DNA from: a virus
Length of the DNA: 64,000 nt
Virus record (IMG/VR): IMGVR_UViG_3300037507_005588
Coordinates: 1-64,000 of that record
Direction: 5' to 3' (one strand)
Shown here: one piece after another, positions 1-64,000 of the stretch
Layout: the number at the start of each line of letters is the position of its first letter
How positions within the stretch are numbered: the first letter of the stretch is position 1
Position numbers and translations under genes: made by a program
Notes under the pieces: generated by a model
The model's input: only the letters and a program-made list of their open reading frames with translations
What the model was told of the DNA's origin: nothing
The model's database searches: none

Positions 1-846
1 ATGGACCAATCTCTAAAGAAAATTCTCCACAAAATATGGGATAAGTATCAAGTTTACGATGAGAAACTTATCCGTAAATTTTTGACAGGGTTCAAGGAAC
101 TTGACTCTATTGAATTGAGAAATGAATTCCGTAATTGGTTCGGAGGTGACGACGCTGTTTTTAACAAAGTGGAGGAGTTTTTGTCCAAACCTAAACATGC
201 TCGTGTTGGTGGATATGACTTTGATTACAAACCAATAATTTGGGATATAAATGTATCTAAAAACCGTGACATGTGGGTAGAGTTGGATAGTAGTGTTGTG
301 GATGCTAATGGGAAGGTTACTTTGGATGGTTATGATGGAAATACCTACGACATCGGTGAGGTGATGGATGGTGAGGAATTTTCTGGTGAGGATAATATGG
401 CATGGGAAGTAAACGATGAAATAAATGATATAATCAGATTTCAACTCAAAGACCTTTTGATAAAAAATTTCGGTATTGATTTGGTCTACTATAATAACTT
501 AGTTTATGATGACCAAGCCTTTGAAAAGTCATTAAAAGAATCCATAAGAAGAATATTAAAGGAAGAAACAGAACCCATTTCAAATGATATGGGTGAAAAA
601 TATTACATATCTTGGGATGAAAATTATGGTAAATCTTTTAAGTTAGTTAAAACACCTTATGGTGCACAAAGTGGGGGTAAATGGGAACCTAATTTAGTAT
701 CAATAGTTACACCAGAAAATACAAATGCGTGGTATGAATGGGAAGAGTTATCTGATGAAAAATTAGATATGTGGAAAGAAAATTGGGATAACATCCAAAA
801 AACTTTAGGAAACCATAAGTATAATCAAATAATAAGAAATATGTGA
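1..846 (+). CDS. two-module protein with internal ESIRRILKEE linker
   Basis: 281 aa, function unknown. The frame opens with an ATG at the first base, so the true start could lie upstream of the window. Residues 1-178 are an acidic domain rich in Trp and Asp. Residues 180-190 read ESIRRILKEET, a peptide that recurs in the next gene. Residues 195-281 are a second small domain containing SWDENYGKSF and several Trp. The peptide between two domains makes this look like two packaged proteins fused end to end. The stop codon lies just before the ATG of the next gene, so the two are probably co-transcribed. No family was recognised. Confidence 0.75.
   Translation: MDQSLKKILHKIWDKYQVYDEKLIRKFLTGFKELDSIELRNEFRNWFGGDDAVFNKVEEFLSKPKHARVGGYDFDYKPIIWDINVSKNRDMWVELDSSVVDANGKVTLDGYDGNTYDIGEVMDGEEFSGEDNMAWEVNDEINDIIRFQLKDLLIKNFGIDLVYYNNLVYDDQAFEKSLKESIRRILKEETEPISNDMGEKYYISWDENYGKSFKLVKTPYGAQSGGKWEPNLVSIVTPENTNAWYEWEELSDEKLDMWKENWDNIQKTLGNHKYNQIIRNM
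538..570 (+). repeat. 33-bp direct repeat encoding ESIRRILKEET, copy 1
   Basis: Nearly identical to 1263-1295 and 1665-1697. All three copies are in frame and encode the amphipathic peptide ESIRRIL(K/R)EE. Nucleotide-level conservation between unrelated modules suggests recent duplication or recombination. Confidence 0.85.
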
Positions 847-848
847 AT

Positions 849-2114
849 ATGAACTTACAAGAAAAAATAAGAAGAATATTAAAGGGGGTGGCAAAGAAGT
901 TATCAAACAAACTTCATTGTGATAGACACGGTTCTTGTGTACATTTTGCCGAATTATTTGTTGAGGAAATCAATAATACTCACCCTGAATTATTAAAAGA
1001 GTTTGAGGTTATTGAGGGATATGTCGATGTTAAGTTTGGTGAAGGAAAACCACAAGAACATACTTGGATTAGATTAAGTGATGATGAGGTTATCGACCCA
1101 ACATTTATGCAGTTTACAAAGTACGATAAGAATGCAAAATACAGTAGAAAAAGGACTAAATCATATACAGGACAAGAATATTATGATGAAGGGGTTATAG
1201 AGTCGTGGTTTTCCAAAAGAAGAGAAGAACAACCTGACACCGTGTTTAAGGGGGGATTAGAAGAATCCATAAGAAGAATATTAAGGGAAGAAACTAAAAT
1301 TCCTTTGGAAGATTTGAATACTGTGATAAAAGATTTAGAGGGTGGGTTTGATGTATTCATTATGAATGGTGATAAAAAGATTGGAGAAATATCTTTTACT
1401 GAAGAAGATAAACCTAATCAGTATACAATTTCGGATGCAACAATTGACGATGAATACAAAGGAAATAGAATATACCCAAAAACGATTATCAACTTATTCA
1501 AAGAAAAGCCAAACATTATTATTAATTCAGTATTTAGAAGTCCTGAGGCTCAAAAAGCGTGGATATACCTGTTAAGTAATTTGCCTCCGAATATAGGGAA
1601 GTCCGTAAAATACTACAAGGATGAAGATACCACATTATTCCAACTGAAATCACGCAATCTTCAAGAATCCATAAGAAGAATTTTAAGGGAAGAAATCACA
1701 TCAAAAGAAGTTGAAGTACGACCCGAGGTTTTTTATTCGTTTGCAAATTTACCAAACAAGCATTGGATTTCAGATAAAGATATAATGTACCCCGAAGAGT
1801 TTTTTGATGATAAAAATTTTGAGGAATATCAGTTTGATAATTTCTTGGATATGGACCAAATGTTCGGACATAAGAATTCTCCATTTGGAACTAAGGGGTT
1901 GGAGGTTGGAGACCCAAATAGAACCTCAAGGTCTTTTGATAGGTATAATTCTAGATTCGGGCCTGCCATAGTAAGAGTAATACCAAACAAGATTAAAATG
2001 GAAACAACTGAATCTGAATTAACTGAAAGATGTTGGAAAGGATATACTCAAAAAGGTATGAAAACAATGTTTGGAAAACAATATCCTAATTGCGTGAAAA
2101 TCAAAAAGAAATGA
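849..2114 (+). CDS. three-module protein: Cys-His-Asp domain, GNAT-like domain, unknown domain
   Basis: 421 aa from ATG 849, chosen because MNLQEKIRRIL matches sister genes; an in-frame GTG at 843 is the alternative. Module 1 has C30 in GSCVHFAE, H71 in EHTW and D83 in DPTF, the order and spacing of a transglutaminase- or papain-like Cys-His-Asp triad. Module 2 (about 150-270) resembles a GNAT acyltransferase: GEISF, then IDDEYKGNRIYPKTI, then AQKAWIYLL. Module 3 (about 285-421) is unrecognised. Each module is preceded by the peptide (residues 1-13, 139-149, 273-283). Domain calls come from motif reading only. It may be a polyprotein cut at the peptides. Confidence 0.7.
   Translation: MNLQEKIRRILKGVAKKLSNKLHCDRHGSCVHFAELFVEEINNTHPELLKEFEVIEGYVDVKFGEGKPQEHTWIRLSDDEVIDPTFMQFTKYDKNAKYSRKRTKSYTGQEYYDEGVIESWFSKRREEQPDTVFKGGLEESIRRILREETKIPLEDLNTVIKDLEGGFDVFIMNGDKKIGEISFTEEDKPNQYTISDATIDDEYKGNRIYPKTIINLFKEKPNIIINSVFRSPEAQKAWIYLLSNLPPNIGKSVKYYKDEDTTLFQLKSRNLQESIRRILREEITSKEVEVRPEVFYSFANLPNKHWISDKDIMYPEEFFDDKNFEEYQFDNFLDMDQMFGHKNSPFGTKGLEVGDPNRTSRSFDRYNSRFGPAIVRVIPNKIKMETTESELTERCWKGYTQKGMKTMFGKQYPNCVKIKKK
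1263..1295 (+). repeat. 33-bp direct repeat encoding ESIRRILREET, copy 2
   Basis: Second copy of the peptide-coding repeat. It lies at the junction between the Cys-His-Asp module and the GNAT-like module. Confidence 0.85.
1665..1697 (+). repeat. 33-bp direct repeat encoding ESIRRILREEI, copy 3
   Basis: Third copy of the peptide-coding repeat, at the junction between the GNAT-like module and the C-terminal unknown module. Confidence 0.85.
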
Positions 2115-2908
2115 ACCTACAAGAAAACATACAGAGAATCAGAGAAATGATGGGACTTATCATTGAAGAAAAAGAAATAGAGAAATCATACTCTAAAGTT
2201 ATTTTTAGAAAAGATGGGGACAAAGATATTGGTGCGTGTATTGGTATTGCCCACGGAGGTGAAATTTATTTACCACAAATAATTTTAGATAGAATTAAAA
2301 ATATAGATAATTTACATTTTATTGCTGAAGGTAATGCAGCAAAAAATCCTGAAAATGAGCCAGGTATGATGAAATTTATTAACAAAAACTTTCCTGGATA
2401 TGGAATAGAAAAAAAATCGTGGGACGAAATTACCGAAGATGGAAATAAAGGTGTTGGAAATCCTGATTTTAATGTTGTATATACTTTTATGCAACATGCA
2501 TATAATAACTACATAGATTATTATTCTTATTCTGGAGGAACCATGTTGGATGCGATGGCTCAAACTACAAGACCATCATTTCCACCAAACTCACCATCAG
2601 ACCCAAATGAAAGAAAAGAATGGTTAACATTTCATATGAAAAAGGCGGGATTTTTAGATGAATTAAAACAACCGTATAATAAAGAAAAGTTATTTGAATT
2701 ATTAACCGAAATGGAAGAGTCGGTATATCCCAAAGGTCAACAAGTACCTAACACAGACACATATTTTGGAAAAATGCAACAATTTATAGAGGACGAAAGA
2801 AACCAAACGATTTATGATTTAATGGGAAATGGGGGAGTTTCAATTGCGGGAGAAGGCCATGTTGATGAACTAAAACAACAATTCCCTGAATTAGAATTTA
2901 TTGAATAA
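2111..2908 (+). CDS. hypothetical protein with N-terminal MNLQENIxRI peptide
   Basis: 265 aa. The start at 2111 overlaps the upstream stop (ATGA), which argues against the earlier in-frame ATG at 2090. Residues 1-20 (MNLQENIQRIREMMGLIIEE) are the amphipathic peptide with L-I-I-E as a possible (I/L)xE cleavage site. The body has GIAHGGEIYLP near the start and GEGHVDELKQQFPEL at the end, faintly like TraB/TIKI-type GxxH motifs, but this is too weak for a family call. Operon with the genes on both sides. Confidence 0.7.
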   Translation: MNLQENIQRIREMMGLIIEEKEIEKSYSKVIFRKDGDKDIGACIGIAHGGEIYLPQIILDRIKNIDNLHFIAEGNAAKNPENEPGMMKFINKNFPGYGIEKKSWDEITEDGNKGVGNPDFNVVYTFMQHAYNNYIDYYSYSGGTMLDAMAQTTRPSFPPNSPSDPNERKEWLTFHMKKAGFLDELKQPYNKEKLFELLTEMEESVYPKGQQVPNTDTYFGKMQQFIEDERNQTIYDLMGNGGVSIAGEGHVDELKQQFPELEFIE

Positions 2909-3510
2909 TGAACTTACAAGAAAACATATCAAGAATCAAAGAAGTGATGGGACTCATTACAGAGGGTCTACACGACACATCATGGGAAAATGTAGATGAG
3001 ATTAGTAATGAACTCGATGAGTATTCTCGCACATTAAAAAACGCTAGAAAACAAGGAAGTGGTTTAAGATTTCCTAAAACAGCAATAAAGTATAATCCAC
3101 TTAGATTCAGACCCTACAGTAGAGAGAAACTCGATATACAAAAAGAGGAACAAACAGAAGGTTTACACGATACATCATGGGAAAATGATGAGGGTGACAA
3201 AATAACCCTTATGGATTTATTAAATGCTACGGAAAATATACCTGTAAAAAAAGTATCAGTAAAAGAACTGATACCACATTTATTATCTTGGGACGGAGAT
3301 GAAGAGGAAATAAAAAAAATTGAAAAATCCGATTTGAAATACCCAATTCTTATTTTTGTTGACGATGATGGAAAATTCATTTCAATTATTGATGGACATC
3401 ATAGAGCTCAGAAAGCCGCAAGACACGGACTTAAAACAATCAAAGCCAAAGAAATTCCGATAAATCAACTACCAAAAAAAATCAAAAAAGTTTTTGGTCA
3501 CATGGTATAA
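2908..3510 (+). CDS. ParB/sulfiredoxin-like domain protein with N-terminal peptide
   Basis: 200 aa, with its ATG overlapping the previous stop. Residues 1-19 (MNLQENISRIKEVMGLITE) are the shared peptide. Residues 162-170 read DGHHRAQKA, followed by ARHGLKTIKAKEI, matching the ParB N-terminal/sulfiredoxin-fold signature D-G-x-H-R-x-x-A-x-x-x-x-G. That domain can bind nucleotide or nick DNA in the ParB family; here activity is unknown. The segment EGLHDTSWEN occurs twice, at residues 19-28 and 84-93, each time after a Glu, as if the peptide-body junction had been duplicated. Confidence 0.7.
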   Translation: MNLQENISRIKEVMGLITEGLHDTSWENVDEISNELDEYSRTLKNARKQGSGLRFPKTAIKYNPLRFRPYSREKLDIQKEEQTEGLHDTSWENDEGDKITLMDLLNATENIPVKKVSVKELIPHLLSWDGDEEEIKKIEKSDLKYPILIFVDDDGKFISIIDGHHRAQKAARHGLKTIKAKEIPINQLPKKIKKVFGHMV

Positions 3511-3518
3511 TTACAATT

Positions 3519-3578
3519 ATGAAAATAGTAATATCCGAAAGCCAATACAAGAGGTTGATTGTATCCGAACTCCCATAA
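3519..3578 (+). CDS. mini-ORF: orphan 19-residue targeting-like peptide
   Basis: Encodes MKIVISESQYKRLIVSELP and stops just inside a terminator stem. The first 14 residues look like the N-termini of other proteins here (compare MQILITENQFKSLV at 9123 and MDILITESQQKLL at 29464). Either the remnant of a deleted gene whose body was lost, or a stand-alone peptide. Too short for coding statistics. Confidence 0.4.
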   Translation: MKIVISESQYKRLIVSELP

Positions 3579-3594
3579 AGGAGGGGTTTTTTAA
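3568..3594 (+). terminator. rho-independent terminator
   Basis: Stem AACTCC / GGGGTT around a 9-nt loop, then a T run. It closes the co-directional block that starts at base 1. Confidence 0.6.
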
Positions 3595-3831
3595 TTAAAT
3601 GGGTGTTGACTTGAACAAAACATCCCTTATGGGAATGCTAATCATTTTAGAAATTTTTCTAACTTCATTTTCAATATCGTAGATTGAATCTTCAAATCCT
3701 TCAATCAGAAAAACTTGAACTGAAATAGTTGAGTTAGAATCCTCAAAAACTTGAATGTGTTTTATTTGTGGATATCTATCCAACAAAATTTTATCTAAAA
3801 TAATTTGTAAACGGTCTATTTGTGGTATCAT
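3595..3831 (-). CDS. hypothetical protein, 78 aa
   Basis: Convergent with the upstream block; its 3' end abuts the terminator. Sequence pattern (amphipathic helix, two beta strands with FEDSNSTISVQVFLIEGFED, then a helix) suggests a small alpha/beta protein. It resembles the 84-aa protein at 11843-12097 in size and layout only. Function unknown. Confidence 0.6.
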   Translation of the reverse strand: MIPQIDRLQIILDKILLDRYPQIKHIQVFEDSNSTISVQVFLIEGFEDSIYDIENEVRKISKMISIPIRDVLFKSTPI

Positions 3832-3868
3832 ATTGGTAAATATACGAAAGATAATTGGGTTTCAAAAG

Positions 3869-3876
3869 TATTTATT
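3869..3876 (+). promoter_or_regulatory. TATTTATT start-proximal motif
   Basis: Ends 4 nt before ATG 3881. Member of the recurrent TATTTAT(A/T/C) class discussed in the findings. Confidence 0.5.
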
Positions 3877-3880
3877 GTTT

Positions 3881-4429
3881 ATGAACAAAGAAGTCCTAAA
3901 AAAAGCCGCTGAAAAATTCATCAAGTCGTTTGTTTTGAAGAATAAAGGTATTGAATACAAATTATCTTTCGATGATATAGTAGGATATGACAATATGTTG
4001 GGTATAATTTTGGAGGTAGTCGTAGATTATTATAAATTGGCTACAGATGAAGAGTATTTTAACAATTTAACCGATTTGGAGGAAAATTTGGAAGTTGTGG
4101 GTAAATATTTGGGTCAGGACGTTTTTCATCCCTTTTTATCGTGGAAATATAAGAATGTAAATATGTTCTATGATAGTATGGCTAATGTTCTCAATGAACT
4201 CGAACATCTATTCCAAAATTACTATCAAGATTATGACTACGATGATTATGGGTTCTACTTGGAATTGAAAATGAAAGAAGAGGGTAGTGAAGATTTTGGA
4301 TTAATCTTTGGTTCGGAAAATTATTTGGACATAGACATTGAAGGTGAGGTATTAGAGTTAGTTGAAAAAGAGGATTTACTAAAACAACTCAACGATAAAG
4401 TAGATTTAGAATTTGACTTTGAATCCTGA
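3881..4429 (+). CDS. acidic hypothetical protein, 182 aa
   Basis: Start at 3881 (MNKEVLKKAAEKF) is preferred to the in-frame ATG at 3755, because a TATTTATT motif sits just upstream and the longer form would overlap the opposite gene. Rich in Asp, Glu and Tyr, with a helical N-terminus. Its stop overlaps the next ATG (TGATGG). No domain recognised. Confidence 0.65.
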   Translation: MNKEVLKKAAEKFIKSFVLKNKGIEYKLSFDDIVGYDNMLGIILEVVVDYYKLATDEEYFNNLTDLEENLEVVGKYLGQDVFHPFLSWKYKNVNMFYDSMANVLNELEHLFQNYYQDYDYDDYGFYLELKMKEEGSEDFGLIFGSENYLDIDIEGEVLELVEKEDLLKQLNDKVDLEFDFES

Positions 4430-5118
4430 TGGAAAATATTTTTGAGAACATATCCAAAATTAAAGGGATGATGAATCTTACTGAAACATCTTCACCAAAC
4501 CAATATTTGTACATGGAATATGCCGTAAAAAAACGTTTGGAAAATTATTTTGGAATAAAATTTAACGTAAGTTATTCGGTTGGTAAAAGTGAGGAACTTA
4601 ACAGACCTGTTTTTGACATAGAGTTACTTGTTGACCCGAAGTTTTACCATTGGTTTTCTGATGACATAAATGCACGAATTTCTCATTTGGCGCACTCACC
4701 AAGAAGACCAATCTTAAAAGCTGTGAGAGTTCTTGGTTTAGAAGAAAAAAATATTGGAGATATTCAAGTTATTAAAGTTGGGGATTCAAAAGAGATGTAC
4801 GAGAAATTTGTAGAAGACTTCAAAAAAGTTTATAATAAATGGAGAGATATGATTATAAACAAGGATTATTCGGTAATTCCTGAAGAAGCGCAACCAAAAA
4901 CGGTACCTCCAAGACTTTTAGATGCCAAAATGATTGAAAATAACAATAAAAAGTTGCTTGACGACAACCTTAAATTGGATTTTGATTCTGATGAATTGAA
5001 ATCTTTCTTTGGAAAACAAGGGTATTTGAGTGGTAAACAATATTTTATTCATATTCTCGTTGCCCAACTTGCAATGCTCGGACTAATAGTGGACACTGTT
5101 CCTATAGATATACAATAA
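4429..5118 (+). CDS. hypothetical protein with N-terminal peptide, 229 aa
   Basis: Begins MENIFENISKIKGMMNLTET, a clear variant of the MNLQENISRIKEMMGL peptide with N-L-T-E as the possible cleavage site. The remainder is mixed alpha/beta with a Pro-rich stretch (EEAQPKTVPPRLLDAKM) and a hydrophobic C-terminus. Translationally coupled to the upstream gene by stop/start overlap. No family recognised. Confidence 0.7.
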   Translation: MENIFENISKIKGMMNLTETSSPNQYLYMEYAVKKRLENYFGIKFNVSYSVGKSEELNRPVFDIELLVDPKFYHWFSDDINARISHLAHSPRRPILKAVRVLGLEEKNIGDIQVIKVGDSKEMYEKFVEDFKKVYNKWRDMIINKDYSVIPEEAQPKTVPPRLLDAKMIENNNKKLLDDNLKLDFDSDELKSFFGKQGYLSGKQYFIHILVAQLAMLGLIVDTVPIDIQ

Positions 5119-5129
5119 TAAAAATTACA

Positions 5130-5137
5130 TATTTATA
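5130..5137 (+). promoter_or_regulatory. TATTTATA start-proximal motif
   Basis: Exact TATTTATA, 3 nt before ATG 5141. Confidence 0.55.
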
Positions 5138-5140
5138 ATA

Positions 5141-5410
5141 ATGGGACAGAAATTTGTGATTACCGAACAAGATAGAAAACACGCTCAAGAATTACTTGAG
5201 AAATACATCAAAAATCCGTTTTACACGGCTAAATCTTTTGATATGGGAGACTTATCTGATTTTGACCCGAAAATAGATGAGAGAGCCGCAAAATACACTG
5301 AACAACTATCAGAAACTATACAACAAATTGCTCGTAAAGAAGGTAGATTGGTTGTGAAAAAAATGTTAGAAAATTTACTTAACCAGTATTCAAATAAAAC
5401 GGAGTCATGA
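5141..5410 (+). CDS. small protein with MGQKFVITEQ N-terminus
   Basis: 89 aa, helical and charged. The start MGQKFVITEQDRKHAQELLE is of the same style as MGQRLIISEEEKKTILGLH at 7067, with V-I-T-E as a possible protease site. Its stop overlaps the ATG of the next gene. Probably virion-associated by analogy with its sisters; function unknown. Confidence 0.7.
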   Translation: MGQKFVITEQDRKHAQELLEKYIKNPFYTAKSFDMGDLSDFDPKIDERAAKYTEQLSETIQQIARKEGRLVVKKMLENLLNQYSNKTES

Positions 5411-6159
5411 ACTACTCACCTTATGATAAAATTTTAGCGGCCATAGAATTTTATAAAATGTGGTTGGACGAGAATAAAATTTCGGTTGCACCAAAAACTC
5501 CAATTTCTGTAATTGAATTGAAATATGGAAAAAAACTAAGAGAGGATTTGGGTGTGTCCGAATGGTTTAACTTGGAACGTGTTGGTGATTATATTTTGGA
5601 TAAAAAATTATTTTCGTATGCTCAGATTGTAGACCAAAAGATGCTTTCTGAATTTTCACCAAAATTATTCTCAAAACTCTTACCAGAAATAAATTTGGAT
5701 GGACTAACCGTTAAGTTAATAGAAGATTCTCCACGAAATTTTAGGATTATCTCAGAGTACAATCCTGAAGTTTGGTTCAAAAATAAAGATATTACACAAA
5801 AAGACGTAGATTACATTAAAAATTTGGAAAAAATTGTCACGTCTCGTATTGAAAAATACGTCGGTTTGGAAAGGGGTGAGCCATATCAAGGAAATTTTTA
5901 TAATTGGGGTGGTCATGGCTCATTTTTTTCAAATTTACCAGAATTTGAGAAGTATATCAATAAAGTAGTCAAACCCCAACTTAAATCTGCGGATGATAAA
6001 TCTCAAATACGTGGATTCAAAATAGATTTGACCAAACAGGGTAAACTCAGAATAAAAATAATTTGGGCTTCGGGTTTTCGAAGAAGTGTTACCAAAGAAG
6101 AACTTTTGGACAAACTAATGGAATTAGGATTCAACCCCCAACTTATCGTATTAGATTAA
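5407..6159 (+). CDS. hypothetical protein, 250 aa
   Basis: ATG overlaps the preceding stop (ATGA). No targeting peptide. Contains a Trp- and Gly-rich central loop (NFYNWGGHGSFF) and a basic C-terminal segment ending in FNPQLIVLD. No domain recognised. Confidence 0.65.
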   Translation: MNYSPYDKILAAIEFYKMWLDENKISVAPKTPISVIELKYGKKLREDLGVSEWFNLERVGDYILDKKLFSYAQIVDQKMLSEFSPKLFSKLLPEINLDGLTVKLIEDSPRNFRIISEYNPEVWFKNKDITQKDVDYIKNLEKIVTSRIEKYVGLERGEPYQGNFYNWGGHGSFFSNLPEFEKYINKVVKPQLKSADDKSQIRGFKIDLTKQGKLRIKIIWASGFRRSVTKEELLDKLMELGFNPQLIVLD

Positions 6160-6201
6160 CCTAATAGTTTCCATTTTTTAAGTTTCATTTATATTGAATT
6201 C

Positions 6202-6351
6202 ATGGGAACTGTAAAATTTTTATCAAACAAAATTATTTTGAAAGACGAGGAAGGTAACACTCAATCTTACAACTTGATGAAATTTCCAACAATCAATGTT
6301 GGTACGACTTACATTCAGTGGAAAGGTGAAACTTACTTAAGTCGGGTATGA
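6202..6351 (+). CDS. small beta-rich protein, 49 aa
   Basis: Begins MGTVKFLSNKIILKDEEGN and ends TYLSRV. Alternating hydrophobic residues suggest a single small beta-barrel or SH3-like fold. Its stop overlaps the ATG of the next gene, which supports real translation. Preceded by CATTTATA. Confidence 0.55.
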   Translation: MGTVKFLSNKIILKDEEGNTQSYNLMKFPTINVGTTYIQWKGETYLSRV

Positions 6352-6596
6352 CTTACATCTTAATTTTTTTACTTCAAGTATTTTTCAACATTTTGAAAGT
6401 TCTTGAAATAAGACATGCTGTTCATGGAAAGGTAAAAGAAAGTTTAATCAACTCAGTTCTAATTTCATCAATGACCCTTGCATCATCATATTTCTCTTTG
6501 GATGAATTATTCTCAGGTAATTGGATTGTAATTCTCTTTTTTGTTGGAGGTAGTGTTGTTGGTAAATGGTTAACACTCAGTTTTTTAACAAAGTAA
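6348..6596 (+). CDS. small inner-membrane protein
   Basis: 82 aa with three hydrophobic stretches (residues 2-18, about 34-48 and 58-78), consistent with two or three transmembrane helices. Overlaps the 49-aa gene by 4 nt. Could be a holin-type or superinfection-exclusion protein, but no family was recognised. Confidence 0.6.
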   Translation: MTYILIFLLQVFFNILKVLEIRHAVHGKVKESLINSVLISSMTLASSYFSLDELFSGNWIVILFFVGGSVVGKWLTLSFLTK

Positions 6597-6995
6597 TTAT
6601 TCGAAACTCCTGAAATTATTTTCTTTTTTTTCAGGATGTTTTTTTTCAAATTTTTTCACAAGTTGTCCTGATAACGCGTTGGCTTCATCCTCATTTTTTC
6701 CACCAATGTCAGGTCCTTGTTCTCTGTTCAAAATTTGTATTTGATACTCATGGACCCATTCATGAGCCAAAGTCCTAAGAACGTCTCTTAATATTCTATC
6801 TTTGACCAAAATTTTCAATCTACTATCAGGAGTTCTGGAACCCGTGGTCATATCACCATATCTATTACCCAAAAACTCAACAACAACAGATTCTTTTAGG
6901 GGTAGATTTCTTTGAAGTAATTTAATAAACCTTTCTACAGAGTCGTGTACAGTTTTAATTTTGTTGGCATTCAAATATTTGATAGTAACTTTCAT
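6597..6995 (-). CDS. zinc-metallopeptidase-like protein (HEWVH)
   Basis: 132 aa from ATG 6995, which has a TATTTATC motif 3 nt upstream on the minus strand; an upstream ATG at 7019 is less likely. Carries HEWVHEYQ (HExxH) about 83 residues in, then EDEANALSGQLV about 25 residues later, reminiscent of the third Glu ligand and A-N helix of ImmA/IrrE-type peptidases. One of three short HExxH proteins in the window. Peptidase activity is inferred from the motif only. Confidence 0.6.
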   Translation of the reverse strand: MKVTIKYLNANKIKTVHDSVERFIKLLQRNLPLKESVVVEFLGNRYGDMTTGSRTPDSRLKILVKDRILRDVLRTLAHEWVHEYQIQILNREQGPDIGGKNEDEANALSGQLVKKFEKKHPEKKENNFRSFE

Positions 6996-6998
6996 AAA

Positions 6999-7006
6999 GA
7001 TAAATA
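6999..7006 (-). promoter_or_regulatory. TATTTATC start-proximal motif
   Basis: On the minus strand, 3 nt upstream of ATG 6995. Confidence 0.5.
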
Positions 7007-7040
7007 CTAACCCATACATGTATTTTTATTTTGTTTTTGA

Positions 7041-7048
7041 TATTTATA
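7041..7048 (+). promoter_or_regulatory. TATTTATA start-proximal motif
   Basis: Exact TATTTATA 18 nt before ATG 7067; belongs to the longer-spacing class. Confidence 0.5.
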
Positions 7049-7066
7049 ATTAAATATTTTTATAAA

Positions 7067-7297
7067 ATGGGACAAAGACTAATCATCTCTGAAGAAGAGA
7101 AAAAAACAATCTTAGGTTTACACTCAGAACCTTCACTTAAAAAAAGACTTTTTGAAGGTCAAGGTGTTGGATTTATGGTTGGTGAGCCTAATGGATTACA
7201 AATCCGAAAAGAAGAACCCACAGAAGCTGTGGAAGATACTATTGAAGATGAGAGTGAAACTGATGTTGAAGTTTCCGAAGAATCGGATTCTGAATAA
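7067..7297 (+). CDS. small acidic protein with MGQRLIISEEEKK N-terminus
   Basis: 76 aa. The start at 7067 is chosen by its likeness to MGQKFVITEQ at 5141. Residues 1-19 (MGQRLIISEEEKKTILGLH) are the targeting-type peptide. The C-terminal half is highly acidic (EDTIEDESETDVEVSEESDSE) and probably disordered. I associate this N-terminus with many uncultured marine phage proteins. Followed by a terminator. Confidence 0.7.
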   Translation: MGQRLIISEEEKKTILGLHSEPSLKKRLFEGQGVGFMVGEPNGLQIRKEEPTEAVEDTIEDESETDVEVSEESDSE

Positions 7298-7318
7298 TAA
7301 TTTTTACTAACAATACAA

Positions 7319-7342
7319 AACCCCTCCTACGAGGGGTTTTTT
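7319..7342 (+). terminator. rho-independent terminator
   Basis: Stem AACCCCTC / GAGGGGTT with loop CTAC, followed by T6. Confidence 0.9.
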
Positions 7343-7370
7343 ATTTATTATTTTATTTTACATTTTTGTG

Positions 7371-7874
7371 ATGAGAAACAAAATTCAAGTTTTTGGTTTA
7401 CAGAGGAGTGGGACTAATTTTGTTGAGTGGACACTCAACTATAATTTTTCGAATTTGAATTATCAAACAATTTCTGTGTTGTGTGATATACCATCAGACA
7501 TATGGTTTGGTAGAATGTCGGCACTTAAACACAACTTTCCAAATTTAGATTATTCAGATTATGCCATAGTTATCTATAAAGATTTCAAAAGTTGGATTCA
7601 CTCGATGAAACGTGCAAATTTTCATAAGAAATTGTATGATGTCTCCACCACCATTCAAACTTATGAAATATATATGGAAAGAGCTAAAAGTTTACCCGAA
7701 GATAAAACGATTTTGATTGAGCATAGTGAAGCCACTAAAAATTATTATGAATTTCTGAAACTAATTGCACAAAAATTCGATGTCCAAATGAATGAAGTAT
7801 TAATTCCACCTATGAACAGAATGGCGACGGATGGTGGAATGAGTATGATTGATTTACCTTATAAAATTATATAA
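7371..7874 (+). CDS. sulfotransferase-like P-loop protein
   Basis: 167 aa. Residues 3-12 (NKIQVFGLQRSGTNF) match the PAPS-binding 5'-phosphosulfate loop, and KDFKSWIHSM is the equivalent of the 3'-phosphate-binding strand/helix (usually RNPxxxxxS). Shorter than the usual 250-300 aa, so a minimal member. Expected to move sulfate from PAPS to a sugar or other acceptor. First of five sulfotransferase-like genes in the window. Confidence 0.65.
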   Translation: MRNKIQVFGLQRSGTNFVEWTLNYNFSNLNYQTISVLCDIPSDIWFGRMSALKHNFPNLDYSDYAIVIYKDFKSWIHSMKRANFHKKLYDVSTTIQTYEIYMERAKSLPEDKTILIEHSEATKNYYEFLKLIAQKFDVQMNEVLIPPMNRMATDGGMSMIDLPYKII

Positions 7875-7877
7875 AAA

Positions 7878-8042
7878 ATGATAGAAAAATGTATTTCGTG
7901 TGGAATAGAAACGGATGAAAACTTGTCAACTGATATTAATTACAGAAATTTTTACGTTGAAGGTTCTGGTCAACTATGTAGACAGTGTTATGAACGTATT
8001 TATGACTACCACAGAGAAAGTGATGATTATGAATCTTGGTAA
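7878..8042 (+). CDS. zinc-ribbon mini-protein, 54 aa
   Basis: MIEKCISCGIETDEN at the N-terminus and LCRQCYER later give two CxxC pairs 28 residues apart, a typical zinc ribbon. Starts 3 nt after the sulfotransferase stop. Its tail-end overlaps the convergent gene by 16 nt. A related 32-aa protein is at 44846. Confidence 0.6.
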   Translation: MIEKCISCGIETDENLSTDINYRNFYVEGSGQLCRQCYERIYDYHRESDDYESW

Positions 8043-8371
8043 TTTTTGTCAAAAAACACCATAATTCCAAAAATCACTGTAAAAAAACTAGTAATTATCC
8101 ATTTATATAATGGAACTTCAACATTATGTGTAAATAAATGGATGTAAATCAGTAGTAAAAACATGTTTCCATGGAAAAGTACTGCAAAAAGTGGTCTTTT
8201 TTTGATTTTTGACCAATAATTTACTATTTTATCAAGCATTCTACCCAAAAACGGTTTTCTGTACCGATATATTTTCTTAGAAATCTTCATATTTGGTTTT
8301 TTTACCTTTTTGTAGACCTCCCAATTGATTATTGAATGATTTTTTTTCATATACTTAATAATAAACGACAA
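8027..8371 (-). CDS. membrane protein with basic N-terminus
   Basis: Up to 114 aa; MKKNHSIINW at 8350 is a plausible shorter start. About 60 Lys/Arg-rich residues precede two hydrophobic segments (LFAVLFHGNMFLLLIYIHL and WIITSFFTVIFGIMVFF). Function unknown. Divergent from the lipoprotein gene at 8377. Confidence 0.5.
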   Translation of the reverse strand: MSFIIKYMKKNHSIINWEVYKKVKKPNMKISKKIYRYRKPFLGRMLDKIVNYWSKIKKRPLFAVLFHGNMFLLLIYIHLFTHNVEVPLYKWIITSFFTVIFGIMVFFDKNYQDS

Positions 8372-8376
8372 TAATC

Positions 8377-8742
8377 ATGAAAACAACCAAATTATTAATT
8401 TTTTGTTTGTCCATTTTCTTCATTTCATGTGAAAAAGATGAAATTTGTGACACATCTTTCAAATCTTATGATTTATTTGCTAAAGACACCCTTAGTTATG
8501 TTAAAATCACAGACATAAATAAAGATTCGGTATTATATTCAGATTCTAATATAGTTGGACCATTCAAATTGATAGATGATAGTTATTTCAAGATTGTAGG
8601 ACCTAACAAACAAGTAACTTTGAATCTACAATATCGTTTTGTGAATGATACTGTCCATGGAAGATTTGTCGGACTTTGTGTTTTTAGTGATGATTGTCAC
8701 ATTCAATATCATTTACCATTAGATACTATAAAATGGAATTAA
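8377..8742 (+). CDS. predicted lipoprotein, 121 aa
   Basis: N-terminal KTTK followed by a hydrophobic core and FFISCEKDE: a lipobox-like I-S-C at about residue 19. Mature part has four Cys and beta-type patterning (VTLNLQYRF, HIQYHLPLD). Likely an outer-membrane or periplasmic lipoprotein typical of Bacteroidetes; a phage could use one for exclusion or envelope modification. Confidence 0.6.
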   Translation: MKTTKLLIFCLSIFFISCEKDEICDTSFKSYDLFAKDTLSYVKITDINKDSVLYSDSNIVGPFKLIDDSYFKIVGPNKQVTLNLQYRFVNDTVHGRFVGLCVFSDDCHIQYHLPLDTIKWN

Positions 8743-9110
8743 AGCCCAAACAAGTTGTAGTTTTACGAGACTCCTTAAATAAAAAAATTGAAAATGTTCA
8801 TGAGTTTACCGATTATGACGGTGACCCAAATTATATTTTGTTCTATAAATTGAATTTTGCAACATCGAGGAAGATTCACTTGAATTGCTTTATCAAAGTC
8901 ACTCAATTTTCCATCTATAAACCTGAATTTCTGAATCTTTTACCCAAAAATCAAATTAAGATAAGTCTTGAAAAGAAAGTAATTAAAGATAACGATATTT
9001 TGTTGAAAAAGTTTTTCGGTTTGAGAGGTGATATAATTGATAATTACTATGTTAATTTCAACAAAAGTTCGGTTCAGGAAATTAATAATCATAATAAGTC
9101 ATTAAGATAA
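8733..9110 (+). CDS. hypothetical protein, 125 aa
   Basis: Start MELKPKQVVVLRDS at 8733 overlaps the lipoprotein stop by 10 nt. An in-frame ATG at 8694 would overlap more. No domain recognised; the C-terminus is Asn-rich. Confidence 0.55.
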   Translation: MELKPKQVVVLRDSLNKKIENVHEFTDYDGDPNYILFYKLNFATSRKIHLNCFIKVTQFSIYKPEFLNLLPKNQIKISLEKKVIKDNDILLKKFFGLRGDIIDNYYVNFNKSSVQEINNHNKSLR

Positions 9111-9118
9111 TATTTATA
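9111..9118 (+). promoter_or_regulatory. TATTTATA start-proximal motif
   Basis: Exact motif 4 nt before ATG 9123. Confidence 0.55.
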
Positions 9119-9122
9119 GAAG

Positions 9123-9506
9123 ATGCAAATCCTAATTACAGAAAATCAATTCAAGTCATTGGTCATGGAAGTAGATGAAAAAGACCTACAGAAGGTTTCT
9201 AATTACGTGACTCGTGCAGTTAGGACAAAGTTTCCTGTGGTAGATGAAATTAATATTCTATCATATTTTTCACCCGAACAAATTATAAAATCTTCAAGCC
9301 GAGCACCCTACGTCAGGGTTTACATTTATGTGGAAAATCAATTAGAACGAAGCCATGGTAGGAAGTCACCTTTAGCAAAAGAAATAACAGAACAAGTAAT
9401 ATTCAGTTACATCAAAAATTTACTTGAAAAGTTTTTTGGGTTAAAAATAATGAAAGCAAGTTTTGATTCCGAGAAGTTTGAATATAATGGAGGGGAATGG
9501 TCGTGA
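9123..9506 (+). CDS. hypothetical protein with MQILITENQF peptide
   Basis: 127 aa. MQILITENQFKSLVMEVDEK is a targeting-type peptide with L-V-M-E as a possible cleavage site. The rest is a small alpha/beta domain (VRVYIYVENQLERSHGR). Its stop overlaps the ATG of the next gene (TGATG). Confidence 0.65.
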   Translation: MQILITENQFKSLVMEVDEKDLQKVSNYVTRAVRTKFPVVDEINILSYFSPEQIIKSSSRAPYVRVYIYVENQLERSHGRKSPLAKEITEQVIFSYIKNLLEKFFGLKIMKASFDSEKFEYNGGEWS

Positions 9507-10174
9507 TGAAAAAGGTTAGATTGAACGAATCCGAACTTACAGAGTTGGTTCACCAAATTTTGGAGCGTAAAAATAAACATGTTACCTGTGAGAGATGTGA
9601 TTGGGAATGGGATATAACTGCCGAGGATGAGGACCCATATCTGTGCCATATGTGTGGACACAGAAATCACAAATCAGAAAATAAAGAAGGAGTAGGTACA
9701 TACGACGCACCGGCATTTCAAGTCGAACCTGACCACGTAACATTCAAACATGAATATAACGAAGACATTGTTATTTTAGATGACGACGATGAATCAACGA
9801 AGGACAATAAAAAAGATGAACCAATCAAAATTCTGAAAGCGAAATTAGTTGGTAAACCCTTCCAACTAACTATGGGTGTAGATGACCAAACTACTGTTGA
9901 ATATCAGATAAAAGACCTTGCTCTTGGTAAGAATTATCCGAGTTTTTTTACCCGAAGAGAAGATATGGATGAAAAATATGTTTCAGGTTTAATTGAAATT
10001 CAAAAAGTGTTATATAGAGGACAAGACGTTACCGAACTTGTAAAGAATATTACCAATTCGGGTGGGGCAGTTAAGAACGAAGTTAAAGATAATGTTTGGT
10101 TAAAAGTACAGAAATTAAGTAAGCACTTCGATTTATACCCATCAAAATTTAGAACTTGGTTTAAGATTGATTAA
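9506..10174 (+). CDS. zinc-ribbon protein with MKKVRLNESEL peptide
   Basis: 222 aa. N-terminal MKKVRLNESELTELVHQILE resembles the start of the 61339 gene (MKKVIRLTESDLEKIVRRII). Then a zinc ribbon, CERCDWEW...YLCHMCGH (two CxxC). An acidic linker (DDDDES) leads to a C-terminal domain with FRTWFKID. Overlaps the convergent gene at 10161. Probably a virion-packaged, nucleic-acid-associated protein; inference only. Confidence 0.65.
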   Translation: MKKVRLNESELTELVHQILERKNKHVTCERCDWEWDITAEDEDPYLCHMCGHRNHKSENKEGVGTYDAPAFQVEPDHVTFKHEYNEDIVILDDDDESTKDNKKDEPIKILKAKLVGKPFQLTMGVDDQTTVEYQIKDLALGKNYPSFFTRREDMDEKYVSGLIEIQKVLYRGQDVTELVKNITNSGGAVKNEVKDNVWLKVQKLSKHFDLYPSKFRTWFKID

Positions 10175-11081
10175 ACTCTGAGTTATACCAATTTTTATAT
10201 AAGTTTACCATTGTATCACTTTCGGTATGAGATTGAGATTCAGAGAATCTGTTATCAATTTTTATTTCACCTAATCTCTTGAGAACGCAGTTTATAATCA
10301 TGATGATTGTATCGTAAAAGTAGTAATCAAAGTTATTTGTAAACTTTTCCAAAAAAAATTTCACCACATCATTAGAATCCGAATTTTCAATAAATGACCA
10401 AAGAATATTCATTGTAAGATACTCCAAAACATCACCGGGTGAAAAGTCAGACCAATAACCCTCTTTATAGTACTCGCTGTCTGTGAAAATATCAGATTTC
10501 ATAAACTCGTAAATACTCTCATCGGTTATACGTTCTCCCGAAGGAAATTCAATAAGTTCGGATGCGATTGGAAAATATACTTCAATCTCATCCCTATTTT
10601 TTTCACCCCAAGACTCACCACTTACTTTATTTTGGTAAAGTTTGTAATCACCAATAGGTGTAGTAACAACAATTTTTTCACGAAATCTATTTTCAACTGA
10701 ATCTAAAATTTGATAAAATGATTTCTTAACTTCTCTATAATCCTCATATCTGAAGATATTATCATTGATTTTGAACTCATCAAAATCAAAAACATCCTTT
10801 ACATCAATTTGATTTGTTTTTTGAAATTGTGTTTTTCTTTCCTTATCAAACCGCCACCAAACTGGGTCCAATCCAATTATTCTACCCAATTTTCTGATAT
10901 ATGAATAAACTCTGTCACGAATGACTTCGCCGTCTACGATGATAGAATCATCATTACCCTCTAAAACAACCCTGAGTAGGTTATCATCATTTTCTTCAAA
11001 AGTCATTTTGAAATTACCTATTTTTGGTGGCAATCTCTCTGATAATTTTTTCCACAACCCTAAATTCTTAGATTGACTCAT
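10161..11081 (-). CDS. hypothetical protein, 306 aa
   Basis: Begins MSQSKNLGLWKKLSERLPP. Acidic, Tyr- and Asp-rich, with helical C-terminal half (DYYFYDTIIMIINCVLKRLGE). No motif recognised. Its 3' end overlaps the end of the zinc-ribbon gene by 14 nt. Confidence 0.6.
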   Translation of the reverse strand: MSQSKNLGLWKKLSERLPPKIGNFKMTFEENDDNLLRVVLEGNDDSIIVDGEVIRDRVYSYIRKLGRIIGLDPVWWRFDKERKTQFQKTNQIDVKDVFDFDEFKINDNIFRYEDYREVKKSFYQILDSVENRFREKIVVTTPIGDYKLYQNKVSGESWGEKNRDEIEVYFPIASELIEFPSGERITDESIYEFMKSDIFTDSEYYKEGYWSDFSPGDVLEYLTMNILWSFIENSDSNDVVKFFLEKFTNNFDYYFYDTIIMIINCVLKRLGEIKIDNRFSESQSHTESDTMVNLYKNWYNSEFNQS

Positions 11082-11151
11082 AATAATTAAATATTCGAGA
11101 ATTTACTAATTGAGTATTTGGAGATATCAATTTAATTTGTATATTTACAGT

Positions 11152-11481
11152 ATGAAATATTCAACGTGGGATAAATTGTATCTGATTGGTTTGGGCTCAG
11201 GTCTCTTACTTTCATTATTCGTAGTTTTGGTTTTTAGTGTGTTACTCGAGTTTGTATATAACACAACCAATCATGAACCACAAAGTCAAATTATTGTTAC
11301 CCCCACTCAGGTGGAATCTAAAGAAAAGGTTCAACCTTTTGTAATGGAAAAACCATCAGTAAAAGTTGTTGTCAAACAAACACCTGTAGTAAAAGAACCC
11401 GTACCTGTGGTAAAAGTTATTTCTGAACCAACACCCGTGGTAAAAGATTCAGTGGTAATCAAACAAGATACAACTAAATAA
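11152..11481 (+). CDS. membrane-anchored protein with PVVK repeats
   Basis: 109 aa from ATG 11152, which lies 4 nt after a TATATTTA promoter-like box. A single transmembrane segment (YLIGLGSGLLLSLFVVLVF) is followed by a Pro/Val/Lys-rich tail with repeated (T/V)PVVK motifs, like the periplasmic arm of TonB-type or spanin-type proteins. A spanin or envelope-spanning role is possible. Confidence 0.6.
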   Translation: MKYSTWDKLYLIGLGSGLLLSLFVVLVFSVLLEFVYNTTNHEPQSQIIVTPTQVESKEKVQPFVMEKPSVKVVVKQTPVVKEPVPVVKVISEPTPVVKDSVVIKQDTTK

Positions 11482-11749
11482 CATCATAGGTTGCTTGGAT
11501 AACACATTTTGTGTTTTTCCCATTTATAAATTCCCAAGCTTCTTCCATTAACCATTCCACGTTTTGTGGCCAATAATTCACCGTTGTCTCGATATCGGTG
11601 ATTTCCACATGAACCTCAAGTTGTTCGGTTTTTAATTGTGATAGGTGAAACACTTGTTTCACAATAACCCTTGAACCCCGACCAAAGAACAACTCCATTG
11701 TGTCCTTTTGTTTTCGGTTAACATATTGTTCCAAAATTCTTTCTTTCAT
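11474..11749 (-). CDS. hypothetical protein, 91 aa
   Basis: Starts MKERILEQYVNRKQKD. Mixed alpha/beta with NYWPQNVEWLMEEAWEF. Overlaps the convergent upstream gene by 8 nt. Unknown. Confidence 0.55.
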   Translation of the reverse strand: MKERILEQYVNRKQKDTMELFFGRGSRVIVKQVFHLSQLKTEQLEVHVEITDIETTVNYWPQNVEWLMEEAWEFINGKNTKCVIQATYDVI

Positions 11750-11842
11750 CCCCTAAAAAAATAAATCAAAAAATAAAATAGAACATATTTATTGCTAGAA
11801 CTAGCACTAGTCTAGTTGCTTTTTATAACTAGATTTCTAGAA

Positions 11843-12097
11843 TTACTCTTCTTTACTTTTATAATGCCAACCAGTTCTAGCAACTGGTGTTTTTTTTGTT
11901 TGCTCTTGAACCAAAGAATAAACTTCCGTTTTTAATTCTAAAAGTCTATCGGGTTCGGGAGTAGTGGTGAGAGTTAAAGAAGGTTCCACATAAATCTGTT
12001 TGGTGTTTCTATCCATACATGACACGTGTATGTCCTGTAAAAAAGAATATTTTTCCACCAAACTGTTACAAATTTTTTGATTTAATGTACGAATCAT
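11843..12097 (-). CDS. hypothetical protein, 84 aa
   Basis: Starts MIRTLNQKICNSLVEKY, with a TATTTATT motif 4 nt upstream on the minus strand. Similar in size and layout to 3595-3831. Unknown function. Divergent from the membrane gene at 12122; the two starts share one AT-rich palindrome. Confidence 0.6.
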   Translation of the reverse strand: MIRTLNQKICNSLVEKYSFLQDIHVSCMDRNTKQIYVEPSLTLTTTPEPDRLLELKTEVYSLVQEQTKKTPVARTGWHYKSKEE

Positions 12098-12101
12098 ACC
12101 G

Positions 12102-12115
12102 AATAAATATTTATA
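12102..12115. promoter_or_regulatory. bidirectional AATAAATATTTATA element
   Basis: Reads TATTTATA toward ATG 12122 (6 nt spacing) and TATTTATT toward ATG 12097 (4 nt spacing). One overlapping element serves both divergent genes. Confidence 0.5.
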
Positions 12116-12121
12116 TATGAT

Positions 12122-12355
12122 ATGAAAAGATTAATTGACTTTTTTTCGTCACTTTTAAGTGAAGGAACCTCAGTGTCCTCCAAAAGATTCTCGGGAATTG
12201 TAACACTGGCAAACCTCATAATTTTGGCTTACATAACTACGGTTAAAAAGGGTGAAACACCTGAGTTTATGTTTGATACTTTGGCCATGTTAACCGCAGC
12301 ATTTTTGGGTTTGACCTCTATTGAAAGAATATTCGTTAAGAAAAAAGAAGAATGA
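12122..12355 (+). CDS. holin-like membrane protein, 77 aa
   Basis: Short cytoplasmic helix, two hydrophobic segments (SGIVTLANLIILAYIT and FDTLAMLTAAFLGLTSIE) and a Lys/Glu tail. Layout matches 18726-19004, which has GSFGIASVDKF where this has FLGLTSIERIF. Both look like two-helix phage holin-type proteins; with endolysin genes nearby a lysis role is plausible. Confidence 0.55.
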   Translation: MKRLIDFFSSLLSEGTSVSSKRFSGIVTLANLIILAYITTVKKGETPEFMFDTLAMLTAAFLGLTSIERIFVKKKEE

Positions 12356-12424
12356 GTTAAGGTGGGGGGTTGATTGTTGTCAATTCACCCCTAAATTTGT
12401 TGTTTAAGACACTTTTGACACAAA

Positions 12425-12643
12425 ATGGGAGAGGATATTAAACCATCTAAAGAAAACGGTGGAAAATCTAAATTTGAGATTGTATTTGAAGATGAAATCT
12501 CCAAGTCTGTTTGGAAATACGATTATTCTGTCACACGAAGAGGTCCTGTATCTGTAACTATCACCCACAAAGATGTTTCAAATTGGGGTAAAAAAATGAC
12601 CTTATCAGATTGGGCTAAATTGGATAGGAAAAAATCAAAGTAA
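12425..12643 (+). CDS. small basic protein, 72 aa
   Basis: MGEDIKPSKENGGKSK, then beta-type strands (FEIVFEDEISKSVWKYDY, GPVSVTITH) and a basic end (KLDRKKSK). Overlaps the convergent gene by 9 nt. Unknown. Confidence 0.5.
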   Translation: MGEDIKPSKENGGKSKFEIVFEDEISKSVWKYDYSVTRRGPVSVTITHKDVSNWGKKMTLSDWAKLDRKKSK

Positions 12644-13246
12644 TTTTTTCTGAAGTTTTTCTATCAAAAATTTTGCTTCAGACTCAGTTAGACTTTCAAT
12701 AAACAAGTCAAAGTCAGGTTGTTTCGTGGATTTAATTTTTTTTACGGATTCTTGTATTTGTGAATCAATCAAATCGATTTGATAAAGTTCCATTCCGTTA
12801 CTGTCGGAGTCAACAAAATCTTTGTTTATTTCGCTAAAATCATACATATCAAAGTGCTCACCACTTCCTAATTCATAAAAACTCGATTCAAGTTGGTCTT
12901 GAGTGTAATAACCTTGAACAGTATCAGAATAAGTAATCACCATATCTTCACTCCTCGACTCTCTCGTCTCAACCGCAAACTCGTTATAAGGAGGTACTAT
13001 TAGATTATCTGTAGTAAGTGAATCTGAGTCTAAAGATTCTTCATTCAAGATTAACGCGTTAATCCAAAAATAAAGACTATCAACATCCATGTCCAATCCA
13101 ATACGTTTGGAGTATTTTTGATAGAATTTGTAAAGTTTACCACTCCCCCAAGTCAAATCTTCATTTGAAGGGAACTTGTCATATTCTTTATTCCATAGTT
13201 TGTATAGAACTCGTAGACCCTGAACTAATTTTTCTTTTGGAACCAT
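12635..13246 (-). CDS. hypothetical protein, 203 aa
   Basis: Begins MVPKEKLVQGLRVLYKLWNKEY. Acidic with a helical C-terminus that includes ESLTESEAKFLIEKLQKKLL, mildly like the targeting peptides but at the far end. Starts 1 nt after the stop of the lysozyme-like gene, so co-transcribed. Confidence 0.6.
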   Translation of the reverse strand: MVPKEKLVQGLRVLYKLWNKEYDKFPSNEDLTWGSGKLYKFYQKYSKRIGLDMDVDSLYFWINALILNEESLDSDSLTTDNLIVPPYNEFAVETRESRSEDMVITYSDTVQGYYTQDQLESSFYELGSGEHFDMYDFSEINKDFVDSDSNGMELYQIDLIDSQIQESVKKIKSTKQPDFDLFIESLTESEAKFLIEKLQKKLL

Positions 13247-13247
13247 T

Positions 13248-13889
13248 TTAAGCGATTGCTGGTGGTTTAGGTGTTGAACCCGAATTATAACTACGGAGGA
13301 CTTTTAGTGCCAATTGACCCGTTCCCCATGGTGAAGCCTTTAGAGCTTGTGCAGTTTCTTCAGCATTTGTACCCGACTTGAGTGATGAAAGTATATTACC
13401 ATATCTACCATTTTTGAGGGTTTTGATAGTTGCATCGATTCCATCCTGTGAACTTTGATAATTACGAACACCTGATTGACATCCGAAAGTAGATTTTTTC
13501 AGACAATTGTAGAACGTTGAATTTGGTTTTGCTTGTGTGGTATTGAAAGGATTGTTTTTTGCCTTTCCACCTTCGGCTTGTCTCCATGCATACATGAATT
13601 TCATATTTTCATCTGTGATGGGTGCACCTACCCCTTTGAGTACTTCCTTATAAAAAGAATCATCTGAAGTTTTCACTCCAAGTGGGGCTTGAGTTGCGGA
13701 AAAATCAGAAGTTTGTAAACCCAAATCATCAGGTAATGCGGCATCTAACATACTTTTTGCAATACCTTTCCTCAAAGCATCTCCTAAACCTTGTAGGATA
13801 TTTTGACCTATCACATTGGCGTCTTCCTGAAGACCCATCATTTCTTTGATTCTCGAAACTTCTTCGGAGATAAGTTTTTTGTTTTTCAT
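13248..13889 (-). CDS. lysozyme/glucosaminidase-like protein with SRIKEMMGL peptide
   Basis: 213 aa. Residues 1-22 include KLISEEVSRIKEMMGLQE, the targeting peptide. The C-terminal domain has WRQAEGGKAKNNPFNTTQ and VRNYQSSQDGIDATIKTLKN, a pattern I know from phage virion muralytic domains; the Glu of AEGG is the likely acid catalyst. Expected to open peptidoglycan, from the virion if the peptide directs packaging. TATTTATT lies 6 nt upstream of the start. Confidence 0.65.
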   Translation of the reverse strand: MKNKKLISEEVSRIKEMMGLQEDANVIGQNILQGLGDALRKGIAKSMLDAALPDDLGLQTSDFSATQAPLGVKTSDDSFYKEVLKGVGAPITDENMKFMYAWRQAEGGKAKNNPFNTTQAKPNSTFYNCLKKSTFGCQSGVRNYQSSQDGIDATIKTLKNGRYGNILSSLKSGTNAEETAQALKASPWGTGQLALKVLRSYNSGSTPKPPAIA

Positions 13890-13895
13890 AACATA

Positions 13896-13903
13896 AATAA
13901 ATA
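13896..13903 (-). promoter_or_regulatory. TATTTATT start-proximal motif
   Basis: On the minus strand, 6 nt upstream of ATG 13889. Confidence 0.5.
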
Positions 13904-13926
13904 TTATGTCATAAGGAATTGTCCAT

Positions 13927-13957
13927 GAAAAAAACCCCCACCTTGTGAGTGAGGGTT
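13927..13957 (-). terminator. rho-independent terminator (minus strand)
   Basis: On the minus strand, AACCCTCAC pairs with GTGGGGGTT around CTCACAA-type loop sequence with one internal mismatch, followed by T5. Terminates the metallophosphoesterase transcript. Confidence 0.7.
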
Positions 13958-14073
13958 CATTTTATGAAAGTCTGAGTCCAAACCACCACAAATCTAATCT
14001 AATAAAAAAATTTCCATCGTGTAAACCAAAACCAACTCGTATCATTCGGTTTTTTTTATTCAGTGGAATTCTA

Positions 14074-14772
14074 CTAAACTTCATCGGGAAATGTGATTTC
14101 ATTAGTTTCTTTATTCCATTCTACCGTGAATGGTTTTTGAGTGAAGTTGTATCTCTCATCCAAAACGGCGGCGTTGAAGAAGTGTGTATCACCATCGAAC
14201 TTGTATCCGTATCCGGTGTGGATGTGACCAAACACGTGAATTTTAGGTTTCACTGTTTTGATTCTCTCAGCCAACAACTCACAACCAAGAGGAACACTAT
14301 GACCTTTGACGGTATCCAAGTGACCCCAAGCAGGACCGTGAGTGACCAGGATGTCAGTATCCATAGGGATGTCGTTCCATTTTAGTTCCAATTCCCAACC
14401 CATTCTTGGCAGATTGAATGCCCAATTATAAAATTCAGGTTGCCATGGGCTTCCGTAAATTTTTACCGATGTGTCGTAATTTTCACCAATAACCTCCAAG
14501 TTATCTTGTACGTAGGTCACACTCGGGTACATCTTCAAAAGTTCACGACACATGTCAGGACTTTCTTGGAAACCCCAATCGTGGTTGCCTGCTATGAAAA
14601 TCTTGTGAGTGTAGTTATCCAAACCATCGAACCACTTTAAGAAGTCAGTAATTTCTGATTGGTAACCCATACTACTCATATCGCCAGCGTGGATGAGCAA
14701 ATCACCGCCAGGTAGACTTGAAGTTACCTGATTGTGTTTGGTGTGTGTGTCGCTGATAAATGTAATTTTCAT
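14074..14772 (-). CDS. calcineurin-like metallophosphoesterase
   Basis: 232 aa from ATG 14772; the longer frame to 14856 would run through the promoter and a terminator. Motifs in order: FISDTHTKH, HAGDMS, GNHDWGFQ, VTHGPAWGH and FGHIHTGYG, the complete di-metal set of the family, closest in layout to the MPPED-type single-domain enzymes. Expected to hydrolyse phosphodiester or phosphomonoester bonds; the substrate cannot be read from sequence. A TATCTTTG box is 5 nt before the ATG, so the mRNA is probably leaderless. Confidence 0.85.
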   Translation of the reverse strand: MKITFISDTHTKHNQVTSSLPGGDLLIHAGDMSSMGYQSEITDFLKWFDGLDNYTHKIFIAGNHDWGFQESPDMCRELLKMYPSVTYVQDNLEVIGENYDTSVKIYGSPWQPEFYNWAFNLPRMGWELELKWNDIPMDTDILVTHGPAWGHLDTVKGHSVPLGCELLAERIKTVKPKIHVFGHIHTGYGYKFDGDTHFFNAAVLDERYNFTQKPFTVEWNKETNEITFPDEV

Positions 14773-14777
14773 AATGT

Positions 14778-14785
14778 CAAAGATA
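14778..14785 (-). promoter_or_regulatory. Bacteroidetes -7 box TATCTTTG
   Basis: On the minus strand, 5 nt before ATG 14772. No good -33 TTTG at standard spacing. Confidence 0.55.
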
Positions 14786-14800
14786 CAAAAAAATATCAAA

Positions 14801-14827
14801 TAAAAAAGACCCGATTTCTCGGGTCTT
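14801..14827 (-). terminator. rho-independent terminator (minus strand)
   Basis: Stem AAGACCCGA / TCGGGTCTT with loop GAAA, followed by T-run on the minus strand. Ends the endolysin transcript. Confidence 0.85.
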
Positions 14828-14931
14828 AAAGGAAAGGGATATATAAATTCATCCAAAAAGGATGAGACTACTATAAATATTATCCAAAATTAAAAAAAAC
14901 TCCCTTCTCTTATATCAGGATACAAAGTTTT

Positions 14932-15774
14932 TTACTTTAATAAATGATAATATTCGTTGAAATGTTTGATTCTATCTGCCAATCCAATAGTTCCACCGTT
15001 AACTCTTTTTGTAACTGCGGTTACTGTTGCTGAATCAGCACCTTTGTCCGCAATGGCGTTCAAACCATTTTTGGAAAAAAACCAAGCCGCAGATGCCAAA
15101 GGGTATTTTGTTGCAACCAAATCAGGGTTAGCAACCGTATCTTCACCGATTGACTTCGCAAAAGCGGTGTAGTTTGCTTTTCCTGTCAATTGAATGTATC
15201 CACGTCCTCTAAATTTGAAACCTTCTTTGGTTGTTTCATCTCCGTTACCCATTCTTCCACCATAAACTTTTGATGCGATTTTTTCAGGGTTTCTTGCATA
15301 AGATTCTGCAAGATTACCTGGAAAATATTTCGGGAAAATTCTCTTTAGACCATCAGCAGAATAATTCAAGTTTTCTTGAACAGCTCTGAAGTTTCCTGAT
15401 TCGTGACCACACTGAGCCAAAAAGTGTGCTAAACGCAATGGTGTGTTGATTTGGAATTTTTCCATAACTGTCGGAATCTGAGTAATAACCGAGTCGGGTA
15501 CATGACCTTTAAGTTTTGAAAGTTCGATTGGTCCACCTTTTGGTATAACTACGTCTTCTTTGATTACTTCCTTCGATACCGTTTCTTGTGTGGTAACGCC
15601 AAGTTTAGCCAACGTTGCAGGTCCTGCAATTCCGTCTGCGGTCAAACCATTTTTTGTTTGCCAAGCTTTTAATTGTTTTTCAGTGCCAGGTCCGAATACC
15701 CCGTCAGCGGCCAGACCTAATTTTGCTTGGAGTTGTTTTACTTCCTCTCCTTTGGAACCTTTTTTTAGTATCAT
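14932..15774 (-). CDS. endolysin: peptidoglycan-binding + GH19 chitinase-type lysozyme
   Basis: 280 aa. Residues 1-62 are a PG_binding_1 domain (KGSKGEEVKQLQAKLGLAADG...DGIAGPATLAKLG). Residues 85-280 are a glycoside hydrolase family 19 domain: HFLAQCGHESGNFRAVQENL with the catalytic Glu in HESG, NYSADGLKRIFPKYFP, FRGRGYIQLTGKANY and a C-terminal RVNGG. Cleaves the peptidoglycan glycan strand during lysis. No signal peptide, so a holin is needed; candidates are 12122 and 18726. TATTTATA lies 18 nt upstream, consistent with late expression. Confidence 0.9.
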   Translation of the reverse strand: MILKKGSKGEEVKQLQAKLGLAADGVFGPGTEKQLKAWQTKNGLTADGIAGPATLAKLGVTTQETVSKEVIKEDVVIPKGGPIELSKLKGHVPDSVITQIPTVMEKFQINTPLRLAHFLAQCGHESGNFRAVQENLNYSADGLKRIFPKYFPGNLAESYARNPEKIASKVYGGRMGNGDETTKEGFKFRGRGYIQLTGKANYTAFAKSIGEDTVANPDLVATKYPLASAAWFFSKNGLNAIADKGADSATVTAVTKRVNGGTIGLADRIKHFNEYYHLLK

Positions 15775-15792
15775 AGTTATTAGTTATTTCAC

Positions 15793-15800
15793 TATAAATA
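15793..15800 (-). promoter_or_regulatory. TATTTATA start-proximal motif
   Basis: Exact motif on the minus strand, 18 nt upstream of endolysin ATG 15774. Confidence 0.5.
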
Positions 15801-15804
15801 CTTC

Positions 15805-16791
15805 TTAAAAACTAACCTTTCCAGAATATCCGGGTGTTATAAGATAAAAATTTTGAGCTCCACCACTACTTAGTATTGATGTTGTAATCGATGACACCCC
15901 TGGATAGGTACTGCGAACATTGATTGTTGAGTTAGCAATTGAGGTAAACTGACTTGTTGTGAATAATCTTGAGAATGGTACTGACCATTCGGTTATCATT
16001 CCTGACCTTTTACCCAATAATAAAAATTGGTCGGAGACATTAATTTTACCATCGTTGTTCAAATCATATCTATGATATGATAATCCGTTGATTGGTATTA
16101 CACCAAAAATAATGTCTGAAATTCTCTTGGCATCCAAATTGGTAAATAATTGTGTTGGGATGGGGGCGTCTATCTGAATATAATGTTCTCTTGATGGGTC
16201 CGATGTGATGTTTATAAAATAATATCCATTTGTATTGGTATAAACTGTGGTGTGTAAGGACCAATCTGTGGTTGTTACAATGTACTCAAATTCCAATACA
16301 TAAGGTAATGAAACATTTGGTAAATCATTCCATCTACCACCACTAACAAATTGAGCATAATCCTCATTACCCGCGTTATTTGGTTCACCACCGTTCCAAT
16401 TCGCGTAGGTTACAGATTCTCCTGTCACCCATCTCCATTGACCCTCAGAAACCTCATCCGTAAATCCAATCCAACCTGATGGCCAAGTATTAAACACAAA
16501 ATTATTTTCGGCTGATGAAGTGATTGTGACTAAGTGACCGCCCATATTAATACAAGCCTGTTTAGCGCTTGTCCAAGTCATAGAACCATTTGACCTGTAA
16601 TAAGAATGACCATTATAGTTTGTCTGTTGGGAAAACCCGACAATATTTGGTGTGGTTCTACGATAAACTTTTACGGGAACATTTGCGGCACCAGACCCAT
16701 CTGCATTATAAATGTAACCCGAATATACAAAATTTTGAGATAGGGTTGTCCATGATAAAATTACAAATAGTAACGACAAATACCGTTTCAT
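15805..16791 (-). CDS. secreted C-type lectin/dockerin-like protein
   Basis: 328 aa. Signal peptide (KRYLSLLFVILSWTTLSQ). Residues about 55-175 form a C-type lectin-like domain: YYRSNGSMTWTSAKQACINM, WIGFTDEVSEGQWRWVTGE, YANWNGGEPNN (EPN calcium/sugar motif) and RWND. Later RYDLNNDGKINVSDQFLLLG is a dockerin/EF-hand-type calcium loop. The protein is probably exported by the host and binds surface or extracellular glycans. Start overlaps the upstream stop. It could pair with the cohesin protein at 20136. Confidence 0.8.
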   Translation of the reverse strand: MKRYLSLLFVILSWTTLSQNFVYSGYIYNADGSGAANVPVKVYRRTTPNIVGFSQQTNYNGHSYYRSNGSMTWTSAKQACINMGGHLVTITSSAENNFVFNTWPSGWIGFTDEVSEGQWRWVTGESVTYANWNGGEPNNAGNEDYAQFVSGGRWNDLPNVSLPYVLEFEYIVTTTDWSLHTTVYTNTNGYYFINITSDPSREHYIQIDAPIPTQLFTNLDAKRISDIIFGVIPINGLSYHRYDLNNDGKINVSDQFLLLGKRSGMITEWSVPFSRLFTTSQFTSIANSTINVRSTYPGVSSITTSILSSGGAQNFYLITPGYSGKVSF

Positions 16792-17243
16792 TACATTTTA
16801 GAAATACTAACCTCTAATGCTTTTTTTACCGCCGAAGCAAAAGTTGATTTTTCAAAAGGTAAGTTTTCATCCCTAAGTTCTGCAAAACTTGCTTTAACCG
16901 ATAACTTGGCAGAACCTTCACCAGTATATTCAATTCCGTCTTTCAAAACAATTACTTTTACAATTGTATTTTTTTTCTTAATCATAAAAGGACCTATGTT
17001 GATTCCAACCGTTGGAGATTCAATTGAAGTGATTGCAACGTGGATTGGTAAACCATCTTCACAGATTGTATATTTTTCACCCATCAACTCTTCTGTCAAT
17101 TGTTTAAGACCAAACACAAATTTTTTAGAAGATAAATCAGGATTCTCTGTAAGATTTTCAACCTTAGAAACCGAGTAACAATTTTGTGAATATAAAATTG
17201 ATGTTGACAACATCAAACCGAATATAAAGAATAACTTTTTCAT
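16791..17243 (-). CDS. secreted periplasmic protein, CsgG-operon partner candidate
   Basis: 150 aa with a signal peptide (KKLFFIFGLMLSTSILYSQ). Contains LTEELMGEKYTICEDGLPIHVAITSIESP and ends FEKSTFASAVKKALEVSISKM, recalling the nucleotide-free penicillin-binding-activator/CsgG fold (FNKSTVGVSTKKALETA in the 19092 gene). Probably a shorter relative of that protein. Overlaps neighbours on both sides by 1-4 nt, so in the same operon. Confidence 0.55.
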   Translation of the reverse strand: MKKLFFIFGLMLSTSILYSQNCYSVSKVENLTENPDLSSKKFVFGLKQLTEELMGEKYTICEDGLPIHVAITSIESPTVGINIGPFMIKKKNTIVKVIVLKDGIEYTGEGSAKLSVKASFAELRDENLPFEKSTFASAVKKALEVSISKM

Positions 17244-18733
17244 AATAAAATTTTAGCACCTGTTAATACCTGATAGTTTAGAATACTACCTTTTACTTCA
17301 TAAGTACCACTCAAACTTATGTTGTACTTAAAGGACTTAGAGATTGTATAATCCCATGAACTAAATGGAACTATAAGAAGTCCTGAATCCCACCATTTAC
17401 CATCGTAAAACTTAGTAAATGGGGAATAAACACCCAATAATAGTATATTACCGGATATTTTTTTGTTCATCGTGAATGGTACAAAACCTCCACCCACAGC
17501 AGATAAATTTGTAAAAGGTTTACCTGCCAATCCACCGATAGTAAAATTCAAACCACCCATCAAATTTAGTTTACTAAATCTCTTGGAATCCATAACTGTT
17601 GTGGTATTGAAAATATTTCGTTTGAAGTCAATCATGGAGGAGTTTGCAAAAATAAGAGTATTGGTTTTATTCCTATTTGATTTTGCACCGTAAAGTGTCA
17701 AATTTGAATTATTGATACTTGTTGTGAAATTTAACAACATCCCCTTAGCAAAAGTGTTGTTTGTGTTTGATTTAGTAACTGACATAGTTCCTTTGAATTG
17801 ATTAGAACCATCTTCATTACTTCTTAAAACAACCAAATCTCCCGTACCTATAATTGAACCTACTCTAACTCTTGAACCACCACTTTTACTACTTGACGCT
17901 GAAGAAACATTACTGACAGATGCCGTTGTTCCACCTTGTCCTCCACCTGATGTTTCGTTTTGTTTTGTAGTTCCATCAGGGACACTTTGTCCTTGAGAAC
18001 CACCATTTGTACCCGATTGGGTATTACTACCCCCACCTTGACCAGTATTCGTACCCGATTGGGTACTGTTCCCAGTGTTTGAAGATGAAGGATTAGTTAC
18101 AGGCTGCTGAGTCTGTCCACTTCCCCCTTGAGGAACATTACCTGGTTGGTTAGTTGTTCCTCCTTCTTGATTACTTCCTCCGCTAGACGAAGAATTATTA
18201 GATTCATTTCCTCCTTGCTGAGCTGTTCCACTCTGAGTTGTTGAACCATTTGATGTATTTCCTTGAGAATTATTACCTGTTCCAATGTTTGTTGTATTTT
18301 GTTGATTATTCGTAGAATTTCTGTTTCTACGAGGTCCATTTCCTGAAGATGTCGTATTTGATACCGAGGTTGCCAACGTATTTGTTGACATGGATGCTGA
18401 GGCTGTAATTGACGTAAGTGTCGATATGATATTTTGTGTTATTATTTGGTTCTGTCCCGTTTGAGTTGCAGTCAATAATTCATCACAAGGTTGATTGGTT
18501 GCTTGTTGAGATACTGTGTTTACCCAATTTTCAAAAACACCATTTTGAAAATCTGATTGAGAAAAAGTACCCAAAAATCCCAAATAGTTAATAGTTACAC
18601 TTTGTCCTGATGAAATAAAAATAGTTTTAACGGTTTTGGAACAAGGGTCCACATAAGAATATGTGAACCCCTGCTGACCAAAAACTGAAGTTGTTATAAA
18701 AAATAATATTATTAAAAATATTATTTTATTCAT
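17240..18733 (-). CDS. secreted S/T/N/Q/G-rich low-complexity protein
   Basis: 497 aa from ATG 18733, which overlaps the stop of the holin-like gene; earlier in-frame ATGs would overlap further. Signal peptide (NKIIFLIILFFITTSVFGQ). Residues about 120-290 are almost entirely Ser, Thr, Asn, Gln and Gly (for example NTTNIGTGNNSQGNTSNG). The last 180 residues look like beta strands and turns (FTTSINNSNLTLYGAKS, YNISLSGTYEVKGS). It may be an amyloid- or adhesin-like substrate of the CsgG-like transporter encoded upstream. No family recognised. Confidence 0.65.
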   Translation of the reverse strand: MNKIIFLIILFFITTSVFGQQGFTYSYVDPCSKTVKTIFISSGQSVTINYLGFLGTFSQSDFQNGVFENWVNTVSQQATNQPCDELLTATQTGQNQIITQNIISTLTSITASASMSTNTLATSVSNTTSSGNGPRRNRNSTNNQQNTTNIGTGNNSQGNTSNGSTTQSGTAQQGGNESNNSSSSGGSNQEGGTTNQPGNVPQGGSGQTQQPVTNPSSSNTGNSTQSGTNTGQGGGSNTQSGTNGGSQGQSVPDGTTKQNETSGGGQGGTTASVSNVSSASSSKSGGSRVRVGSIIGTGDLVVLRSNEDGSNQFKGTMSVTKSNTNNTFAKGMLLNFTTSINNSNLTLYGAKSNRNKTNTLIFANSSMIDFKRNIFNTTTVMDSKRFSKLNLMGGLNFTIGGLAGKPFTNLSAVGGGFVPFTMNKKISGNILLLGVYSPFTKFYDGKWWDSGLLIVPFSSWDYTISKSFKYNISLSGTYEVKGSILNYQVLTGAKILL

Positions 18734-19004
18734 AAGTCTCTTCATCATTTTTTTTACCATGTTTTGCGGTAATAAACTTGTCCACGGAAGCAATTCCAAA
18801 TGAACCTAAAGTTATCACCATAAATCCATCGAAAATAAATTCATTTATTGGCATTTCTTGTCCGTGGAATCCTGTCCAAATATCGACACCTAAACATATT
18901 ACCATCATTATAAATGCACCAAAACCAACAACAGATTTTTCATTGATATCATTGTCGTCCATAAACATTCTCTTAAAAAAATTTGGATTTTCTTTTTTTT
19001 TCAT
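18726..19004 (-). CDS. holin-like membrane protein, 92 aa
   Basis: Charged N-terminus, hydrophobic segments VVGFGAFIMMVICLGVDIW and FIFDGFMVITLGSFGIASV, charged C-tail. Layout resembles phage two-helix proteins and the 12122 product. Candidate holin for the endolysin at 14932; membrane topology is inferred from hydropathy only. Confidence 0.55.
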   Translation of the reverse strand: MKKKENPNFFKRMFMDDNDINEKSVVGFGAFIMMVICLGVDIWTGFHGQEMPINEFIFDGFMVITLGSFGIASVDKFITAKHGKKNDEETYE

Positions 19005-19091
19005 TTTATTTTTATTTTATTTTTTTGTTATGGTATAGTTACCTTATTTCCTCTTAAAATGGGAGGCGTATAGATAGATTTATCTATGTTT

Positions 19092-19808
19092 TCAACTTCT
19101 TAATTTACCTTTTTTTATGAGTTTTTCCACGACTCTTACGGATGCAGTTTCTAAAGCTTTTTTTGTTGAAACACCAACGGTAGATTTATTGAAAGTCGGA
19201 CCTTCAATATCCCCCAAAGTTGTTGAAGTTTTTGTAGTAATAGCTCTACCTTGACCTGAACCTGTAATTACCTCACCTGATTCGGCATCTACAAAACGTA
19301 TCTGTAATCCCAATTGAGTGATTTGTTTGATTGTAACACCAGATGTTTCTACAACCTCATCCTCACCAACTGAAAAATCATAAACTTCAATATAAACAAA
19401 GTATTCTGCTAATTTAATTTTACCTTTTCCATCAACTTTGTTTTCAGTAAAACCTTTATTGGATGCTTTGAATTGTTGCACCATTCTTTCTTTTATCTCT
19501 AATTTGTCTTCAGTAAAAACAAATCTTTGAGTTTCCTCCAAATATTCCAAAACAATATTTGTAACACCCATACCAACACGTGCATCTTTTAATTCAGGAT
19601 ACATTTCATAAACTTCATCACTAATTCCGATTTTTAGAATTTGAATAGGAATTTGTATTGTATCCTCATAAGGAGGTAAAGACTCAAGAGATTTCTTTTT
19701 CTCAAAATTTGCTGTGTATTCTTCAGTTTTTACTGTACCAATTTGTTGAGCAAAAACTTGTGTTGAAAAACAAAACAAACTTATAAAAATTAGTTTACCA
19801 AGGTGCAT
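19092..19808 (-). CDS. CsgG/HfaB-like secretion-channel protein
   Basis: 238 aa from ATG 19808, which overlaps the upstream stop by 14 nt and gives a clean signal peptide (HLGKLIFISLFCFSTQVFAQ). The body follows the CsgG pattern: VGMGVTNIVLEYLEETQRF, then AEYFVYIEVYDFS, then LGLQIRFVDAESGEVITGSG, then KKALETASVRVVEKLIKKG. CsgG forms the outer-membrane pore for curli subunits. No lipobox Cys is seen after the signal peptide, unlike canonical CsgG. Family call is moderate. Confidence 0.6.
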   Translation of the reverse strand: MHLGKLIFISLFCFSTQVFAQQIGTVKTEEYTANFEKKKSLESLPPYEDTIQIPIQILKIGISDEVYEMYPELKDARVGMGVTNIVLEYLEETQRFVFTEDKLEIKERMVQQFKASNKGFTENKVDGKGKIKLAEYFVYIEVYDFSVGEDEVVETSGVTIKQITQLGLQIRFVDAESGEVITGSGQGRAITTKTSTTLGDIEGPTFNKSTVGVSTKKALETASVRVVEKLIKKGKLRS

Positions 19809-20109
19809 CTTCACTTTCGCTTTTCTTCTCCTCTTTAGCAGGTTGTGCAGGAACTTCTTTAATTGTTTCCTTGATAACTGTTGTGTTACCACCTGAATTG
19901 TTTTGTTGTTGAGAGTTGTTATTTTCTACATTTACAACAACAGGAGCCGGAGCCACTTGTTCTGTCTTAGTTCCTTCAGATTCATCTGACCCACCAAAGA
20001 ATAGAGTACCTACATATGCACCCCCTGCGGTAACAAGAGTTGCCAAAGTACCTATAATTGTCTTTTTAAGACTTGACCAAGTTCCGTCATTTTCCATTTC
20101 TTCTGACAT
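19795..20109 (-). CDS. single-pass membrane protein, 104 aa
   Basis: A transmembrane segment at about residues 16-38 (IIGTLATLVTAGGAYVGTLFF), then an Asn/Gln-rich stretch (VENNNSQQQNN) and a Lys/Glu-rich tail with PAQPAKEEKK. Upstream partner of the CsgG-like gene. Unknown. Confidence 0.55.
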   Translation of the reverse strand: MSEEMENDGTWSSLKKTIIGTLATLVTAGGAYVGTLFFGGSDESEGTKTEQVAPAPVVVNVENNNSQQQNNSGGNTTVIKETIKEVPAQPAKEEKKSESEDAPW

Positions 20110-20135
20110 GATTTTTTGTTTTTTATTTATTTGGT

Positions 20136-22025
20136 TTATTTAACTTTTAGAATTTTTTTCCTAAAAAGTTTCTTTTCATTCTGTAAGACAGCCAAGTATT
20201 CTCCTGTAGAAAGGTAACCCAAATCAATTGTTTTTGAGTATTCACCTACATCATATTTGCCGTTTAGAACATCAATTTGTAATCTTCCGTTCAAATCGTA
20301 AACTCCCAAGGTTACATAACCAGGTTCAAAAATTTTGAACTTAAGAGTGGTTTCACCTTTTGTTGGATTCGGAAACAACATCATATCATCATATTCAAAC
20401 CCATTGTCTGTTTTGAATATTTGAAGTATTCCATCTGTTGGGGTAATTTTCAAATCTTTAGAGTTACGATTTCCCGCAAACTTCCTTGTTACATATAAAG
20501 GAGATTTATTCCAATTAATTTGTGCGGTTTTAGCCCTGAATTGAAGTGTGAAGAAAATTTCCCCATCTTGAATTAGATTCAAGTTATTTGATGGGTCATA
20601 TCCACCCCACTCAACTACGTTATCACTTGTGTTGATAAATGATACCCAATTTCCTGGTTTTAACTCGTTAGTTAATTCAACAAACTCCAATAAATCTGAA
20701 TCGTATTTCATAGCAACTTGTAATGAACCAAGTTCAATTGTACCAGTTTTTAGTTTAACAGGAATGCTTACCAAATCTCCTTCATTAACACCTAAAGTTG
20801 GGAAATTTACTTCGATTGATTCCAAGTCCATATCATAATGGGTTGTTACATCAATTATGTGTTGGTTCGCATTATTTGGATTAACAATCTCAATAGGAAT
20901 CATACGTGCCATTTTGAATCCTGTACCGTTCACATCACCTGGTGATGCTACGTAATATGTAACTGAATCGGGTTCGTTATTTCCAATCAACTTAGTGAAG
21001 TTGGTTTGACCTGGAATTGTACTTCTAAAGTTAGTAGATGAACCATTGATTGTGGTATATTCTGAATCTGTAAAGAATAGAACGTCTTTCACCGAATTAA
21101 CCCATGAGTTAAATCTACCTGATACTCTAGCGAAGATGGAATATACGTCAGATACTGAAACAGAATTATCACCGTTAACGTCTGAGGTATAAAAATCAAA
21201 CCCACTTGGAGACTGAGTTCCCAAAACAAATTTGTTGACTTGTTGAGCATCTGATGTTGTAACAATATTACCATAGCCTAAAGTATCCCCTTTCACATTA
21301 ATTCTTACATTCCAAGCTGAGGTGTCAACACTTACATTTGTAAATGCCCATCTCCCATCCAAACCAGATGTCGATGTGTCTACAGATACCCAAGTTGATG
21401 TATTTTTGAGTGATTTTTCTAAAACAACCGGAATGTTTTTAGAACCAGTTCCTGTTACATTAAGAAATCTACCACGGTATGAAAATGTTTGTGGGAGAAA
21501 TACACCGCCAAAGTTTTGTAAACTAAGAGTATAGTCATTACCTGATTGAGTTGTTGCCAATTGTGAAAATGGGGTTGCTCCAACGAAAGTCATTGCCAAA
21601 GGACTTAAATAAGTTGTCGATAGTGCTGGTTTATGATTCAAAGTTACATTGAACATAGCACCATTAGGTAAAGTAAAGTTCGGGTCTGTTCCAGTGTAAG
21701 TCATCGTAATTGTAACATACCCCAATGTTGGGTTATCGCTATATTGTAGATAGCTAGCAAAAGATGTATTAGACATCGTTATTGTATCAACACCCGCAAA
21801 TGCGTTTGCATCATAGAACACTCTAAATTGTGATGCGGTTAGTTTGTCATTGGTGCTATTATTCCAACAAAGTCCGATGTTGGTTTTTCCTTGAGTGTAA
21901 GACCCTAATTGGTACGTTGGGTCCATAGTTACGTATGCTCCAGTAGTTGTCGGTGTTGGACAAGTTTGACCTTGGACAGCCAATGCCGATAGAAACATCG
22001 CCACTGTAAAGATGGTTCTCTTCAT
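20136..22025 (-). CDS. secreted cohesin/dockerin protein with T9SS C-terminal domain
   Basis: 629 aa. Signal peptide (KRTIFTVAMFLSALAVQG). N-terminal part is a cohesin-like beta domain; SDVNGDNSVSVSDVYSIFARV is a dockerin-type Ca loop. A second cohesin-like domain spans about 410-520 (VSIPVKLKTGTIELGSLQVAMK..., EIFFTLQFRAKTA). The last 80 residues are a type IX secretion sorting domain: FPNPTKGETTLKF, VTLGVYDLNGR, YLSTGEYLAVLQ. Expected to be exported through the host T9SS and exposed on or outside the cell. T9SS is confined to Bacteroidetes, which supports the host assignment. Confidence 0.8.
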   Translation of the reverse strand: MKRTIFTVAMFLSALAVQGQTCPTPTTTGAYVTMDPTYQLGSYTQGKTNIGLCWNNSTNDKLTASQFRVFYDANAFAGVDTITMSNTSFASYLQYSDNPTLGYVTITMTYTGTDPNFTLPNGAMFNVTLNHKPALSTTYLSPLAMTFVGATPFSQLATTQSGNDYTLSLQNFGGVFLPQTFSYRGRFLNVTGTGSKNIPVVLEKSLKNTSTWVSVDTSTSGLDGRWAFTNVSVDTSAWNVRINVKGDTLGYGNIVTTSDAQQVNKFVLGTQSPSGFDFYTSDVNGDNSVSVSDVYSIFARVSGRFNSWVNSVKDVLFFTDSEYTTINGSSTNFRSTIPGQTNFTKLIGNNEPDSVTYYVASPGDVNGTGFKMARMIPIEIVNPNNANQHIIDVTTHYDMDLESIEVNFPTLGVNEGDLVSIPVKLKTGTIELGSLQVAMKYDSDLLEFVELTNELKPGNWVSFINTSDNVVEWGGYDPSNNLNLIQDGEIFFTLQFRAKTAQINWNKSPLYVTRKFAGNRNSKDLKITPTDGILQIFKTDNGFEYDDMMLFPNPTKGETTLKFKIFEPGYVTLGVYDLNGRLQIDVLNGKYDVGEYSKTIDLGYLSTGEYLAVLQNEKKLFRKKILKVK

Positions 22026-22044
22026 TTATGTAGTATTTGGTATA

Positions 22045-22052
22045 TATAAATA
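22045..22052 (-). promoter_or_regulatory. TATTTATA start-proximal motif
   Basis: On the minus strand, 19 nt upstream of ATG 22025; it also touches the divergent ATG at 22052. Confidence 0.4.
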
Positions 22053-22513
22053 TGAAGAAATTGTTTGTTATAATCTTTTATATATTTTCTTTTATTGCTA
22101 AAGGACAAATTATGGTTTTAGATGCTGGAGATGGTTGGAAATCCAAAGTGGATTCTGCAATTTCCATAATACAAAAATATGATTCCAACGCTTATGGAAA
22201 TCTAATAAATTATTGCAAAGAAATTGGATATTGGAATGGAGATTTCTCAACAACAGAGGAGGGTTCAAAAATTATAATATCAAGAAAAGAAATGAACCAT
22301 ATTTCAGTTAATAATATTGCATGTATTTTAGTTCATGAATCACGTCATTTAATGATAGAAAAAGCCGACCCAAAATGGGATGAAAATTTTATTGAATTTA
22401 TGTGTTATGATTACGAACTCAATTTTGCAAAAAAAATACCAAATATGGAAAATTGGGTTTTACAACATATTATCTCAATGAGAGAAAAATACGTAAAGAT
22501 TATACAACGATAA
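22052..22513 (+). CDS. secreted HExxH protein
   Basis: 153 aa from ATG 22052, giving signal peptide KKLFVIIFYIFSFIAKGQ. Contains ILVHESRHLMIEKADPKWDE: HESRH is a zinc-binding HExxH with surrounding hydrophobic residues, typical of small metallopeptidases. Likely acts in the periplasm. The longer frame to 22037 is less likely. Confidence 0.6.
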   Translation: MKKLFVIIFYIFSFIAKGQIMVLDAGDGWKSKVDSAISIIQKYDSNAYGNLINYCKEIGYWNGDFSTTEEGSKIIISRKEMNHISVNNIACILVHESRHLMIEKADPKWDENFIEFMCYDYELNFAKKIPNMENWVLQHIISMREKYVKIIQR

Positions 22514-22515
22514 GG

Positions 22516-22523
22516 TATTTATA
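22516..22523 (+). promoter_or_regulatory. TATTTATA start-proximal motif
   Basis: Exact motif, 4 nt before ATG 22528, just after the previous stop. Confidence 0.55.
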
Positions 22524-22527
22524 TAAG

Positions 22528-23154
22528 ATGTCACAACTGTTAAATGAGGTTTCACGTATAAAAGATATGATGGGAATCATAAATGAATCTCCCATTATAG
22601 AACCATCCAAAGAGGCGGTTGACAACATTTGTAACGCAAAAAAATTCTGTAAAGCTCAAGGAAAAATTACCTTCGGACAACTCAAAAGTATTGTAGACAC
22701 GGCAATCAAAAATAGAATTGTGATTGGTTCAGGTAAAGGAGCCATTAAAATTGCAATGAAGGTGATGCCTTTCTTCTTCCCCCAAGTAGCCTTGGCAGGA
22801 GGAGTATTATCAGGTATGGACTGGTTTAACAAACTTTTCAAACCAACAATCACAAACACAAAATCTTACAAAACTTGGTGGGGTAAAACCATGTTGAAAG
22901 TTTTGAACACCGCCGAAGTTGAAATTAACTTGGGGGACCCACTACAAAAAATATTCTTCGTTAGTGATGGATTGTTGACAATGTTGAGTGATGAAAATAA
23001 AATTAAGTTTGCTTTGTATGTTGCAGACATAGCATCAGAAAAACCAGATGATGAAGAAGTCCCCGAATACTTCGTGGAAAACGAACTTAGAAACTGGATA
23101 AATCAAAAGTTCTTAATTGAACCACCTTTACCACAAAAAGAAATACAACAATGA
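22528..23154 (+). CDS. hypothetical protein with SRIKDMMGI peptide
   Basis: 208 aa. MSQLLNEVSRIKDMMGIINE is the targeting peptide with I-I-N-E as a possible cleavage site. The body has a hydrophobic Gly-rich segment (MPFFFPQVALAGGVLSGMD) that could be a membrane-inserting helix, then a soluble C-terminus. A packaged, membrane-active ejection protein is possible. Start chosen from the motif and peptide, not the ORF's first ATG. Confidence 0.65.
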   Translation: MSQLLNEVSRIKDMMGIINESPIIEPSKEAVDNICNAKKFCKAQGKITFGQLKSIVDTAIKNRIVIGSGKGAIKIAMKVMPFFFPQVALAGGVLSGMDWFNKLFKPTITNTKSYKTWWGKTMLKVLNTAEVEINLGDPLQKIFFVSDGLLTMLSDENKIKFALYVADIASEKPDDEEVPEYFVENELRNWINQKFLIEPPLPQKEIQQ

Positions 23155-23762
23155 AAGACTTTATTCGTTACATACTAAAAGAAAACTTACCCAAAAAAGG
23201 GATTGTTATCAAAGAGGGGGTTGAAACTTCAAAAGGGTTAAAGTACCACCACGAAAGAAATTTGCCACTTAGTGAGAATGTGTATAGACCTTACACGGAC
23301 GAGTTCTTTGCATTGATAAATGAAGCAAGAGACTTACATGAAAGAGGATTAGTTGACCTTTGTGAAGACGATAAATGGTTGGTATCAACTAACGTTGGTC
23401 AGACATCAATTTACGAAGACGAAGAAGTTTGGTTAGACATTCCTTTTATTTTAGAAGAGGAGGATTTGATTTCAGAGGCTGAATATCGTGGAAGAGATGT
23501 CAAACTTAATTCACCATTCAGAACTCCTGGGGGACCTAAGAAATTTGCGGTTTATGTTAAAAATGACAGGGGTAATGTTGTCAAAGTAACTTTTGGAGAC
23601 CCTAATTTAAGAGTTAGAAACAACAATCCCGCAGCAAGAAAAAGTTTTAGAGCGAGACATAAGTGTGACCAAAAGAAGGATAGAACTAAGGCAGGATATT
23701 GGTCTTGTAACGTAGCTCGTTACAGAAAACAACTTGGTATCAAATCTTCATCTCCTTGGTGA
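23151..23762 (+). CDS. phage head-associated conserved domain protein
   Basis: 203 aa. The N-terminus MKDFIRYILKENLP resembles the targeting peptide (I-L-K-E). The C-terminal 85 residues have KKFAVYVKNDRGNVVKVTFG, DPNLRVRNNNPAARKSFRAR and HKCDQKKDRTKAGYWSCNV, a block I recognise in many tailed marine phages, usually joined to or beside head-maturation protease or scaffold proteins. That context supports packaging into the head; biochemical function is unknown. Overlaps the previous stop. Confidence 0.65.
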   Translation: MKDFIRYILKENLPKKGIVIKEGVETSKGLKYHHERNLPLSENVYRPYTDEFFALINEARDLHERGLVDLCEDDKWLVSTNVGQTSIYEDEEVWLDIPFILEEEDLISEAEYRGRDVKLNSPFRTPGGPKKFAVYVKNDRGNVVKVTFGDPNLRVRNNNPAARKSFRARHKCDQKKDRTKAGYWSCNVARYRKQLGIKSSSPW

Positions 23763-23779
23763 TTTGACTATAATTGTTT

Positions 23780-24046
23780 ATGGAATTCCCATTTACACAA
23801 GAAACATTTGACGGGAAAATATTGAGGACATTTTCATCAGAAGTTAATGAAGATGAGCTGAAATGGCATTATGATTTGAAAGACAGAAAGATTCAAATTA
23901 TCAAAGGTGACAATTGGGAATTACAAATGGACAAGGAACTCCCTGAAAAATTAACACCCTTGAAGGAGTATTTCATCCCCAAGGGTGTTTATCATAGAGT
24001 TATAAAAGGTCAGGGTGACTTGGTCGTTCTAATTGAAGAGTTTTAA
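23780..24046 (+). CDS. cupin-like phage protein, 88 aa
   Basis: MEFPFTQETFDGKILRTFSS, with WHYDLKDRKIQIIKGDNWEL and YFIPKGVYHRVIKGQGDL, a small beta-barrel layout with the PxxxYHR signature of cupin-like phage proteins. In such proteins the His may bind a metal. Function unknown. Overlaps the convergent nuclease gene by 4 nt. Confidence 0.6.
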   Translation: MEFPFTQETFDGKILRTFSSEVNEDELKWHYDLKDRKIQIIKGDNWELQMDKELPEKLTPLKEYFIPKGVYHRVIKGQGDLVVLIEEF

Positions 24047-24624
24047 TTCTTCATAAGATATTTGTTGAAATCACTTGATAACGGTTTCTCGTTAACAAAG
24101 TAATATTTGTAAACATTTCCTTTGTGATAGATGGTTTTGGTAAAACCTGTCGGTACTAAAGTTCCTGTTGGGAGTTCAGGTAATTTGGGATTGAAGTGAA
24201 TATCAATTCTCACTTTTACATCACCTGTCTTTGCCAACTCCCTTTCGTGGGCTTCGAGAAGTCTCCATGTCCCACGATTTAGATATTGATTTTGAAGGAC
24301 ACAATTTAAGTAGGTGAAGGTTATGTACAACATATCTTTGGTACAATTGAAACCTGCGGCGGGTGCCAAATGACCTTTATCGTATACATTGTTTTCATAA
24401 TCCTTATGGTCTGAAGTCCAAATTTTAGTGTCTTTATAAAAATCCATTCCTGTTCTTGGTGCTGAACCGTTTGGACATTTTATTGTGTACTCCAACCATA
24501 GTGGTTGTTCGTAAACTTCAGAGTATTCACCTTTGAAAATTGGTGTCTCAAATGGTACCCTCTCCTTGGTCTGACCAAAAAGCAAAACGGGTACAAGTAA
24601 TATTAAAAATAATAGTTTTCTCAT
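24043..24624 (-). CDS. secreted DNA/RNA non-specific endonuclease (NucA-like)
   Basis: 193 aa. Signal peptide (RKLLFLILLVPVLLFGQ). The His-Me-finger signature is YDKGHLAPAAGF (D(R/K)GH), followed by TYLNCVLQNQYLNRGTW and LLEAHERELA with the metal-binding Asn. Degrades DNA and RNA, most likely in the periplasm or outside the cell, which could exclude incoming DNA or recycle nucleotides. TATTTATC lies 4 nt before the start. Confidence 0.85.
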   Translation of the reverse strand: MRKLLFLILLVPVLLFGQTKERVPFETPIFKGEYSEVYEQPLWLEYTIKCPNGSAPRTGMDFYKDTKIWTSDHKDYENNVYDKGHLAPAAGFNCTKDMLYITFTYLNCVLQNQYLNRGTWRLLEAHERELAKTGDVKVRIDIHFNPKLPELPTGTLVPTGFTKTIYHKGNVYKYYFVNEKPLSSDFNKYLMKN

Positions 24625-24628
24625 ACCC

Positions 24629-24636
24629 GATAAATA
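24629..24636 (-). promoter_or_regulatory. TATTTATC start-proximal motif
   Basis: On the minus strand, 4 nt upstream of ATG 24624. Confidence 0.5.
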
Positions 24637-24658
24637 CCAATAAAGTTTGGTAAAAAAG

Positions 24659-25933
24659 TTACAATTTAGTTATAACCAATTCATTACCATCATAAATTGG
24701 GTATAAAAACAACTTGTAACCAGGTGTTTCACCAATTGCACGTTTTGTTTTGTCAACAGCTTCTAGCCCAAATCTACGGGTAGGAACACCAATCATGACA
24801 AGTTTTTCAAAGCGATTTGATAACACTTTTGAGATGAAATTCTGAAACCAATTTTTTGGTTTGATATTTTGTTGTACAAAATCAATCAATTCATTACTTT
24901 CTGAGTAAGACTCCTCGAATAAAATTTGTGACTCTTCAAAAACTGTTGGGATAGTATCATTGTAGGTATCGTGATGTTGAACTGTATTATTAACTAATTC
25001 TATTTCAATCTCAGGACCTTCCTCAACTTCGTGTAAACCGACTGGGATAGTATGCAAATGAACTTCTTTACTACTTTCAAAATAATCAACCCAATAACGT
25101 TTCCAAATAAGAGGATGGTTGTTTTGAATATAGTTGGCGGTAGTTTGAGCTGGTTCATTAGATTGCAGACCGATATTCTTTTTTAATTGGTCCATAACCT
25201 CAAATTGGATTCTGGCGTCCGATGAGTCAATCCTATCATCAACTTCATTGTATATTTGAATAGCAACCTGTGACCTTGATTTTTCCTCTTCCATGTTGAA
25301 ATGGATTCCAAACTTACGATTATTAAGTTTGTTGTATAGATAAATTAAGACACCAGATTGAGAATAGCGATAAAAATGGTGTGGATTATCTTCAGATGTG
25401 GTACACCATTTAGTACCAGCACCGTACTTTTTAGACGCCTCAAAAGTTAGTGGACGCACGGCCAACCATTCATCATTTTCAAAAACGATATCAACCAAAC
25501 CTCGTTCTTCCTTGAGGATTTTTTTGGTGTAAGCAATATTCAGTTGTTCCTGAATTTTTGTAAAATTGTCATAGGTTGAGATGTCCGTTTCAGAAATCAA
25601 ATTATTCTCCATCATTTCATCAAACTCCAATAACATCTTCAAATCCAACCCAAGTTCACCCAAATTTCTTAAGTTCCATAAAACCACAAGTTTATGTTTA
25701 TCGGGAACAACGCCAAAGACAGAATTTTTAATACCATATTTTTCCAAATAGTTCATGTATTCTTCTTGAATTTCGCTATTATATCTTTTCATCATATCTT
25801 CAGATGTGTGATGAAGTTGTTTGACTATAAGTGGTAAATATTTGTTGGTCTTACTACCCAAAATATATTTGATGAGGGTGTAGTAGTCTAGCCCAAGTGT
25901 ATGTGGATGTTGTTTTACAAACTCGTTTTTCAT
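24659..25933 (-). CDS. KWCT-motif protein, 424 aa
   Basis: Central motif WLAVRPLTFEASKKYGAGTK then WCTTSEDN, YRYSQSGVLIYLYN. The same block occurs in the gene starting at 62333 (VRPNSHKASCYYGANTKWCTTAEN). This G-A-x-T-K-W-C-T block recurs in phage proteins I have seen as uncharacterised. N-terminal 130 residues are helical; the C-terminus is mixed. The conserved Cys and Trp suggest an active or metal site. Function unknown. Confidence 0.65.
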   Translation of the reverse strand: MKNEFVKQHPHTLGLDYYTLIKYILGSKTNKYLPLIVKQLHHTSEDMMKRYNSEIQEEYMNYLEKYGIKNSVFGVVPDKHKLVVLWNLRNLGELGLDLKMLLEFDEMMENNLISETDISTYDNFTKIQEQLNIAYTKKILKEERGLVDIVFENDEWLAVRPLTFEASKKYGAGTKWCTTSEDNPHHFYRYSQSGVLIYLYNKLNNRKFGIHFNMEEEKSRSQVAIQIYNEVDDRIDSSDARIQFEVMDQLKKNIGLQSNEPAQTTANYIQNNHPLIWKRYWVDYFESSKEVHLHTIPVGLHEVEEGPEIEIELVNNTVQHHDTYNDTIPTVFEESQILFEESYSESNELIDFVQQNIKPKNWFQNFISKVLSNRFEKLVMIGVPTRRFGLEAVDKTKRAIGETPGYKLFLYPIYDGNELVITKL

Positions 25934-25950
25934 GTCAATATTTTTCTGAA

Positions 25951-26973
25951 TTATAGTTCAGTTGTTTCGTTATTCAAAATTATTTTTTCACCTTTGTTGA
26001 TAACCTCGTTTACTCTATTCTGAGGTTGATTTTCATATCCCCAAGTTTCCTTTACACCATCTCTAATAATGTGGTCAGCCCTCATTAGTGAGTGTAACTC
26101 ACAATATTTGGTTTCTTTAATACCATTCTTAACCGTTTGAACTACTTCTCGTAATCGATGATGTTCTTCCTGTTTGGTTTCTTTAACCCCATTTTTTATT
26201 ATATCATCAAATCTTTCATCGCCATCTAACCAATCACCATATTCAGTATGTTTCACCCCCTTTTCAAGGACATCTTTAACTGAAGGACGATTCTGATTCC
26301 ATTGGTCAATGGTTACTTTAATCCCATTTTGAATGACCTCTTCCATAGCAAGACCGTCCTCGAAGGGATTGTGTTCGGTCTCTTTCACCCCATTTTGAAT
26401 AGTATCTTCAATTGTTAAAAGTGAGTGGAATGTCATTTCTCGGGTGTGTTTCACTACATTTTGAATGGTGTCTTCAACAGTTGGTCTACGCAAGTCAACA
26501 TCACCCCAGGTGTATATCACCCCATTTTGAATGGTATCTCCAACCTCAAGGTGTTGCTCACTCTCATCAGCAACGGTGTATATCACCCCATTTTGAATGG
26601 TATCTCCAACGCGCGAACCAATGTTTAAGAAGCGGGGGTCGGTGTATATCACCCCATTTTGAATGGTATCTCCAACCAAAAGAGATTCCCGCGTGTACCC
26701 TCCTTGGGTGCGTTTTACCCCATTTTGGATGAAATTCTCAACCCATTTGGTTATATGGTGCTGATTCTCAATCACATCCAAAGAAATGATTTTGAATATT
26801 TTTTCAAAAAAATAATAATTATACCACAGGGTTCCTGTTTTTGTGAGTTCAAAAATCCATTTCTTTTCATCGGTAAAAATTAACCACCGACTACTATGAT
26901 TGATATATGTGTCAGCACCTTTGACCTTTTTATCAATCATTTTTTCTAAAAGTTCGTAGATGTCCCGTTTCAT
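25951..26973 (-). CDS. 22-residue tandem repeat protein (VxDTIQNGVxxT)
   Basis: 340 aa from ATG 26973, chosen because a TATATTTG box lies 5 nt upstream; the longer frame would run into a tRNA gene. Residues 1-90 are a globular N-terminus. The rest is about 12 repeats of 20-23 residues with core (V/I)xDTIQNGV(I/K)xT separated by variable 9-11 residue segments. Three central repeats are nearly identical at the DNA level, indicating recent expansion. No known repeat family recognised; probably a binding or structural solenoid. Confidence 0.7.
   Translation of the reverse strand: MKRDIYELLEKMIDKKVKGADTYINHSSRWLIFTDEKKWIFELTKTGTLWYNYYFFEKIFKIISLDVIENQHHITKWVENFIQNGVKRTQGGYTRESLLVGDTIQNGVIYTDPRFLNIGSRVGDTIQNGVIYTVADESEQHLEVGDTIQNGVIYTWGDVDLRRPTVEDTIQNVVKHTREMTFHSLLTIEDTIQNGVKETEHNPFEDGLAMEEVIQNGIKVTIDQWNQNRPSVKDVLEKGVKHTEYGDWLDGDERFDDIIKNGVKETKQEEHHRLREVVQTVKNGIKETKYCELHSLMRADHIIRDGVKETWGYENQPQNRVNEVINKGEKIILNNETTEL
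26475..26700 (-). repeat. near-identical tandem DNA repeat, period about 66 bp
   Basis: The unit containing GTTGGAGATACCATTCAAAA (minus strand) is repeated almost unchanged near 26520, 26585 and 26660, with different sequence in between. It lies wholly inside the repeat-protein gene. Confidence 0.75.
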
Positions 26974-26978
26974 AACAC

Positions 26979-26986
26979 CAAATATA
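26979..26986 (-). promoter_or_regulatory. Bacteroidetes -7 box TATATTTG
   Basis: Minus strand, 5 nt before ATG 26973; a TTTG lies 20 nt upstream at 27007-27010. Confidence 0.65.
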
Positions 26987-27019
26987 CAAACTAAATTGTT
27001 ATGAAACAAATAAATTCTG

Positions 27020-27105
27020 CGGTGGGTGTGGGGCTCGAACCCACGCGGCTGTAACACCCTACTTGTTTAGCAAACAAGCCCCTTCACCAACTTGGGTAAC
27101 CCACC
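27020..27105 (-). tRNA. tRNA-Ser(GCT)
   Basis: Cloverleaf with a long variable arm. Anticodon loop TTGCTAA in stem CTTGT/ACAAG. Acceptor GGTGGGT/ACCCACC. No encoded CCA. Confidence 0.9.
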
Positions 27106-27147
27106 AAAAAATCCCGACCTATCTCGGGATAACACATCGGATTATTG

Positions 27148-27235
27148 TGGAAGGAGAGGGATTCGAACCCCCGGAACCCTCTCAGGTTCAACAGTTTTCA
27201 AGACTGCCTCGATAAACCAACTCTGACATCCTTCC
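27148..27235 (-). tRNA. tRNA-Ser(TGA)
   Basis: Acceptor GGAAGGA/TCCTTCC, anticodon loop CTTGAAA in stem CAGT/ACTG, long variable arm. Paired with the neighbouring tRNA-Ser(GCT). Confidence 0.9.
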
Positions 27236-27284
27236 TTTTCGAGATTATAATTACAAAGTTACAAATAAAAAATCAATCAGTAAA

Positions 27285-27680
27285 TTATGAAATTGAATTT
27301 TTGAAATCATTTTTAACTTTTTCACTAATTGGAATTGGATTCCCATCTTCATCAATTCTGACAAAAGTTATGTGAGTAGATAAAACGGTTTCTTCCTCGT
27401 GAGTGTAGACATTGAATGAACGAGCCTCAACATAAAGATTACAACTAGTGTTTCCTATTTTGTCTACTTTACCGTAAATTTTTAATAACATCCCTTCTTT
27501 AGCTGGTTTCTTGAAGACACATTTATCGATACAGACTGTCACCATTCTTCTGTTATGGCAAACCTCCATAGCGTAAGCGGCTGCTGAAGCGTCAATCCAC
27601 GCCATTAATTTGCCCCCAAAGAGGTTTCCGTGAAATCCTAAATCCGATTTTTTGATTGGGTGTGTGTTAATTAAATCCAT
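27285..27680 (-). CDS. acyl-CoA thioesterase, hot-dog fold (YciA/ACOT type)
   Basis: 131 aa, full length for a single hot-dog thioesterase. GFHGNLFGGKLMAWIDASAA carries the N/D-loop and catalytic Asp of the YciA-like family; VDKIGNTSCNLYVEA and HITFVRIDEDGNPIP follow the fold. Hydrolyses acyl-CoA to free acid and CoA. Probably a host-derived metabolic gene changing lipid pools during infection. Substrate length is not readable from sequence. Confidence 0.85.
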   Translation of the reverse strand: MDLINTHPIKKSDLGFHGNLFGGKLMAWIDASAAAYAMEVCHNRRMVTVCIDKCVFKKPAKEGMLLKIYGKVDKIGNTSCNLYVEARSFNVYTHEEETVLSTHITFVRIDEDGNPIPISEKVKNDFKNSIS

Positions 27681-27725
27681 AAAAACAATATATTCAAATT
27701 TTTTGGGTAATCAAATTATATTTTG

Positions 27726-27733
27726 TATATTTG
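27726..27733 (+). promoter_or_regulatory. Bacteroidetes -7 box TATATTTG
   Basis: Ends 4 nt before ATG 27738; a leaderless transcript is implied. The nearest upstream TTTG has a long 22-nt spacer. Confidence 0.6.
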
Positions 27734-27737
27734 TGTT

Positions 27738-28235
27738 ATGAAATTGAAATTAACCGTACTGTTTTTAATTGTGTCCTTTTTTACTAAAGCACAATCTGCT
27801 TACTACAATTATTATGGAGGAGGTTACAACAACGGACGAACCGTAGATTTTATCTTGGTTCAAGGTGACACATCTCTAATTACCACATTCAACGGATTGG
27901 ACCGAAGGGACTTTGGAATTTATTTGGGTGTGAGATATGCCGGTTTGTTCAGTGGTTCTTTGTTCTACACCCCATTCAACTCAATTAATCGTGTCGGAAT
28001 TACCAAAGGTTTCCTCAAAGATGGTGTTAGAGGAATGGCTGGCATGAAAATTCAACCGAACGGGATAAGTTATGATGTTTATCCCGAATTTGGTGTCATG
28101 ATTCACCCAATCAGATTGTTGACAAAAGACCCATATTCATTTGATATCACATTTACAAGTCACTTATCAAACCAAAGTAGATTGGGTTTTGGTATATCTT
28201 TTCCTATCCAATACAGAAACAACTTTAGATTGTAG
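27738..28235 (+). CDS. secreted outer-membrane beta-barrel-like protein
   Basis: 165 aa from ATG 27738. Signal peptide (KLKLTVLFLIVSFFTKAQ). Mature part has alternating strands with aromatic ends (FGIYLGVRYAGLFSGSLFY, LGFGISFPIQYRNNFRL), like a small outer-membrane barrel. Ends in an aromatic/leucine-rich strand. Function unknown. Confidence 0.6.
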   Translation: MKLKLTVLFLIVSFFTKAQSAYYNYYGGGYNNGRTVDFILVQGDTSLITTFNGLDRRDFGIYLGVRYAGLFSGSLFYTPFNSINRVGITKGFLKDGVRGMAGMKIQPNGISYDVYPEFGVMIHPIRLLTKDPYSFDITFTSHLSNQSRLGFGISFPIQYRNNFRL

Positions 28236-28243
28236 TATTTATA
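28236..28243 (+). promoter_or_regulatory. TATTTATA start-proximal motif
   Basis: Exact motif, 4 nt before ATG 28248. Confidence 0.55.
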
Positions 28244-28247
28244 GTTT

Positions 28248-28844
28248 ATGGGTTATAAAAACAACAATGATATGTTGCAAGAAGACAAGGTCTCAAGAAA
28301 AAATGTTAGAGAATTAATTCGGGACATTATTTTCAAAATAAAACCTGATATTCACGCACCTCAAACTCTTAACTATGAAGGTTTGGACCCCGGTTTCGGT
28401 TCGGAATTTGATTTGGAAATTGTAATTAATAAGGGTGTCGATTTGGATGAAAATACACTCAAACCATATGATTTAGAAGGTTATTGGGACGACGATACCA
28501 ACTCAATTGAAATCTTTTTGAATGTGGACTCAGATGCCAACAATTCTATTTTTTATGAATTGATTGGTGATTTGAACGATATGATTTATCATGAGTTACG
28601 ACACAAAAAACAATATGAAGATGGTTACGAATCTTCAAACAGAGTCATTAAAAAACCTGAGACCTATTATACTCAACCTCACGAAATTGATGCTCAGATT
28701 GTTGGTTTGAAAAGAAAGGCTAAATTACAAGGAAGAGAGTTTGAAGATGTCTTGAGGGAATTCTTCGAAAAAAGACGAAAGAAATACAAATTGACTGATG
28801 GTATTATCAATCGAATTGTCCAAAAAATTATGAATGAATATTAA
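28248..28844 (+). CDS. HExxH protein, 198 aa
   Basis: Contains MIYHELRHKKQYEDGYE: HELRH is a zinc HExxH, followed about 30 residues later by QPHEIDAQIVGLKRKA, where the Glu could be the third ligand. The N-terminus (KVSRKNVRELIRDIIFK) is mildly like the targeting peptides. Probable metallopeptidase; substrate unknown. Confidence 0.6.
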   Translation: MGYKNNNDMLQEDKVSRKNVRELIRDIIFKIKPDIHAPQTLNYEGLDPGFGSEFDLEIVINKGVDLDENTLKPYDLEGYWDDDTNSIEIFLNVDSDANNSIFYELIGDLNDMIYHELRHKKQYEDGYESSNRVIKKPETYYTQPHEIDAQIVGLKRKAKLQGREFEDVLREFFEKRRKKYKLTDGIINRIVQKIMNEY

Positions 28845-28846
28845 GG

Positions 28847-29464
28847 TTATTTTACCTTAAGAATTTTTTTCACAATATCACTTAGCATTTCGGCTGAAAT
28901 GTGGAATATTCCGATAGCCGATAATCGAGTAATTAATAATTCAATTTCTTCAGGGGAAAATGTGTGACCCTGAAAGGCATTTACCAAATATCCCAATAAC
29001 GGAATCATGTAGGTATAGGCAATTACATCTGAAGTAAAAGATAACCCTTTTACGGTATTACCCAAAAATTTTCTAAAAGACGATTCAAGAGACTTAGTTT
29101 TCTGAACGGCAGTTTTCAACTCAGATTCAATTCCAAGACTTTTAATTCTCCCCATAACTTCTTTGAGTAATTCTTTGTTTTCAAAATAAAGAATTGAAAT
29201 TGTACCTATCAGTAATAATAGAATTTCGTCTTCATTTAAGGTTGGAAATTTACCTCTGAGAAACTCTTCAAGAGGTCTTGTTATAGCCCCAATCATACTA
29301 GAAAACGTAAGAAGAATTTTGAAATTTATACCCAATCTCTTCAGAACTCGTTGATACAAGTCAGCTGAATAGTCGATGGTTCCTGAGTATAATTTTTGTA
29401 AAGTTTCACCAACACCTTCTGTTATCAAAAGTTTTTGTTGAGATTCTGTAATCAAAATATCCAT
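28847..29464 (-). CDS. membrane-associated protein with MDILITESQQ peptide
   Basis: 205 aa from ATG 29464, supported by a TATTTATT motif 3 nt upstream. MDILITESQQKLLITEG is the targeting peptide with L-I-T-E as a possible site. Body has hydrophobic helices (EILLLLIGTISILYF, VIAYTYMIPLLGYLVNAF). A packaged protein that inserts into the membrane is a plausible but unproven idea. Confidence 0.65.
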   Translation of the reverse strand: MDILITESQQKLLITEGVGETLQKLYSGTIDYSADLYQRVLKRLGINFKILLTFSSMIGAITRPLEEFLRGKFPTLNEDEILLLLIGTISILYFENKELLKEVMGRIKSLGIESELKTAVQKTKSLESSFRKFLGNTVKGLSFTSDVIAYTYMIPLLGYLVNAFQGHTFSPEEIELLITRLSAIGIFHISAEMLSDIVKKILKVK

Positions 29465-29467
29465 AAT

Positions 29468-29475
29468 AATAAATA
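29468..29475 (-). promoter_or_regulatory. TATTTATT start-proximal motif
   Basis: Minus strand, 3 nt before ATG 29464; divergent from the motif at 29484. Confidence 0.5.
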
Positions 29476-29483
29476 CCTCAGTA

Positions 29484-29491
29484 TATTTATT
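29484..29491 (+). promoter_or_regulatory. TATTTATT start-proximal motif
   Basis: 5 nt before ATG 29497. Confidence 0.5.
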
Positions 29492-29496
29492 TGTAT

Positions 29497-29808
29497 ATGT
29501 CACAATTAAACCCACCCTTAACACCTGGAGATAGAATCGTTCTATTACATATGCACGGCCCAAGTGTAATCAAACCTGGCATTGCAGGTACTGTAATTGA
29601 TATTCAGAAAGTCCCATATGGTGACAAATTTGATTTCCACTATCTTATGCAATGGGATAATGGGTCTACTTTGGCTTTGGAACCTGATGTGGATAATTGG
29701 GTTCTTAAATCAGACTTTGATGAAAAGAAAAAACCGACCCTTGGTGAGTCGGTTAAGAACGAGTGGGAAATTTATGAGTCACTTTATCGGAGTAAAAACT
29801 TCCAATGA
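29497..29808 (+). CDS. SH3/KOW-like small protein, 103 aa
   Basis: LTPGDRIVLLHMHGPSVIKP then GIAGTVIDIQKVPYG is a KOW/SH3-type beta-barrel opening. The C-terminus includes ESVKNEWEIYESLYRS. Similar small proteins occur in many phage genomes; the role is unknown. Confidence 0.6.
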   Translation: MSQLNPPLTPGDRIVLLHMHGPSVIKPGIAGTVIDIQKVPYGDKFDFHYLMQWDNGSTLALEPDVDNWVLKSDFDEKKKPTLGESVKNEWEIYESLYRSKNFQ

Positions 29809-30086
29809 TTATTGGTTTTGATTGGTTCTAAGATATAGGATGTAAAAATCGGATTCAGTGTCCCAAAATGTCCACCTATGATGTTGAAGGAAAAGTAGTC
29901 AGTTGCCTCATCCTCCGTCATTCCATCATTTTGAAGCAAAGTCAAAATTTTATTGGTATCATATAGTACTCTTAGACCCTCAAAACTTTGAACCAATCCT
30001 ATGATTGCGGATTCCATACCATCTAACAAAATGATATTTTCATCCAAATCTCCAATATCTAAATAATCAAGTTCAGTTTGATTCAT
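29784..30086 (-). CDS. hypothetical phage protein, 100 aa
   Basis: MNQTELDYLDIGDLDENIIL, then FEGLRVLYDTNKILTLLQND and GMTEDEATDYFSFNIIGGHF. I recognise this YDTxKII...MTxxEAxxYFxFNIxG pattern as a common uncharacterised phage family. Start at 30086 overlaps the preceding gene's stop. Confidence 0.6.
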   Translation of the reverse strand: MNQTELDYLDIGDLDENIILLDGMESAIIGLVQSFEGLRVLYDTNKILTLLQNDGMTEDEATDYFSFNIIGGHFGTLNPIFTSYILEPIKTNNHWKFLLR

Positions 30087-30477
30087 GACTACATACGTAA
30101 AACCAGACAAAGTCATTAAATTCTATGGCAACTGTTATTAAACCTGGATATTCAGGGTTTGTTTGCATTCTGATGTAACAACTAAATCCGTCTAAATTTT
30201 TACATAACCATTTGTGTTCGTTCTCGGTTTGAGAGACTTTATTTATAATAAAATAGTTTTGTTCTTTTTTACTAAAAATTTTTACCTTAGTTTCATGTAA
30301 TTCTATTAGAATGTTTACTTCTTCCCCCTCAACAGACCAAGATGTTACAGGAGAATTTTCATCAACTCTAACTCCCATAGAAACGTTATGAGCTCGGAGG
30401 TAGTGTATTTTTGCCGATTGAGCAAAAGAAGTTAAAGTTGAAACCAATAAAAATAATGAAAGGAAAAAAGACTTCAT
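30073..30477 (-). CDS. secreted hypothetical protein, 134 aa
   Basis: Signal peptide (KSFFLSLFLLVSTLTSFAQ). Mature part is beta-rich with three Cys (WLCKNLDGFSCYI, YVCSHESN). Likely periplasmic. Unknown function. Confidence 0.6.
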   Translation of the reverse strand: MKSFFLSLFLLVSTLTSFAQSAKIHYLRAHNVSMGVRVDENSPVTSWSVEGEEVNILIELHETKVKIFSKKEQNYFIINKVSQTENEHKWLCKNLDGFSCYIRMQTNPEYPGLITVAIEFNDFVWFYVCSHESN

Positions 30478-30725
30478 TATTCGTAATTCTGAAGAGTACC
30501 TGTTTCAGTAAAATACAAATCCAAGATTTGTAACTTATCTTGAGCTGAGGCAACCTGTTCCACGAATTTATCCATTTCCTCGATGTGTTGAGGATGTTCC
30601 CCTATCCCAACAGAATTGGTAAAGTAAATTTCAAGTGTTGCTAATCCCTCAGCAATTTGTGACTCATACTTTTTTTTAAGTGCTGAGTATTTCAGATTTT
30701 TTTTGTTCATGTAAATAATTTTCAT
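30477..30725 (-). CDS. small helical protein
   Basis: 82 aa from ATG 30725 or 77 aa from ATG 30710. KKYESQIAEGLATLEIYFTN and the EHPQHIEEMDKFVEQVASA segment form two amphipathic helices, a small helical bundle or coiled coil. Unknown. Confidence 0.55.
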   Translation of the reverse strand: MKIIYMNKKNLKYSALKKKYESQIAEGLATLEIYFTNSVGIGEHPQHIEEMDKFVEQVASAQDKLQILDLYFTETGTLQNYE

Positions 30726-30742
30726 ATATTTAATAAATAACA

Positions 30743-30824
30743 AAAGGGAACCTCGGGACCTCACCAAGAATAACCAATAACCAAAATACTACACAAAGAT
30801 TTTTGGTCCCGAAGTTTTCCCCTT
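30743..30824 (-). other. 82-bp imperfect hairpin between genes
   Basis: Arms AAGGGAACCTCGGGACC (30744-30760) and its near-complement at 30805-30824 pair over about 17 bp with one mismatch and one bulge, around a 44-nt loop. On the minus strand the stem is followed by TTTTG and then the 30725 gene. Could be a leader RNA, an attenuator, or a processing hairpin. Confidence 0.5.
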
Positions 30825-30856
30825 CTGTTAAATGATACGATGAAAATTATTATCTA

Positions 30857-31300
30857 TCAAGTTTTCTGAATGAACTTTGTTAGATTTTTCAAACGATTAC
30901 CCTTAATGTACTCTCGCACTTGATTGTAAGGGAGCCAAAAGTCAAAAGTTCCAACTTCTTCTACTCGTTTATTTACACTCTCACGGAAAGATTCAACCTC
31001 TTCAACTGAGTTTAGATACTTCAACCCCAAGTATTTTGAACAGGTTGGTCCCACTCCGACCAACATTGAGAGGTCTTGTTTCAAAGTCTTGTTGCAACAA
31101 CGACAAAGTTTTCCGTTGTCTTGAGTCATTTTTGCAACGACACGAATACCATCCTTGTTTGCTTCAATCGCTGAGAGAACGTCAACAACGATTGGGTGGA
31201 AGTTCAATCCTTTGGTGTTTCGGATTGATAATGCTACTTTGCGCTTCAACTTAATGGTTTCATTGTTGAGCGAGATTTCGATTTTCTTCATTTGTGACAT
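30857..31300 (-). CDS. zinc-binding DUF6011-like protein
   Basis: 147 aa from ATG 31300. CRCCNKTLKQDLSMLVGVGP then TCSKYLG matches the DUF6011-type pattern CxxC...(S)...G(V/I)GPxC, a small zinc-binding unit. The first 60 residues include SLNNETIKLKRKVALSIRN. A perfect Bacteroidetes promoter lies about 22 nt upstream. Confidence 0.7.
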   Translation of the reverse strand: MSQMKKIEISLNNETIKLKRKVALSIRNTKGLNFHPIVVDVLSAIEANKDGIRVVAKMTQDNGKLCRCCNKTLKQDLSMLVGVGPTCSKYLGLKYLNSVEEVESFRESVNKRVEEVGTFDFWLPYNQVREYIKGNRLKNLTKFIQKT

Positions 31301-31322
31301 TGTGTAGTTGTTTTTGGTTCTA

Positions 31323-31352
31323 CAAAGATACAATTTTTTTTTATTCTACAAA
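31323..31352 (-). promoter_or_regulatory. Bacteroidetes promoter TTTG-N18-TATCTTTG
   Basis: Minus strand: -33 TTTG at 31349-31352, 18-nt spacer, -7 box TATCTTTG at 31323-31330. Drives the DUF6011-like gene with a short leader. Confidence 0.75.
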
Positions 31353-31353
31353 C

Positions 31354-31361
31354 TATTTATA
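31354..31361 (+). promoter_or_regulatory. TATTTATA start-proximal motif
   Basis: 15 nt before ATG 31377, back to back with the host-like promoter on the other strand. Confidence 0.5.
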
Positions 31362-31376
31362 GAGAAATATTTTTGT

Positions 31377-32558
31377 ATGAGTGCGTACTTTGTAAACATC
31401 AAGCCTGAAGAAAGAGAGAATATCCTTAATAAACACAAAGAGGTTTATAATGGATATCAGACTTTGAATCCAGCCCCTGTTAAGAATCCACAAGATTTGT
31501 ATGTCCAAGATTTGGCAAACGATAAGATGGGTATGACAGTGAATAATCGTGGTGAGGTAATGCCCTACACAAACATGGGAATCAATGAATCCAAAAGGGA
31601 TTTTTCCCCATTGGGATACGCAAAAAGGATTGTGAACGGTGAAATATCATTTGAAGAGGCGATGAAAGAAGCTGAATTACCGTTTGTTATACTTGCTGAT
31701 TTAGTTAAAAAATTAAAAAAATCGAAAGGTGTCGAAATGGAAGAAGGCGAAATGTGCGAGCAATGTCAAATGGAAGAGGGTTTAGAAGATGGTGGTCAAA
31801 TGGACATATCAGATATGGCCTCTTCTATAATGCAATCACAGGAGTTCCAAGAAATATTTCAATTATTGGACCCATCACTATTTGAGGATGAATTTGAATA
31901 TGCTGACAATGTAATTTACAATTTACTCGACAAATACGAGGACGAACCTTATTATGAAGACCTTTTTGACTATATTAAGTATGAATACTCAGAAGATTTG
32001 TTTGACGCTTACAGAGTTACTGTTGGTGATGATTATTCAGACGAAGATTTTGAGGATATTGATTATGAAGAAGTGGAAGAAGATGTTGATGATGGTGAAG
32101 TTGCTTCAGATGTTGAACCGGCATACGATTTTCAATCACATGGACCTGAGGACGTGTATGGTACATTAAAAGATTACGATAAAGAACACCCTCATCACGA
32201 TTACGATTCGATGGAAGACGTTGAAAAGTATGACCCAAGTATGGATTTGGCCAATATGTTTGGAGATATGGAGGACGGAATGGCGTTCAAAGACATCCCA
32301 ACAGATACATTTCAACAAGACGCTGGTGACATAAATAGAATGGGTGACGAAGGATTAGGTCAAGATACTGAAAATGATATGGACCTACAGAAAGTTGATA
32401 CAGGATATAATTTTGTATCGGGTGGCTCTGAAGGTGGAGATGTTTTCCCGAATGAAGACGACATCGACGAAGAAGTGGATGAAGATTTGAAAGAGTCGTT
32501 TACCGAACAAAGGAAATTGACCCTTGAAATGTTCCAAAGGTTGTCAAGATTCAACTAA
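31377..32558 (+). CDS. very acidic protein, 393 aa
   Basis: Start at 31377 (MSAYFVNIKPEERENILNKH) rather than the upstream in-frame ATG, which would sit inside the promoters. Residues 60-115 include NESKRDFSPLGYAKRIVNGE, a phage-type motif. Then CEQCQMEEG (CxxC) and about 200 residues dominated by Asp/Glu. The C-terminus (EDLKESFTEQRKLTLEMFQR) is helical and like the targeting peptides. A DNA-mimic or scaffold role is possible; none is shown. Confidence 0.65.
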   Translation: MSAYFVNIKPEERENILNKHKEVYNGYQTLNPAPVKNPQDLYVQDLANDKMGMTVNNRGEVMPYTNMGINESKRDFSPLGYAKRIVNGEISFEEAMKEAELPFVILADLVKKLKKSKGVEMEEGEMCEQCQMEEGLEDGGQMDISDMASSIMQSQEFQEIFQLLDPSLFEDEFEYADNVIYNLLDKYEDEPYYEDLFDYIKYEYSEDLFDAYRVTVGDDYSDEDFEDIDYEEVEEDVDDGEVASDVEPAYDFQSHGPEDVYGTLKDYDKEHPHHDYDSMEDVEKYDPSMDLANMFGDMEDGMAFKDIPTDTFQQDAGDINRMGDEGLGQDTENDMDLQKVDTGYNFVSGGSEGGDVFPNEDDIDEEVDEDLKESFTEQRKLTLEMFQRLSRFN

Positions 32559-32564
32559 AAAAAC

Positions 32565-32594
32565 AATCCCCTTTAATTGAGGGGATTTTTTTTT
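32565..32594 (+). terminator. rho-independent terminator
   Basis: Stem AATCCCCT / AGGGGATT with loop TTAATTG and T7. Confidence 0.9.
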
Positions 32595-32605
32595 ATATTG
32601 ACCTC

Positions 32606-33403
32606 ATGAGGATAGACAATGTTTATATCATTACGATAGACCACCGACCAGAATACATCGAGGAATTAGTTGAAAGGGCGAAACAACTTCCGCTGCCAGA
32701 AGCAACTCCTATTGAAATAATGCCAGGTTTTATCGGAACAAGATTAAAAACCGAAGGGGATTTACCGTATCAATTATATGAAGGTTGGGATTTAACATAC
32801 AGAAACAACAACAATTTTTGGTGGACAAGACCCGTAACTTACGGAGAAGCTGGTGGCGTGATTTCACACACTCAATGTTGGGAAGATGCTTATGAAAAAG
32901 GTTATGAAACCATTTTGATTTTAGAAGATGATTTTATACCCATACATGAGATTGATTGGTCGATATTCGATGAGTTATGGGACTACGATTGGGACATTTG
33001 TTTGATGTCACACAATTCGTTACATGGATTATATTCTGATGTTGCAAAACCCTCGAGAATTGGTAAAGAACATTTTATCCGACCAACTTATTTTTACAAT
33101 ACTCATACCTATGTTCTCCAAAGTGAGGGTATTAGAAAGTTAGTGGAAGACCATCTTTGGATGTTGAAAAGTAATATTATTGTCTCAGATGAATTTCTTT
33201 CAGCGGTAACATCGTCCCATCCCCGATGGGACATTCGAGAAAAGTATATCTCGAATATGATTGCAGTTGCAACTAAACAAAATTATACCGGACAATCACG
33301 AAGTGAGGGTCTTGGTAACAGTCTAACAGAACCTGAAAATGAATCTAAAAACGTACAAACCATTCAACCGATATTTGGTTTACCAATCAATAGAGCCAAT
33401 TGA
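32606..33403 (+). CDS. glycosyltransferase family 25-like
   Basis: 265 aa. VYIITIDHRPEYIEELVERA at the start and TYGEAGGVISHTQCWEDAYE then TILILEDDFIP carry the GT25 pattern, with EDD as the DxD-type metal site. Family members add galactose or other sugars to lipooligosaccharide or proteins. First gene of the glycan/oxygenase island. Overlaps the next gene by 65 nt. Confidence 0.8.
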   Translation: MRIDNVYIITIDHRPEYIEELVERAKQLPLPEATPIEIMPGFIGTRLKTEGDLPYQLYEGWDLTYRNNNNFWWTRPVTYGEAGGVISHTQCWEDAYEKGYETILILEDDFIPIHEIDWSIFDELWDYDWDICLMSHNSLHGLYSDVAKPSRIGKEHFIRPTYFYNTHTYVLQSEGIRKLVEDHLWMLKSNIIVSDEFLSAVTSSHPRWDIREKYISNMIAVATKQNYTGQSRSEGLGNSLTEPENESKNVQTIQPIFGLPINRAN

Positions 33404-34142
33404 AAAACAAATTTTAGGTATTCTCACAACGTATTTTTTGGCAATCCTTAACAATTATAAGTTTGCCATTGCCAATCTACAAGAGAACAAGTTAGCGGAA
33501 ATTTTTACTTCACCCGAAAAATGGTGGTCAAAAGAATGGTCCGATTTTGCTCAATACCATGGTATTTTGAATTTGAATAATTGGTATGAAGAAACAGTGT
33601 ATAAAATAAAAGATGTTACCTTGGATGAGGTATATCCAAAATCAACCTCAATTCAAGTTTATTGTAATCAAAATTTTATACCCACAATTTTTGAAAATCC
33701 AAACTACGCAAAAAAGATTGAAAAACTCGAACTAAATGAATCCACAATTTTCAATGAATTGTTCACACATCTGTTTACTCAGTTCGAATCAAAATACTTA
33801 GAGAATTATAACTTTCTTTTGAAAAAAATTCTTGAATATGGAGATGACTTCGTTGCCGTGAGAATAAATAAAATTGACGACCAACTGATAAAAAGAATAT
33901 TGGATACAAAAAAGAAAAATATTTTTATTTCATCCCCCGATGAAAATAATGTTGTATTACTTAAAAACAAATTATCCGACAAAAATGTTTTTCATATTGC
34001 CAAGATAGTTGATGTTGAAAACCAAAAGGAACTCGACACCGTCAAGATGTTCTATGAACTAAAGATATTCCAACAATTTCAAAATATTTTGATTGACGAC
34101 ACCTTTAGTGATGTCTGCAAACTATTTGAAGTCAAAGAATAA
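33339..34142 (+). CDS. fucosyltransferase-like protein (low certainty)
   Basis: 267 aa. Opens with VYQSIEPIEKQILGILTTYF then NNYKFAIANLQENKLAEIF, recalling the first Rossmann strand and helix of NodZ/FUT8-type glycosyltransferases. Downstream, VAVRINKIDDQLIKRIL and KNIFISSPDENNVVLLKNK fit the donor-binding half (xxISSD). The 65-nt overlap with the GT25 gene suggests translational coupling. Family call is tentative. Confidence 0.45.
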   Translation: MNLKTYKPFNRYLVYQSIEPIEKQILGILTTYFLAILNNYKFAIANLQENKLAEIFTSPEKWWSKEWSDFAQYHGILNLNNWYEETVYKIKDVTLDEVYPKSTSIQVYCNQNFIPTIFENPNYAKKIEKLELNESTIFNELFTHLFTQFESKYLENYNFLLKKILEYGDDFVAVRINKIDDQLIKRILDTKKKNIFISSPDENNVVLLKNKLSDKNVFHIAKIVDVENQKELDTVKMFYELKIFQQFQNILIDDTFSDVCKLFEVKE

Positions 34143-34691
34143 TGATTTTGGTGTGGTGACAATTTTCTTCACCAAAAACAAACCGTCTTCTCTTTTGTGG
34201 AAAAATTGAGTATGAACCCCTTCGTATTTTTCTTTCTGAACGGTTTTTAATGTACTCGGGTCTTTGTGGTAGGTGTGATAATACATCAAAATACTTCCCC
34301 TTTCATTCTTGTCCAAATCTGATTTTGAGATGATATCATGAACCTTAGATTCCAAAACCAAAGGAGCAAAAGTACAAACATTTTTTATATGTTGAGGATT
34401 TGTAATCTTTGGGATTTCGTATATCTTGGAAAAAGATAATACATCTTCATAGTCCAATTCTAATTTATATAACAAATCCAAGAAACTTACAGAATTGGTG
34501 TGGATGTCAAAATTTTTGAGAATTATAATTTTTTTTCTTAGTTGGGGGTCTACCTTATCGTAGATATCAAACTCATCTTGATTATCAAAAATAATGAAGT
34601 AAAAGACATCATTTGACAATAAATCTAACCTGTAATTTAACAAGTCTAATTCTCCTTCAAATTCAAAACAATCTATCAATCTGTTTGTCAT
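34122..34691 (-). CDS. glycosyltransferase family 17-like
   Basis: 189 aa. RLIDCFEFEGELDLLNYRLD then LLSNDVFYFIIFDNQDEF matches the GT17 opening (IxDxFxFxNELDLLExRLxxL...FVIxE). The remainder includes RKKIIILKNFDIHTN and a C-terminal Phe/Lys-rich end. GT17 enzymes transfer N-acetylglucosamine. Shorter than usual (about 270 aa), so possibly degenerate or minimal. Convergent with the preceding gene, overlapping 21 nt. Confidence 0.55.
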   Translation of the reverse strand: MTNRLIDCFEFEGELDLLNYRLDLLSNDVFYFIIFDNQDEFDIYDKVDPQLRKKIIILKNFDIHTNSVSFLDLLYKLELDYEDVLSFSKIYEIPKITNPQHIKNVCTFAPLVLESKVHDIISKSDLDKNERGSILMYYHTYHKDPSTLKTVQKEKYEGVHTQFFHKREDGLFLVKKIVTTPKSLFFDFK

Positions 34692-34751
34692 AATATGTAT
34701 TTCTTTTAGTTAAAAATAATTATATACTTCATTAAACTAAATGTTTACTAT

Positions 34752-35351
34752 ATGACTTTTTCAGACCCTTTTGTTTCCCAATATGCGCAAAATAAAAGAT
34801 TCTTTATGGATTACTATTATTTTGAATCAGCATTCACTGACGAAGAGATTGAAAAAATTATCGACTTGGGTGAAAACTCAGAATTATTCGAGGGTCTTGT
34901 CGGTGGTTTTGATAACATCAAGAGAAAACATGTGAGAGATTCCACGGTCGGATTTTTAGATTACGATAACAATACCAGTTGGGTGTTTGAAAAAATGGCA
35001 GATTATGCCAAGGAGGCTAACAATGAAATGTGGAGTTTTGATTTGTTAGGGTTCGGTGATGGAATCCAATACACCAAGTATTTTGGTGGAGGAGGACACT
35101 ATGATTGGCACGCTGACATCGGAGAAACTTGTAGTCATAGAAAAATCTCAATGGTTGTACAATTATCAGATGAAACTGATTATGATGGGGGTATCCTACA
35201 ACTGAACGTTGGACATCAATTATTGGAAGTTCCAAAATTGAAAGGGTCATTATCTATATTTCCTTCTTATCTTTTACATAGAGTTACTCCTGTAGTGACA
35301 GGCGTTCGTAAAAGTTTAGTAAGTTGGGTTTCGGGACCAAATTTGAGATAA
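34752..35351 (+). CDS. 2-oxoglutarate/Fe(II) oxygenase (PKHD-type)
   Basis: 199 aa. Metal triad: H and D in HYDWHADIGET, distal H in YLLHRVTPV, and the 2-oxoglutarate-binding Arg in VRKSLVSWVSGP. Order and spacing fit prolyl-hydroxylase-like PKHD proteins. Expected to hydroxylate a protein, nucleic acid or metabolite. One of five oxygenase-like genes; three lie in this island. Confidence 0.85.
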   Translation: MTFSDPFVSQYAQNKRFFMDYYYFESAFTDEEIEKIIDLGENSELFEGLVGGFDNIKRKHVRDSTVGFLDYDNNTSWVFEKMADYAKEANNEMWSFDLLGFGDGIQYTKYFGGGGHYDWHADIGETCSHRKISMVVQLSDETDYDGGILQLNVGHQLLEVPKLKGSLSIFPSYLLHRVTPVVTGVRKSLVSWVSGPNLR

Positions 35352-35352
35352 T

Positions 35353-35772
35353 ATGTTCAAAAAATTTATTGGGAAAAACTTCTTTGATTATCTTTATGAA
35401 GATAAAAGTTTTATCATAATTTTTCATGGTAAAGAAATCTCAGACAGAATGGGTATTCGACCGAGTGATGAAAGGGAGGATTTCTCGGAATTTGCGAATG
35501 AGTTGCATATTTTCGAGGAGAATTTTCCTGAAATTGTGATTTACGAAGCGGTAGTAACCGATGAGATTGATAGTATTATCAACATGGGTATTTCCACTGA
35601 TTATTTTTGGGACGAAAAGTTTGAATATTTTAGACCCTTTTTTGTGTTGATAAAAAATGGTTGGGTATCCGAAACATCCCTCGATAGTTGTTGGTGTTTG
35701 GATACCCTAATACATTATGCCTCCCAATTGAGACCTGACTTATTTGAACCACCCAGTGTAAGTGAGTCTTAA
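35353..35772 (+). CDS. hypothetical protein, 139 aa
   Basis: Starts 1 nt after the oxygenase stop. FFDYLYEDKSFIIIFHGKEI and FFVLIKNGWVSET give an alternating alpha/beta pattern that could be thioredoxin-like, but no CxxC is present apart from SCWC near the end. Overlaps the convergent gene by 33 nt. Confidence 0.5.
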   Translation: MFKKFIGKNFFDYLYEDKSFIIIFHGKEISDRMGIRPSDEREDFSEFANELHIFEENFPEIVIYEAVVTDEIDSIINMGISTDYFWDEKFEYFRPFFVLIKNGWVSETSLDSCWCLDTLIHYASQLRPDLFEPPSVSES

Positions 35773-36465
35773 CTCAGGTGTACCTGGAGCAATCGGTGAA
35801 ACAAAATGCCACTTACCTTTATCTTTTGGAAGATAAAACAACGTCAAACTATTATATTCAGGAACTTCAATTCTTTCTACAACAGTTCTATTGTCATCCA
35901 TAAAGTGAAGAAGACCACCATATTCAGGTAACCAATTTTTACTCATTTGTAAAACAAACCCTAATGTTCCGTTGGGAGAATCAACGTGTGGTGATAAAAA
36001 GTCTCCCACAGTGTAACAAGCAGCAAATACCTCGTCACTACCTGTATATTTTTCAGTCGTAATACTATTCAAAAAATTCAACGACTCGTCTGAAACTAAC
36101 CATTGTCTAAATTCACACTCGTGACAAACACAGTCAGGATAGTGATTATCTTTTGTTCTGAAAAAATTGTAGGCGAATTTCCCCTGAGAAAATTCAGAGA
36201 CGGCATATTCGTAGTATTGTCGAATCACATCTTGATTTTCAGTGGTATTCCTAATGAATGAAGGTCCCGACTCTTCTTCTTGGGGAAATGTTGAAACGTC
36301 CCACCAATCACTCGGCATTCCATCACTGAACCACTCATGTAATTTTGACATTTCACTTTCTTTCAAGAAGTCTTTAATAACAACGACTTTATTCTTGTGA
36401 AATTCTTCTCTTATTTTTTCTACATCCAAGTTTGGATTGATAATTAGGTCTTCAAAATGTGCCAT
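35740..36465 (-). CDS. 2-oxoglutarate/Fe(II) oxygenase
   Basis: 241 aa from ATG 36463-36465 (MAHFEDLIINPNLD). Iron site H and D in FLSPHVDSPNG, distal H in KWHFVSPIAPG, and Arg in ELRLTYTGWF. EYGGLLHFMDDNRT is the usual GGxLxF strand. Contains CVCHECEF, two CxxC-like pairs that may bind zinc. The long upstream extension of the frame is rejected because it would run through the next gene. Confidence 0.8.
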   Translation of the reverse strand: MAHFEDLIINPNLDVEKIREEFHKNKVVVIKDFLKESEMSKLHEWFSDGMPSDWWDVSTFPQEEESGPSFIRNTTENQDVIRQYYEYAVSEFSQGKFAYNFFRTKDNHYPDCVCHECEFRQWLVSDESLNFLNSITTEKYTGSDEVFAACYTVGDFLSPHVDSPNGTLGFVLQMSKNWLPEYGGLLHFMDDNRTVVERIEVPEYNSLTLFYLPKDKGKWHFVSPIAPGTPELRLTYTGWFK

Positions 36466-36466
36466 A

Positions 36467-37060
36467 TTAAAATTCTGTGTTAAAAAAGAATACTTGAAAA
36501 AGTCTCCCGTCTTCTTTTGTTTTTCCGAAGTAATCCAAAGATACGTGATACAAATCTGCTCTATATAAAATAAGACGATTGAATAAATTTCCAAATCTAT
36601 CTACCATATCCCATTTAGTATAATCTTTGGCATCCATATGTCCCGGTGATAATTCCTTGGGTTCACTTCCTCTGTAATCAAAACTCATTAGTCCAGTTTC
36701 TTTGTGTTTGAAAATACCTGTTCCAGCTGAAATAGGTGCATCAGGGGTTAAATACAAAACACCGGCCCAATCTGTATAGGAATCCGAATGAATCCATGAC
36801 CTATCTTCAGCTGTTGTATATTGAAATGAACCCGTATAATCCCCACCCCAATTAACTATTTTACCAGCAAAAGGTTGAATATTGTATTGGATAATTTGTT
36901 TGATTTCTTCGTTCAAAAATGATTGTGTTCTTCTTCCTGGATAATTACCAGAAACTGAAAATTCTTGACTCAATGCAAAGTCTCTAACCTCATGTGGGTT
37001 AGAATAAAAATCGTCAATAATCAAAGAAGAAACTCTCATTTTTGGTTTTTTAATAAACAT
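36467..37060 (-). CDS. 2-oxoglutarate-oxygenase-like (DUF6445 type)
   Basis: 197 aa from ATG 37060. DDFYSNPHEVRDFALSQEF at the start and DRSWIHSDSYTDWAGVLYLT then APISAGTGIFKHKETG match the DUF6445 pattern, where HxD lies in WIHSD and the distal H in ADLYHVS, with R in GRLFQVFFF. Forms an operon with the preceding oxygenase (1-nt gap). Confidence 0.7.
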   Translation of the reverse strand: MFIKKPKMRVSSLIIDDFYSNPHEVRDFALSQEFSVSGNYPGRRTQSFLNEEIKQIIQYNIQPFAGKIVNWGGDYTGSFQYTTAEDRSWIHSDSYTDWAGVLYLTPDAPISAGTGIFKHKETGLMSFDYRGSEPKELSPGHMDAKDYTKWDMVDRFGNLFNRLILYRADLYHVSLDYFGKTKEDGRLFQVFFFNTEF

Positions 37061-37123
37061 ATTCTTTCTTTTGGTAAAGAAAATGATATTTGTATATATA
37101 AATAAACTCTCGATAGATTGCAA

Positions 37124-37432
37124 ATGGAAGTAAGAGAAATTGTTGAAACAATTGTTAGAGAACCCGTCTTAGAAGTACGATTCAGGTTGGATTCTGATTC
37201 TGATGATGTCATTAGAATTTCAGAATTTATTATAAGTGAAATCCAAGATTATGGGTATAATGTTCTTTATGAAGAATTTGACTTATTTGACTATGACGAA
37301 GATGAGGATGATGATAACAATTATGTTGATGATGAAGATATATCCTCTGAAGTTGATGAAGATGAACTTATTTCATTTATGAATGAGTTTTTTATGATAT
37401 CAGGTGACATTCCGGAACCTGAAATGTTCTAA
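37124..37432 (+). CDS. very acidic small protein, 102 aa
   Basis: MEVREIVETIVREPVLEVRF then long acidic runs (YDEDEDDDNNYVDDEDISS) and a hydrophobic end. Divergent from the oxygenase operon. Unknown; acidic composition suggests a DNA mimic or disordered linker. Confidence 0.55.
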   Translation: MEVREIVETIVREPVLEVRFRLDSDSDDVIRISEFIISEIQDYGYNVLYEEFDLFDYDEDEDDDNNYVDDEDISSEVDEDELISFMNEFFMISGDIPEPEMF

Positions 37433-37436
37433 TCAG

Positions 37437-37444
37437 TATTTATA
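37437..37444 (+). promoter_or_regulatory. TATTTATA start-proximal motif
   Basis: 3 nt before ATG 37448. Confidence 0.55.
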
Positions 37445-37447
37445 AAG

Positions 37448-37684
37448 ATGGACCTAAACAATATAGATGAATTGATTGACCTTTTCGATTCTTTTGGAAC
37501 CAAAGATTCTGAATTTAATGAAGAGGAGGGTGATACTTCATCAGCGAGTTCATCAACTTCAGGATATCCCACGGTAACCAAATGGGAAAGTGGTGTTGTA
37601 AGAGGTCCCGCAAATCAAATTGGTAATACCAAGTGGAGTGATTCACACAAGATAACCAGAGGTAAGGCTAATACTTTACTCTGA
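37448..37684 (+). CDS. small virion-type protein (RGPANxxG motif), 78 aa
   Basis: Acidic, Ser-rich N-terminus, then TKWESGVVRGPANQIGNTKW and HKITRGKANTLL. The W-E-S-G-x-x-R-G-P-A-N block is one I associate with small T4-like phage structural or accessory proteins. Exact function unknown. Confidence 0.6.
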   Translation: MDLNNIDELIDLFDSFGTKDSEFNEEEGDTSSASSSTSGYPTVTKWESGVVRGPANQIGNTKWSDSHKITRGKANTLL

Positions 37685-37690
37685 TAAAGA

Positions 37691-37698
37691 TATTTATA
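37691..37698 (+). promoter_or_regulatory. TATTTATA start-proximal motif
   Basis: 15 nt before ATG 37714. Confidence 0.5.
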
Positions 37699-37713
37699 TC
37701 AAAAGGAATTCCT

Positions 37714-38352
37714 ATGTCTAACAAAATTATACAAGAAGGTAAAGATGCTTTAAGTAGAAGCCTACTTCTTATGAACTATAGTAATAAACAAACTTTATCG
37801 GAAAACGTTGCAAAGGTTTCCAAAATTGAGGAACAAAGTTGGTCACAGATAACCAAGGGAGCCGCAACGGGTGCGGCTACAGGTGCTGGCATAGGATTGG
37901 CGGGAGCTGGTGTAGGTGCTATCCCAGGAGCTATAATTGGTGCTTTAGGTGGTGCAGTATTGGCTGCGATTGGAAACCCAAAGATGGACCAAGTAAAAAA
38001 AATGTTTGATGCGTGTAAAACAGAAAAATCTACCCCCACTCTAACAACATCTCAGTTAGATGCTATATCTGATAGTATTAATAATGCAATTCAGGGAGTT
38101 GGGACAGATGAAGATGCTATTTCTTCAGCATTACAACAATTACCGACAATTCCGGATTTGTGTGGTTTAATTAAAGCTTATGACTATCACGGAGATTTAT
38201 TCTCTGATTTAGATGGTGACTTGGATAGTGACTATGAATGGAAACAATATGTGGTGATTCCATTAAGAAATGCAATAAGAAAGAGTCAGGAAATAACCAA
38301 TAATGCTGGACAAAAAAATACAGGTTCAGGTAAAGAAAAAATTGATTGGTAA
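37714..38352 (+). CDS. glycine-zipper protein with annexin-like motif
   Basis: 212 aa. N-terminus KIIQEGKDALSRSLLLMNYS is targeting-peptide-like. Residues about 50-90 are a Gly/Ala zipper (GAATGAGIGLAGAGVGAIPG), a likely membrane-inserting hairpin. Later GVGTDEDAISSALQQL matches the G-T-D-E-x-x-(I/L) type-2 calcium-site motif of annexin repeats. Could be a packaged membrane-perforating protein. Close to the next gene (2 nt). Confidence 0.55.
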   Translation: MSNKIIQEGKDALSRSLLLMNYSNKQTLSENVAKVSKIEEQSWSQITKGAATGAATGAGIGLAGAGVGAIPGAIIGALGGAVLAAIGNPKMDQVKKMFDACKTEKSTPTLTTSQLDAISDSINNAIQGVGTDEDAISSALQQLPTIPDLCGLIKAYDYHGDLFSDLDGDLDSDYEWKQYVVIPLRNAIRKSQEITNNAGQKNTGSGKEKIDW

Positions 38353-38354
38353 TT

Positions 38355-40010
38355 ATGGATAATCAAGCGTTAAAATCTTTGTTTGACAAAGTAGATGCAA
38401 AATTTGACATCGGGACCTTTGAGGAATTCAAGGGTAAGATGAAAACTGCCGACCAGAGAAAAAAGTTTTTTGATAAAGTAAGTGAGAAGTTTGACATTGG
38501 AACTTTTGAAAACATGGAGAAAAGACTTTCAGGTACAGGATGTAACGCTGGCGGAGTTAAAAACAAACAAGGAAAATGTGTTTTCCCGTGTTTGAAAAGT
38601 TTGAAACAATATTTAGTTCCTGGAAGCAAAGGTCAATATAAAATGAGTGGTGGTGAATATAAGTTCATATCATCAGGAAAATATACTTTCACCAGTAATG
38701 ACCCCAAAAAATCCAAGGAAGGAACATGGACATGTAACTCGAACGGTAAAGTAGAATTAGATGGACAAACTTCAAAATTATTAGGATTTCAATGGAAACA
38801 ATCCCCTACTGAAGAGGAAGTTAAAAATGGTCTCAAAATTTTGAAATTTGGAATGAAAGGTGATTTTGTTACGGTAGTTCAAAATAAATTAAAGGAAAGA
38901 GGTCTAAATCCAGGTTCTTCTGATGGTAAATTTGGTAGAAAAACGAAAAAAGCTGTCATGGATTATCAAACACAAATGGGACTTAAATCAGATGGAGTTG
39001 TTGGTAAAAATACTTATGCAAAACTATTCTTTGTTGCCCCAAAACAAGAACCAATAAATCTTAGTCCAGAAACCCAAGAAGTGCCTCAACAAGGTCAAAC
39101 CCAAACTACTGAACCTGGAATAAATCGTGTTTTTGAACCACAAACTCCTGAGATTCAAAAACAATCACCAATACAACCGGTATCACCTGTTGAACCACAA
39201 ACTCCTGAGATTCAAAAACAATCACCAATACAACCGGTAGCACCTGTTGAACCACAACAAACTCGAAGAATGAATAGAAGACAATCACGTAGACAACAAA
39301 ACGCACACGTTGACCCTAAACCAACGATAATAGAGAGTTTGAAAAAAAACTTGAAAACTACTTTAGTGGAAAAAACTAAAGAAAAAGAAAACTTAATCGT
39401 TGAAACCAACATAATCAAAAATAGATTCGCATTAATTTCTGAGGGTCAGACATTCAAGAGTGAAGAATCCAAAATTGATTTAATTGAAAGTGTATTCGTT
39501 GAAACAAATTATCTTTCAATACAAGGTTACAACTCCGAGTTAATTAATGAAGGTTTGTTTTCTTTCATCGGAAGTATATTAGGAGGTGGCGTAGGTTCAA
39601 CTCCTCAAGTGGTTGGTGAATATATTGCAAAATGGTTGACTAGAAAGTTAGGTGTTCCACAGGGTTCTTACATTGAAGGAGTAATTGTAAGTTTGGTTAC
39701 AAGTATGAATATTAGTGATTATGATAAAATATTTACCGATTGTCGATTCCTAACAAATAAATTATCTGACGCTTTGATTGAGGGATACCTGTTCCAAATG
39801 CAAAGTCAGAAAGGTTTGGAAAGTGGTGTTTCAGGATTTCTATTGTCAGCAATAAGAAACTCCATTATTGAATATTTCGCTGAAGATAAGGACGGTTTAA
39901 TTCAAAAACTCGAGGACAAAATTGCAGAATTCCTATGTCCTGCAATTTCAAAAATCTCGGGAAAAGTACAAGACAAGGCAGATGAGTTGAAAGACAAAGC
40001 TTTGGCTTAA
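38355..40010 (+). CDS. peptidoglycan-binding virion-type protein, 551 aa
   Basis: Start ATG 38355. Residues 1-55 contain two copies of FDKV(D/S)xKFDIGTFE. Then a region with two Cys (KQGKCVFPCLKSL). Residues about 160-225 are a PG_binding_1 domain (LKFGMKGDFVTVVQNKLKER...SDGVVGKNTYAKLF). A Pro/Gln linker holds two copies of EPQTPEIQKQSPIQPV. The C-terminal half is helical (FSFIGSILGGGVGSTPQ...). Probably a tail or ejection protein that binds the cell wall. Ends in a terminator. Confidence 0.7.
   Translation: MDNQALKSLFDKVDAKFDIGTFEEFKGKMKTADQRKKFFDKVSEKFDIGTFENMEKRLSGTGCNAGGVKNKQGKCVFPCLKSLKQYLVPGSKGQYKMSGGEYKFISSGKYTFTSNDPKKSKEGTWTCNSNGKVELDGQTSKLLGFQWKQSPTEEEVKNGLKILKFGMKGDFVTVVQNKLKERGLNPGSSDGKFGRKTKKAVMDYQTQMGLKSDGVVGKNTYAKLFFVAPKQEPINLSPETQEVPQQGQTQTTEPGINRVFEPQTPEIQKQSPIQPVSPVEPQTPEIQKQSPIQPVAPVEPQQTRRMNRRQSRRQQNAHVDPKPTIIESLKKNLKTTLVEKTKEKENLIVETNIIKNRFALISEGQTFKSEESKIDLIESVFVETNYLSIQGYNSELINEGLFSFIGSILGGGVGSTPQVVGEYIAKWLTRKLGVPQGSYIEGVIVSLVTSMNISDYDKIFTDCRFLTNKLSDALIEGYLFQMQSQKGLESGVSGFLLSAIRNSIIEYFAEDKDGLIQKLEDKIAEFLCPAISKISGKVQDKADELKDKALA
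39136..39249 (+). repeat. two 57-bp tandem direct repeats
   Basis: Units start at 39136 and 39193 and differ by single bases. They encode EPQTPEIQKQSPIQPV(S/A)PV twice, in the linker of the surrounding gene. Confidence 0.85.
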
Positions 40011-40038
40011 AAAAATTCCCGAGGTAGAACTCGGGAAT
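40008..40038 (-). terminator. rho-independent terminator (minus strand)
   Basis: Stem ATTCCCGAG / CTCGGGAAT with loop TTCTAC; T-run on the minus strand. Ends the clpP transcript. Confidence 0.8.
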
Positions 40039-40078
40039 ATAAATCACTTTTAGAAGGGGGGTGAACTAATATCTAAGA

Positions 40079-40110
40079 AAGGGAGTCGTGAGACTCCCTT
40101 TTTTATTTTT
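40079..40110 (+). terminator. rho-independent terminator
   Basis: Stem AAGGGAGTC / GACTCCCTT with loop GTGA, then T5. Ends the 38355 gene; it faces the clpP terminator. Confidence 0.85.
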
Positions 40111-40777
40111 TCTTCATAACAACCTCGTCGATGATTCCGTAGTCAACAGCCTCTTGAGCTGAGAGCCAAAAATCACGTGAAGCATCTTCAGTGACCTGTT
40201 CAGGTGTTTTACCACAGAAACCACCTAAAAGTTCGAATAAGATTTTGTTGGTTTTTTCCCATTCTTTGAAATTAATACGAGCGTCTTGGATATTACCACC
40301 AGCACCACCTGAAGTTTGGTGAAGCATTGTCTTGGAAAAACGGAGAGATGAACGTTTACCTTTAGTCCCCGCTCCCAAAAGAACTGAACCCATTGATGCT
40401 GCCATACCTGTGTTGACAGTGCGAATATCACACTTGATGTAGTCCATAACATCAACCATAGAAAGTCCTGATTTTACAGAACCACCAGGACTGTCAATAT
40501 GCATGGTGATGTCCAAATTGTCCGCAGAATCCAAATACATAAGTTGTGCTTGGACAACAGTCGACATACGGTCGTTTACCGGACCCGCAACCCACAATAG
40601 ACGTTCTCTCATCAAACGAGAAAAAATATCCATTTGAGTTACTCGCATTTCACGTTCCTCCAAAATGTAGGGGGTCATAGACGCTTTTACTTGTTCATCG
40701 TAGTAATGTAGGTTCATCGAAGACAAACCGTACTCGCTCATAGCGTACTTTTGGAAATCATTCATAGTTGGGTTCAT
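40103..40777 (-). CDS. clpP: ClpP-type serine protease
   Basis: 224 aa, close to the usual 190-230. Catalytic Ser in NTGMAASMGSVLL, His in KTMLHQTSGGAGG, Asp in TEDASRDFWLSAQEA. The N-terminus (LEEREMRVTQMDIFSRLMRE) has the Bacteroidetes-type MxVTQMDVFSRLM motif, suggesting host ancestry. Forms a 14-subunit chamber that needs a Clp ATPase (ClpX or ClpA/C), absent here, so it probably uses the host ATPase. A phage tmRNA is also present, so both may act on ribosome-rescue products. Could also process phage proteins. Confidence 0.9.
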   Translation of the reverse strand: MNPTMNDFQKYAMSEYGLSSMNLHYYDEQVKASMTPYILEEREMRVTQMDIFSRLMRERLLWVAGPVNDRMSTVVQAQLMYLDSADNLDITMHIDSPGGSVKSGLSMVDVMDYIKCDIRTVNTGMAASMGSVLLGAGTKGKRSSLRFSKTMLHQTSGGAGGNIQDARINFKEWEKTNKILFELLGGFCGKTPEQVTEDASRDFWLSAQEAVDYGIIDEVVMKKK

Positions 40778-40793
40778 AGTTTATAAAAATTAG

Positions 40794-40879
40794 TACCGCC
40801 TACCGGAATCGAACCGGTACGACCATTTCGGGTCGAGGGATTTTAAGTCCCTTGTGTCTACCTGTTTCACCAAGGCGGC
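40794..40879 (-). tRNA. tRNA-Leu(TAA)
   Basis: Long variable arm. Anticodon loop CTTAAAA in stem AGGGA/TCCCT. Acceptor GCCGCCT/AGGCGGT. Confidence 0.9.
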
Positions 40880-40910
40880 AACTTTAGGAATTATAGTTAT
40901 GTAATTTGTG

Positions 40911-41402
40911 TTAGACAAATGCGATTTGGAAATCATTCCAAATATTTTCAATCTCAACTGATAGTATCGAGGAGAAAATACTTGGTTCATAAGGTTTGTG
41001 ACGAAGTTTCATACCCGATTCCTCAGGAGTCCGATTACCTTTTTTCATGTTGCAAGTAGTACAACACGTTACCAAATTGTTCCAATTGTTTCTACCACCT
41101 CTTGATTTGGGTAGAACGTGGTCCAAAGTCAAATGTTTTTTACTTCCACAATAAACACATTCGTTATTGTCCCGACGATACAAACGTTTACGATTCAACT
41201 TTAACGGTGAGGCATGAAAACGTACATAATTCAACAAACGAATTACAATTGGTCTGACAAACTCACCAACAGTTGTTACAATTTTTTTGGAATCTTCCCG
41301 CAATACCTCAGCCTTTCCTTTTACAACAAGGATAAACCCTCTACGTAAACTTGTTACGTTGAGTGGGGTGTAATCTGAATTGAGAACTAATACTTGGTCC
41401 AT
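40911..41402 (-). CDS. HNH endonuclease
   Basis: 163 aa from ATG 41402. VLVLNSDYTPLNVTSLRRGF at the N-terminus, then CVYCGSKKHLTLDHVLPKSR and NWNNLVTCCTTCNMKKGNR: an HNH site (DH, N, and the later N/C) with zinc CxxC pairs. This class is common in Bacteroidetes and other bacteria. May cut DNA as a homing or defence nuclease; a role in packaging is not excluded. Confidence 0.85.
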   Translation of the reverse strand: MDQVLVLNSDYTPLNVTSLRRGFILVVKGKAEVLREDSKKIVTTVGEFVRPIVIRLLNYVRFHASPLKLNRKRLYRRDNNECVYCGSKKHLTLDHVLPKSRGGRNNWNNLVTCCTTCNMKKGNRTPEESGMKLRHKPYEPSIFSSILSVEIENIWNDFQIAFV

Positions 41403-41420
41403 GATTTCTATAATACAATA

Positions 41421-41428
41421 CAAAGATA
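41421..41428 (-). promoter_or_regulatory. Bacteroidetes -7 box TATCTTTG
   Basis: Minus strand, 18 nt before ATG 41402; leader present in this case. Confidence 0.55.
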
Positions 41429-41568
41429 ATAAAAATTTATGATAAAAAAAAAGTCCCTCGTAAGAAGGACCATATAATAATGCGTATTTATATCAATCGT
41501 TCCATGAGTTTGCGTCGAATGTATTGAAGTAATAAAAATCTCATATTGATAAATATTATCAACTTGTG

Positions 41569-41599
41569 TTTGTAATTTCAAAAAAAGTATGTATCTTTG
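41569..41599 (+). promoter_or_regulatory. Bacteroidetes promoter TTTG-N19-TATCTTTG
   Basis: TTTG at 41569-41572, 19-nt spacer, TATCTTTG at 41592-41599. Drives tRNA-Arg(TCT). Confidence 0.8.
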
Positions 41600-41616
41600 G
41601 AGTGTTAAAAATATCT

Positions 41617-41690
41617 GCCTCCGTAGCTCAGCTGGATAGAGCAACGCACTTCTAATGCGTAGGTCATTGGTTCGAATCCAATCGGGGGTA
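41617..41690 (+). tRNA. tRNA-Arg(TCT)
   Basis: Acceptor GCCTCCG/CGGGGGT, anticodon loop CTTCTAA in stem ACGCA/TGCGT. Reads AGA, frequent in this AT-rich DNA. Confidence 0.9.
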
Positions 41691-41709
41691 CAAAATTTTA
41701 GGGTTGAAT

Positions 41710-42063
41710 ATGGCACATCCAAACTTACACGCCAAATCCTCGGCGAAACAATTTGGGGGAAAACCTGAAGATTATATGCATCTTCATAATTGGATGGATG
41801 AAACAAAAGGATGGGTAGGAAATTCTAATCACAGAATTTTCAGACATCATTCAGAAGGTATTTTCGAAATGGAAAAGATATTCGGTGCAGAATTCACAAA
41901 CAGTGATGGAAAAGTTGTATACACAAGGTATGTTGGAGAACAACATGTAAAAGAAGACTGTAATAACTACATCCCATCTGCCAAAGAATGGGTTGACGCG
42001 ATGTTATCCCAAAAAAAACCAATGTGGATGCTCAGAACCGTGGAATTGGAATTCACTGACTGA
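41710..42063 (+). CDS. DUF6915-like phage protein, 117 aa
   Basis: MAHPNLHAKSSAKQFGGKPE, then HLHNWMDETKGWVGNSNHRI, FRHHSEGIFEMEKIFG, and RYVGEQHVKEDCNNYIPSAK, the pattern of the DUF6915 family found in phages and bacteria. Several conserved His suggest a metal site. Unknown function. Confidence 0.75.
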   Translation: MAHPNLHAKSSAKQFGGKPEDYMHLHNWMDETKGWVGNSNHRIFRHHSEGIFEMEKIFGAEFTNSDGKVVYTRYVGEQHVKEDCNNYIPSAKEWVDAMLSQKKPMWMLRTVELEFTD

Positions 42064-42071
42064 TATTTATT
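42064..42071 (+). promoter_or_regulatory. TATTTATT start-proximal motif
   Basis: 3 nt before ATG 42075; overlaps the previous stop. Confidence 0.5.
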
Positions 42072-42074
42072 ATT

Positions 42075-42755
42075 ATGACAGAAAAACAAACAAAAATTTT
42101 TGAGCTTATTGCAAAGGCTATACAGTCAAAAGGGTGCGACTATGGTAGTTTCAATGTAGAATATTACTCCGACTACGTATTTCACGGAAGAGATTTTGAG
42201 TGTGGTGAATTTAAGGGAACTGGTAAATTACCTTTCGACGTTTCTGAAATTCTCTCAGATTGGTACAATGAAAATAAATGGGAAAGGTACATTGATGAAG
42301 ATTCATTGAGTAGTGTCGAAATGAAAATTATTCCATCTGAAAGGAAAATACAACTTATTGGGTATTATTACGAATATCAAACTGACGATTCTGAAGTTAC
42401 AGAAGCTGACTTACCAAACGACGAGGAGATTAATAATTTGATTGATAATTTTGAGTTAGAAGGTCATACAAAATTGTATATTGAATTTAACGGAGGTGGT
42501 GATGATGGAGAAATCTTACTTAGGGAAGTAAAAAGTGAAAATCACAGTGAATTATTGAACTTAAGGGGTGATGTTTACCGACCACTTACAAATTTTGTCT
42601 ATCAGATGCTTGAAAATGAGTATGGTGGTTGGGAAAACAATGATGGTGCCGAAGGTGAATTTGTCATAGATTTGGAGGAAAAAAATGTTACTTTATATTT
42701 CAGACGTAACTTCACTGTTGACAAACCTGAGGTTTTATTTGAAATGAACTATTAA
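42075..42755 (+). CDS. acidic hypothetical protein, 226 aa
   Basis: Contains two similar halves, each with an acidic helix-loop and a beta hairpin (MKIIPSERKIQLIGYYYEYQ and FVIDLEEKNVTLYFRRNF). Probably an internal duplication of a 110-residue domain. No family recognised. Confidence 0.6.
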   Translation: MTEKQTKIFELIAKAIQSKGCDYGSFNVEYYSDYVFHGRDFECGEFKGTGKLPFDVSEILSDWYNENKWERYIDEDSLSSVEMKIIPSERKIQLIGYYYEYQTDDSEVTEADLPNDEEINNLIDNFELEGHTKLYIEFNGGGDDGEILLREVKSENHSELLNLRGDVYRPLTNFVYQMLENEYGGWENNDGAEGEFVIDLEEKNVTLYFRRNFTVDKPEVLFEMNY

Positions 42756-42758
42756 TAT

Positions 42759-43394
42759 ATGTCATTATTAAATTCTAACATTCCGAGTTTCAAAGCTCTG
42801 ATGAGAAAATCACATATTACTAAAAATCAGAATGACTCTGAAACTTACGTCAATGTTTATGTTTTTGGATTACAGTCTTGTGATGGTAAAATTTTGACAT
42901 TCCACGTTATGACTGATGATGGAATGGTTCGAAGTAGGGTACCGATTTCCGAGATTTTTACCAAAATACCCACAAACGACATTCCATTCAACTTCAAACA
43001 ATTATGGGATTGTTTTTCAAATAATGTAACCGTGGTAGAATATGATTTCCTAAACTCCCACAGAGCTCAGATTGTTCTAAGAGATGGGACAAAAGTTTGG
43101 GGAACTTATATGTTTACCGTAGATTGGTTTGACAATCCCTATAGTGATGAACCATCAGATTATAAATGTGGACATATTTTCAAATCTGACGATGGATACT
43201 TGTTATGTCAACCAAACAATCGTATATTTTGGAAAGACTCAAATTGGGTTACCAAAAAAATGTCAGACGATTTGAAACAATACAAAGTTGATACAGACTT
43301 ACCTTCAGTTGAAAATCGTTCGGATAGGTGGATTACAGAAGATACAAACAGTTTTTATTATGACATTAAACCAATCGTGGATGAGACGCCCTGA
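42759..43394 (+). CDS. hypothetical protein, 211 aa
   Basis: Mostly beta type: YVNVYVFGLQSCDGKILTFH, VVEYDFLNSHRAQIVLRDGT, FTVDWFDNPYSDEPSDYKCG and HIFKSDDGYLLCQPNNRIFW. A phage structural fold is possible. Overlaps the next gene by 14 nt. Confidence 0.55.
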   Translation: MSLLNSNIPSFKALMRKSHITKNQNDSETYVNVYVFGLQSCDGKILTFHVMTDDGMVRSRVPISEIFTKIPTNDIPFNFKQLWDCFSNNVTVVEYDFLNSHRAQIVLRDGTKVWGTYMFTVDWFDNPYSDEPSDYKCGHIFKSDDGYLLCQPNNRIFWKDSNWVTKKMSDDLKQYKVDTDLPSVENRSDRWITEDTNSFYYDIKPIVDETP

Positions 43395-43578
43395 TTTAAG
43401 AAACGTCAACCCATGGGTCAAAGTAGACCGAGATACTTACCAAATCCTTCAAATAGGTTCATTTGAAGAAATCAACAAATCCAAGATTGATGGTCATACG
43501 ATGACTCTTTATTTACATACTCAAATTCTTGAGGAACGATATGATGAAGAAATGATTGAATTTGCCGAAAAAGATTAA
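43381..43578 (+). CDS. small protein, 65 aa
   Basis: Start ATG 43381 (MRRPDLRNVNPWVKVDRD) overlaps the previous stop. Continues TYQILQIGSFEEINKSKID and ends EEMIEFAEKD. Unknown. The earlier in-frame ATG lies inside the preceding gene. Confidence 0.5.
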   Translation: MRRPDLRNVNPWVKVDRDTYQILQIGSFEEINKSKIDGHTMTLYLHTQILEERYDEEMIEFAEKD

Positions 43579-43580
43579 TT

Positions 43581-43626
43581 TGCCAAACAAAGTCTGATTT
43601 TTCTTTGATTATAATTTTGTTTGGCA
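43581..43626 (+). promoter_or_regulatory. perfect 11-bp inverted repeat over a promoter (possible operator)
   Basis: TGCCAAACAAA (43581-43591) and TTTGTTTGGCA (43616-43626), 24 nt apart. The right arm ends exactly at the TATCTTTG box and the -33 element lies in the spacer. A repressor site or RNA stem is likely. Confidence 0.6.
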
Positions 43627-43634
43627 TATCTTTG
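43604..43634 (+). promoter_or_regulatory. Bacteroidetes promoter TTTG-N19-TATCTTTG
   Basis: TTTG 43604-43607, 19-nt spacer, TATCTTTG 43627-43634, ATG 43640 only 5 nt later. Confidence 0.8.
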
Positions 43635-43639
43635 TCCTT

Positions 43640-44230
43640 ATGAAAGTTTTATTCTTAGATAACGACGGTGTAATTTGTCTTGCCAACACTTGGGGGACTA
43701 GAAACAAAAAACGCCAAAAGGCGGGTCTTTCCACTAAAGTACCTTTTAAGGAACTACCTCTTGATGTTAGGTTCGACAACTTTGACAAGAAATCAGTTCA
43801 AGTATTGAATGAAATTTTGGAAGAAACTGGTGCTGAACTTGTTGTCAGTTCTGATTGGAGATTTTACGCAACACTCGAAGAACTCGGTGATTACTACCAA
43901 TCTCAAGGTATTAATAAAAGACCAATTGACGTCACCGAAAAGTTTTCTGATGCGTTTCCTAAAGAATGGAGTGGTCTAAGATTCAGGGCCGAACTTGAGC
44001 TCGAAAGGTTTATGGAAATTGAACTTTGGTTGGAAAATCATCCCGAAGTTACTCAATGGGTTGCAGTTGATGATTTGGATATGAGTATTGATTATCTTGG
44101 ACCGAGGTTTTCAGATAAGAATGGTTCCGATAAAAAACCAGGTCTTACCAATTTTGTTTTAACTCCAAAGTCAACTGAAGGTATTAAACAATATGGTATT
44201 AAAGATAAAATTTTGAAATATTTATTATAA
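43640..44230 (+). CDS. HAD-family phosphatase (Swiss-army-knife RNA-repair type)
   Basis: 196 aa. Motif I LFLDNDGVICL has the nucleophile Asp and the +2 Asp. Motif II is ELVVSSDWR. Motif IV is WVAVDDLDM. This matches the HAD domain seen in Swiss-army-knife RNA-repair proteins, where it acts as a nucleotide or polynucleotide phosphatase. Could remove phosphates from tRNA or nucleotide ends; no ligase or kinase partner lies next to it. Overlaps the next gene by 1 nt. Confidence 0.75.
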   Translation: MKVLFLDNDGVICLANTWGTRNKKRQKAGLSTKVPFKELPLDVRFDNFDKKSVQVLNEILEETGAELVVSSDWRFYATLEELGDYYQSQGINKRPIDVTEKFSDAFPKEWSGLRFRAELELERFMEIELWLENHPEVTQWVAVDDLDMSIDYLGPRFSDKNGSDKKPGLTNFVLTPKSTEGIKQYGIKDKILKYLL

Positions 44231-44835
44231 TGATTATTATAGACAACTTCATCAAAGACTTAGATTTTTTGGAAAGAATTGAAAAATCTGATAAATTTTG
44301 GGAACGTGGATATCAGTGGTACGACGGTTGGTGGAATCTCGAACCGAATAATTTAAGACATCACTTAATCAAAGCTATTTGGGGTCCCAACTCACCTCAT
44401 CCCAATATTTCATGTTTGGGATTCGAACATTGGGTTGGTGATTTTACAGACACATCTGAAAGTTTTGAACAAATGGGTAGAGAATATTCTTTGAAACTCC
44501 ATTTTGACAAAGACGAAGATTATTGGAAAGAACATAAAACAATTCTTGGTCCTAAAATAGGTACGGTATTTTACCCATGTAGGGAAATTAACGAAATGGA
44601 AGGTGGTATGTTATACCATTGGGAGAATTATGATTCATCCAAGTTAACTCCTGAAGGTTGGTTGACAGAACCTGAAGATGAGCCCGAAATCATCAAAGCT
44701 AAATTCAATAGATTGATTATTTTTGATGCGTCAAAACTACACGGGGTTTCCAAAGTAACCAAAGGTAGACGTAGAGCTATTGCAATTAATTTGTGGGACA
44801 AAAAACCACTCGAATTTGTCAATAAAGATTATTAA
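44230..44835 (+). CDS. 2-oxoglutarate-oxygenase-like protein
   Basis: 201 aa. H and D in KLHFDKDEDYW, distal H in FDASKLHGVSKV, and R in GRRRAIAINLW fit the HxD...H...R iron/2-oxoglutarate site. EGGMLYHW is the usual GG strand. Fold is inferred from these motifs. Co-transcribed with the HAD gene. Confidence 0.65.
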   Translation: MIIIDNFIKDLDFLERIEKSDKFWERGYQWYDGWWNLEPNNLRHHLIKAIWGPNSPHPNISCLGFEHWVGDFTDTSESFEQMGREYSLKLHFDKDEDYWKEHKTILGPKIGTVFYPCREINEMEGGMLYHWENYDSSKLTPEGWLTEPEDEPEIIKAKFNRLIIFDASKLHGVSKVTKGRRRAIAINLWDKKPLEFVNKDY

Positions 44836-44845
44836 TTAAACTGAC

Positions 44846-44944
44846 ATGGTTTGTTCAATTTGTGGTATGGAAATCGATGAAAGAATCTCAGAAGAATATA
44901 TTGCGGGAGATGTTCATTTAGCCTGTTCGATTTCCGAAAGTTGA
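44846..44944 (+). CDS. tiny Cys-rich protein, 32 aa
   Basis: MVCSICGMEIDERISEEYIA then GDVHLACSISES: one CxxC plus a third Cys, a half zinc ribbon like 7878-8042. Overlaps the convergent sulfotransferase end. Confidence 0.4.
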   Translation: MVCSICGMEIDERISEEYIAGDVHLACSISES

Positions 44945-45957
44945 TTTTGGAAAATTTGTATTTGTAATCTATAATAAAGAATTTTCTGATTCAAATCCAA
45001 AATTTCTTTGGAGTTTTTGTTCCTAATCAAAGAGTTATCTGTTTGATTCAACATTTCATTTTCTAATTCGGAAATTTTTTTCTGCACCGATAAAATGTTG
45101 TTTTTATACAAAAGAGTTTTTCTATTCAATTTATCTATGTCAAAGAGGTGTCGACGTTCTTCATCAGTCATATCGTTGTGATAGTAATGTGCTTTAACAT
45201 TTGACAATCCATACGGGGGAGTCCCAAAACAAAAAACAAAATTGGAGGGGAGTGTAAAACCTCTTTTCACCAAAGATTCATTAAGTTCGTTGATATATCC
45301 TGTGTTTTTTGGGTGCGGATTCTCAAATTCATACCCGAACATTTTAATATCTAAATCGAATCTATTTGCAACGATTTCTTTTGTTTCATCCGTATAATAT
45401 TGTTTATAATCTCTATCTTTTTCGTTCAAATATGACTCGTTGGTCATAGGTAGAAAACTATCTTTTAACTTCAAATGAGTTGAAATTAAGTCAAAATCCT
45501 CATTGAGTTTTTCAAAAGCACCAATAAAGTTGACAATAAATTTACCACTCTCATCAATTAGATAATACGTTTGAGGTGTGCGGTTACTATAATAACAAGT
45601 TCTTAACCATTCCAAATCTACATGAGGGTCATTGGTAGGTAATCTATCTTGCATCTGTAAAATATTTCCATTGAATTTCCAATTTATGAATTCATCAAAT
45701 GTCATATCGATATTCTTATTCCTGACATAATACCTCCAACAAGAAACTTGGAGGTCCCATGGATTTCTTACAAAAGCAAATTTGAATAAAGATTCAAAAA
45801 AAATTGGTTCCAACCAATCACGGTATTGGACGGATAGAGCGTGAGTTAATTCGTGATACAAAAATTCTGTATACGAATGAAGTGAGTCTTCAATTGAGGA
45901 CCCAGCCGTTTTTGGGATATGAATAAAAAGAAACGGAGGGTCAGTAGATAAAACCAT
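44914..45957 (-). CDS. sulfotransferase (Sulfotransfer_2 type), 347 aa
   Basis: FLFIHIPKTAGSSIEDSLHS is the canonical 5'-phosphosulfate loop (HIPKTAGSS), and KFAFVRNPWDLQVSCWRYY the 3'-phosphate motif (RNPxxxxxS). Normal length. The C-terminal 90 residues are a coiled-coil-like extension. Expected PAPS-dependent sulfation, probably of a polysaccharide or tail glycan. Confidence 0.85.
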   Translation of the reverse strand: MVLSTDPPFLFIHIPKTAGSSIEDSLHSYTEFLYHELTHALSVQYRDWLEPIFFESLFKFAFVRNPWDLQVSCWRYYVRNKNIDMTFDEFINWKFNGNILQMQDRLPTNDPHVDLEWLRTCYYSNRTPQTYYLIDESGKFIVNFIGAFEKLNEDFDLISTHLKLKDSFLPMTNESYLNEKDRDYKQYYTDETKEIVANRFDLDIKMFGYEFENPHPKNTGYINELNESLVKRGFTLPSNFVFCFGTPPYGLSNVKAHYYHNDMTDEERRHLFDIDKLNRKTLLYKNNILSVQKKISELENEMLNQTDNSLIRNKNSKEILDLNQKILYYRLQIQIFQNQLSEIEQAK

Positions 45958-46001
45958 AAAAAAAATATCGTCAAACTATTTGACATGTAAAATAAATTTT
46001 A

Positions 46002-46009
46002 TAACTTTG
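46002..46009 (+). promoter_or_regulatory. Bacteroidetes promoter TTTG-N19-TAACTTTG
   Basis: TTTG at 45979-45982, 19-nt spacer, TAACTTTG at 46002-46009. Points to the tiny ORF at 46028. Confidence 0.65.
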
Positions 46010-46027
46010 TGGTATAATTATAAAGAT

Positions 46028-46126
46028 ATGAAAACGCACGTTCAAAATATTGTAGGTTTTATGATTGATGTCATTTGTCAAAAATGGTTTCAGCGTCCTA
46101 TATTTAGTTCGGGTATTTTCATGTAA
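46028..46126 (+). CDS. possible leader peptide, 32 aa
   Basis: MKTHVQNIVGFMIDVICQKW and a short tail. It follows a good promoter by 18 nt and ends 25 nt before a terminator, so the whole transcript may be only about 170 nt. Either a real small protein or a non-coding leader. Confidence 0.3.
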   Translation: MKTHVQNIVGFMIDVICQKWFQRPIFSSGIFM

Positions 46127-46150
46127 ACTACAAAGTTAACAAAATATTAC

Positions 46151-46180
46151 AACCCGAACTCACAAGGTTCGGGTTTTTTG
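46151..46180 (+). terminator. rho-independent terminator
   Basis: Stem AACCCGAAC / GTTCGGGTT with loop TCACAAG, then T6. Confidence 0.9.
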
Positions 46181-46183
46181 TTT

Positions 46184-46191
46184 TATCTTTG
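46184..46191 (+). promoter_or_regulatory. Bacteroidetes -7 box TATCTTTG
   Basis: About 30 nt before tRNA-Phe; directly follows the terminator. No clear -33 box at standard spacing. Confidence 0.55.
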
Positions 46192-46220
46192 TAAGTTCTT
46201 TGACATATTAGTAGCCATAA

Positions 46221-46293
46221 GGTATTGTAGCTCAGTTGGTAGAGCACCAGACTGAAAATCTGGGTGTCACTGGTTCGATTCCAGTCAGTACCA
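46221..46293 (+). tRNA. tRNA-Phe(GAA)
   Basis: Acceptor GGTATTG/CAGTACC, anticodon loop CTGAAAA in stem CCAGA/TCTGG. Confidence 0.9.
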
Positions 46294-46301
46294 CAACAAA
46301 C

Positions 46302-46375
46302 AGGCATTTAGCTCAGATGGTTAGAGCACCTCGCTGATACCGAGGGGGTCGTAGGTTCGAGTCCTACATTGCCTA
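46302..46375 (+). tRNA. tRNA-Ile(GAT)
   Basis: Anticodon loop CTGATAC in stem CCTCG/CGAGG. Acceptor AGGCATT/ATTGCCT has one T-T mismatch. Confidence 0.85.
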
Positions 46376-46379
46376 CAAA

Positions 46380-46452
46380 GACTTCTTAGCTCAGCTGGTA
46401 GAGCAATACACTTTTAATGTATGGGTCCCGAGTTCGAATCTCGGAGGAGTCA
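46380..46452 (+). tRNA. tRNA-Lys(TTT)
   Basis: Acceptor GACTTCT/AGGAGTC, anticodon loop CTTTTAA in stem ATACA/TGTAT. Confidence 0.9.
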
Positions 46453-46456
46453 CAAA

Positions 46457-46531
46457 GCACCCTTAGCTCAGTTGGTTCAGAGCATCTCGTTTACACCGAG
46501 AGGGTCGGGAGTTCGAGTCTCTCAGGGTGCA
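46457..46531 (+). tRNA. tRNA-Val(TAC)
   Basis: Acceptor GCACCCT/AGGGTGC, anticodon loop TTTACAC in stem TCTCG/CGAGA. Confidence 0.9.
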
Positions 46532-46548
46532 CTTTCAAATTTTTTTCT

Positions 46549-46556
46549 TATATTTG
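46549..46556 (+). promoter_or_regulatory. Bacteroidetes -7 box TATATTTG
   Basis: Ends 4 nt before ATG 46561; no clear -33 element because the tRNA gene lies upstream. Confidence 0.6.
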
Positions 46557-46560
46557 TATT

Positions 46561-47151
46561 ATGAAAGAATTAATCTTAGAACGTGTCACAAACACTTTGG
46601 TTGATTTTCAAATTGACGAAGGTTCAGAACAGAGAACCGTTGGAGATTTGATTGAATACCAAATCAAACAAATCATCATGGGACTCAAGGACTCCAACTT
46701 GGTGAGAGAATGTTTGGAACCACGTAGCAAAAAATCAATTGAAGATGTGACTTTGATTGGGGTCGACAATATAACAAATTATATTGACACAAAAACCCAC
46801 GATGTTGATTCTGAATTTTCAATGCCAAATTTAACATCCGTTGAAAAAATCCGAAAGTTACTTTTGGATGATTCCAAATCATTAATCTACGTGTTCGTTT
46901 CTTATAAAAAAGAAAACAATATTGTCACAATTCAAAAAATCCAAGTAAAATATATTTGGGAAATTGACTTCTCAATTCTTAGAATTGGTTCATTGGGAAA
47001 GGGACAACTTCAAATTTCAGATATGAATAAAGAATTGGTCTTCACCGAAGAAGGAAAAGTATCTTGGTTTGAAAAACTCAAATCCAAAGTTCGAGAATAT
47101 CATCAAGATAGAATCAATCAAATCGAAAAAGACAAATTGTCTTGGTTATAA
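46561..47151 (+). CDS. restriction-endonuclease-like protein, 196 aa
   Basis: Start 46561; the longer frame upstream runs through tRNA genes. TLIGVDNITNYIDTKTHDVD then SLIYVFVSYKK looks like a PD-(D/E)xK-type core (D-x(n)-E/D-x-K), though the order of residues is atypical. It sits inside a tRNA cluster, a usual site for mobile nucleases. A DNA- or tRNA-targeting role is a guess. Confidence 0.5.
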   Translation: MKELILERVTNTLVDFQIDEGSEQRTVGDLIEYQIKQIIMGLKDSNLVRECLEPRSKKSIEDVTLIGVDNITNYIDTKTHDVDSEFSMPNLTSVEKIRKLLLDDSKSLIYVFVSYKKENNIVTIQKIQVKYIWEIDFSILRIGSLGKGQLQISDMNKELVFTEEGKVSWFEKLKSKVREYHQDRINQIEKDKLSWL

Positions 47152-47153
47152 AT

Positions 47154-47228
47154 GGTGGATATAGTTCAGTTGGTTAGAACGTCTGATTGTGGTTCAGAAG
47201 GTCGTGGGTTCGAATCCCATTATTCACC
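47154..47228 (+). tRNA. tRNA-His(GTG)
   Basis: Anticodon loop TTGTGGT in stem TCTGA/TCAGA. Starts with G-1 opposite C73, the His hallmark (GGTGGATA...TATTCACC). Confidence 0.9.
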
Positions 47229-47233
47229 CAAAT

Positions 47234-47307
47234 GGTCTTGTACCCAAGTGGTTTAAGGGAGCGCTCTGCAAAAGCGTCAGTCGTCAGTTCGAATCTGACC
47301 GAGACCT
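47234..47307 (+). tRNA. tRNA-Cys(GCA)
   Basis: Acceptor GGTCTTG/CGAGACC, anticodon loop CTGCAAA in stem GCGCT/AGCGT. Confidence 0.85.
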
Positions 47308-47313
47308 CAATTT

Positions 47314-47384
47314 TACCCTCTCGTATAATGGCAGTACAAGCGGTTTTGGTCCGCTGAATTGGGGTTCGAGTCCCTGGGGGGTAA
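47314..47384 (+). tRNA. tRNA-Gln(TTG)
   Basis: Acceptor TACCCTC/GGGGGTA, anticodon loop TTTTGGT in stem AGCGG/CCGCT. Confidence 0.85.
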
Positions 47385-47389
47385 CAATT

Positions 47390-47460
47390 GCGTCCATAGT
47401 GTAATGGTAACATCACGGTCTCCAAAACCGTTGTTCTAGGTTCGAGTCCTAGTGGGCGTG
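47390..47460 (+). tRNA. tRNA-Trp(CCA)
   Basis: Acceptor GCGTCCA/TGGGCGT, anticodon loop CTCCAAA in stem ACGGT/ACCGT. Confidence 0.85.
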
Positions 47461-47541
47461 CTAAAAGTTATGATGTATAAGAACCCAATTTTGTTGTTGG
47501 AACAGAAAGGATAACAATCCCTTCGGGGACATTATCTCATC

Positions 47542-49644
47542 TTATGTGAATTGTAAACTCCAAGAAAGTATTTCGTGATTGTCATTATTACCTCCTGTTG
47601 CAGCACCGAATCCCATGTAGTAAGAACCAGTGTCAAATGAGAAACTGCTATATGTAATGTTTGGAGAACCTGGTTTACTATTTGTTGTATTGTAATATAA
47701 TGATAGTGTTTGAGCTGAATTATTATAATCCGCCCAGAAATATAATTGTTGTCTCCAAAATCCTGCACTTACACTTGTAGTTGATTGTAAGACATTACTC
47801 TTATACCATTGGAAATTATTAACTGTAAAGGTGTAGAATCCGATGGCATTTATTGTTGATGATGATTCTATTCTACCAACACCGCCACCACTAGTTCCAT
47901 TGGTATTATTTGTTGTTGTCCATTGTACACAATATCCATCGGCACCTGTTCCTCCGCCAATAAAAGATGACCATTGAGCTGAGAAGTTTCTATTGTATTG
48001 AATTGCAGTCGTCCTATACATATTTCCAACTGAGGCACTTGTTGTTGTTGTTAAAGCAATAATAGTACCTCCCGATACTGCAGCGGCTCCAACAAGAGTA
48101 ATACCATCAGTTGATGTAAAGTTAGGGTAACTAAATCCTTGTAAGTTAGTTGTATTTGTCGATGTTGGGGTTGGAGTTTGTGTATTGGTTGGTGTCTGAG
48201 TTGGAGTAGTTGTTGGTGTAAAACTTGGAGTCAAACTACTCGTTGGTGTTTGTGTAGGTGTTTGAGTACTTGTTGGACTTGGTGTTGGAGTGACTCCTGG
48301 ATTTATTACCAAACTTACATATACAGGTACACCTATTGTGAATTGTGTTGTTGCGGATTGTATTAGTACGGCATTTCCGGAGGGTACATTTGTAGGAGGT
48401 GCACCTATACCAGCACCAAAAACAAATCCATTGTTTGATGGCGATTCTTGCCAATATTTGAAAGAGTCAGTATCACCTGAATAAATTGCTGTAATACCTG
48501 CTTGATAGAATGTTATGGTCACACTTTGACCTGTAAACACCGAATAATAATTTGTTCTATTAACACTTTCTGAATCTATACTATTGAGGTAAAATCCTCT
48601 ACCTCCTGTTGCTAAAACATTTATGTCTGTACTTCCTGATGTAATTCCACCAGTACTGTTCATAATAGAATTACCTGAAGAAGGGAAGCTGTATGGAAGT
48701 GCTACCAAATTAAATGAATAACCCGTTAACGCAACTGGTGAGGTCGAAGGTGTGGGAGTATTTGTGGGACTAACCGTTGGAGTGTTTGTATTCGTTTGAG
48801 TCGGAGTTGTTGTTGGTGTTGGTGATGGAGTTCCAATAACACAAACATTATTTACTCCTTCTGCAGGTGTATATAATGCAAAGAATGTATGTAATGGTTG
48901 TGTAACTGGATTTGATGAAGTATAAATTAATACATTATTTTTATAATATGTAACATTCGTTCCATTATATTCTACCTTCCATACATCAGTTGATAAGGTA
49001 GTTATTGAACCTGGAACATTAACTTGGTTACCATTTTCATATATCTCTATGAAATTATTTTGTAAGTATATTCCATATGAAATATTAACATATGTCTCAA
49101 CATTTCCTGTTGGATTATAAGAGAATCCACCCATTAAGATGTTACCATTAGCTGTAGTTTGGAAGGTCAATGTAACAGGAGTTGTATATGTTTCCAAGGA
49201 ATATGCCGATGAATCCCAACCACCAGCAGATGTTTTTATTGCTGAAGTTGTTGTTGTGTTTGCATTAATACTATTAAATGTAAATGAATCACAGAGAGAC
49301 ACACCATATGATGTCCAATAACCATTATTATTTAACCATGTTTTTGCTTCTTCTCCAGTTGCAAATGATTGACCAGCAATAGTTTCTGATAAAGTAATAA
49401 ACGACCCTTCAGTTAAATCGGTTGACCTGAAAAATCCCAAAAATGCGGTTGTGCCGTCGGCACCTGGTTGACCACTTGGAGTTTGGTGGGTGATTACATA
49501 TCCCAAATCTTCATCAGGACCATTCCAAAATTTTGGACTTTGGGTAAATCCAGATGTTGGTGTACCAATTGCTAAATTACCTAACTGTTCTGTTCCATCA
49601 ATTGATGAACCCAAATTATAAGCGAAAGGACGAGTTGTTGCCAT
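47542..49644 (-). CDS. tail-fibre-like protein with TP-rich linkers
   Basis: 700 aa from ATG 49644. The N-terminus (TTRPFAYNLGSSIDGTEQLG, GPDEDLGYVITHQTPSG) is the phage-type attachment domain followed by FLGFFRSTDLTEGSFITLSE and EAKTWLNNNGYWTSYG. Three beta-rich lectin-like domains follow, separated by linkers of repeated Thr-Pro (TPTNTPTPSTSP and similar). The protein resembles large receptor-binding fibres. Thr/Pro linkers may be glycosylated, which would fit the glycosyltransferase and sulfotransferase genes. Confidence 0.75.
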   Translation of the reverse strand: MATTRPFAYNLGSSIDGTEQLGNLAIGTPTSGFTQSPKFWNGPDEDLGYVITHQTPSGQPGADGTTAFLGFFRSTDLTEGSFITLSETIAGQSFATGEEAKTWLNNNGYWTSYGVSLCDSFTFNSINANTTTTSAIKTSAGGWDSSAYSLETYTTPVTLTFQTTANGNILMGGFSYNPTGNVETYVNISYGIYLQNNFIEIYENGNQVNVPGSITTLSTDVWKVEYNGTNVTYYKNNVLIYTSSNPVTQPLHTFFALYTPAEGVNNVCVIGTPSPTPTTTPTQTNTNTPTVSPTNTPTPSTSPVALTGYSFNLVALPYSFPSSGNSIMNSTGGITSGSTDINVLATGGRGFYLNSIDSESVNRTNYYSVFTGQSVTITFYQAGITAIYSGDTDSFKYWQESPSNNGFVFGAGIGAPPTNVPSGNAVLIQSATTQFTIGVPVYVSLVINPGVTPTPSPTSTQTPTQTPTSSLTPSFTPTTTPTQTPTNTQTPTPTSTNTTNLQGFSYPNFTSTDGITLVGAAAVSGGTIIALTTTTSASVGNMYRTTAIQYNRNFSAQWSSFIGGGTGADGYCVQWTTTNNTNGTSGGGVGRIESSSTINAIGFYTFTVNNFQWYKSNVLQSTTSVSAGFWRQQLYFWADYNNSAQTLSLYYNTTNSKPGSPNITYSSFSFDTGSYYMGFGAATGGNNDNHEILSWSLQFT
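48160..48300 (-). repeat. low-complexity TP-linker repeats
   Basis: Imperfect tandem GTTGGTGTTTGTGT-like units encoding Thr-Pro-x repeats. A second such tract lies at about 48740-48840. Confidence 0.75.
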
Positions 49645-49661
49645 GGACAACAATAAATACT

Positions 49662-50264
49662 TTATTCAATAATATTTTTCCAAGAATCCTTTTCATAACC
49701 CCACATTTCAAAGTCTTCGGTTCTTTTTTGATAAACAATGTCCGCCAATTCTTGAGTATAATAAGAATGATATGGTTTTTTGTATTGTTCCAAATAGTTG
49801 GTTTGCCAAGGTTTTTTACCATCTTGAATCATATCCAACAATTCTGACAATTCAGTTTGATTGTCTTTTATAAATGGTATTCGTAAAAGGTCTTGATATA
49901 AATTTTCATGTCTTACAAGATAATCAGGTTTGGTGTTGTACCTTTTGAGGGTCCCCAATTCATGCCAATTATTATCATAATTCAAATCCAAGAATTCGTT
50001 ATGGTTTCTAACGAAATCTGAAAAAGAAACCTTCTTATCTTTTGGAATGTCATCGGTACCGTTTCTTAAAATCCACCATGAGACAGTTCTTGAATAAGGA
50101 TTTCTAATGTTTAATATTATCGACCAACTTGGGTCAATAACTTCCATTCCATGACTTATTCCATAGTCAACGAAACCCAAATTGGTGGCAATCATAGATG
50201 TTGCTCTACTTGCCGTTCTTGGAGGACCCCACCAATGACATTTATATTTTTCAGAAATATACAT
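49662..50264 (-). CDS. sulfotransferase-like, 200 aa (paralogue of 51730)
   Basis: KCHWWGPPRTASRATSMIA carries a shortened P-loop (PPRTASR); ILNIRNPYSRTVSWWILRNG is the 3'-phosphate motif. The C-terminal half (YLVRHENLYQDLLRIPFIKD, EDFEMWGYEKDSWKNII) aligns by eye with the 51730 product. Distinct from the IPKTAGS-type enzymes, a second subfamily. Confidence 0.65.
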   Translation of the reverse strand: MYISEKYKCHWWGPPRTASRATSMIATNLGFVDYGISHGMEVIDPSWSIILNIRNPYSRTVSWWILRNGTDDIPKDKKVSFSDFVRNHNEFLDLNYDNNWHELGTLKRYNTKPDYLVRHENLYQDLLRIPFIKDNQTELSELLDMIQDGKKPWQTNYLEQYKKPYHSYYTQELADIVYQKRTEDFEMWGYEKDSWKNIIE

Positions 50265-50269
50265 GTGCG

Positions 50270-51088
50270 TTAAATCTTATCGTAGTTGAAATAAATAAAA
50301 TCTTTTTCAAATTTTTTATTAATCCAATCGATGTTTTCTTTACTGATATCTTCTAATCCAAATCTTTTTTCTGAGTAGTAGTGTGAACCTATGTTTGCAG
50401 ATTTGTTGATTCTTATTTTAGTATTGTAGTTAAACATAAGATTATCAAACTCTTCTTTCAAATTCTCCAATTTGATAACATGGGGTATAACTTTCTTGTC
50501 TTTGTAATATACAAAATCATACATAGTGTCAGATTTTATAATAGATTCTGAAACCCAAACATTAAACTCATCTTTGGTTGGTTTATATTGACTTCTGTTT
50601 TGAAATACAAGATTGAATGGGCAATAAGTCAAACTTAAAATTCTATCATAAGGGTTTCTTACTGTGGTAAACAATACCTTGTCTTTGATTAAGTCTGGAT
50701 TGTTCATAAAGTAATTTGATGGTGAATGATAACTATGGGGTGTTTCGTACCATTTTGACCACCTTACACCCCATTCATAACCAGTGTTTTCTATTGTAGA
50801 CCCACCACATTTTGGGATATGGATGTAATGTAGTTCAGTGGATTCTTCTCCTTTATGTGCGAAATAGTCTTGGACTATACGAATCTCTTTGCCAGGATAC
50901 ATTTTCAAAAATGAATGTCCAACCCAAGAGGAATAAGGTTTGATTGCTGGGTTGAAGACAGTTTCATGTAAAATATCCTCACCATACATCAGATTAATTA
51001 TAACCCCGTCATAATTTCTAGGAACTGTATATTTGCAATAAAATTCACCTGTTTCGCTGAAAATTTTTTCAAATGGAAGTGATTTCAT
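50270..51088 (-). CDS. sulfotransferase (Sulfotransfer_2 type), 272 aa
   Basis: ELHYIHIPKCGGSTIENTGY is the 5'-phosphosulfate loop (HIPKCGGST) and LFTTVRNPYDRILSLTYCPF the 3'-phosphate motif. Start ATG 51088 (MKSLPFEKIFSETGEFYCKY) is chosen because the longer frame overlaps the tRNA-operon promoter. Ends 5 nt before the next sulfotransferase, so both are co-transcribed. Confidence 0.8.
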   Translation of the reverse strand: MKSLPFEKIFSETGEFYCKYTVPRNYDGVIINLMYGEDILHETVFNPAIKPYSSWVGHSFLKMYPGKEIRIVQDYFAHKGEESTELHYIHIPKCGGSTIENTGYEWGVRWSKWYETPHSYHSPSNYFMNNPDLIKDKVLFTTVRNPYDRILSLTYCPFNLVFQNRSQYKPTKDEFNVWVSESIIKSDTMYDFVYYKDKKVIPHVIKLENLKEEFDNLMFNYNTKIRINKSANIGSHYYSEKRFGLEDISKENIDWINKKFEKDFIYFNYDKI

Positions 51089-51155
51089 ATTTTGTATATT
51101 GTTGATATTATAACGGAATAAAAAAGATTGTCCATAAAAATTAACCGTAGTTAGT

Positions 51156-51186
51156 TTGGAAATTAGAATACTTATTGTATCTTTGT
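51156..51186 (+). promoter_or_regulatory. Bacteroidetes promoter TTTG-N19-TATCTTTG
   Basis: TTTG 51156-51159, 19-nt spacer, TATCTTTG 51179-51186. Drives the tRNA-Leu / tRNA-like / tRNA-Tyr / structured-RNA transcript. Confidence 0.8.
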
Positions 51187-51242
51187 AGGGTTGAAACGGG
51201 GATAACACCCCGAAGGTCTTTGAAATGTTGGTGAAAAAAGTT

Positions 51243-51323
51243 GCCGAGGTGGTGGAATGGTAGACACGCTGGTCTTAGGAACCAGTGCTGTGAGGCGTGT
51301 GGGTTCGAGTCCCACCCTCGGTA
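51243..51323 (+). tRNA. tRNA-Leu(TAG)
   Basis: Long variable arm; acceptor GCCGAGG/CCTCGGT; anticodon loop CTTAGGA in stem CTGGT/ACCAG. Confidence 0.9.
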
Positions 51324-51329
51324 CAACTT

Positions 51330-51427
51330 GGTGTAGTAGCTCAGGAGGAATGCCCATATGACATTCCCATGGTAGAGCAGAGTCCTGAAAAAACTTGTGC
51401 CACGTGGTTCGAACCCCGTCTACACCA
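51330..51427 (+). tRNA. atypical tRNA-like gene with hairpin in the D-loop
   Basis: Acceptor GGTGTAG/CTACACC is perfect and GCTC/GAGC form the D stem, but the D loop carries an extra hairpin GGAATG...CATTCC (51345-51365). The anticodon stem GAGTC/AACTT and T stem each have a mismatch. Loop CTGAAAA would give anticodon GAA (Phe), already supplied by 46221. Either a degenerate tRNA or an RNA with another job. Confidence 0.5.
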
Positions 51428-51433
51428 CAACCT

Positions 51434-51516
51434 TGGAAGGTGGGTGAGTGGTTAAAACCGGCAGACTGTAAATCTGCTCCCTTACGGGTACGGCGGTTCG
51501 AATCCGTCCCTTCCAA
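51434..51516 (+). tRNA. tRNA-Tyr(GTA)
   Basis: Long variable arm; acceptor TGGAAGG/CCTTCCA; anticodon loop CTGTAAA in stem CAGA/TCTG. Confidence 0.9.
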
Positions 51517-51728
51517 CAGCCTATTAGGGGGTTGTTCTCGATTGTAGGTGGGATTCCTACCCCGACTATCGTGTGGGTTGGTAGTACAAAGCGTAGGTTG
51601 ACAGACTGAGAGAGCAGTTCGCAAGGGTACACACTAAGAATTCTATTTCTCTCTAATGGTGTGTGAAGTTAGGCCATTCCGAGGTTGCTAAACGGGATTC
51701 CTGATAAAGTCAACTACTACCAACCTTT
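51517..51728 (+). ncRNA. structured RNA candidate with pseudoknot and 10-bp closing stem
   Basis: No ORF. A first hairpin GTAGG(TGGGATT)CCTAC, flanked by CGAT/ATCG, lies at 51538-51571. Then GGTTGGTAGT (51577-51586) pairs with ACTACCAACC (51716-51725), and just inside GTTGAC pairs with GTCAAC. Within this, AGAGAG (51610-51615) can pair with CTCTCT, and TACACAC with GTGTGTG, in crossing order: an H-type pseudoknot. The closing stem is followed by T6. No match to RNase P, SRP, 6S or tmRNA that I can see. Confidence 0.55.
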
Positions 51729-51729
51729 T

Positions 51730-52329
51730 TTATTTCACCAATGTTTTCCAAGAATTCGGGTCATACCCGAAATTATCAAACTCCAATTTTCTTTGACGGT
51801 AAACTATATTGGCCAATTCTTGGTCATAAAATTCGTAATAAGGTCTTTTAACTTCTTCAGGATAATCGTCCATCCAAGGTACGTCACCTTGATGTAATTT
51901 ATCAATTTCATTCTGTAACAAACTAGAATTATTCTTGATAAAAGGAACGTTCATTATATCTTCAGCAAAATTCTCGTACCTGATAACTCTATCGGGCATT
52001 CGGTTAAAAATTTGTAAGTAGTAAGAAGGTCCAATTTCAGGAGGTATACCATAGGTAGGTCTATCCAACTCCAACGTATGTTCTAAAAAAGTTGGAACTG
52101 GTCTATTATTTTTTTTTCGATTTTTGTAGATTAGAATCCACATAGACGCTGCAACAGCATATGGGTTTCTTGTATTAATTATCAATTCCCAATCATTTCT
52201 TACATTAACAACCACATGATGACCAAACAATTCATTGAAACCCAATTTATCCAAAAATTCCTTTGTCATACGACTTGCAGTTCTTGGAGGAAGTCCCCAT
52301 TGAGCTTCATATTTTGGTGAGTAATACAT
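51730..52329 (-). CDS. sulfotransferase-like, 199 aa (paralogue of 49662)
   Basis: YEAQWGLPPRTASRMTKEFL, LIINTRNPYAVAASMWILIY, VIRYENFAEDIMNVPFIKNN and FDNFGYDPNSWKTLV. The P-loop is PPRTASR rather than PKTAGS. Paralogy with 49662-50264 runs over the full length. The T-run of the structured RNA abuts its 3' end. Confidence 0.65.
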   Translation of the reverse strand: MYYSPKYEAQWGLPPRTASRMTKEFLDKLGFNELFGHHVVVNVRNDWELIINTRNPYAVAASMWILIYKNRKKNNRPVPTFLEHTLELDRPTYGIPPEIGPSYYLQIFNRMPDRVIRYENFAEDIMNVPFIKNNSSLLQNEIDKLHQGDVPWMDDYPEEVKRPYYEFYDQELANIVYRQRKLEFDNFGYDPNSWKTLVK

Positions 52330-52375
52330 CCGTTTTAATTATAATTAAATTCCTTAATATTTTCGATTAGGTTAT

Positions 52376-52405
52376 TTTGAATGATAAATTTTTTTTGTAT
52401 ATTTG
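52376..52405 (+). promoter_or_regulatory. Bacteroidetes promoter TTTG-N18-TATATTTG
   Basis: TTTG 52376-52379, 18-nt spacer, TATATTTG 52398-52405; leader of about 25-30 nt before ATG 52437. Confidence 0.7.
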
Positions 52406-52436
52406 TATATAGAAATCATTAATTGTTGTTTGAAAC

Positions 52437-52613
52437 ATGAAGCATCTGTATTATTTTCTTTTTACCGTGATTTACATGAGTTTGTTGGGTTTTATCATCT
52501 GGATGACTCAAAATCCTTGGTGGTTATTGGGAATTTTATTGATGCCTACAGCTAGTTTCGATGACGATGACAATGACGAAGAACCAACTAAAAACTCACA
52601 ACTCAATGGCTAA
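52437..52613 (+). CDS. small membrane protein, 58 aa
   Basis: HLYYFLFTVIYMSLLGFIIW and NPWWLLGILLMPTASF are two hydrophobic segments, followed by an acidic tail (DDDDNDEEPTKNS). Overlaps the next gene by 8 nt (ATGGCTAA). Follows a strong promoter. Unknown. Confidence 0.55.
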   Translation: MKHLYYFLFTVIYMSLLGFIIWMTQNPWWLLGILLMPTASFDDDDNDEEPTKNSQLNG

Positions 52614-53250
52614 ATATCAACTCCTTGTGAACGGATACGGACTCGATGGTTCCGCTCACACCTTAACTGATGAAGAAGTTCAAACCATCCTTTCTTTCAA
52701 GGAAAAAGAGGGACATAAAACTTTGGATGAAATGTACATGGACCTTCCTGAAATTTTGGAGGATTATGACCATTATATGACAAATTATTGGGTAACAACC
52801 ACAGCTATTGATTCTGAGAGACTTCATTTCGTACTCGTTGACGAGCAGGAGAATGTGGTTTGGGACGTTAAACAAGACGAAATGGACCGTTTTATGGAAA
52901 ATTTCGAATACCCCGAAAATGCTGATGACCATATAAAAGAAATTGATGCTTATCCTCATGAGGGTAAAGAAAATATTCTTTTGGTTTATGAGACTGTTAA
53001 AGGTACTATGTTCGGTTTCAATATTGAATCAGATGAACAACCAAAACCTTCAGACTTTGCAGTGACTGGACAATCAATGGAGACACCAAATTACGAAGAA
53101 CAGTTGATTGACAAGGTTTTCTTCAAGGGTCAAGAACTTGAACGAAATTACGATGAGGAACATTTTTGGGGTAAGAGTCTTACGGTAGAACTATTCACAA
53201 TGGATGACCTTGACAGTGATGATGATTGGGATGATGATGAAGAAGAATAG
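52606..53250 (+). CDS. acidic hypothetical protein, 214 aa
   Basis: Start ATG 52606 (MAKYQLLVNGYGLDGSAHTL), coupled to the membrane gene. Asp/Glu-rich, with an acidic C-terminus (DDLDSDDDWDDDEEE). EEVQTILSFKEKEG looks like a helical segment. Unknown family. Confidence 0.55.
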   Translation: MAKYQLLVNGYGLDGSAHTLTDEEVQTILSFKEKEGHKTLDEMYMDLPEILEDYDHYMTNYWVTTTAIDSERLHFVLVDEQENVVWDVKQDEMDRFMENFEYPENADDHIKEIDAYPHEGKENILLVYETVKGTMFGFNIESDEQPKPSDFAVTGQSMETPNYEEQLIDKVFFKGQELERNYDEEHFWGKSLTVELFTMDDLDSDDDWDDDEEE

Positions 53251-53255
53251 TTTTG

Positions 53256-53263
53256 TATATTTG
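53256..53263 (+). promoter_or_regulatory. Bacteroidetes -7 box TATATTTG
   Basis: 14 nt before ATG 53278, at the end of the previous gene. No -33 element recognised. Confidence 0.45.
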
Positions 53264-53277
53264 TTAAAATTTTAATT

Positions 53278-53769
53278 ATGGGAACTAACTATTACCGGGT
53301 ACCCCAAGGACACGAAATGATTAAGCGGGAGCAAAAGCTCCGCATGCGGATTGATGAAATGGATTCAATTAATCCAGGACAAATTGAGCGGGGATTTCGT
53401 TCAATCTCAGTTGGTGAGTGGGTTTCTATTTCACCTTGGGAGGAGTTCTTGGAAGGAACCAACATCCACTTGGGTAAGCGAAGCTCTGGTTGGAAATTTC
53501 TTTGGAACTGGAACGACTCAGAATACTACAAGACCAAAGAAGAACTCTTTGAGTTTATCCGGAGTGGTCGTGTGGTTAACGAATACGGAGAACTTATAGA
53601 CCAAGAAGAGTTTATTCAAATGGCTCTTGAGTGGGGTCAGGAAGATGGATGGGACATTCAAACATACTATAAGGAACATCCTGAACACCGTACGAGTTCT
53701 CTTTCAAACAAAAAACAAGAGCAGTATCTTTATGGTCTTCGGGTTTCCACCCGTGTTGAGTTTTCATAA
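53278..53769 (+). CDS. phage conserved protein (MGTNYY/HLGKRSSGW), 163 aa
   Basis: MGTNYYRVPQGHEMIKREQK, then NIHLGKRSSGWKFLWNWNDS, a signature I recognise in many phage hypothetical proteins. Trp- and Arg-rich, basic. No function known. Ends just before a terminator. Confidence 0.65.
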   Translation: MGTNYYRVPQGHEMIKREQKLRMRIDEMDSINPGQIERGFRSISVGEWVSISPWEEFLEGTNIHLGKRSSGWKFLWNWNDSEYYKTKEELFEFIRSGRVVNEYGELIDQEEFIQMALEWGQEDGWDIQTYYKEHPEHRTSSLSNKKQEQYLYGLRVSTRVEFS

Positions 53770-53782
53770 TTCTTTCTACTAC

Positions 53783-53806
53783 ACGGGGACTTCGGTCCCC
53801 GTTTTT
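53783..53806 (+). terminator. rho-independent terminator
   Basis: ACGGGGAC-TTCG-GTCCCCGT, a UUCG tetraloop stem, then T5. Confidence 0.95.
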
Positions 53807-53808
53807 AT

Positions 53809-53882
53809 GGCAAGGTAGTTCAGTTGGTCAGAACACATGATTCATAACCATGAGGTCGGGAGTTCGATTCTCCCCCTTGCTA
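53809..53882 (+). tRNA. tRNA-Met(CAT), elongator
   Basis: Acceptor GGCAAGG/CCTTGCT, anticodon loop TTCATAA. Last anticodon-stem pair is A-C. Elongator rather than initiator because position 1-72 is paired; an Ile2 identity is not excluded. Confidence 0.8.
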
Positions 53883-53898
53883 CATCAAAAATTTTTAT

Positions 53899-53906
53899 TA
53901 TATTTG
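53899..53906 (+). promoter_or_regulatory. Bacteroidetes -7 box TATATTTG
   Basis: 4 nt before ATG 53911. Confidence 0.6.
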
Positions 53907-53910
53907 CACT

Positions 53911-54489
53911 ATGAAAATCAGTAGAAAAGACCTTGAATGGTTCATCAAGAATATCCGAACTCACAGTGAGGGTAAAGAACTCACCGATGAACAATTGGTA
54001 GATGAACTTGCCACCTACATGGAGAGAAATCCAAGGTGTGTGGATATTCATGGTGTCAGTGACCCTGGTAGATTCTATTACTCGACTGTCGGATATGGAG
54101 TGTTCTCTTTGTTTGGTGAGAAATACCGAATGGGAAGAATTGAAATCTTTGATAGTCAAGACGAGTCAGGTTACGCTGTTGATGAGGGTATCTACACGAT
54201 GCCATTCGTAGCTGCGAATCAGTTCGAAGACTTCATTGACTCACTTGAGACCGATTTACCAATCCATATCTCAATTGGTTCTCATGAGTGGTGTGAAAAA
54301 GAGTGTGCCAAAGCTCTCGGATTTGAAAATCCCGATGAGATGAGGGACCCTGAAAAAATCCAAGCATTTCAAAGAAAGAAAAATGATGATTATGCGGTAG
54401 AACGTGGATTCAAAGATTTTGATGATTTGTGGACAAATAGTAAATTCGGTGGTAAAGCACCAAGTAACTTAAAAAACGAAGAAAAATGA
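53911..54489 (+). CDS. hypothetical protein, 192 aa
   Basis: MKISRKDLEWFIKNIRTHSE, then ELTDEQLVDELATYMERNPR. Mostly alpha/beta; SHEWCEKECAKALGFENPDE has a Cys pair. Overlaps the next tiny gene by 4 nt. Unknown. Confidence 0.6.
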   Translation: MKISRKDLEWFIKNIRTHSEGKELTDEQLVDELATYMERNPRCVDIHGVSDPGRFYYSTVGYGVFSLFGEKYRMGRIEIFDSQDESGYAVDEGIYTMPFVAANQFEDFIDSLETDLPIHISIGSHEWCEKECAKALGFENPDEMRDPEKIQAFQRKKNDDYAVERGFKDFDDLWTNSKFGGKAPSNLKNEEK

Positions 54490-54605
54490 TTGTAATTGGT
54501 CTAATAGTAATTGTGCAGTTGTTTGCAATTCTAAAACAAATTGAGAAGGGGAACAACTCACCAACAAAACATCCAAAAGGAAATGAATACAATAGAAGAT
54601 ATTGA
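54486..54605 (+). CDS. tiny membrane protein, 39 aa
   Basis: MIVIGLIVIVQLFAILKQIE forms one transmembrane helix, followed by a basic tail (PTKHPKGNEYNRRY). Overlaps the stop of the preceding gene and the start of the next by 4 and 23 nt. Confidence 0.45.
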   Translation: MIVIGLIVIVQLFAILKQIEKGNNSPTKHPKGNEYNRRY

Positions 54606-54867
54606 AAAAGTAGTTAGTGGATTCTTGATGAAGAATCACAACGAACTTGGTTTGGGTGAATTTGATTTTGTCTACAACGAAGAAGTTATGGAACACGTTC
54701 ACAGTATTTGTGTGAGCATTTTGTGTACCAAACATGGTATCGGTTACCCTGGCGGAGGGTTCGTTCAAGCAGTTGTCAACAACGACTTGATGGGAGCTTT
54801 CGGTCGGGCGGACAGTATCAACAAAAAGTACATCGGTCTATACGTAAAACTTTTATACAATTATTAA
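54583..54867 (+). CDS. hypothetical protein, 94 aa
   Basis: Start ATG 54583 (MNTIEDIEKVVSGFLMKNHN). YNEEVMEHVHSICVSILCTK and GYPGGGFVQAVVNNDLMGAF are notable Gly- and Cys-bearing stretches. Ends two bases into the RNase P RNA gene. Unknown. Confidence 0.55.
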   Translation: MNTIEDIEKVVSGFLMKNHNELGLGEFDFVYNEEVMEHVHSICVSILCTKHGIGYPGGGFVQAVVNNDLMGAFGRADSINKKYIGLYVKLLYNY

Positions 54868-55091
54868 CAAAGTTCTGTCGCTCCACGGAGAGGAAACTCA
54901 GGACATCTCAGCTTAAGGTGGGAGATATAAGGATTACAACTTATAATGGTCAGTTATAAGTCCACATCATTATATCATAATTACCACCGAGGATGCAACC
55001 CAAAATAGTCCATGACGGTGAGCTGGTCGGACAAGGTGGGGGCCAAAAGATTAATGACAGATTAAATACAGAATCCTGGTTATACTTTGTT
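54866..55091 (+). ncRNA. rnpB: RNase P RNA (type A-like, reduced)
   Basis: About 226 nt. P1 is AACAAAGT (54866-54873) with ACTTTGTT (55084-55091). The 5' core GGAGAGGAAACTCAGGAC (54887-54904) matches conserved GAGGAAAGUCC-region. The 3' core AGATTAATGACAG (55048-55060) and ACAGAATCCTGG (55068-55079) match AGAUGAAUGAC and ACAGAACCCGG of bacterial RNase P RNA. P4 pairs CAGGA with TCCTG, a covariant change from CCGGG/CCCGG. Cleaves tRNA 5' leaders together with a host protein; tRNA-Arg(ACG) follows after 8 nt. Shorter than the usual 330-400 nt. Confidence 0.85.
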
Positions 55092-55099
55092 GATTAAAC

Positions 55100-55171
55100 G
55101 CCCCCTTAGGCTAATGGATAAACCACTTCACTACGGATGAAGTTTTGGGAGTTCGAATCTCTCAGGGGGTA
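55100..55171 (+). tRNA. tRNA-Arg(ACG)
   Basis: Acceptor GCCCCCT/AGGGGGT, anticodon loop CTACGGA in stem ACTTCA/TGAAGT. Reads CGN after inosine modification. Confidence 0.85.
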
Positions 55172-55183
55172 CTGAAAAAAAGA

Positions 55184-55215
55184 TTTGGATATTTATAAAA
55201 TCTTTCTTATCTTTG
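55184..55215 (+). promoter_or_regulatory. Bacteroidetes promoter TTTG-N20-TATCTTTG
   Basis: TTTG 55184-55187, 20-nt spacer, TATCTTTG 55208-55215; drives the Glu/fMet/Gly tRNA cluster. Confidence 0.75.
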
Positions 55216-55226
55216 TACTATCAAAT

Positions 55227-55298
55227 GGCCCGGTCGTCTATCGGTCAGGACACGTCCCTTTCACGGATGAAAGCGGGGTTCGATTCCCCGTCGGGCTA
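55227..55298 (+). tRNA. tRNA-Glu(TTC)
   Basis: Acceptor GGCCCGG/TCGGGCT, anticodon loop CTTTCAC in stem CGTCC/GGATG. Confidence 0.9.
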
Positions 55299-55304
55299 CA
55301 ACAT

Positions 55305-55376
55305 CGCGGGGTAGAGCAGTGGTAGCTTACGAGGCTCATAACCTCGGGGTCGGAGGTTCGAATCCTCCCCCCGCAA
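55305..55376 (+). tRNA. initiator tRNA-fMet(CAT)
   Basis: Acceptor CGCGGGG/CCCCGCA leaves C1-A72 unpaired, the initiator hallmark. Anticodon loop CTCATAA in stem CGAGG/CCTCG with G-C pairs. Confidence 0.9.
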
Positions 55377-55379
55377 CAA

Positions 55380-55447
55380 AGTAGACCTTCAAAAGGGCCC
55401 TTCCGTCTCTGCGTGAGCGGCTTGCTGGGCCCGGGTCTACCTCTTTT
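55380..55447 (+). ncRNA. compact three-stem RNA candidate with T-run
   Basis: GTAGACC...GGTCTAC closes the element; inside GGGCCC...GGGCCC and then CCGTCTC-TGCGT-GAGCGG form nested stems with small internal loops. CTCTTTTT follows. No tRNA features. Lies between tRNA-fMet and tRNA-Gly. May be a small RNA, a strong terminator, or a processing signal. Confidence 0.5.
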
Positions 55448-55450
55448 TAA

Positions 55451-55523
55451 GCGAAAGTAGCTCAGTTGGTAGAGCATGACCTTGCCAAGGTCAGGGTCGC
55501 CGGTTCGAATCCGGTCTTTCGCT
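55451..55523 (+). tRNA. tRNA-Gly(GCC)
   Basis: Acceptor GCGAAAG/CTTTCGC, anticodon loop TTGCCAA in stem TGACC/GGTCA. Confidence 0.9.
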
Positions 55524-55528
55524 CGAAT

Positions 55529-55602
55529 AGTTGAGTAGCTCAGTGGTAGAGCAATCCCATTTATGGGATGTGACGCGATAGGTTCGATTCCTGCCTCAAC
55601 TA
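55529..55602 (+). tRNA. atypical tRNA-like gene with six-base anticodon loop
   Basis: Acceptor AGTTGAG/CTCAACT and D arm are normal, but the anticodon stem ATCCC/GGGAT encloses only ATTTAT, one base short, and the variable region (GTGACGCG) is longer than usual. A forced seven-base loop would break the stem. Isotype cannot be assigned. Pseudogene or unusual decoder. Confidence 0.5.
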
Positions 55603-55617
55603 CAAACCTATTTCATA

Positions 55618-56169
55618 ATGTCAAACTTATGTGAAAATATTATCTACTATGATAATTTTCGAGTCATACCAAATGTAATTAATGAACAAGAAGTTCAAGA
55701 ACTATTAAAATATTGGAATGGTATAACAATAGGTGTTTCGGTAAATATTAATAGATGGGATGTACACTCAACTACAAAAACAAAGATACAAGCATCCAAC
55801 CGTAATGTAGAAATTATTGGTATTCCGAATAACAAATTTGTTTTTTTAACTGAAAAACTTATTGAATGTTTTTCGTGTTTTATTGAAGACCCATCTTTAG
55901 AATCTCCACACTATTTCACTTATTATCCTGTTGGGGGTAAACACTCCAAACACAGAGATTCGGGACCTGAATTCAATCGGGACTTGGTCCTGACACTTTT
56001 TTTGAATGATGATTTCCAAGGAGGAGAATTGATAATCAATGGAGAAACTGCCCCTGTTAAAAAATATTCAGCAATTATTTACGATGGAAATTTGTTTCAT
56101 GAGGTAAAAAGTGTTACCTTTGGTGAAAGATTTGTAATAACTGAATGTGCTGGTAAAAAATTGAAATAA
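55618..56169 (+). CDS. 2-oxoglutarate/Fe(II) oxygenase
   Basis: 183 aa. H and D in KHSKHRDSGPEF, distal H in DGNLFHEVKSV, and R in FGERFVITEC. FQGGELIING is the GGxL strand. Compact member of the same family as 34752. Stop/start overlap with the next gene. Confidence 0.75.
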   Translation: MSNLCENIIYYDNFRVIPNVINEQEVQELLKYWNGITIGVSVNINRWDVHSTTKTKIQASNRNVEIIGIPNNKFVFLTEKLIECFSCFIEDPSLESPHYFTYYPVGGKHSKHRDSGPEFNRDLVLTLFLNDDFQGGELIINGETAPVKKYSAIIYDGNLFHEVKSVTFGERFVITECAGKKLK

Positions 56170-56393
56170 TGAAAGCAATCTTAGAATTTAACCTACCTGA
56201 AGACGACCACGAATTCCAAATGGCAACTGGTGGTTCTAAATTCCATTCCGTTCTTTGGGATATGGACCAATATCTTCGAGGTAAAATTAAATACGCTCCT
56301 GATAATATGAGTGATGAAGAACTCAATGCTTTGGAACAATGTCGTAGTCAACTCCACGAGTTTATGGCAAGTTATAATGTTTCATTTGACTAA
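56169..56393 (+). CDS. small phage conserved protein, 74 aa
   Basis: MKAILEFNLPEDDHEFQMAT, then LWDMDQYLRGKIKYAPDNMS. I recognise KAILEFxLPED...FxxAxxxxxxxxxLWDxxxxLRxxxKY as a frequent phage family. Unknown function. Confidence 0.65.
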   Translation: MKAILEFNLPEDDHEFQMATGGSKFHSVLWDMDQYLRGKIKYAPDNMSDEELNALEQCRSQLHEFMASYNVSFD

Positions 56394-56423
56394 GGAGATA
56401 TCTATAGTATAATTGAAACACAT

Positions 56424-56496
56424 AGGGATGTAGCGCAGATGGTAGCGCACCTGGTTTGGGACCAGGGGGTCGCAGGTTCGAGCCCTGTCATCCCTA
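56424..56496 (+). tRNA. tRNA-Pro(TGG)
   Basis: Acceptor AGGGATG/CATCCCT, anticodon loop TTTGGGA in stem CCTGG/CCAGG. Confidence 0.9.
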
Positions 56497-56511
56497 CAAA
56501 ATTTTAATCCT

Positions 56512-56691
56512 ATGCCGTTTGTAATATTAAAAGAAACCACAATGATGAACCAAAAGGTAACGATTTTGGTCAATGACAGTGAAGGTATTCCGATGGAATT
56601 TGAGACCTTCGAACAAGCGGAAAAAATTGCCAAGTTGTTCGAATCCAATTCTTTGTTGGGAAATAAGTATACCGTCAAACAAATATCATGA
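56512..56691 (+). CDS. small protein, 59 aa
   Basis: Starts MPFVILKETTMMNQKVTILV. Alpha/beta with FEQAEKIAKLFESNSLLGNK. Its stop overlaps the next ATG (ATGA), supporting translation. A later start at MMNQKV is possible. Confidence 0.5.
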   Translation: MPFVILKETTMMNQKVTILVNDSEGIPMEFETFEQAEKIAKLFESNSLLGNKYTVKQIS

Positions 56692-56963
56692 AAACTTGGT
56701 TGAAAGACAACGGTCCCGCTTTTTTGATTTTTTTAGGAATCATATGTTTATCTCTTTTGTTAATTTCCCTATCATCTTGTGACAGACCTACGAAAGATAA
56801 TGGTGTAATAGTCCAATGTGTTGTTGATAGTAGCTGGACGATTGGACCTGATGAAAACAATGTGAAATTTATCCGAACTCAGTGTGGACAAACTGTAATG
56901 ATGGATGGTATGGGAAACTATAAAATTGGTGATACTCTTATCTATGTCTACAAAGGAAATTGA
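56688..56963 (+). CDS. membrane or lipoprotein, 91 aa
   Basis: KTWLKDNGPAFLIFLGIICL then SLLLISLSSCDRPTK: a hydrophobic segment ending in L-S-S-C, a possible lipobox. Mature part has two further Cys. Overlaps the next gene by 20 nt. Confidence 0.5.
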   Translation: MKTWLKDNGPAFLIFLGIICLSLLLISLSSCDRPTKDNGVIVQCVVDSSWTIGPDENNVKFIRTQCGQTVMMDGMGNYKIGDTLIYVYKGN

Positions 56964-57144
56964 TTTCAGTAAACAAAAATACAATAAGTTTGTTGGCGTT
57001 TCCCCCGAGGGAATGGTTTTGGTACCTTATGAGGTCTTGGAAATGTTGAAAGACTTTGATGTTTGGAAAGAATTCAAATATGCTGATAAAGATTGGATTG
57101 TTGAAAAATCTGCAGAAATTTTTTCAACAAGAGAACAAGTTTAG
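56944..57144 (+). CDS. small protein, 66 aa
   Basis: Start ATG 56944 (MSTKEIDFSKQKYNKFVGVS). PYEVLEMLKDFDVWKEFKYA is helical. Overlaps the previous stop by 20 nt. Unknown. Confidence 0.45.
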   Translation: MSTKEIDFSKQKYNKFVGVSPEGMVLVPYEVLEMLKDFDVWKEFKYADKDWIVEKSAEIFSTREQV

Positions 57145-57175
57145 TTTGAAATTAATATTATTTGATATATATTTG
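57145..57175 (+). promoter_or_regulatory. Bacteroidetes promoter TTTG-N19-TATATTTG
   Basis: TTTG 57145-57148, 19-nt spacer, TATATTTG 57168-57175, 10 nt before tRNA-Thr. Confidence 0.8.
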
Positions 57176-57185
57176 TACAGTTATT

Positions 57186-57258
57186 GCCTCCATAGCTCAG
57201 CTGGTAGAGCCACTGATTTGTAATCAGTAGGTCGTTGGTTCGAATCCGACTGGAGGCT
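57186..57258 (+). tRNA. tRNA-Thr(TGT)
   Basis: Acceptor GCCTCCA/TGGAGGC, anticodon loop TTTGTAA in stem CTGA/TCAG. Confidence 0.9.
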
Positions 57259-57281
57259 CAGAATTTTCTAAATTTAATTAA

Positions 57282-57410
57282 ATGAGTAAACTCAATTTGC
57301 AAAATCTTCCGTTGGATGACGAAGACAAAGGTCCGAAACCTCGTCAAGTTAAAAAACAAACGAAGGCACCAAAATTGACCGATAAAACAAAGAAGGGTAA
57401 AAATAAGTAA
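57282..57410 (+). CDS. small basic protein, 42 aa
   Basis: MSKLNLQNLPLDDEDKGPKP then a Lys/Thr/Gln-rich tail ending KTKKGKNK. Net positive and disordered; may bind nucleic acid. Between tRNA-Thr and the 55-aa gene. Confidence 0.45.
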   Translation: MSKLNLQNLPLDDEDKGPKPRQVKKQTKAPKLTDKTKKGKNK

Positions 57411-57412
57411 TC

Positions 57413-57580
57413 ATGGATTCCTCTGAAGATATTCACAACCAAATTATTGCCAAGGGCAATACAAGCGAATTGGTTGATATCTTACAAGATTTACCCAATT
57501 CCAAAGAACGAATATCAAAACCTGAGTTGTTTGTATGTCCATGGGATAATCAACATGGTGACACAACTTACTTCCGTTAA
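57413..57580 (+). CDS. small protein, 55 aa
   Basis: MDSSEDIHNQIIAKGNTSEL then VDILQDLPNSKERISKPELF and a Trp/His end. Starts 2 nt after the preceding stop. Unknown. Confidence 0.4.
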   Translation: MDSSEDIHNQIIAKGNTSELVDILQDLPNSKERISKPELFVCPWDNQHGDTTYFR

Positions 57581-57587
57581 TCTTTAT

Positions 57588-57663
57588 AGACGGATAGCTC
57601 AGGGGTGAGAGCAGGATGCTTATACCATCAAGGTCTTGGGTTCGATTCCCATTCCGTCTACCA
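57588..57663 (+). tRNA. tRNA-Ile(TAT)
   Basis: Acceptor AGACGGA/TCCGTCT, anticodon loop CTTATAC in stem GATG/CATC. The only tRNA in the window with an encoded CCA end. Reads AUA directly, which is frequent in AT-rich genomes and normally read by the lysidine tRNA. Confidence 0.85.
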
Positions 57664-57672
57664 ATATGTAAT

Positions 57673-57703
57673 TTTGTAATTTAACAAACTTTTTGTATCT
57701 TTG
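57673..57703 (+). promoter_or_regulatory. Bacteroidetes promoter TTTG-N19-TATCTTTG
   Basis: TTTG 57673-57676, TATCTTTG 57696-57703, ATG 57708 4 nt later. Confidence 0.8.
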
Positions 57704-57707
57704 TCTA

Positions 57708-58280
57708 ATGGAACATAAAAAACTTTCTTTTTGGGGAAAACTTCGGTTGTTTTGGCAATTCGAATATCGTTACTATCCACAGAACTTTGTGCGTGGTATC
57801 AAAAACCTAATCAAATGGGGTCCAGTAATTTGGAAGGACCGTGATTGGGATGATACATTTTTGTTCGAGATAATCAAGTTCAAACTATCTAATATGTCCG
57901 AGTCCCACGGTAAAACTATGCCATACGTGGGTTACGAACGTAACGTGGAAATCATGAACACAATTGTCAGACTTATTGAAAAGTTTCAGTCAGAACATTA
58001 TCTCCACGAGTATTTTTCCTACGTTGATGATGAATATACATTCGTAAAGATTGAAGGAAGTGATGACTATGAGATGAAAATCAAAAATCTTCGTGACGAT
58101 TTGGACGAGTATTTTACCAAATACCCCTTGTTGAAAAATAGAGCAACAAAACATAAGATTTACCAAAGTAATCCAAGTTCAGTACGTTTGGCAATGGCAA
58201 TGGGATTTGTGCAGCACGAACGGGCAAAAGGCCTTATCTTTGAACTTCTAAATCGTCACGTTGACAAGTGGTGGGAATAA
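57708..58280 (+). CDS. conserved phage protein (VIWKDRDWD), 190 aa
   Basis: MEHKKLSFWGKLRLFWQFEY then FVRGIKNLIKWGPVIWKDRD, WDDTFLFEIIKFKLSNMSES, a signature I associate with many uncharacterised phage proteins. Rich in Trp, Tyr and Lys. Leaderless start. Unknown function. Confidence 0.65.
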   Translation: MEHKKLSFWGKLRLFWQFEYRYYPQNFVRGIKNLIKWGPVIWKDRDWDDTFLFEIIKFKLSNMSESHGKTMPYVGYERNVEIMNTIVRLIEKFQSEHYLHEYFSYVDDEYTFVKIEGSDDYEMKIKNLRDDLDEYFTKYPLLKNRATKHKIYQSNPSSVRLAMAMGFVQHERAKGLIFELLNRHVDKWWE

Positions 58281-58288
58281 ACAAATAA

Positions 58289-58361
<73 letters not shown>

Positions 58362-58380
58362 CAAATTTTTAATTTATAAA

Positions 58381-58566
58381 ATGAAACCTGTTATCTATCG
58401 TCCAAAATCAGACCGTGTGTTTGGTGGTGTGTGTAGTGGTTTGGCATACCACTATAACATTAATCCTCTAATATCCAGGGTAATCTTCTTCGGCTTGATT
58501 TTCACGCCATTCCCAATTATATTAATTTACTTTTTATTTTGGATGTTTATTCCATCAGGAGAGTAA
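58381..58566 (+). CDS. PspC-domain membrane protein
   Basis: 61 aa. YRPKSDRVFGGVCSGLAYHY then NPLISRVIFFGLIFTPFPII match the PspC domain: R-x-x-x-D-x-x-x-G-G-V-C-x-G-L-A, then a transmembrane helix. PspC proteins respond to envelope stress. Stand-alone copy without other psp genes. Confidence 0.85.
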   Translation: MKPVIYRPKSDRVFGGVCSGLAYHYNINPLISRVIFFGLIFTPFPIILIYFLFWMFIPSGE

Positions 58567-58571
58567 ATTTT

Positions 58572-58644
58572 GCGGAAGTAGCTCAGTTGGTAGAGCTATA
58601 GCCTTCCAAGCTATAGGTCGCGGGTTCGAGTCCCGTCTTCCGCT
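58572..58644 (+). tRNA. tRNA-Gly(TCC)
   Basis: Acceptor GCGGAAG/CTTCCGC, anticodon loop CTTCCAA in stem ATAGC/GCTAT. Confidence 0.9.
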
Positions 58645-58648
58645 CAAA

Positions 58649-58873
58649 ATGATGAAGAGACTATCTATATATCGTCACTTGGCGAAAACTGTTTCTTATA
58701 GGATTTTAGGTACAATAACAACAATTTCAGTTGCATATTTTTTTGGTGCAAGTGTAGAATTAGCTTCCATGTTAGGTTTGGGTGAATTGTTATTCAAACC
58801 AATTTTGTATTTTATTCACGAAAGAATATGGTACAAAATACCTTTTGGTATAAAAAATGAAACAAAAGACTGA
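58649..58873 (+). CDS. DUF2061-like membrane protein
   Basis: 74 aa. HLAKTVSYRILGTITTISVA then FFGASVELASMLGLGELLFK and ILYFIHERIWYKIPFG match the DUF2061 pattern (K-T-x-S-Y-R-x-x-G-T...YxxHExxW). Two transmembrane helices. Function in its family is unclear. Possibly a membrane accessory with the PspC gene. Confidence 0.8.
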   Translation: MMKRLSIYRHLAKTVSYRILGTITTISVAYFFGASVELASMLGLGELLFKPILYFIHERIWYKIPFGIKNETKD

Positions 58874-58891
58874 TAAAGCTTAGTCTTTTTG

Positions 58892-58899
58892 TATTTATT
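58892..58899 (+). promoter_or_regulatory. TATTTATT start-proximal motif
   Basis: 8 nt before ATG 58908. Confidence 0.45.
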
Positions 58900-58907
58900 A
58901 AAGTATT

Positions 58908-59534
58908 ATGGATTGGATTTCCCTTATTCAGACTGTCATTACCGCGATTACATCTGTAATCATAGCACTAATTGGTGCTGGGTATTTCAAAAAAATGCAG
59001 GATAAAAAGGATGAGAAAAAAAGTCGCGAAAAATTGGTAGAACAAATCCAAAAAGATGAAGTGATTCACTTTACTCTCAGAGAAATAAGAAGAAGATTTA
59101 ATTCAGATAGAATTTACGTAATTCAATTTCACAACGGAGGATATTTTTACAGTAAAAATCCAATGCAGAAAGCTTCGGTGACATATGAAAGAAATTCAGA
59201 CGGATTAGAAAGAGTTGGAGATAAATTTCAAAATATTTTAGTTTCAAATTACACTTGGTATTTGGGACAGATGATGTCCAGTAGAATGTTCTATGTAGAT
59301 TTGGATAATCAAATGGAAGACTTACCAACGATGAGTCTTTTGAAAAATTATGGAAATTATGCTCACGTTGCAGTCCCTATTTATGATGAAAGTAAAAACT
59401 TGATAGCCACATTAGCCTTAAGTTGGGTATTCTCTGAAATACCAACATCTATTATTAAGGACAATAACTTTTCAGATGAATTCAAAGAAGAGTTATATAA
59501 TGATGCGAACTCATTAAGAAACTATTTGGTATGA
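58908..59534 (+). CDS. membrane-anchored GAF-like sensor protein
   Basis: 208 aa. One N-terminal transmembrane helix (LIQTVITAITSVIIALIGA), a charged coiled-coil linker, then RIYVIQFHNGGYF, a Tyr/Arg-rich strand region and HVAVPIYDESKNLIATLALS, the strand pattern of a GAF domain. Could sense a small molecule or be a virion-associated membrane protein. Overlaps the next gene by 4 nt. Confidence 0.6.
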   Translation: MDWISLIQTVITAITSVIIALIGAGYFKKMQDKKDEKKSREKLVEQIQKDEVIHFTLREIRRRFNSDRIYVIQFHNGGYFYSKNPMQKASVTYERNSDGLERVGDKFQNILVSNYTWYLGQMMSSRMFYVDLDNQMEDLPTMSLLKNYGNYAHVAVPIYDESKNLIATLALSWVFSEIPTSIIKDNNFSDEFKEELYNDANSLRNYLV

Positions 59535-59809
59535 TTGATTTTTGGGATATAGATTTCGATGATGAAACAATAGTCGAAGAAAATTTTATTGAAGGTTTAT
59601 TGAAACTCGGTTTTGTCAAAAGAAATCCAAACATTTACACAAAAGAAATTGTGAACTTACATGGAGATTTAGTTGAAGATGGTGTTTTTATTGACCTTGA
59701 AAGTTCGATTTTGATTTTTACTCCTGAGCCAAAAAATCATGTTAAAATAAAAATTGGAGACAGGGACATTAACAGGGTTGATAAATTTATCCGAAACAAT
59801 GTTATTTGA
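59531..59809 (+). CDS. hypothetical protein, 92 aa
   Basis: MIDFWDIDFDDETIVEENFI, then FTPEPKNHVKIKIGDRDINR. Acidic helix followed by beta strands. Probably co-transcribed with the GAF-like gene. Unknown. Confidence 0.5.
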   Translation: MIDFWDIDFDDETIVEENFIEGLLKLGFVKRNPNIYTKEIVNLHGDLVEDGVFIDLESSILIFTPEPKNHVKIKIGDRDINRVDKFIRNNVI

Positions 59810-59817
59810 TATTTATA
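59810..59817 (+). promoter_or_regulatory. TATTTATA start-proximal motif
   Basis: 4 nt before ATG 59822. Confidence 0.55.
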
Positions 59818-59821
59818 ATTT

Positions 59822-60499
59822 ATGAATATATCATACCCACTACAAGGAAAGAGTTTTGAAAAGACCTCTGACTTCGGTCCGAGATGGGGTCGACAACACA
59901 AAGGTATTGATTTGGCTGCCGACCCTGGCACAAGAGTAGTTGCCGTTGCAGATGGAGAAATTGTCAAAGCCGGTAACTTCAATGATGGTTTTGGTGGTCA
60001 AGTTCTTATAAAACACGTTACCGAAGATGGTAAAGTTTTTTATACAAGATATGCTCACCTAAATAAGTGGTATGCTCGCGAAAATGAAAAAATTACCAAA
60101 GGTAAAAAAATTGGCGAATCTGGTGGTGAAAAAGGACATCCCAATGCAGGACGTAGTGAAGGACCACATCTGCATTTTGAACTCTTGGATGGTGGATTAG
60201 TTGCAAAGGACCCTGAACCATATCTTAAAGGTGCTGCTATTGGAGCTTTGGCGACAGCGGCAGTATTAACAAAAGATGGTGGAGAGAGTAAAAGTGGGAA
60301 TAAAGAAACAACCTATACACCTGGAAAATATGGTGAATTACAAAAGGACGGTAATAACTTGGTGGATAAAATTATGAAAACTGCGTTGAAAGTTATCACA
60401 CCAGCCGCCGCTGTTACATCTTTGAAAGGGTTATCTGAACCAAAGGAGGAAGATAAAAAATTAAATGAAGAAATTTCTCGTATAAAACAATTATTATAA
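59822..60499 (+). CDS. M23-family peptidoglycan endopeptidase
   Basis: 225 aa. Zinc-site pieces: SDFGPRWGRQHKGIDLAADP with the H-x(3)-D motif, then YARYAHLNKW-type ending YTRYAHLNKWYA, then EGPHLHFELL with the H-x-H motif. Cleaves peptidoglycan peptide bridges. A Gly/Ala-rich tail follows; the last residues KKLNEEISRIKQLL are the targeting-type peptide at the C-terminus. Probably carried in the virion for entry. Confidence 0.85.
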   Translation: MNISYPLQGKSFEKTSDFGPRWGRQHKGIDLAADPGTRVVAVADGEIVKAGNFNDGFGGQVLIKHVTEDGKVFYTRYAHLNKWYARENEKITKGKKIGESGGEKGHPNAGRSEGPHLHFELLDGGLVAKDPEPYLKGAAIGALATAAVLTKDGGESKSGNKETTYTPGKYGELQKDGNNLVDKIMKTALKVITPAAAVTSLKGLSEPKEEDKKLNEEISRIKQLL

Positions 60500-60504
60500 C
60501 GATA

Positions 60505-60512
60505 TATTTATA
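60505..60512 (+). promoter_or_regulatory. TATTTATA start-proximal motif
   Basis: 3 nt before ATG 60516. Confidence 0.55.
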
Positions 60513-60515
60513 GAC

Positions 60516-60818
60516 ATGGATGACATTAAAAGATTACTCAGAGAGAGTTTAGTACAACACCTCAAGGAAGCCGAGGGTAAGAAAAAAGAAGACGTTATGG
60601 TACCTCAGGGATGTTTTGGTGGACCTAAACATGGTTTGGGTGCGTTAGTAAACATCGTAGAATTACTCATGAGAGAGAAAGATAGTGAGGGTACGAAAGC
60701 CGTTGATGATTTGAAACAATTTTTGAAAGGAACATCTAAGGTTGACCCGAAAGTTGTTGTTCAGATTTTAAGGAAACACAACAAACCACAATTTATAAGT
60801 TTTACAGGATGTTTGTAA
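60516..60818 (+). CDS. small protein with MDDIKRLLRES peptide
   Basis: 100 aa. MDDIKRLLRESLVQHLKEAE is the targeting-type peptide (L-L-R-E). The body is mostly helical: GALVNIVELLMREKDSEGTK. Two Cys near GCFGG and at the end. Followed by a bidirectional terminator shared with tmRNA. Confidence 0.6.
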   Translation: MDDIKRLLRESLVQHLKEAEGKKKEDVMVPQGCFGGPKHGLGALVNIVELLMREKDSEGTKAVDDLKQFLKGTSKVDPKVVVQILRKHNKPQFISFTGCL

Positions 60819-60819
60819 A

Positions 60820-60855
60820 ATAAAAAACCCCTCCCGAAAGAGGGGTTCTTTTTTT
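60820..60855. terminator. bidirectional rho-independent terminator
   Basis: AACCCCTC/GAGGGGTT stem with CCGAAA loop; T-runs on both sides serve the 60516 gene and the tmRNA. Confidence 0.85.
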
Positions 60856-61267
60856 GGTGGAGGTGGCGGGAATCGAACCCGCGTCTTGCTCAGTCTACCC
60901 ATAAAGGACTACATGCTTAGGTCAGGGTTTTTCACACCCTCCGAACTATTTGGTTTCTATTTTACCATCGTCACCAACAACTGTGGGGTGTTCACTCAAA
61001 TCGGTAGAACACCAAACGTTACCTCCATTCCTTTTTGGGTAGAAACCACACCGTAGGGACTTCTGTTTCCAGGTTATATGTCCATCGACCCATTGTCACT
61101 ATAGCCTTAGGCTACAGTAACTTCCTCAGCTTGGATAAGACCCAAAGCCTCGAGAGTTGCGAAAGTTTCGCCGTTTGATTGTTGCATCCATAGATTAAGG
61201 TGATAGGAAACATCTCACCGCATGCCCCGTATGACTAACTCTGCCAATCAATACCGGTCACCCCCAT
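60855..61267 (-). ncRNA. ssrA: tmRNA with an unusual 21-residue tag
   Basis: Acceptor GGGGGTG pairs with CACCTCC, followed by A and an encoded CCA; T arm CGGG-TTCGATT-CCCG is tRNA-like. The tag frame (61107-61172, minus strand) starts with the GGC resume codon and reads GETFATLEALGLIQAEEVTVA then TAA. It begins GET, as in Bacteroidetes tags, but is about twice as long and ends TVA instead of ALAA. The stop codon sits at the tip of a nine-pair hairpin (ACTGTAGCC/GGCTATAGT). SmpB is not in the window. Rescues stalled ribosomes and adds the tag; whether host ClpXP recognises this C-terminus is open. Confidence 0.9.
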
Positions 61268-61315
61268 AATTCAAAGAACAATACAAATATAAATACTTTT
61301 TTTCGAATCACAAAG

Positions 61316-61323
61316 TATTTATA
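61316..61323 (+). promoter_or_regulatory. TATTTATA start-proximal motif
   Basis: 15 nt before ATG 61339. Confidence 0.5.
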
Positions 61324-61338
61324 TGTAAAATATTTCAA

Positions 61339-61881
61339 ATGAAAAAAGTTATTAGACTAACTGAATCTGATTTAGAAAAGATTGTAAGAAGAATAATTCA
61401 AGAACAGCCAGCCCCTGAGAAAGAGGCTAGAAAAATTACAAACGGTTGGATGGTACCGACAGTTCAAGACCTTGAACTAAGTGCAAAAAAGGTATTTGGT
61501 GAGTTAAGTGGTCAGATTCCAGGCCAAAAGACCCCCACTTTTACTGAATTTATTAAGAGAGACGCTTTGGATAAGGTTGAATTACAAAAATTAGTTAACG
61601 GGGCAATCAATATGGCGTATCAAAGAGTGAGAGTAAAAAAATTACCTTTATACCAATTGAGTGATTTCTACACAAAAGCTTGTAACGCAGGTCAGGCATT
61701 TTGTTACAGTTACACTGAAGGTAATGAACTTGAAAAAAACCAAGCATTAGAGGTTGGTCAACGTAAGGCATATGGTCAAGCACAGAACGCAACATTTGAA
61801 ATGTTGAAAAAGTTAGGTAATACTAATACAGTCCAAGACTTGAATATAGGTGGAGAATCTGTAGGGGCATTAGTATTCTAA
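61339..61881 (+). CDS. hypothetical protein with MKKVIRLTESDL peptide
   Basis: 180 aa. Residues 1-22 include VIRLTESDLEKIVRRIIQEQ, matching 9506 (RLNESELTELVHQILE) and many uncultured phage proteins. I-I-Q-E is a candidate cleavage site. Body is helical with ACNAGQAFCYSYTEGN. Function unknown; probably virion-packaged. Closed by a terminator. Confidence 0.65.
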   Translation: MKKVIRLTESDLEKIVRRIIQEQPAPEKEARKITNGWMVPTVQDLELSAKKVFGELSGQIPGQKTPTFTEFIKRDALDKVELQKLVNGAINMAYQRVRVKKLPLYQLSDFYTKACNAGQAFCYSYTEGNELEKNQALEVGQRKAYGQAQNATFEMLKKLGNTNTVQDLNIGGESVGALVF

Positions 61882-61903
61882 AAATACTTGTTATGTAAAA
61901 TGT

Positions 61904-61933
61904 AAAAGGGGGGGTATATTACCCCCTTTTTTT
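61904..61933. terminator. bidirectional rho-independent terminator
   Basis: AAAGGGGG/CCCCCTTT stem with a short loop; T-run in each direction between convergent genes. Confidence 0.85.
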
Positions 61934-62252
61934 ATTCCACTGTCTCTTCGAGTAATTGTTTGTATCGGTCGGACTCCAAGAATTCAGAATATCGACTTAC
62001 ATGTTGTTTTTTGGGGTAGATGATAATTGGTGCGGGGAATTCGACAGGAACTCCTACCATTTTACGACCTTTCTGATGGAAGACGTACAGTACGTCTTTG
62101 ACCAAGAACATCTCCGAAGATTGTTCCATTGCGTATGAAACCCATTGTTCGTCTTCTCGAGATTCAACCATGATGAATGTGGTGTCAGATGTTTTTTGTG
62201 CGAAGACACTCGCTCCTGCGAGGGTCATCAGTAAGAATAGTGCCTTTTTCAT
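61932..62252 (-). CDS. secreted hypothetical protein, 106 aa
   Basis: Signal peptide (KKALFLLMTLAGASVFAQ). Mature part is charged: FIMVESREDEQWVSYAMEQS, MVGVPVEFPAPIIIYPKKQH. Leaderless-type promoter 4 nt upstream. Likely periplasmic. Unknown. Confidence 0.6.
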   Translation of the reverse strand: MKKALFLLMTLAGASVFAQKTSDTTFIMVESREDEQWVSYAMEQSSEMFLVKDVLYVFHQKGRKMVGVPVEFPAPIIIYPKKQHVSRYSEFLESDRYKQLLEETVE

Positions 62253-62256
62253 ACTT

Positions 62257-62288
62257 CAAATATACAATACATTTTTCAATTTTACAAA
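62257..62288 (-). promoter_or_regulatory. Bacteroidetes promoter TTTG-N20-TATATTTG
   Basis: Minus strand; TATATTTG 62257-62264, TTTG 62285-62288, start codon 4 nt downstream at 62252. Confidence 0.7.
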
Positions 62289-62318
62289 TAGTGGAGACAT
62301 AAATTGGGTTTTTCCAAG

Positions 62319-62326
62319 TATTTATT
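62319..62326 (+). promoter_or_regulatory. TATTTATT start-proximal motif
   Basis: 6 nt before ATG 62333. Confidence 0.5.
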
Positions 62327-62332
62327 TGAGGT

Positions 62333-64000
62333 ATGAACAAAATATTTCTTGTTGAAGGTAAGAAAGAGGATGCGTATAAAAAACTTTTTCAAAAGTTTCC
62401 TGACTACGACAATACCATTGAACGTATATTGGATTCCGACCCAACCGGGTCAAGGTTCATTACGTGGATTGAAAAATCCCTTGAGGAAAAACTTACAGAA
62501 CTCCAAGAAAAATCTCTTAGTCAAAGAGAGAAAATCGAACAGACACAGTATTTAATCCAACTATTTGAGGAGGTTGTTGGTACATTTTCGAATAATGTTA
62601 ATAGGATTACCCCAAAAATTTTGGAAAAATTAAAAGTTGCTCAGACTTGGAACGACAATAAGATGAGTGAAGAGGATTTGGAAAGAATTCTGAAATCTCC
62701 AAAAGATATTTTTTCTTATAATCTTGACCAACTTTTTGTATTGACAACAATATTGAAAAAAAATCTGTCAGAAAAATCAAAACAAAAAACCGCAAAAAAA
62801 GAATCGGATGTCATCTATGATGATGGAAGATACTTGGTAGTCCGTCCAAACTCCCATAAGGCATCTTGTTATTATGGGGCAAACACCAAATGGTGTACCA
62901 CAGCCGAAAATGACCGACACTTTGAAGATTATAAATCTCGTGGTTCGTTATATTATTTTATAGATAGAAGAAATGCAAAAGAAAAAATGGCCGTTTTCAT
63001 CCCAATAAGTGGTACAATTGAAATTTACAATACCGCAGACAACAGAAGTACCTTGGAATATTTGATAAATCTTTATCCTTTTGCAACAGATATCCTCAAT
63101 GAGGCACGAAAGGGTACCGGGTTGATGGAGTTGATAAAAAAAATTAAAAATGGTGATGTATCGTTGAGTCAACTTTACTCATTCGATGAAATGATTCGTT
63201 CAGCTTCACGAGATTCTGATGGTAACATCATTTTGAACATTTCTTTTGATGATAAAGGTTTTTGGGATTTATTTACTGAAATGGATGATTGGGAACGTGT
63301 GGCATATTCATCAGTTGGAAGTCATTATCCTATGGAACATTATGACTCTTATGTGGGTGAAGAAGATTGGAACGAGGGTTATCTGTTCGACTATTTTAAT
63401 GAAACTCAGAAGGTAAGGTTACAAGAATACTTGTCCGTTTTATTCTCAGGAAAATTACCAAATGAATGCCTTGAAACACCACTTCAGGGGGGTTGCCGAC
63501 AAAAAGTTGCATCAGAATTGCAAACTTTTTTTCCTGACGAAGTTGAAGAAATTCAAAATTATTATGTTTCTGACAAAAATTCGGATGTGGAAGAAGGTCT
63601 CAGTGACTACCTTAAAAAAGAATATTCCAACATTTTTGAAGAAAATGGTTTGAATTTGATTATGGACAAACCTTTTTGGAAATACGATATCAAACTTGAT
63701 GATTTAGAAAACTATTTGGAAAAAAATAGTGGAGGACTGCATCAAAACTTATTTGATTTGTTGAGTGACTTTGTAAACAACAAAACGGGTGGAATTGAAG
63801 ATTTCTCGCAGTTACAATATCAAGTTTCCGGTTCTGGTGATTATGACTATACAGAATCTGCCATTGAAAAATTATTGGACAAAATGGAGGAAGTCATTGA
63901 CGATGGTTCTTTTGAGATAGAAAAAATTGCCGAAGCTCAGAATTTTATAAAGAAAATTGGTGGTTTTAATCAACGATTAGTTCTTCCTTCAGATGAAAAC
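62333..64000 (+). CDS. large KWCT-motif protein, cut by the window end
   Basis: Open through base 64000, so at least 556 aa. N-terminus MNKIFLVEGKKEDAYKKLFQ. Residues about 150-220 hold the motif VRPNSHKASCYYGANTK then WCTTAEN, shared with 24659-25933. The rest is acidic and Tyr-rich with helical segments (EILKSPK..., EWNEGYLF...). Both KWCT proteins probably share one ancestor; the domain's activity is unknown. No stop in frame. Confidence 0.65.
   Translation, partial: MNKIFLVEGKKEDAYKKLFQKFPDYDNTIERILDSDPTGSRFITWIEKSLEEKLTELQEKSLSQREKIEQTQYLIQLFEEVVGTFSNNVNRITPKILEKLKVAQTWNDNKMSEEDLERILKSPKDIFSYNLDQLFVLTTILKKNLSEKSKQKTAKKESDVIYDDGRYLVVRPNSHKASCYYGANTKWCTTAENDRHFEDYKSRGSLYYFIDRRNAKEKMAVFIPISGTIEIYNTADNRSTLEYLINLYPFATDILNEARKGTGLMELIKKIKNGDVSLSQLYSFDEMIRSASRDSDGNIILNISFDDKGFWDLFTEMDDWERVAYSSVGSHYPMEHYDSYVGEEDWNEGYLFDYFNETQKVRLQEYLSVLFSGKLPNECLETPLQGGCRQKVASELQTFFPDEVEEIQNYYVSDKNSDVEEGLSDYLKKEYSNIFEENGLNLIMDKPFWKYDIKLDDLENYLEKNSGGLHQNLFDLLSDFVNNKTGGIEDFSQLQYQVSGSGDYDYTESAIEKLLDKMEEVIDDGSFEIEKIAEAQNFIKKIGGFNQRLVLPSDEN

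What the first reader, a model, noticed from the sequence alone, without database searches (positions are those of the whole stretch)
538..1697. Polyprotein-like genes with the peptide repeated between modules
Three 33-bp near-identical copies (538-570, 1263-1295, 1665-1697) encode ESIRRIL(K/R)EE at domain boundaries in two consecutive genes. The gene at 849 carries a Cys-His-Asp domain, a GNAT-like domain and an unknown domain, each preceded by the peptide. This looks like gene fusion by recombination at the peptide repeat, giving a protein that may be cut into separate effectors.
Basis: partly seen in the sequence, partly recalled or inferred. Interest (0 to 1): 0.75.

Follow-up and report, generated by a model that had tools for sequence, protein, structure and literature searches.

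The report
Phage polyproteins split by packaging peptides
A large uncultured phage carries genes in which several different protein modules are strung together, each joined by the short peptide that related phage proteins carry at their front end, and that peptide looks like a T4-style tag for loading proteins into the virus head and cutting them free there.

Summary
In detail: three 33-bp copies (29-31 of 33 identical) encode ESIRRIL(K/R)EE in frame in two consecutive genes, far beyond chance. The peptide belongs to a large set of N-terminal leaders of at least four sequence classes (281 distinct leader-tagged proteins found). The classes tend to end in [L/I/V]-x-Glu, the cut site of the T4 prohead protease gp21. 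The record carries gp21-, gp20- and gp23-like genes, and its major capsid protein keeps the same site (LINE|A). Best explanation: capsid-targeting leaders, repeated inside polyproteins, which the prohead protease cuts into separate internal head proteins that are injected into the host. Targeting and cutting are inferred, not shown. Other leader-tagged proteins include an anti-CBASS Acb1, a probable polyvalent-type ADP-ribosyltransferase and a ParB-like protein. In this gene, module 1 is papain-like, module 2 has a GNAT fold, and module 3 ends in a micro-module also found in a cyanophage virion protein. A new variant of a known kind: T4 capsid-targeting sequences combined with polyvalent proteins.

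The parts
1..846 (+). Gene A (281 aa, open at the record's 5' end): module A1 + peptide + module A2
   Evidence: A1 has a weak relative in L050 (29% identity, E 2.7e-4)
538..570 (+). Peptide copy 1, ESIRRILKEET; predicted cut LKE|E after base 564
849..2114 (+). Gene B (421 aa): leader, B1, peptide, B2, peptide, B3, C-terminal micro-module
849..887 (+). Degenerate N-terminal leader MNLQEKIRRILKG, without the P1 Glu; the B1 relative L007 (ILKN) also lacks it
888..1262 (+). Module B1, papain-like/transglutaminase-type domain with invariant Cys30, His71, Asp83
   Evidence: LapG Z 7.5, hNTAQ1 6.9, protein-glutaminase 6.2; middling scores
1263..1295 (+). Peptide copy 2, ESIRRILREET; predicted cut LRE|E after base 1289
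1296..1664 (+). Module B2, GNAT-fold domain
   Evidence: leading rows are acetyltransferases, Z up to 8.7; 87% identical module with other partners in L006
1665..1697 (+). Peptide copy 3, ESIRRILREEI; predicted cut LRE|E after base 1691
1698..2027 (+). Module B3, unknown; stand-alone in L008 (with leader) and L010 (without)
2028..2111 (+). Micro-module Bc, RCWKGYTQKGMKTMFGKQYPNCVKIKKK, preceded by LTE|; also in cyanophage virion protein QFG06285
2111..2908 (+). Leader-tagged neighbour, MNLQENIQRIREMMGLIIE|E...; overlaps gene B's stop as ATGA
2908..3510 (+). Leader-tagged ParB-like protein, MNLQENISRIKEVMGLITE|GLHDTSW
4429..5118 (+). Leader-tagged protein, MENIFENISKIKGMMNLTE|TSS
22516..23154 (+). 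Leader-like start MSQLLNEVSRIKDMMGIINE|S
61339..61881 (+). Leader class 2, MKKVIRLTESDLEKIVRRIIQE|Q

Best explanation
The peptide is a capsid-targeting leader of T4 type. As an N-terminal tag (MNLQESIRRILRE|E and other classes) it would take a protein into the core of the assembling head, where the gp21-like prohead protease would cut after the Glu of [L/I]-x-E and free the mature protein; the protein would then be injected with the DNA. Genes A and B are fusions of adjacent leader-tagged genes that kept their leaders at the junctions. They would be imported as one chain and cut into A1+A2 and B1+B2+B3+Bc. Shown here: the leader class and its N-terminal position, the conserved [L/I]xE end, the shuffling of modules at the peptide, and the gp21/gp20/gp23-like genes in the same record. 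Inferred: packaging, cutting and injection.
For: 1) Position: 153 of 194 motif hits in 1574 ORFs lie in the first 25 residues; shuffled and reversed controls gave 7 hits each. DNA-pattern scans of IMG/VR without any position constraint: class 1 is N-terminal in 44 of 50 and internal in 5; class 2 is N-terminal in 89 of 90. 2) Cut motif: anchored on LTESDL, Glu is 90% at the expected position and the residue two before it is I/L/V in about 93%, while the next residue is free. Different leaders meet the same body straight after the Glu (MGLITE|GLHDTSW, MGVINE|GLHDTSW; RVINE|SDPK, LRE|ELYSPSG). 3) Protease: gp21-like phrog_207 E 1e-44, gp20-like portal and gp23-like capsid protein in the same record. 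phrog_207 is in 12 of 12 relative contigs over 180 kb and 7 of 8 found by peptide patterns. 4) Capsid-protein propeptides end LINE|A, LLNE|S, LVTE|T or IVSE|A in 22 relatives. 5) Module shuffling. 6) The Bc micro-module follows [LI]xE in 65 of 65 distinct contexts and in 7 of 9 cyanophages, against a background of 0.9% per residue. One of these, S-SCSM1 QFG06285, is annotated as a virion protein, and that study identified virion proteins by mass spectrometry. 7) T4 precedent for targeting and L/I-X-E cutting: PMC9026906. 8) Other leader-tagged proteins include Acb1 and a probable polyvalent-type ART.
Against: No proteomics was found for this phage or, in the library searched, for its closest cultured relative. 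Cutting at internal copies is not demonstrated. B1's own leader lacks the Glu, so B1 would keep it. Some homologous modules have no leader (L010, L012). One leader before GLHDTSW (IRLQKE) has Q, not L/I, at P3, and 2 of 9 cyanophage Bc boundaries have F. The GNAT acetyl-CoA motif of B2 is degenerate. Leader similarity to the T4 CTS is in kind (length, position, cut motif), not tested sequence homology. No matched set of large phage contigs without leaders was scored for gp21.
Confidence: 0.66

Rival explanations
1. The leaders target proteins into the head, but internal copies are fossils of gene fusion and are not cut; A and B act as uncut polyvalent proteins.
For: Polyvalent proteins, many of them large and multidomain, are a known class thought to be injected. 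Internal copies are close in DNA to leaders of other genes, as recent fusions would be.
Against: Internal copies keep the P1 Glu and P3 hydrophobic residue in many different contigs, and sit beside low-confidence, linker-like stretches of the model.
Confidence: 0.17
2. The repeat is kept as DNA (recombination hot spot or regulatory element at gene starts); the peptide is incidental.
For: Codon identity of leaders exceeds codon-usage expectation (0.76 against 0.53).
Against: Four leader classes with different sequences share the same [LI]xE end and N-terminal position; internal copies keep frame and key residues.
Confidence: 0.07
3. The amphipathic leader targets proteins to another site, such as the membrane or a replication compartment, and the [LI]xE end is not a protease site.
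For: The leaders are short amphipathic helices; targeting was not tested.
Against: gp21-like genes occur in nearly all large contigs with leaders; the capsid protein carries the same site; a linked micro-module is in a virion protein.
Confidence: 0.08

Closest known systems
T4 capsid-targeting sequences of internal proteins IPI-IPIII and Alt, cut by gp21 (PMC9026906)
   Same: Short N-terminal propeptide, cut motif L/I-X-E, T4-type gp20/21/23 genes in the genome, variable cargo including an ADP-ribosyltransferase
   Different: Several leader classes, many cargo families across relatives, and leaders repeated inside polyproteins between modules; no sequence homology to T4 IPs shown
Polyvalent proteins of phages and conjugative elements (Iyer et al. 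2017, PMC5512222)
   Same: Several unrelated domains in one chain, in tailed phages; overlapping domain types (ART-PolyVal, ParB-like)
   Different: Here modules are joined by a recurrent leader peptide with a predicted prohead-protease site; the passages read there attribute processing to metallopeptidase domains in the chain
Phage P1 DarB, packaged by an N-terminal signal (PMC9024508)
   Same: N-terminal signal directs a large protein into the head
   Different: A single signal, not repeated between modules; P1 appears to lack a separate scaffolding system
phiKZ/SPN3US ejection proteins cut by gp21-related proteases (PMC9026906, PMC10052503)
   Same: Injected head proteins matured by cutting after Glu; propeptides with several cut sites
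   Different: No repeated leader peptide joining modules was found described

Membership tests
T4-type CTS internal head proteins | Short N-terminal propeptide shared by otherwise unrelated proteins | tested here: met
   281 leader-tagged proteins in 99 single-linkage families
T4-type CTS internal head proteins | Propeptide ends in L/I-X-E, the gp21 cut motif | tested here: met
   exception: B1's own leader (ILKG)
T4-type CTS internal head proteins | gp21-type prohead protease in the same genome | tested here: met
   (phrog_207 E 1.4e-44)
T4-type CTS internal head proteins | Packaged in the head and cut there | not testable with these tools
   needs virion proteomics; indirect only: Bc in S-SCSM1 virion protein
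T4-type CTS internal head proteins | Sequence homology to the T4 IPIII CTS | not tested
   no alignment to T4 IPs was made
Polyvalent proteins | Two or more unrelated domains in one chain in a portal-terminase phage | tested here: met
   B1 papain-like, B2 GNAT, B3 unknown; portal gene
Polyvalent proteins | Injected with the DNA | not testable with these tools
   inferred only
GNAT acetyltransferases (module B2) | GNAT fold | tested here: met
   Z up to 8.7, leading rows nearly all acetyltransferases at residues 148-273
GNAT acetyltransferases (module B2) | Acetyl-CoA motif R/Q-x-x-G-x-G/A | tested here: inconclusive
   B2 has YKGNRIY (degenerate); stand-alone relative L012 has FRGKGLY
Papain-like/transglutaminase superfamily (module B1) | Cys-His-Asp triad | tested here: met
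   Cys30, His71, Asp83 invariant in 3 relatives
Papain-like/transglutaminase superfamily (module B1) | Fold | tested here: inconclusive
   LapG Z 7.5, hNTAQ1 6.9, consistent superfamily but middling Z; model pLDDT 68.7

The most novel reading that the evidence does not exclude
A phage polyprotein system: capsid-targeting leaders repeated in series let one translated chain enter the prohead and be cut by the prohead protease into several injected effectors, and the same peptide serves as the joint at which effector modules are swapped between genes and phages.
Probability: 0.5. Interest if true: 0.8.

Novelty: new variant of a known kind. Interest (0 to 1): 0.64.

Why it matters
If right, a 10-25 residue leader predicts, from sequence alone, which unknown genes of a large group of uncultured T4-like jumbo phages make proteins that are packaged in the head and injected. 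That would give an annotation rule for hundreds of unknown proteins, including anti-defence candidates such as the leader-tagged Acb1, and would show how phages build effectors from shuffled modules.

Tried and rejected
Pattern-based search for relatives of gene A found none in viral contigs; its Pfam match to DFF40 (22.1 bits, cut-off 25) was not accepted. Pfam and PHROGs gave no useful family for gene B beyond its C-terminal micro-module. tblastn of L006's second module against cultured phages found nothing real. No paper in the library holds the leader strings, and no proteomics paper for Flavobacterium phage immuto was found. Foldseek alone gave no match with E <= 0.001 for either model. 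I considered a purely DNA-level repeat and rejected it as the main reading because unrelated leader classes share only the peptide pattern.

Full report
The window is bases 1-64000 of an IMG/VR virus record of 89,822 bases. The record is a fragment: gene A starts at base 1, and relatives reach about 270-326 kb. Beyond the window it carries a gp20-like portal (phrog_213), a gp21-like head protease at 79599-80321 (phrog_207, E 1.4e-44) and a gp23-like capsid protein (phrog_138). It is therefore a T4-type phage. Among cultured phages its capsid protein is closest to those of a Microcystis phage and Flavobacterium phage immuto, so a Bacteroidota host is likely but inferred.

Observation. The three 33-bp copies are real, in frame and beyond chance. 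A fourth, degenerate copy is the start of gene B (MNLQEKIRRILKG).

Relatives. A viral-contig search with gene B gave 79 loci. The modules are re-sorted there. B2 (87% identical) follows the leader MNLQEHIKKVLREE in L006 and is joined by NLQESIRRILREE to a different module. B1 in L007 is joined by YIRNILREE to another module, which follows B3 in L043. B3 stands alone behind MRIEETIKRILREE in L008. B1 stands alone behind a leader of another class in L009. B2 and B3 also occur alone without a leader (L012, L010). Across the loci, 20 proteins carried an internal peptide match; 15 of the 20 downstream segments of 35 aa or more have a homologue that is a stand-alone leader-tagged gene. A few of these internal matches look spurious, so the count is approximate.

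Leader classes. The motif is N-terminal in 153 of 194 hits, against 7 hits in all in shuffled and in reversed controls. Without conditioning on the end, sequences anchored on LTESDL have Glu at 90% at the expected position, I/L/V two residues before it in about 93%, and a free next residue. A conservative count finds 12, 21 and 18 leader-tagged proteins in three genomes of about 290-296 kb, and 281 distinct ones in all, in 99 single-linkage families; one cluster of 146 is probably chained by shared micro-modules.

Cut site. [quoted passage not shown] The capsid proteins of this group conserve the equivalent site: LINE|A, LLNE|S, LVTE|T, IVSE|A. Leaders end alike, and different leaders meet the same body straight after the Glu. 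The micro-module Bc follows [LI]-x-E in 65 of 65 distinct contexts, and in 7 of 9 cyanophage proteins, against 0.9% per residue. The S-SCSM1 protein with Bc is annotated as a virion protein; that study reports 45 virion proteins by mass spectrometry. In genes A and B, 11 [LI]xE motifs occur; most fall in the peptide copies, in gene B's own leader or at the Bc junction. Each peptide copy holds two such motifs (for example LQE|SIRRILRE|E).

Protease association. phrog_207 was found in 21 of 50 relative contigs, including all 12 over 180 kb (two are near-duplicates), and in 14 of 17 contigs found by peptide patterns, 7 of 8 over 180 kb. These contigs are related, and no matched negative set was run. 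A rough base rate: 2,478 of 50,697 phage records match this capsid protein.

DNA level. At identical leader residues in different records the same codon is used in 0.76 of cases against 0.53 expected from codon usage. Early-codon preference may add to this. Neighbouring leader genes abut as ATGA or TAATG, so small changes could fuse them.

Modules and cargo. B2 has a GNAT fold. B1 resembles papain-like/transglutaminase enzymes, with an invariant Cys-His-Asp set and middling fold scores. Other leader-tagged proteins include Acb1 (PF23474, above cut-off), ART-PolyVal (below cut-off), HD and P-loop proteins and the ParB-like protein at 2908-3510.

Judgement. The leader, its [LI]xE end and module shuffling are shown. 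Packaging, cutting and injection are inferred by analogy with T4.

Noticed in passing
window 849-887; L007 6001-6039: The leader of module B1 lacks the P1 Glu in gene B and in L007 (ILKG, ILKN), so B1 may be targeted but keep its leader; a natural control for processing.
   Followed up: partly
window 2959-2992 and 3154-3187: Direct repeat GLHDTSWEN flanks an inserted micro-module (DEYSRTLKNARKQGSGLRF...) that recurs in many relatives, as if inserted by duplication.
   Followed up: partly
window 7031-7297 and L264 near 1806: The body GVGFM.GEPNG follows two different leaders, ending LFE in the window and IKE in L264.
   Followed up: no
window 46221-58645: Dense cluster of tRNA genes; 25 tRNAs in the window.
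   Followed up: no
window 44914-45957, 49662-50264, 51730-52329 (minus strand): Genes that look by eye like sulfotransferases among the tRNA genes.
   Followed up: no
record 69676-70497 and 84233-87616 (outside the window): Proteins with long Thr/Pro-rich stretches beside head genes.
   Followed up: no
G016 (L033's contig, 268739 bases): Two gp21-like and two gp23-like genes of different types in one contig: a chimeric assembly or a duplicated head module.
   Followed up: no
L022:663-3716, L073:3-2939, L052:943-3564: Very long multi-module proteins (870-1018 aa) with leader-type peptides or other [LI]xE linkers; no Pfam family in L022 or L073.
   Followed up: partly

Follow-up and report, generated by a model that had tools for sequence, protein, structure and literature searches.

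RNase P RNA is the catalytic RNA that trims tRNAs in nearly all cells, and RNase P is treated as a cellular enzyme borrowed by phages (the tRNAs of T4 are cut by the RNase P of the host). Bacterial type A RNAs (RF00010, e.g. E. coli M1 RNA; 340-420 nt) combine helices P1-P3, P4 with its bulged U, P5, the P6-L17 pseudoknot, P7, P15-P16-P17, the L15 GGU motif (which in bacterial enzymes binds the 3' CCA of the pre-tRNA) and the cores CR-I, CR-IV and CR-V with P18 and a specificity domain (P8-P14) that holds the T-loop site. In a laboratory deletion (Eco CP RPR), the E. coli catalytic domain freed of the specificity domain cleaves whether or not C5 is present; for efficient cleavage it relies on a P6-like pairing, and in this setting it can do without P18 (PMC5839562). 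A comparable natural layout is found in Pyrobaculum, whose archaeal RNase P RNA is of type T, or P by its other name (Lai et al. 2010, as cited in PMC4919922); for this type, passages of PMC5839562 and PMC4919922 describe a catalytic domain with P6, a degenerate specificity domain and no P18. Furthermore, passages of Lui et al. 2021 (PMC8172020) describe diverged chromosomal CPR RNase P RNAs that fall below the Rfam cut-offs, some of them without P12, P13, P14 and P18 and about two-thirds without the CCA-binding UGG; the same passages report megaphages with tRNAs and tmRNA, and name no RNase P RNA in them. In the open-licence literature, we came across no previous description of an RNase P RNA encoded by a phage (earlier reports may exist): the main texts of the huge-phage paper (PMC7162821) and of the cyanophage ncRNA paper (PMC9964418) mention no phage RNase P RNA, and that of the DLP6 paper (PMC5349666) mentions no RNase P RNA.

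The stretch analysed here (64,000 nt of the 89,822-bp IMG/VR record IMGVR_UViG_3300037507_005588; hereafter the window) carries an RNase P RNA gene (rnpB) at about 54864-55093 on the plus strand, which runs from P1 to P1' in roughly 230 nt. We read the window RNA as an RNase P RNA descended from type A and encoded by the phage, with almost all of its specificity domain lost: it shares with type A the elements listed above from P1 to the three cores, and differs from it in its smaller size and in the absence of P9-P14 and P18. The preliminary description had rightly called the RNA much reduced, and its estimate of about 226 nt is here adjusted to the above boundaries; it had also placed the gene 8 nt before tRNA-Arg(ACG), an adjacency that holds with a gap of 6 nt after P1. 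The elements of the locus are as follows (paired percentages are those of 32 aligned phage RNAs, each followed by its shuffled value):

54541-54867, plus strand: ORF of 108 aa, its stop codon falling within the P1 5' strand
54864-54873, plus strand: P1 5' strand, 10 bp (TTAACAAAGT/ACTTTGTTGA) with 55084-55093
54874-54879, plus strand: P2 5' strand, 6 bp with 55056-55061; 85.9% paired, 59.8% shuffled
54881-54890, plus strand: P3 hairpin with C(CACG)G loop; 89.6% paired, 69.2% shuffled
54890-54904, plus strand: CR-I GAGGAAACTCAGGAC, including the P4 5' strand (54895-54903) and its bulged U (54898)
54895-54903/55074-55081, plus strand: P4, 8 bp and bulged U; 99.6% paired, 86.7% shuffled
54904-54907, plus strand: P5 5' strand, partner 54992-54995; 100% paired, 82.6% shuffled
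54909-54913, plus strand: P6 5' strand CAGCT, pseudoknot with L17 AGCTG (55021-55025); 96.9% paired, 84.5% shuffled
54917-54921, plus strand: P7 5' strand, partner 54984-54988; 99.4% paired, 81.6% shuffled
54924-54976, plus strand: AU-rich hairpin at the P8 position, sole remnant of the specificity domain (no P9-P14)
54984-54988, plus strand: P7 3' strand, pairing with 54917-54921
54992-54998, plus strand: P5 3' strand GATG and J5/15 (GCAA), placed by alignment and pairing
54999-55041, plus strand: P15-L15-P16-P17 region, its L17 holding the P6 partner AGCTG (55021-55025)
54999-55001/55039-55041, plus strand: P15; 89.6% paired, 67.9% shuffled
55008-55011/55029-55032, plus strand: P16; 87.5% paired, 65.3% shuffled
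55014-55016/55026-55028, plus strand: P17; 100% paired, 59.6% shuffled
55035-55037, plus strand: L15 GGU motif, invariant in 32/32 aligned RNAs
55048-55061, plus strand: CR-IV AGATTAATG (CR-IV proper 55048-55056) and P2 3' strand
55068-55082, plus strand: CR-V ACAGAATCCTGGTTA (core ACAGAATCCTGG, 55068-55079) and P4 3' strand (55074-55081)
55084-55093, plus strand: P1 3' strand, ending 6 nt before tRNA-Arg
55100-55172, plus strand: tRNA-Arg(ACG), direct downstream neighbour and presumed cis substrate

The hand-built structure of the window RNA has zero mismatches in the frame formed by P1 to P7, P15, P16 and P17, and its catalytic domain is complete. The features general to RNase P RNAs (a P4 with bulged U, formed by CR-I and CR-V, and the CR-IV AGANNAAUG and CR-V ACAGAA cores within a P1/P2/P3 frame) are present, as are two that characterise type A, namely the P6 pseudoknot (from the P5-P7 junction to L17) accompanied by P16/P17, and the GGU of L15. 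A loss of this GGU was considered and is ruled out by the P15/L15 layout, in which the motif is kept. The type A specificity domain (P8-P14 with the T-loop site) is absent, the interval 54922-54983 holding only one hairpin, inside P7; P18 is absent as well (a few unpaired bases link P15 to CR-IV), and some kin (L113, L174, L254 and DLP6) have a hairpin at its site. Since two type A features are missing and the Rfam score lies under the cut-off, we file the RNA as a phage variant and not as a standard type A RNA. The parts kept and lost (P6 kept, P18 gone) are the same as in Eco CP RPR, with the difference that the latter is a laboratory construct while the phage RNA is natural and under selection. 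As for type T, the phage RNA differs from it in having bacterial-type sequence, in being carried by phages and in the single bacterial RnpA expected to serve it (versus several archaeal proteins); the likeness, which is one of layout, looks convergent.

The preliminary description had based its identification on conserved cores, a matching P1 and a covarying P4, and had proposed a covariance-model search as a check. All three cores were found (GAGGAAACTCAGGAC, AGATTAATG and ACAGAATCCTGG), the P1 pairing AACAAAGT/ACTTTGTT is there and extends to 10 bp, and P4 pairs at 8/8 positions around the bulged U and covaries across relatives. The search with RF00010 was significant: the full model (positions 1-367) matches 54863-55098 (+) and scores 42.0 bits, which corresponds to E=1.4e-11 when 851 nt are searched and to E=3.4e-13 for the whole record. 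Because this score is below the curated gathering score of 100, a default Rfam run on the window misses the RNA and reports tRNAs and tmRNA only. A second covariance model (R1) was built from 12 phage RNAs, excluding the window RNA and its five closest kin (its training member L101 is a cousin more distant than the excluded five); its sole match in the 64-kb window is 54890-55082 (+), with 117.8 bits and an E-value, rough as in all such models, of 6.9e-24. The folding energy by itself is not significant (z=-1.2), and the evidence for the identity of the RNA is homology and covariation, not folding energy.

Covariation was assessed in a MAFFT alignment of the 32 phage RNAs made without structural information. 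Across 41 pairs (P2-P7 and P15-P17), 94.7% of 1312 cells are paired, and changes on both sides were seen in 28/41 pairs, those of P4 and of the type A P6 pseudoknot among them. Every helix exceeds all 500 partner shuffles, a test inflated by kinship among the RNAs, as well as every version slid by 1-3 columns; the slid controls, together with the variety of compensating pairs, make chance pairing untenable. When P4 was taken from 94 RNAs by their core motifs, 29 distinct versions were obtained (e.g. CAGGA/TCCTG, CGGGA/TCCCG and CTGGA/TCCAG), 94.8% paired versus 77.0 +- 1.8% after shuffling. P4 reads AAC-U-CAGGA/UCCUG-GUU in the window, AGU-U-CGCGA/UCGCG-GCU in Stenotrophomonas phage DLP6 and AGU-U-CGACG/CGUCG-GCU in LR756511.1, and P6 occurs in fully paired forms such as CTGCT/AGCAG, CAGCT/AGCTG, TAGCT/AGCTA, CCGCT/AGCGG and CTGTT/AACAG. 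The catalytic-domain cores are invariant across the aligned phage RNAs.

The location of the gene on a phage, as claimed beforehand, is borne out by the remainder of the record, which encodes beyond the window a terminase large subunit (Pfam terminase match, E=1.8e-15), a portal, a head maturation protease and a major head protein, and in which no ribosomal protein S8 was detected; by these phage genes, the record reads as that of a T4-like phage. One window protein has a Por_Secre_tail domain, a sorting domain of type IX secretion, which suggests a host within the Bacteroidota. rnpB is embedded in a same-strand array of genes and tRNAs, and the same RNA lies in the same surroundings in the independent contigs L180 (97% identity over 7 kb), L175 and L143. 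In L215/L233 the RNA is 89.5-90% identical, as against only 73-80% for the coding sequence near it in L233. A tmRNA was detected at 60855-61265 (-), on the strand opposite to most tRNAs (RF00023, 83 bits; ARAGORN gives no call), and the phage thus carries tRNAs, tmRNA and RNase P RNA together. Between tRNA-Met and tRNA-Gly, a strong, unassigned hairpin at 55381-55440 (GUAGACC...GGGUCUAC, -30.4 kcal/mol, z=-2.96) may be a structured RNA or what is left of a tRNA.

RNase P RNA had been described beforehand as rarely found on phage genomes, a view overturned by an IMG/VR scan that ran to completion with a strict pattern (AGATNAATGN{4,34}ACAGAATCCNGNNTA) and returned 89 contigs. A core-motif parse of all loci gave 95 with cores, from which 83 distinct RNAs remain after the removal of four weak ones, one truncated one and duplicates; about 80 other phage-derived sequences hold similar copies, or still smaller ones, as a rule adjacent to tRNA genes of their own. 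The contigs bearing them reach 476-482 kb (L072 and L257) and, with a second pattern, 527 kb (L417). Two phage records of the GenBank set carry an RNase P RNA. In the cultured phage DLP6 the core lies at KU682439.2:105815-106006 (R1 E=3.3e-11), beside tRNA-Arg(CCG), within a locus (L317 3810-4053) that corresponds to about 105.78-106.03 kb of KU682439.2; the record has no annotated feature for it, and it is absent from the Rfam output even at E<1. The second is LR756511.1, a 595-kb uncultured huge phage (R1 E=2.0e-21). The apparent rarity of phage RNase P RNAs reflects annotation and not occurrence.

These RNAs range in size down to about 153 nt, the smallest being L186 (153 nt, R1 E=1e-12) and L157 (154 nt, in a 328-kb contig, R1 E=5e-11). 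The RNAs of L157, L091, L186, L236 and L309, at about 153-154 nt (the sizes measured for L157 and L186), appear to be devoid of any specificity domain and are each followed directly on the 3' side by a tRNA gene; to our knowledge they are among the smallest bacterial-type RNase P RNAs. At the other extreme, L096, L260, L267, L274, L279 and L280 carry insertions of about 90-150 nt where P8 would lie, and some of these include letters that resemble a T arm (GGGTTCGAATCCC); a tRNA nested in the long inserts of L096, L267 and L280 was considered, and Rfam finds none inside. Two long canonical RNAs were found in ‘virus’ records of 372 kb and 446 kb that gave no terminase match and may be host sequence. 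A terminase was recovered in 13 of 28 rnpB-bearing records (in two of the 13 below the Pfam cut-off), and ribosomal protein S8 in 0/28.

The pattern of the window subclass was further run on 84,980 species genomes (257 Gb) and on IMG/VR, yielding eight stretches in the former, of which R1 confirms a single one as RNase P RNA, and 22 in the latter. The single true match (L405, QIFK01000185.1) lies on a 32,682-bp contig of a Nitrosospira MAG; this contig has the same length and RNase P RNA score as the IMG/VR virus contig L418, and is probably a phage that binning has placed in a bacterial genome. Given that this lone match resembles a virus contig, against 22 stretches in IMG/VR, the subclass is essentially viral. 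The same distribution bears on the possibility that the window RNA is a degraded, recently captured and functionless host rnpB, or host DNA brought in by faulty assembly or binning of the contig. The gene is indeed sporadic among relatives: four phages with related terminases and full tRNA arrays (G094, G096, G098 and G100) gave no significant RF00010 or R1 match (the best R1 match being in G098, 20 bits, E=0.035), which makes rnpB an accessory gene, dispensable for phage tRNA processing. Decay also occurs, as in one kin group (L419, 1975-2800; also L416 and L420) in which a 211-codon ORF for a GIY-YIG/NUMOD3 homing endonuclease splits the L15/P16 region and CR-V reads ACAGGA instead of ACAGAA, and whose RNA may be decayed or two-piece. 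Against this stand the recurrence of gene and flanks in three independent contigs, the phage head genes of the record, the conservation of the RNA above that of its neighbours and the near-absence of the subclass from species genomes, and we regard such an origin as very improbable.

We inventoried the tRNA genes around the 83 distinct RNAs. A tRNA lies within 100 nt on either side in 47/83 and within 100 nt downstream in 37/83, in the latter case always on the same strand (37/37); in 35/37 the first base of the downstream tRNA lies 23-33 nt past ACAGAA, immediately behind P1. An encoded CCA is missing in 21 of the 22 plus-strand tRNAs listed, and since GGU is retained nonetheless (which sets the phage RNAs apart from most CPR RNAs), the addition of CCA presumably precedes cleavage or is independent of it. 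The loss of the T-loop-binding part could make a poor tRNA enzyme, and one may conceive of an active RNase P with relaxed specificity whose main role is other than the trimming of tRNA 5' ends (with, e.g., mRNA of the phage, RNA of the host or precursors of tmRNA as its targets). Small hairpins do serve as substrates for the catalytic domain from E. coli (PMC5839562), and a tmRNA is present in the window; the tight coupling to tRNA genes nevertheless points to tRNAs, and we deem a main role of this other kind unlikely.

With regard to the protein partner, no RnpA (PF00825) was recognised with the Pfam model in the record or in the 27 other rnpB-bearing records, most of which may be fragments and which include the 595-kb phage and, as a complete genome, DLP6; the same search was positive in 10 bacterial control genomes. 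Since no phage RnpA is recognisable, the RnpA of the host is the likely partner, and the dependence on it that the preliminary description had thought probable is a natural reading. The same absence, which would put the phage RNA in competition for the host protein, together with the loss of the specificity domain, would also suit a decoy that titrates host RnpA or host substrates, lowers host RNase P and so aids the shut-down of host translation with no need of catalysis. Such a decoy would not require the active-site elements P4 with its bulged U, CR-I, CR-IV, CR-V and GGU to stay invariant or covarying in 32 RNAs, beyond what RnpA binding needs, nor would it account for RNAs sitting in phage tRNA arrays that themselves require RNase P; we hold it to be even less probable than a main role outside tRNA processing, albeit not as remote as a decayed or misplaced host gene.

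The explanation that we favour, and judge highly probable, is that of a reduced type A RNA which works with host RnpA and processes the tRNAs of the phage as well as its own 3' end. The phage RNA would probably be made as part of the phage tRNA transcript, and host RnpA would most likely bind it to form a hybrid holoenzyme, which would remove the 5' leaders of phage tRNAs and possibly that of the phage tmRNA. Because the adjacent tRNA starts right after P1, cleavage at its 5' end would at the same time leave the RNase P RNA with its mature 3' terminus. While the identity, structure, covariation and phage location of the RNA, the lack of a recognisable RnpA and the tight same-strand coupling to tRNAs are directly supported, we infer expression, activity, RnpA binding, self-maturation and a benefit to the phage from the sequences. 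The gene may be carried for any of several reasons, an advantage once the host is shut off being one of them. On a broader scale, we consider it reasonably likely that large phages hold one or more catalytic-domain RNase P RNA lineages of their own, about 153-230 nt long and mostly located within or alongside tRNA arrays, and that these RNAs form hybrids with host RnpA, have a changed substrate choice and mature their own 3' ends.

As default Rfam searches miss these RNAs (that of DLP6 even at E<1), many phage genomes probably contain them without annotation. An RNase P RNA encoded widely by viruses alters the view of RNase P as a cellular enzyme that phages merely borrow. Moreover, the phage RNAs would represent natural bacterial-type ribozymes cut down to the catalytic domain, and offer small RNAs for structural work. 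They also open to direct testing which portion of the RNA a living cell requires, whether a viral RNA can capture the RnpA of the host, and why phages carry full sets of tRNAs.
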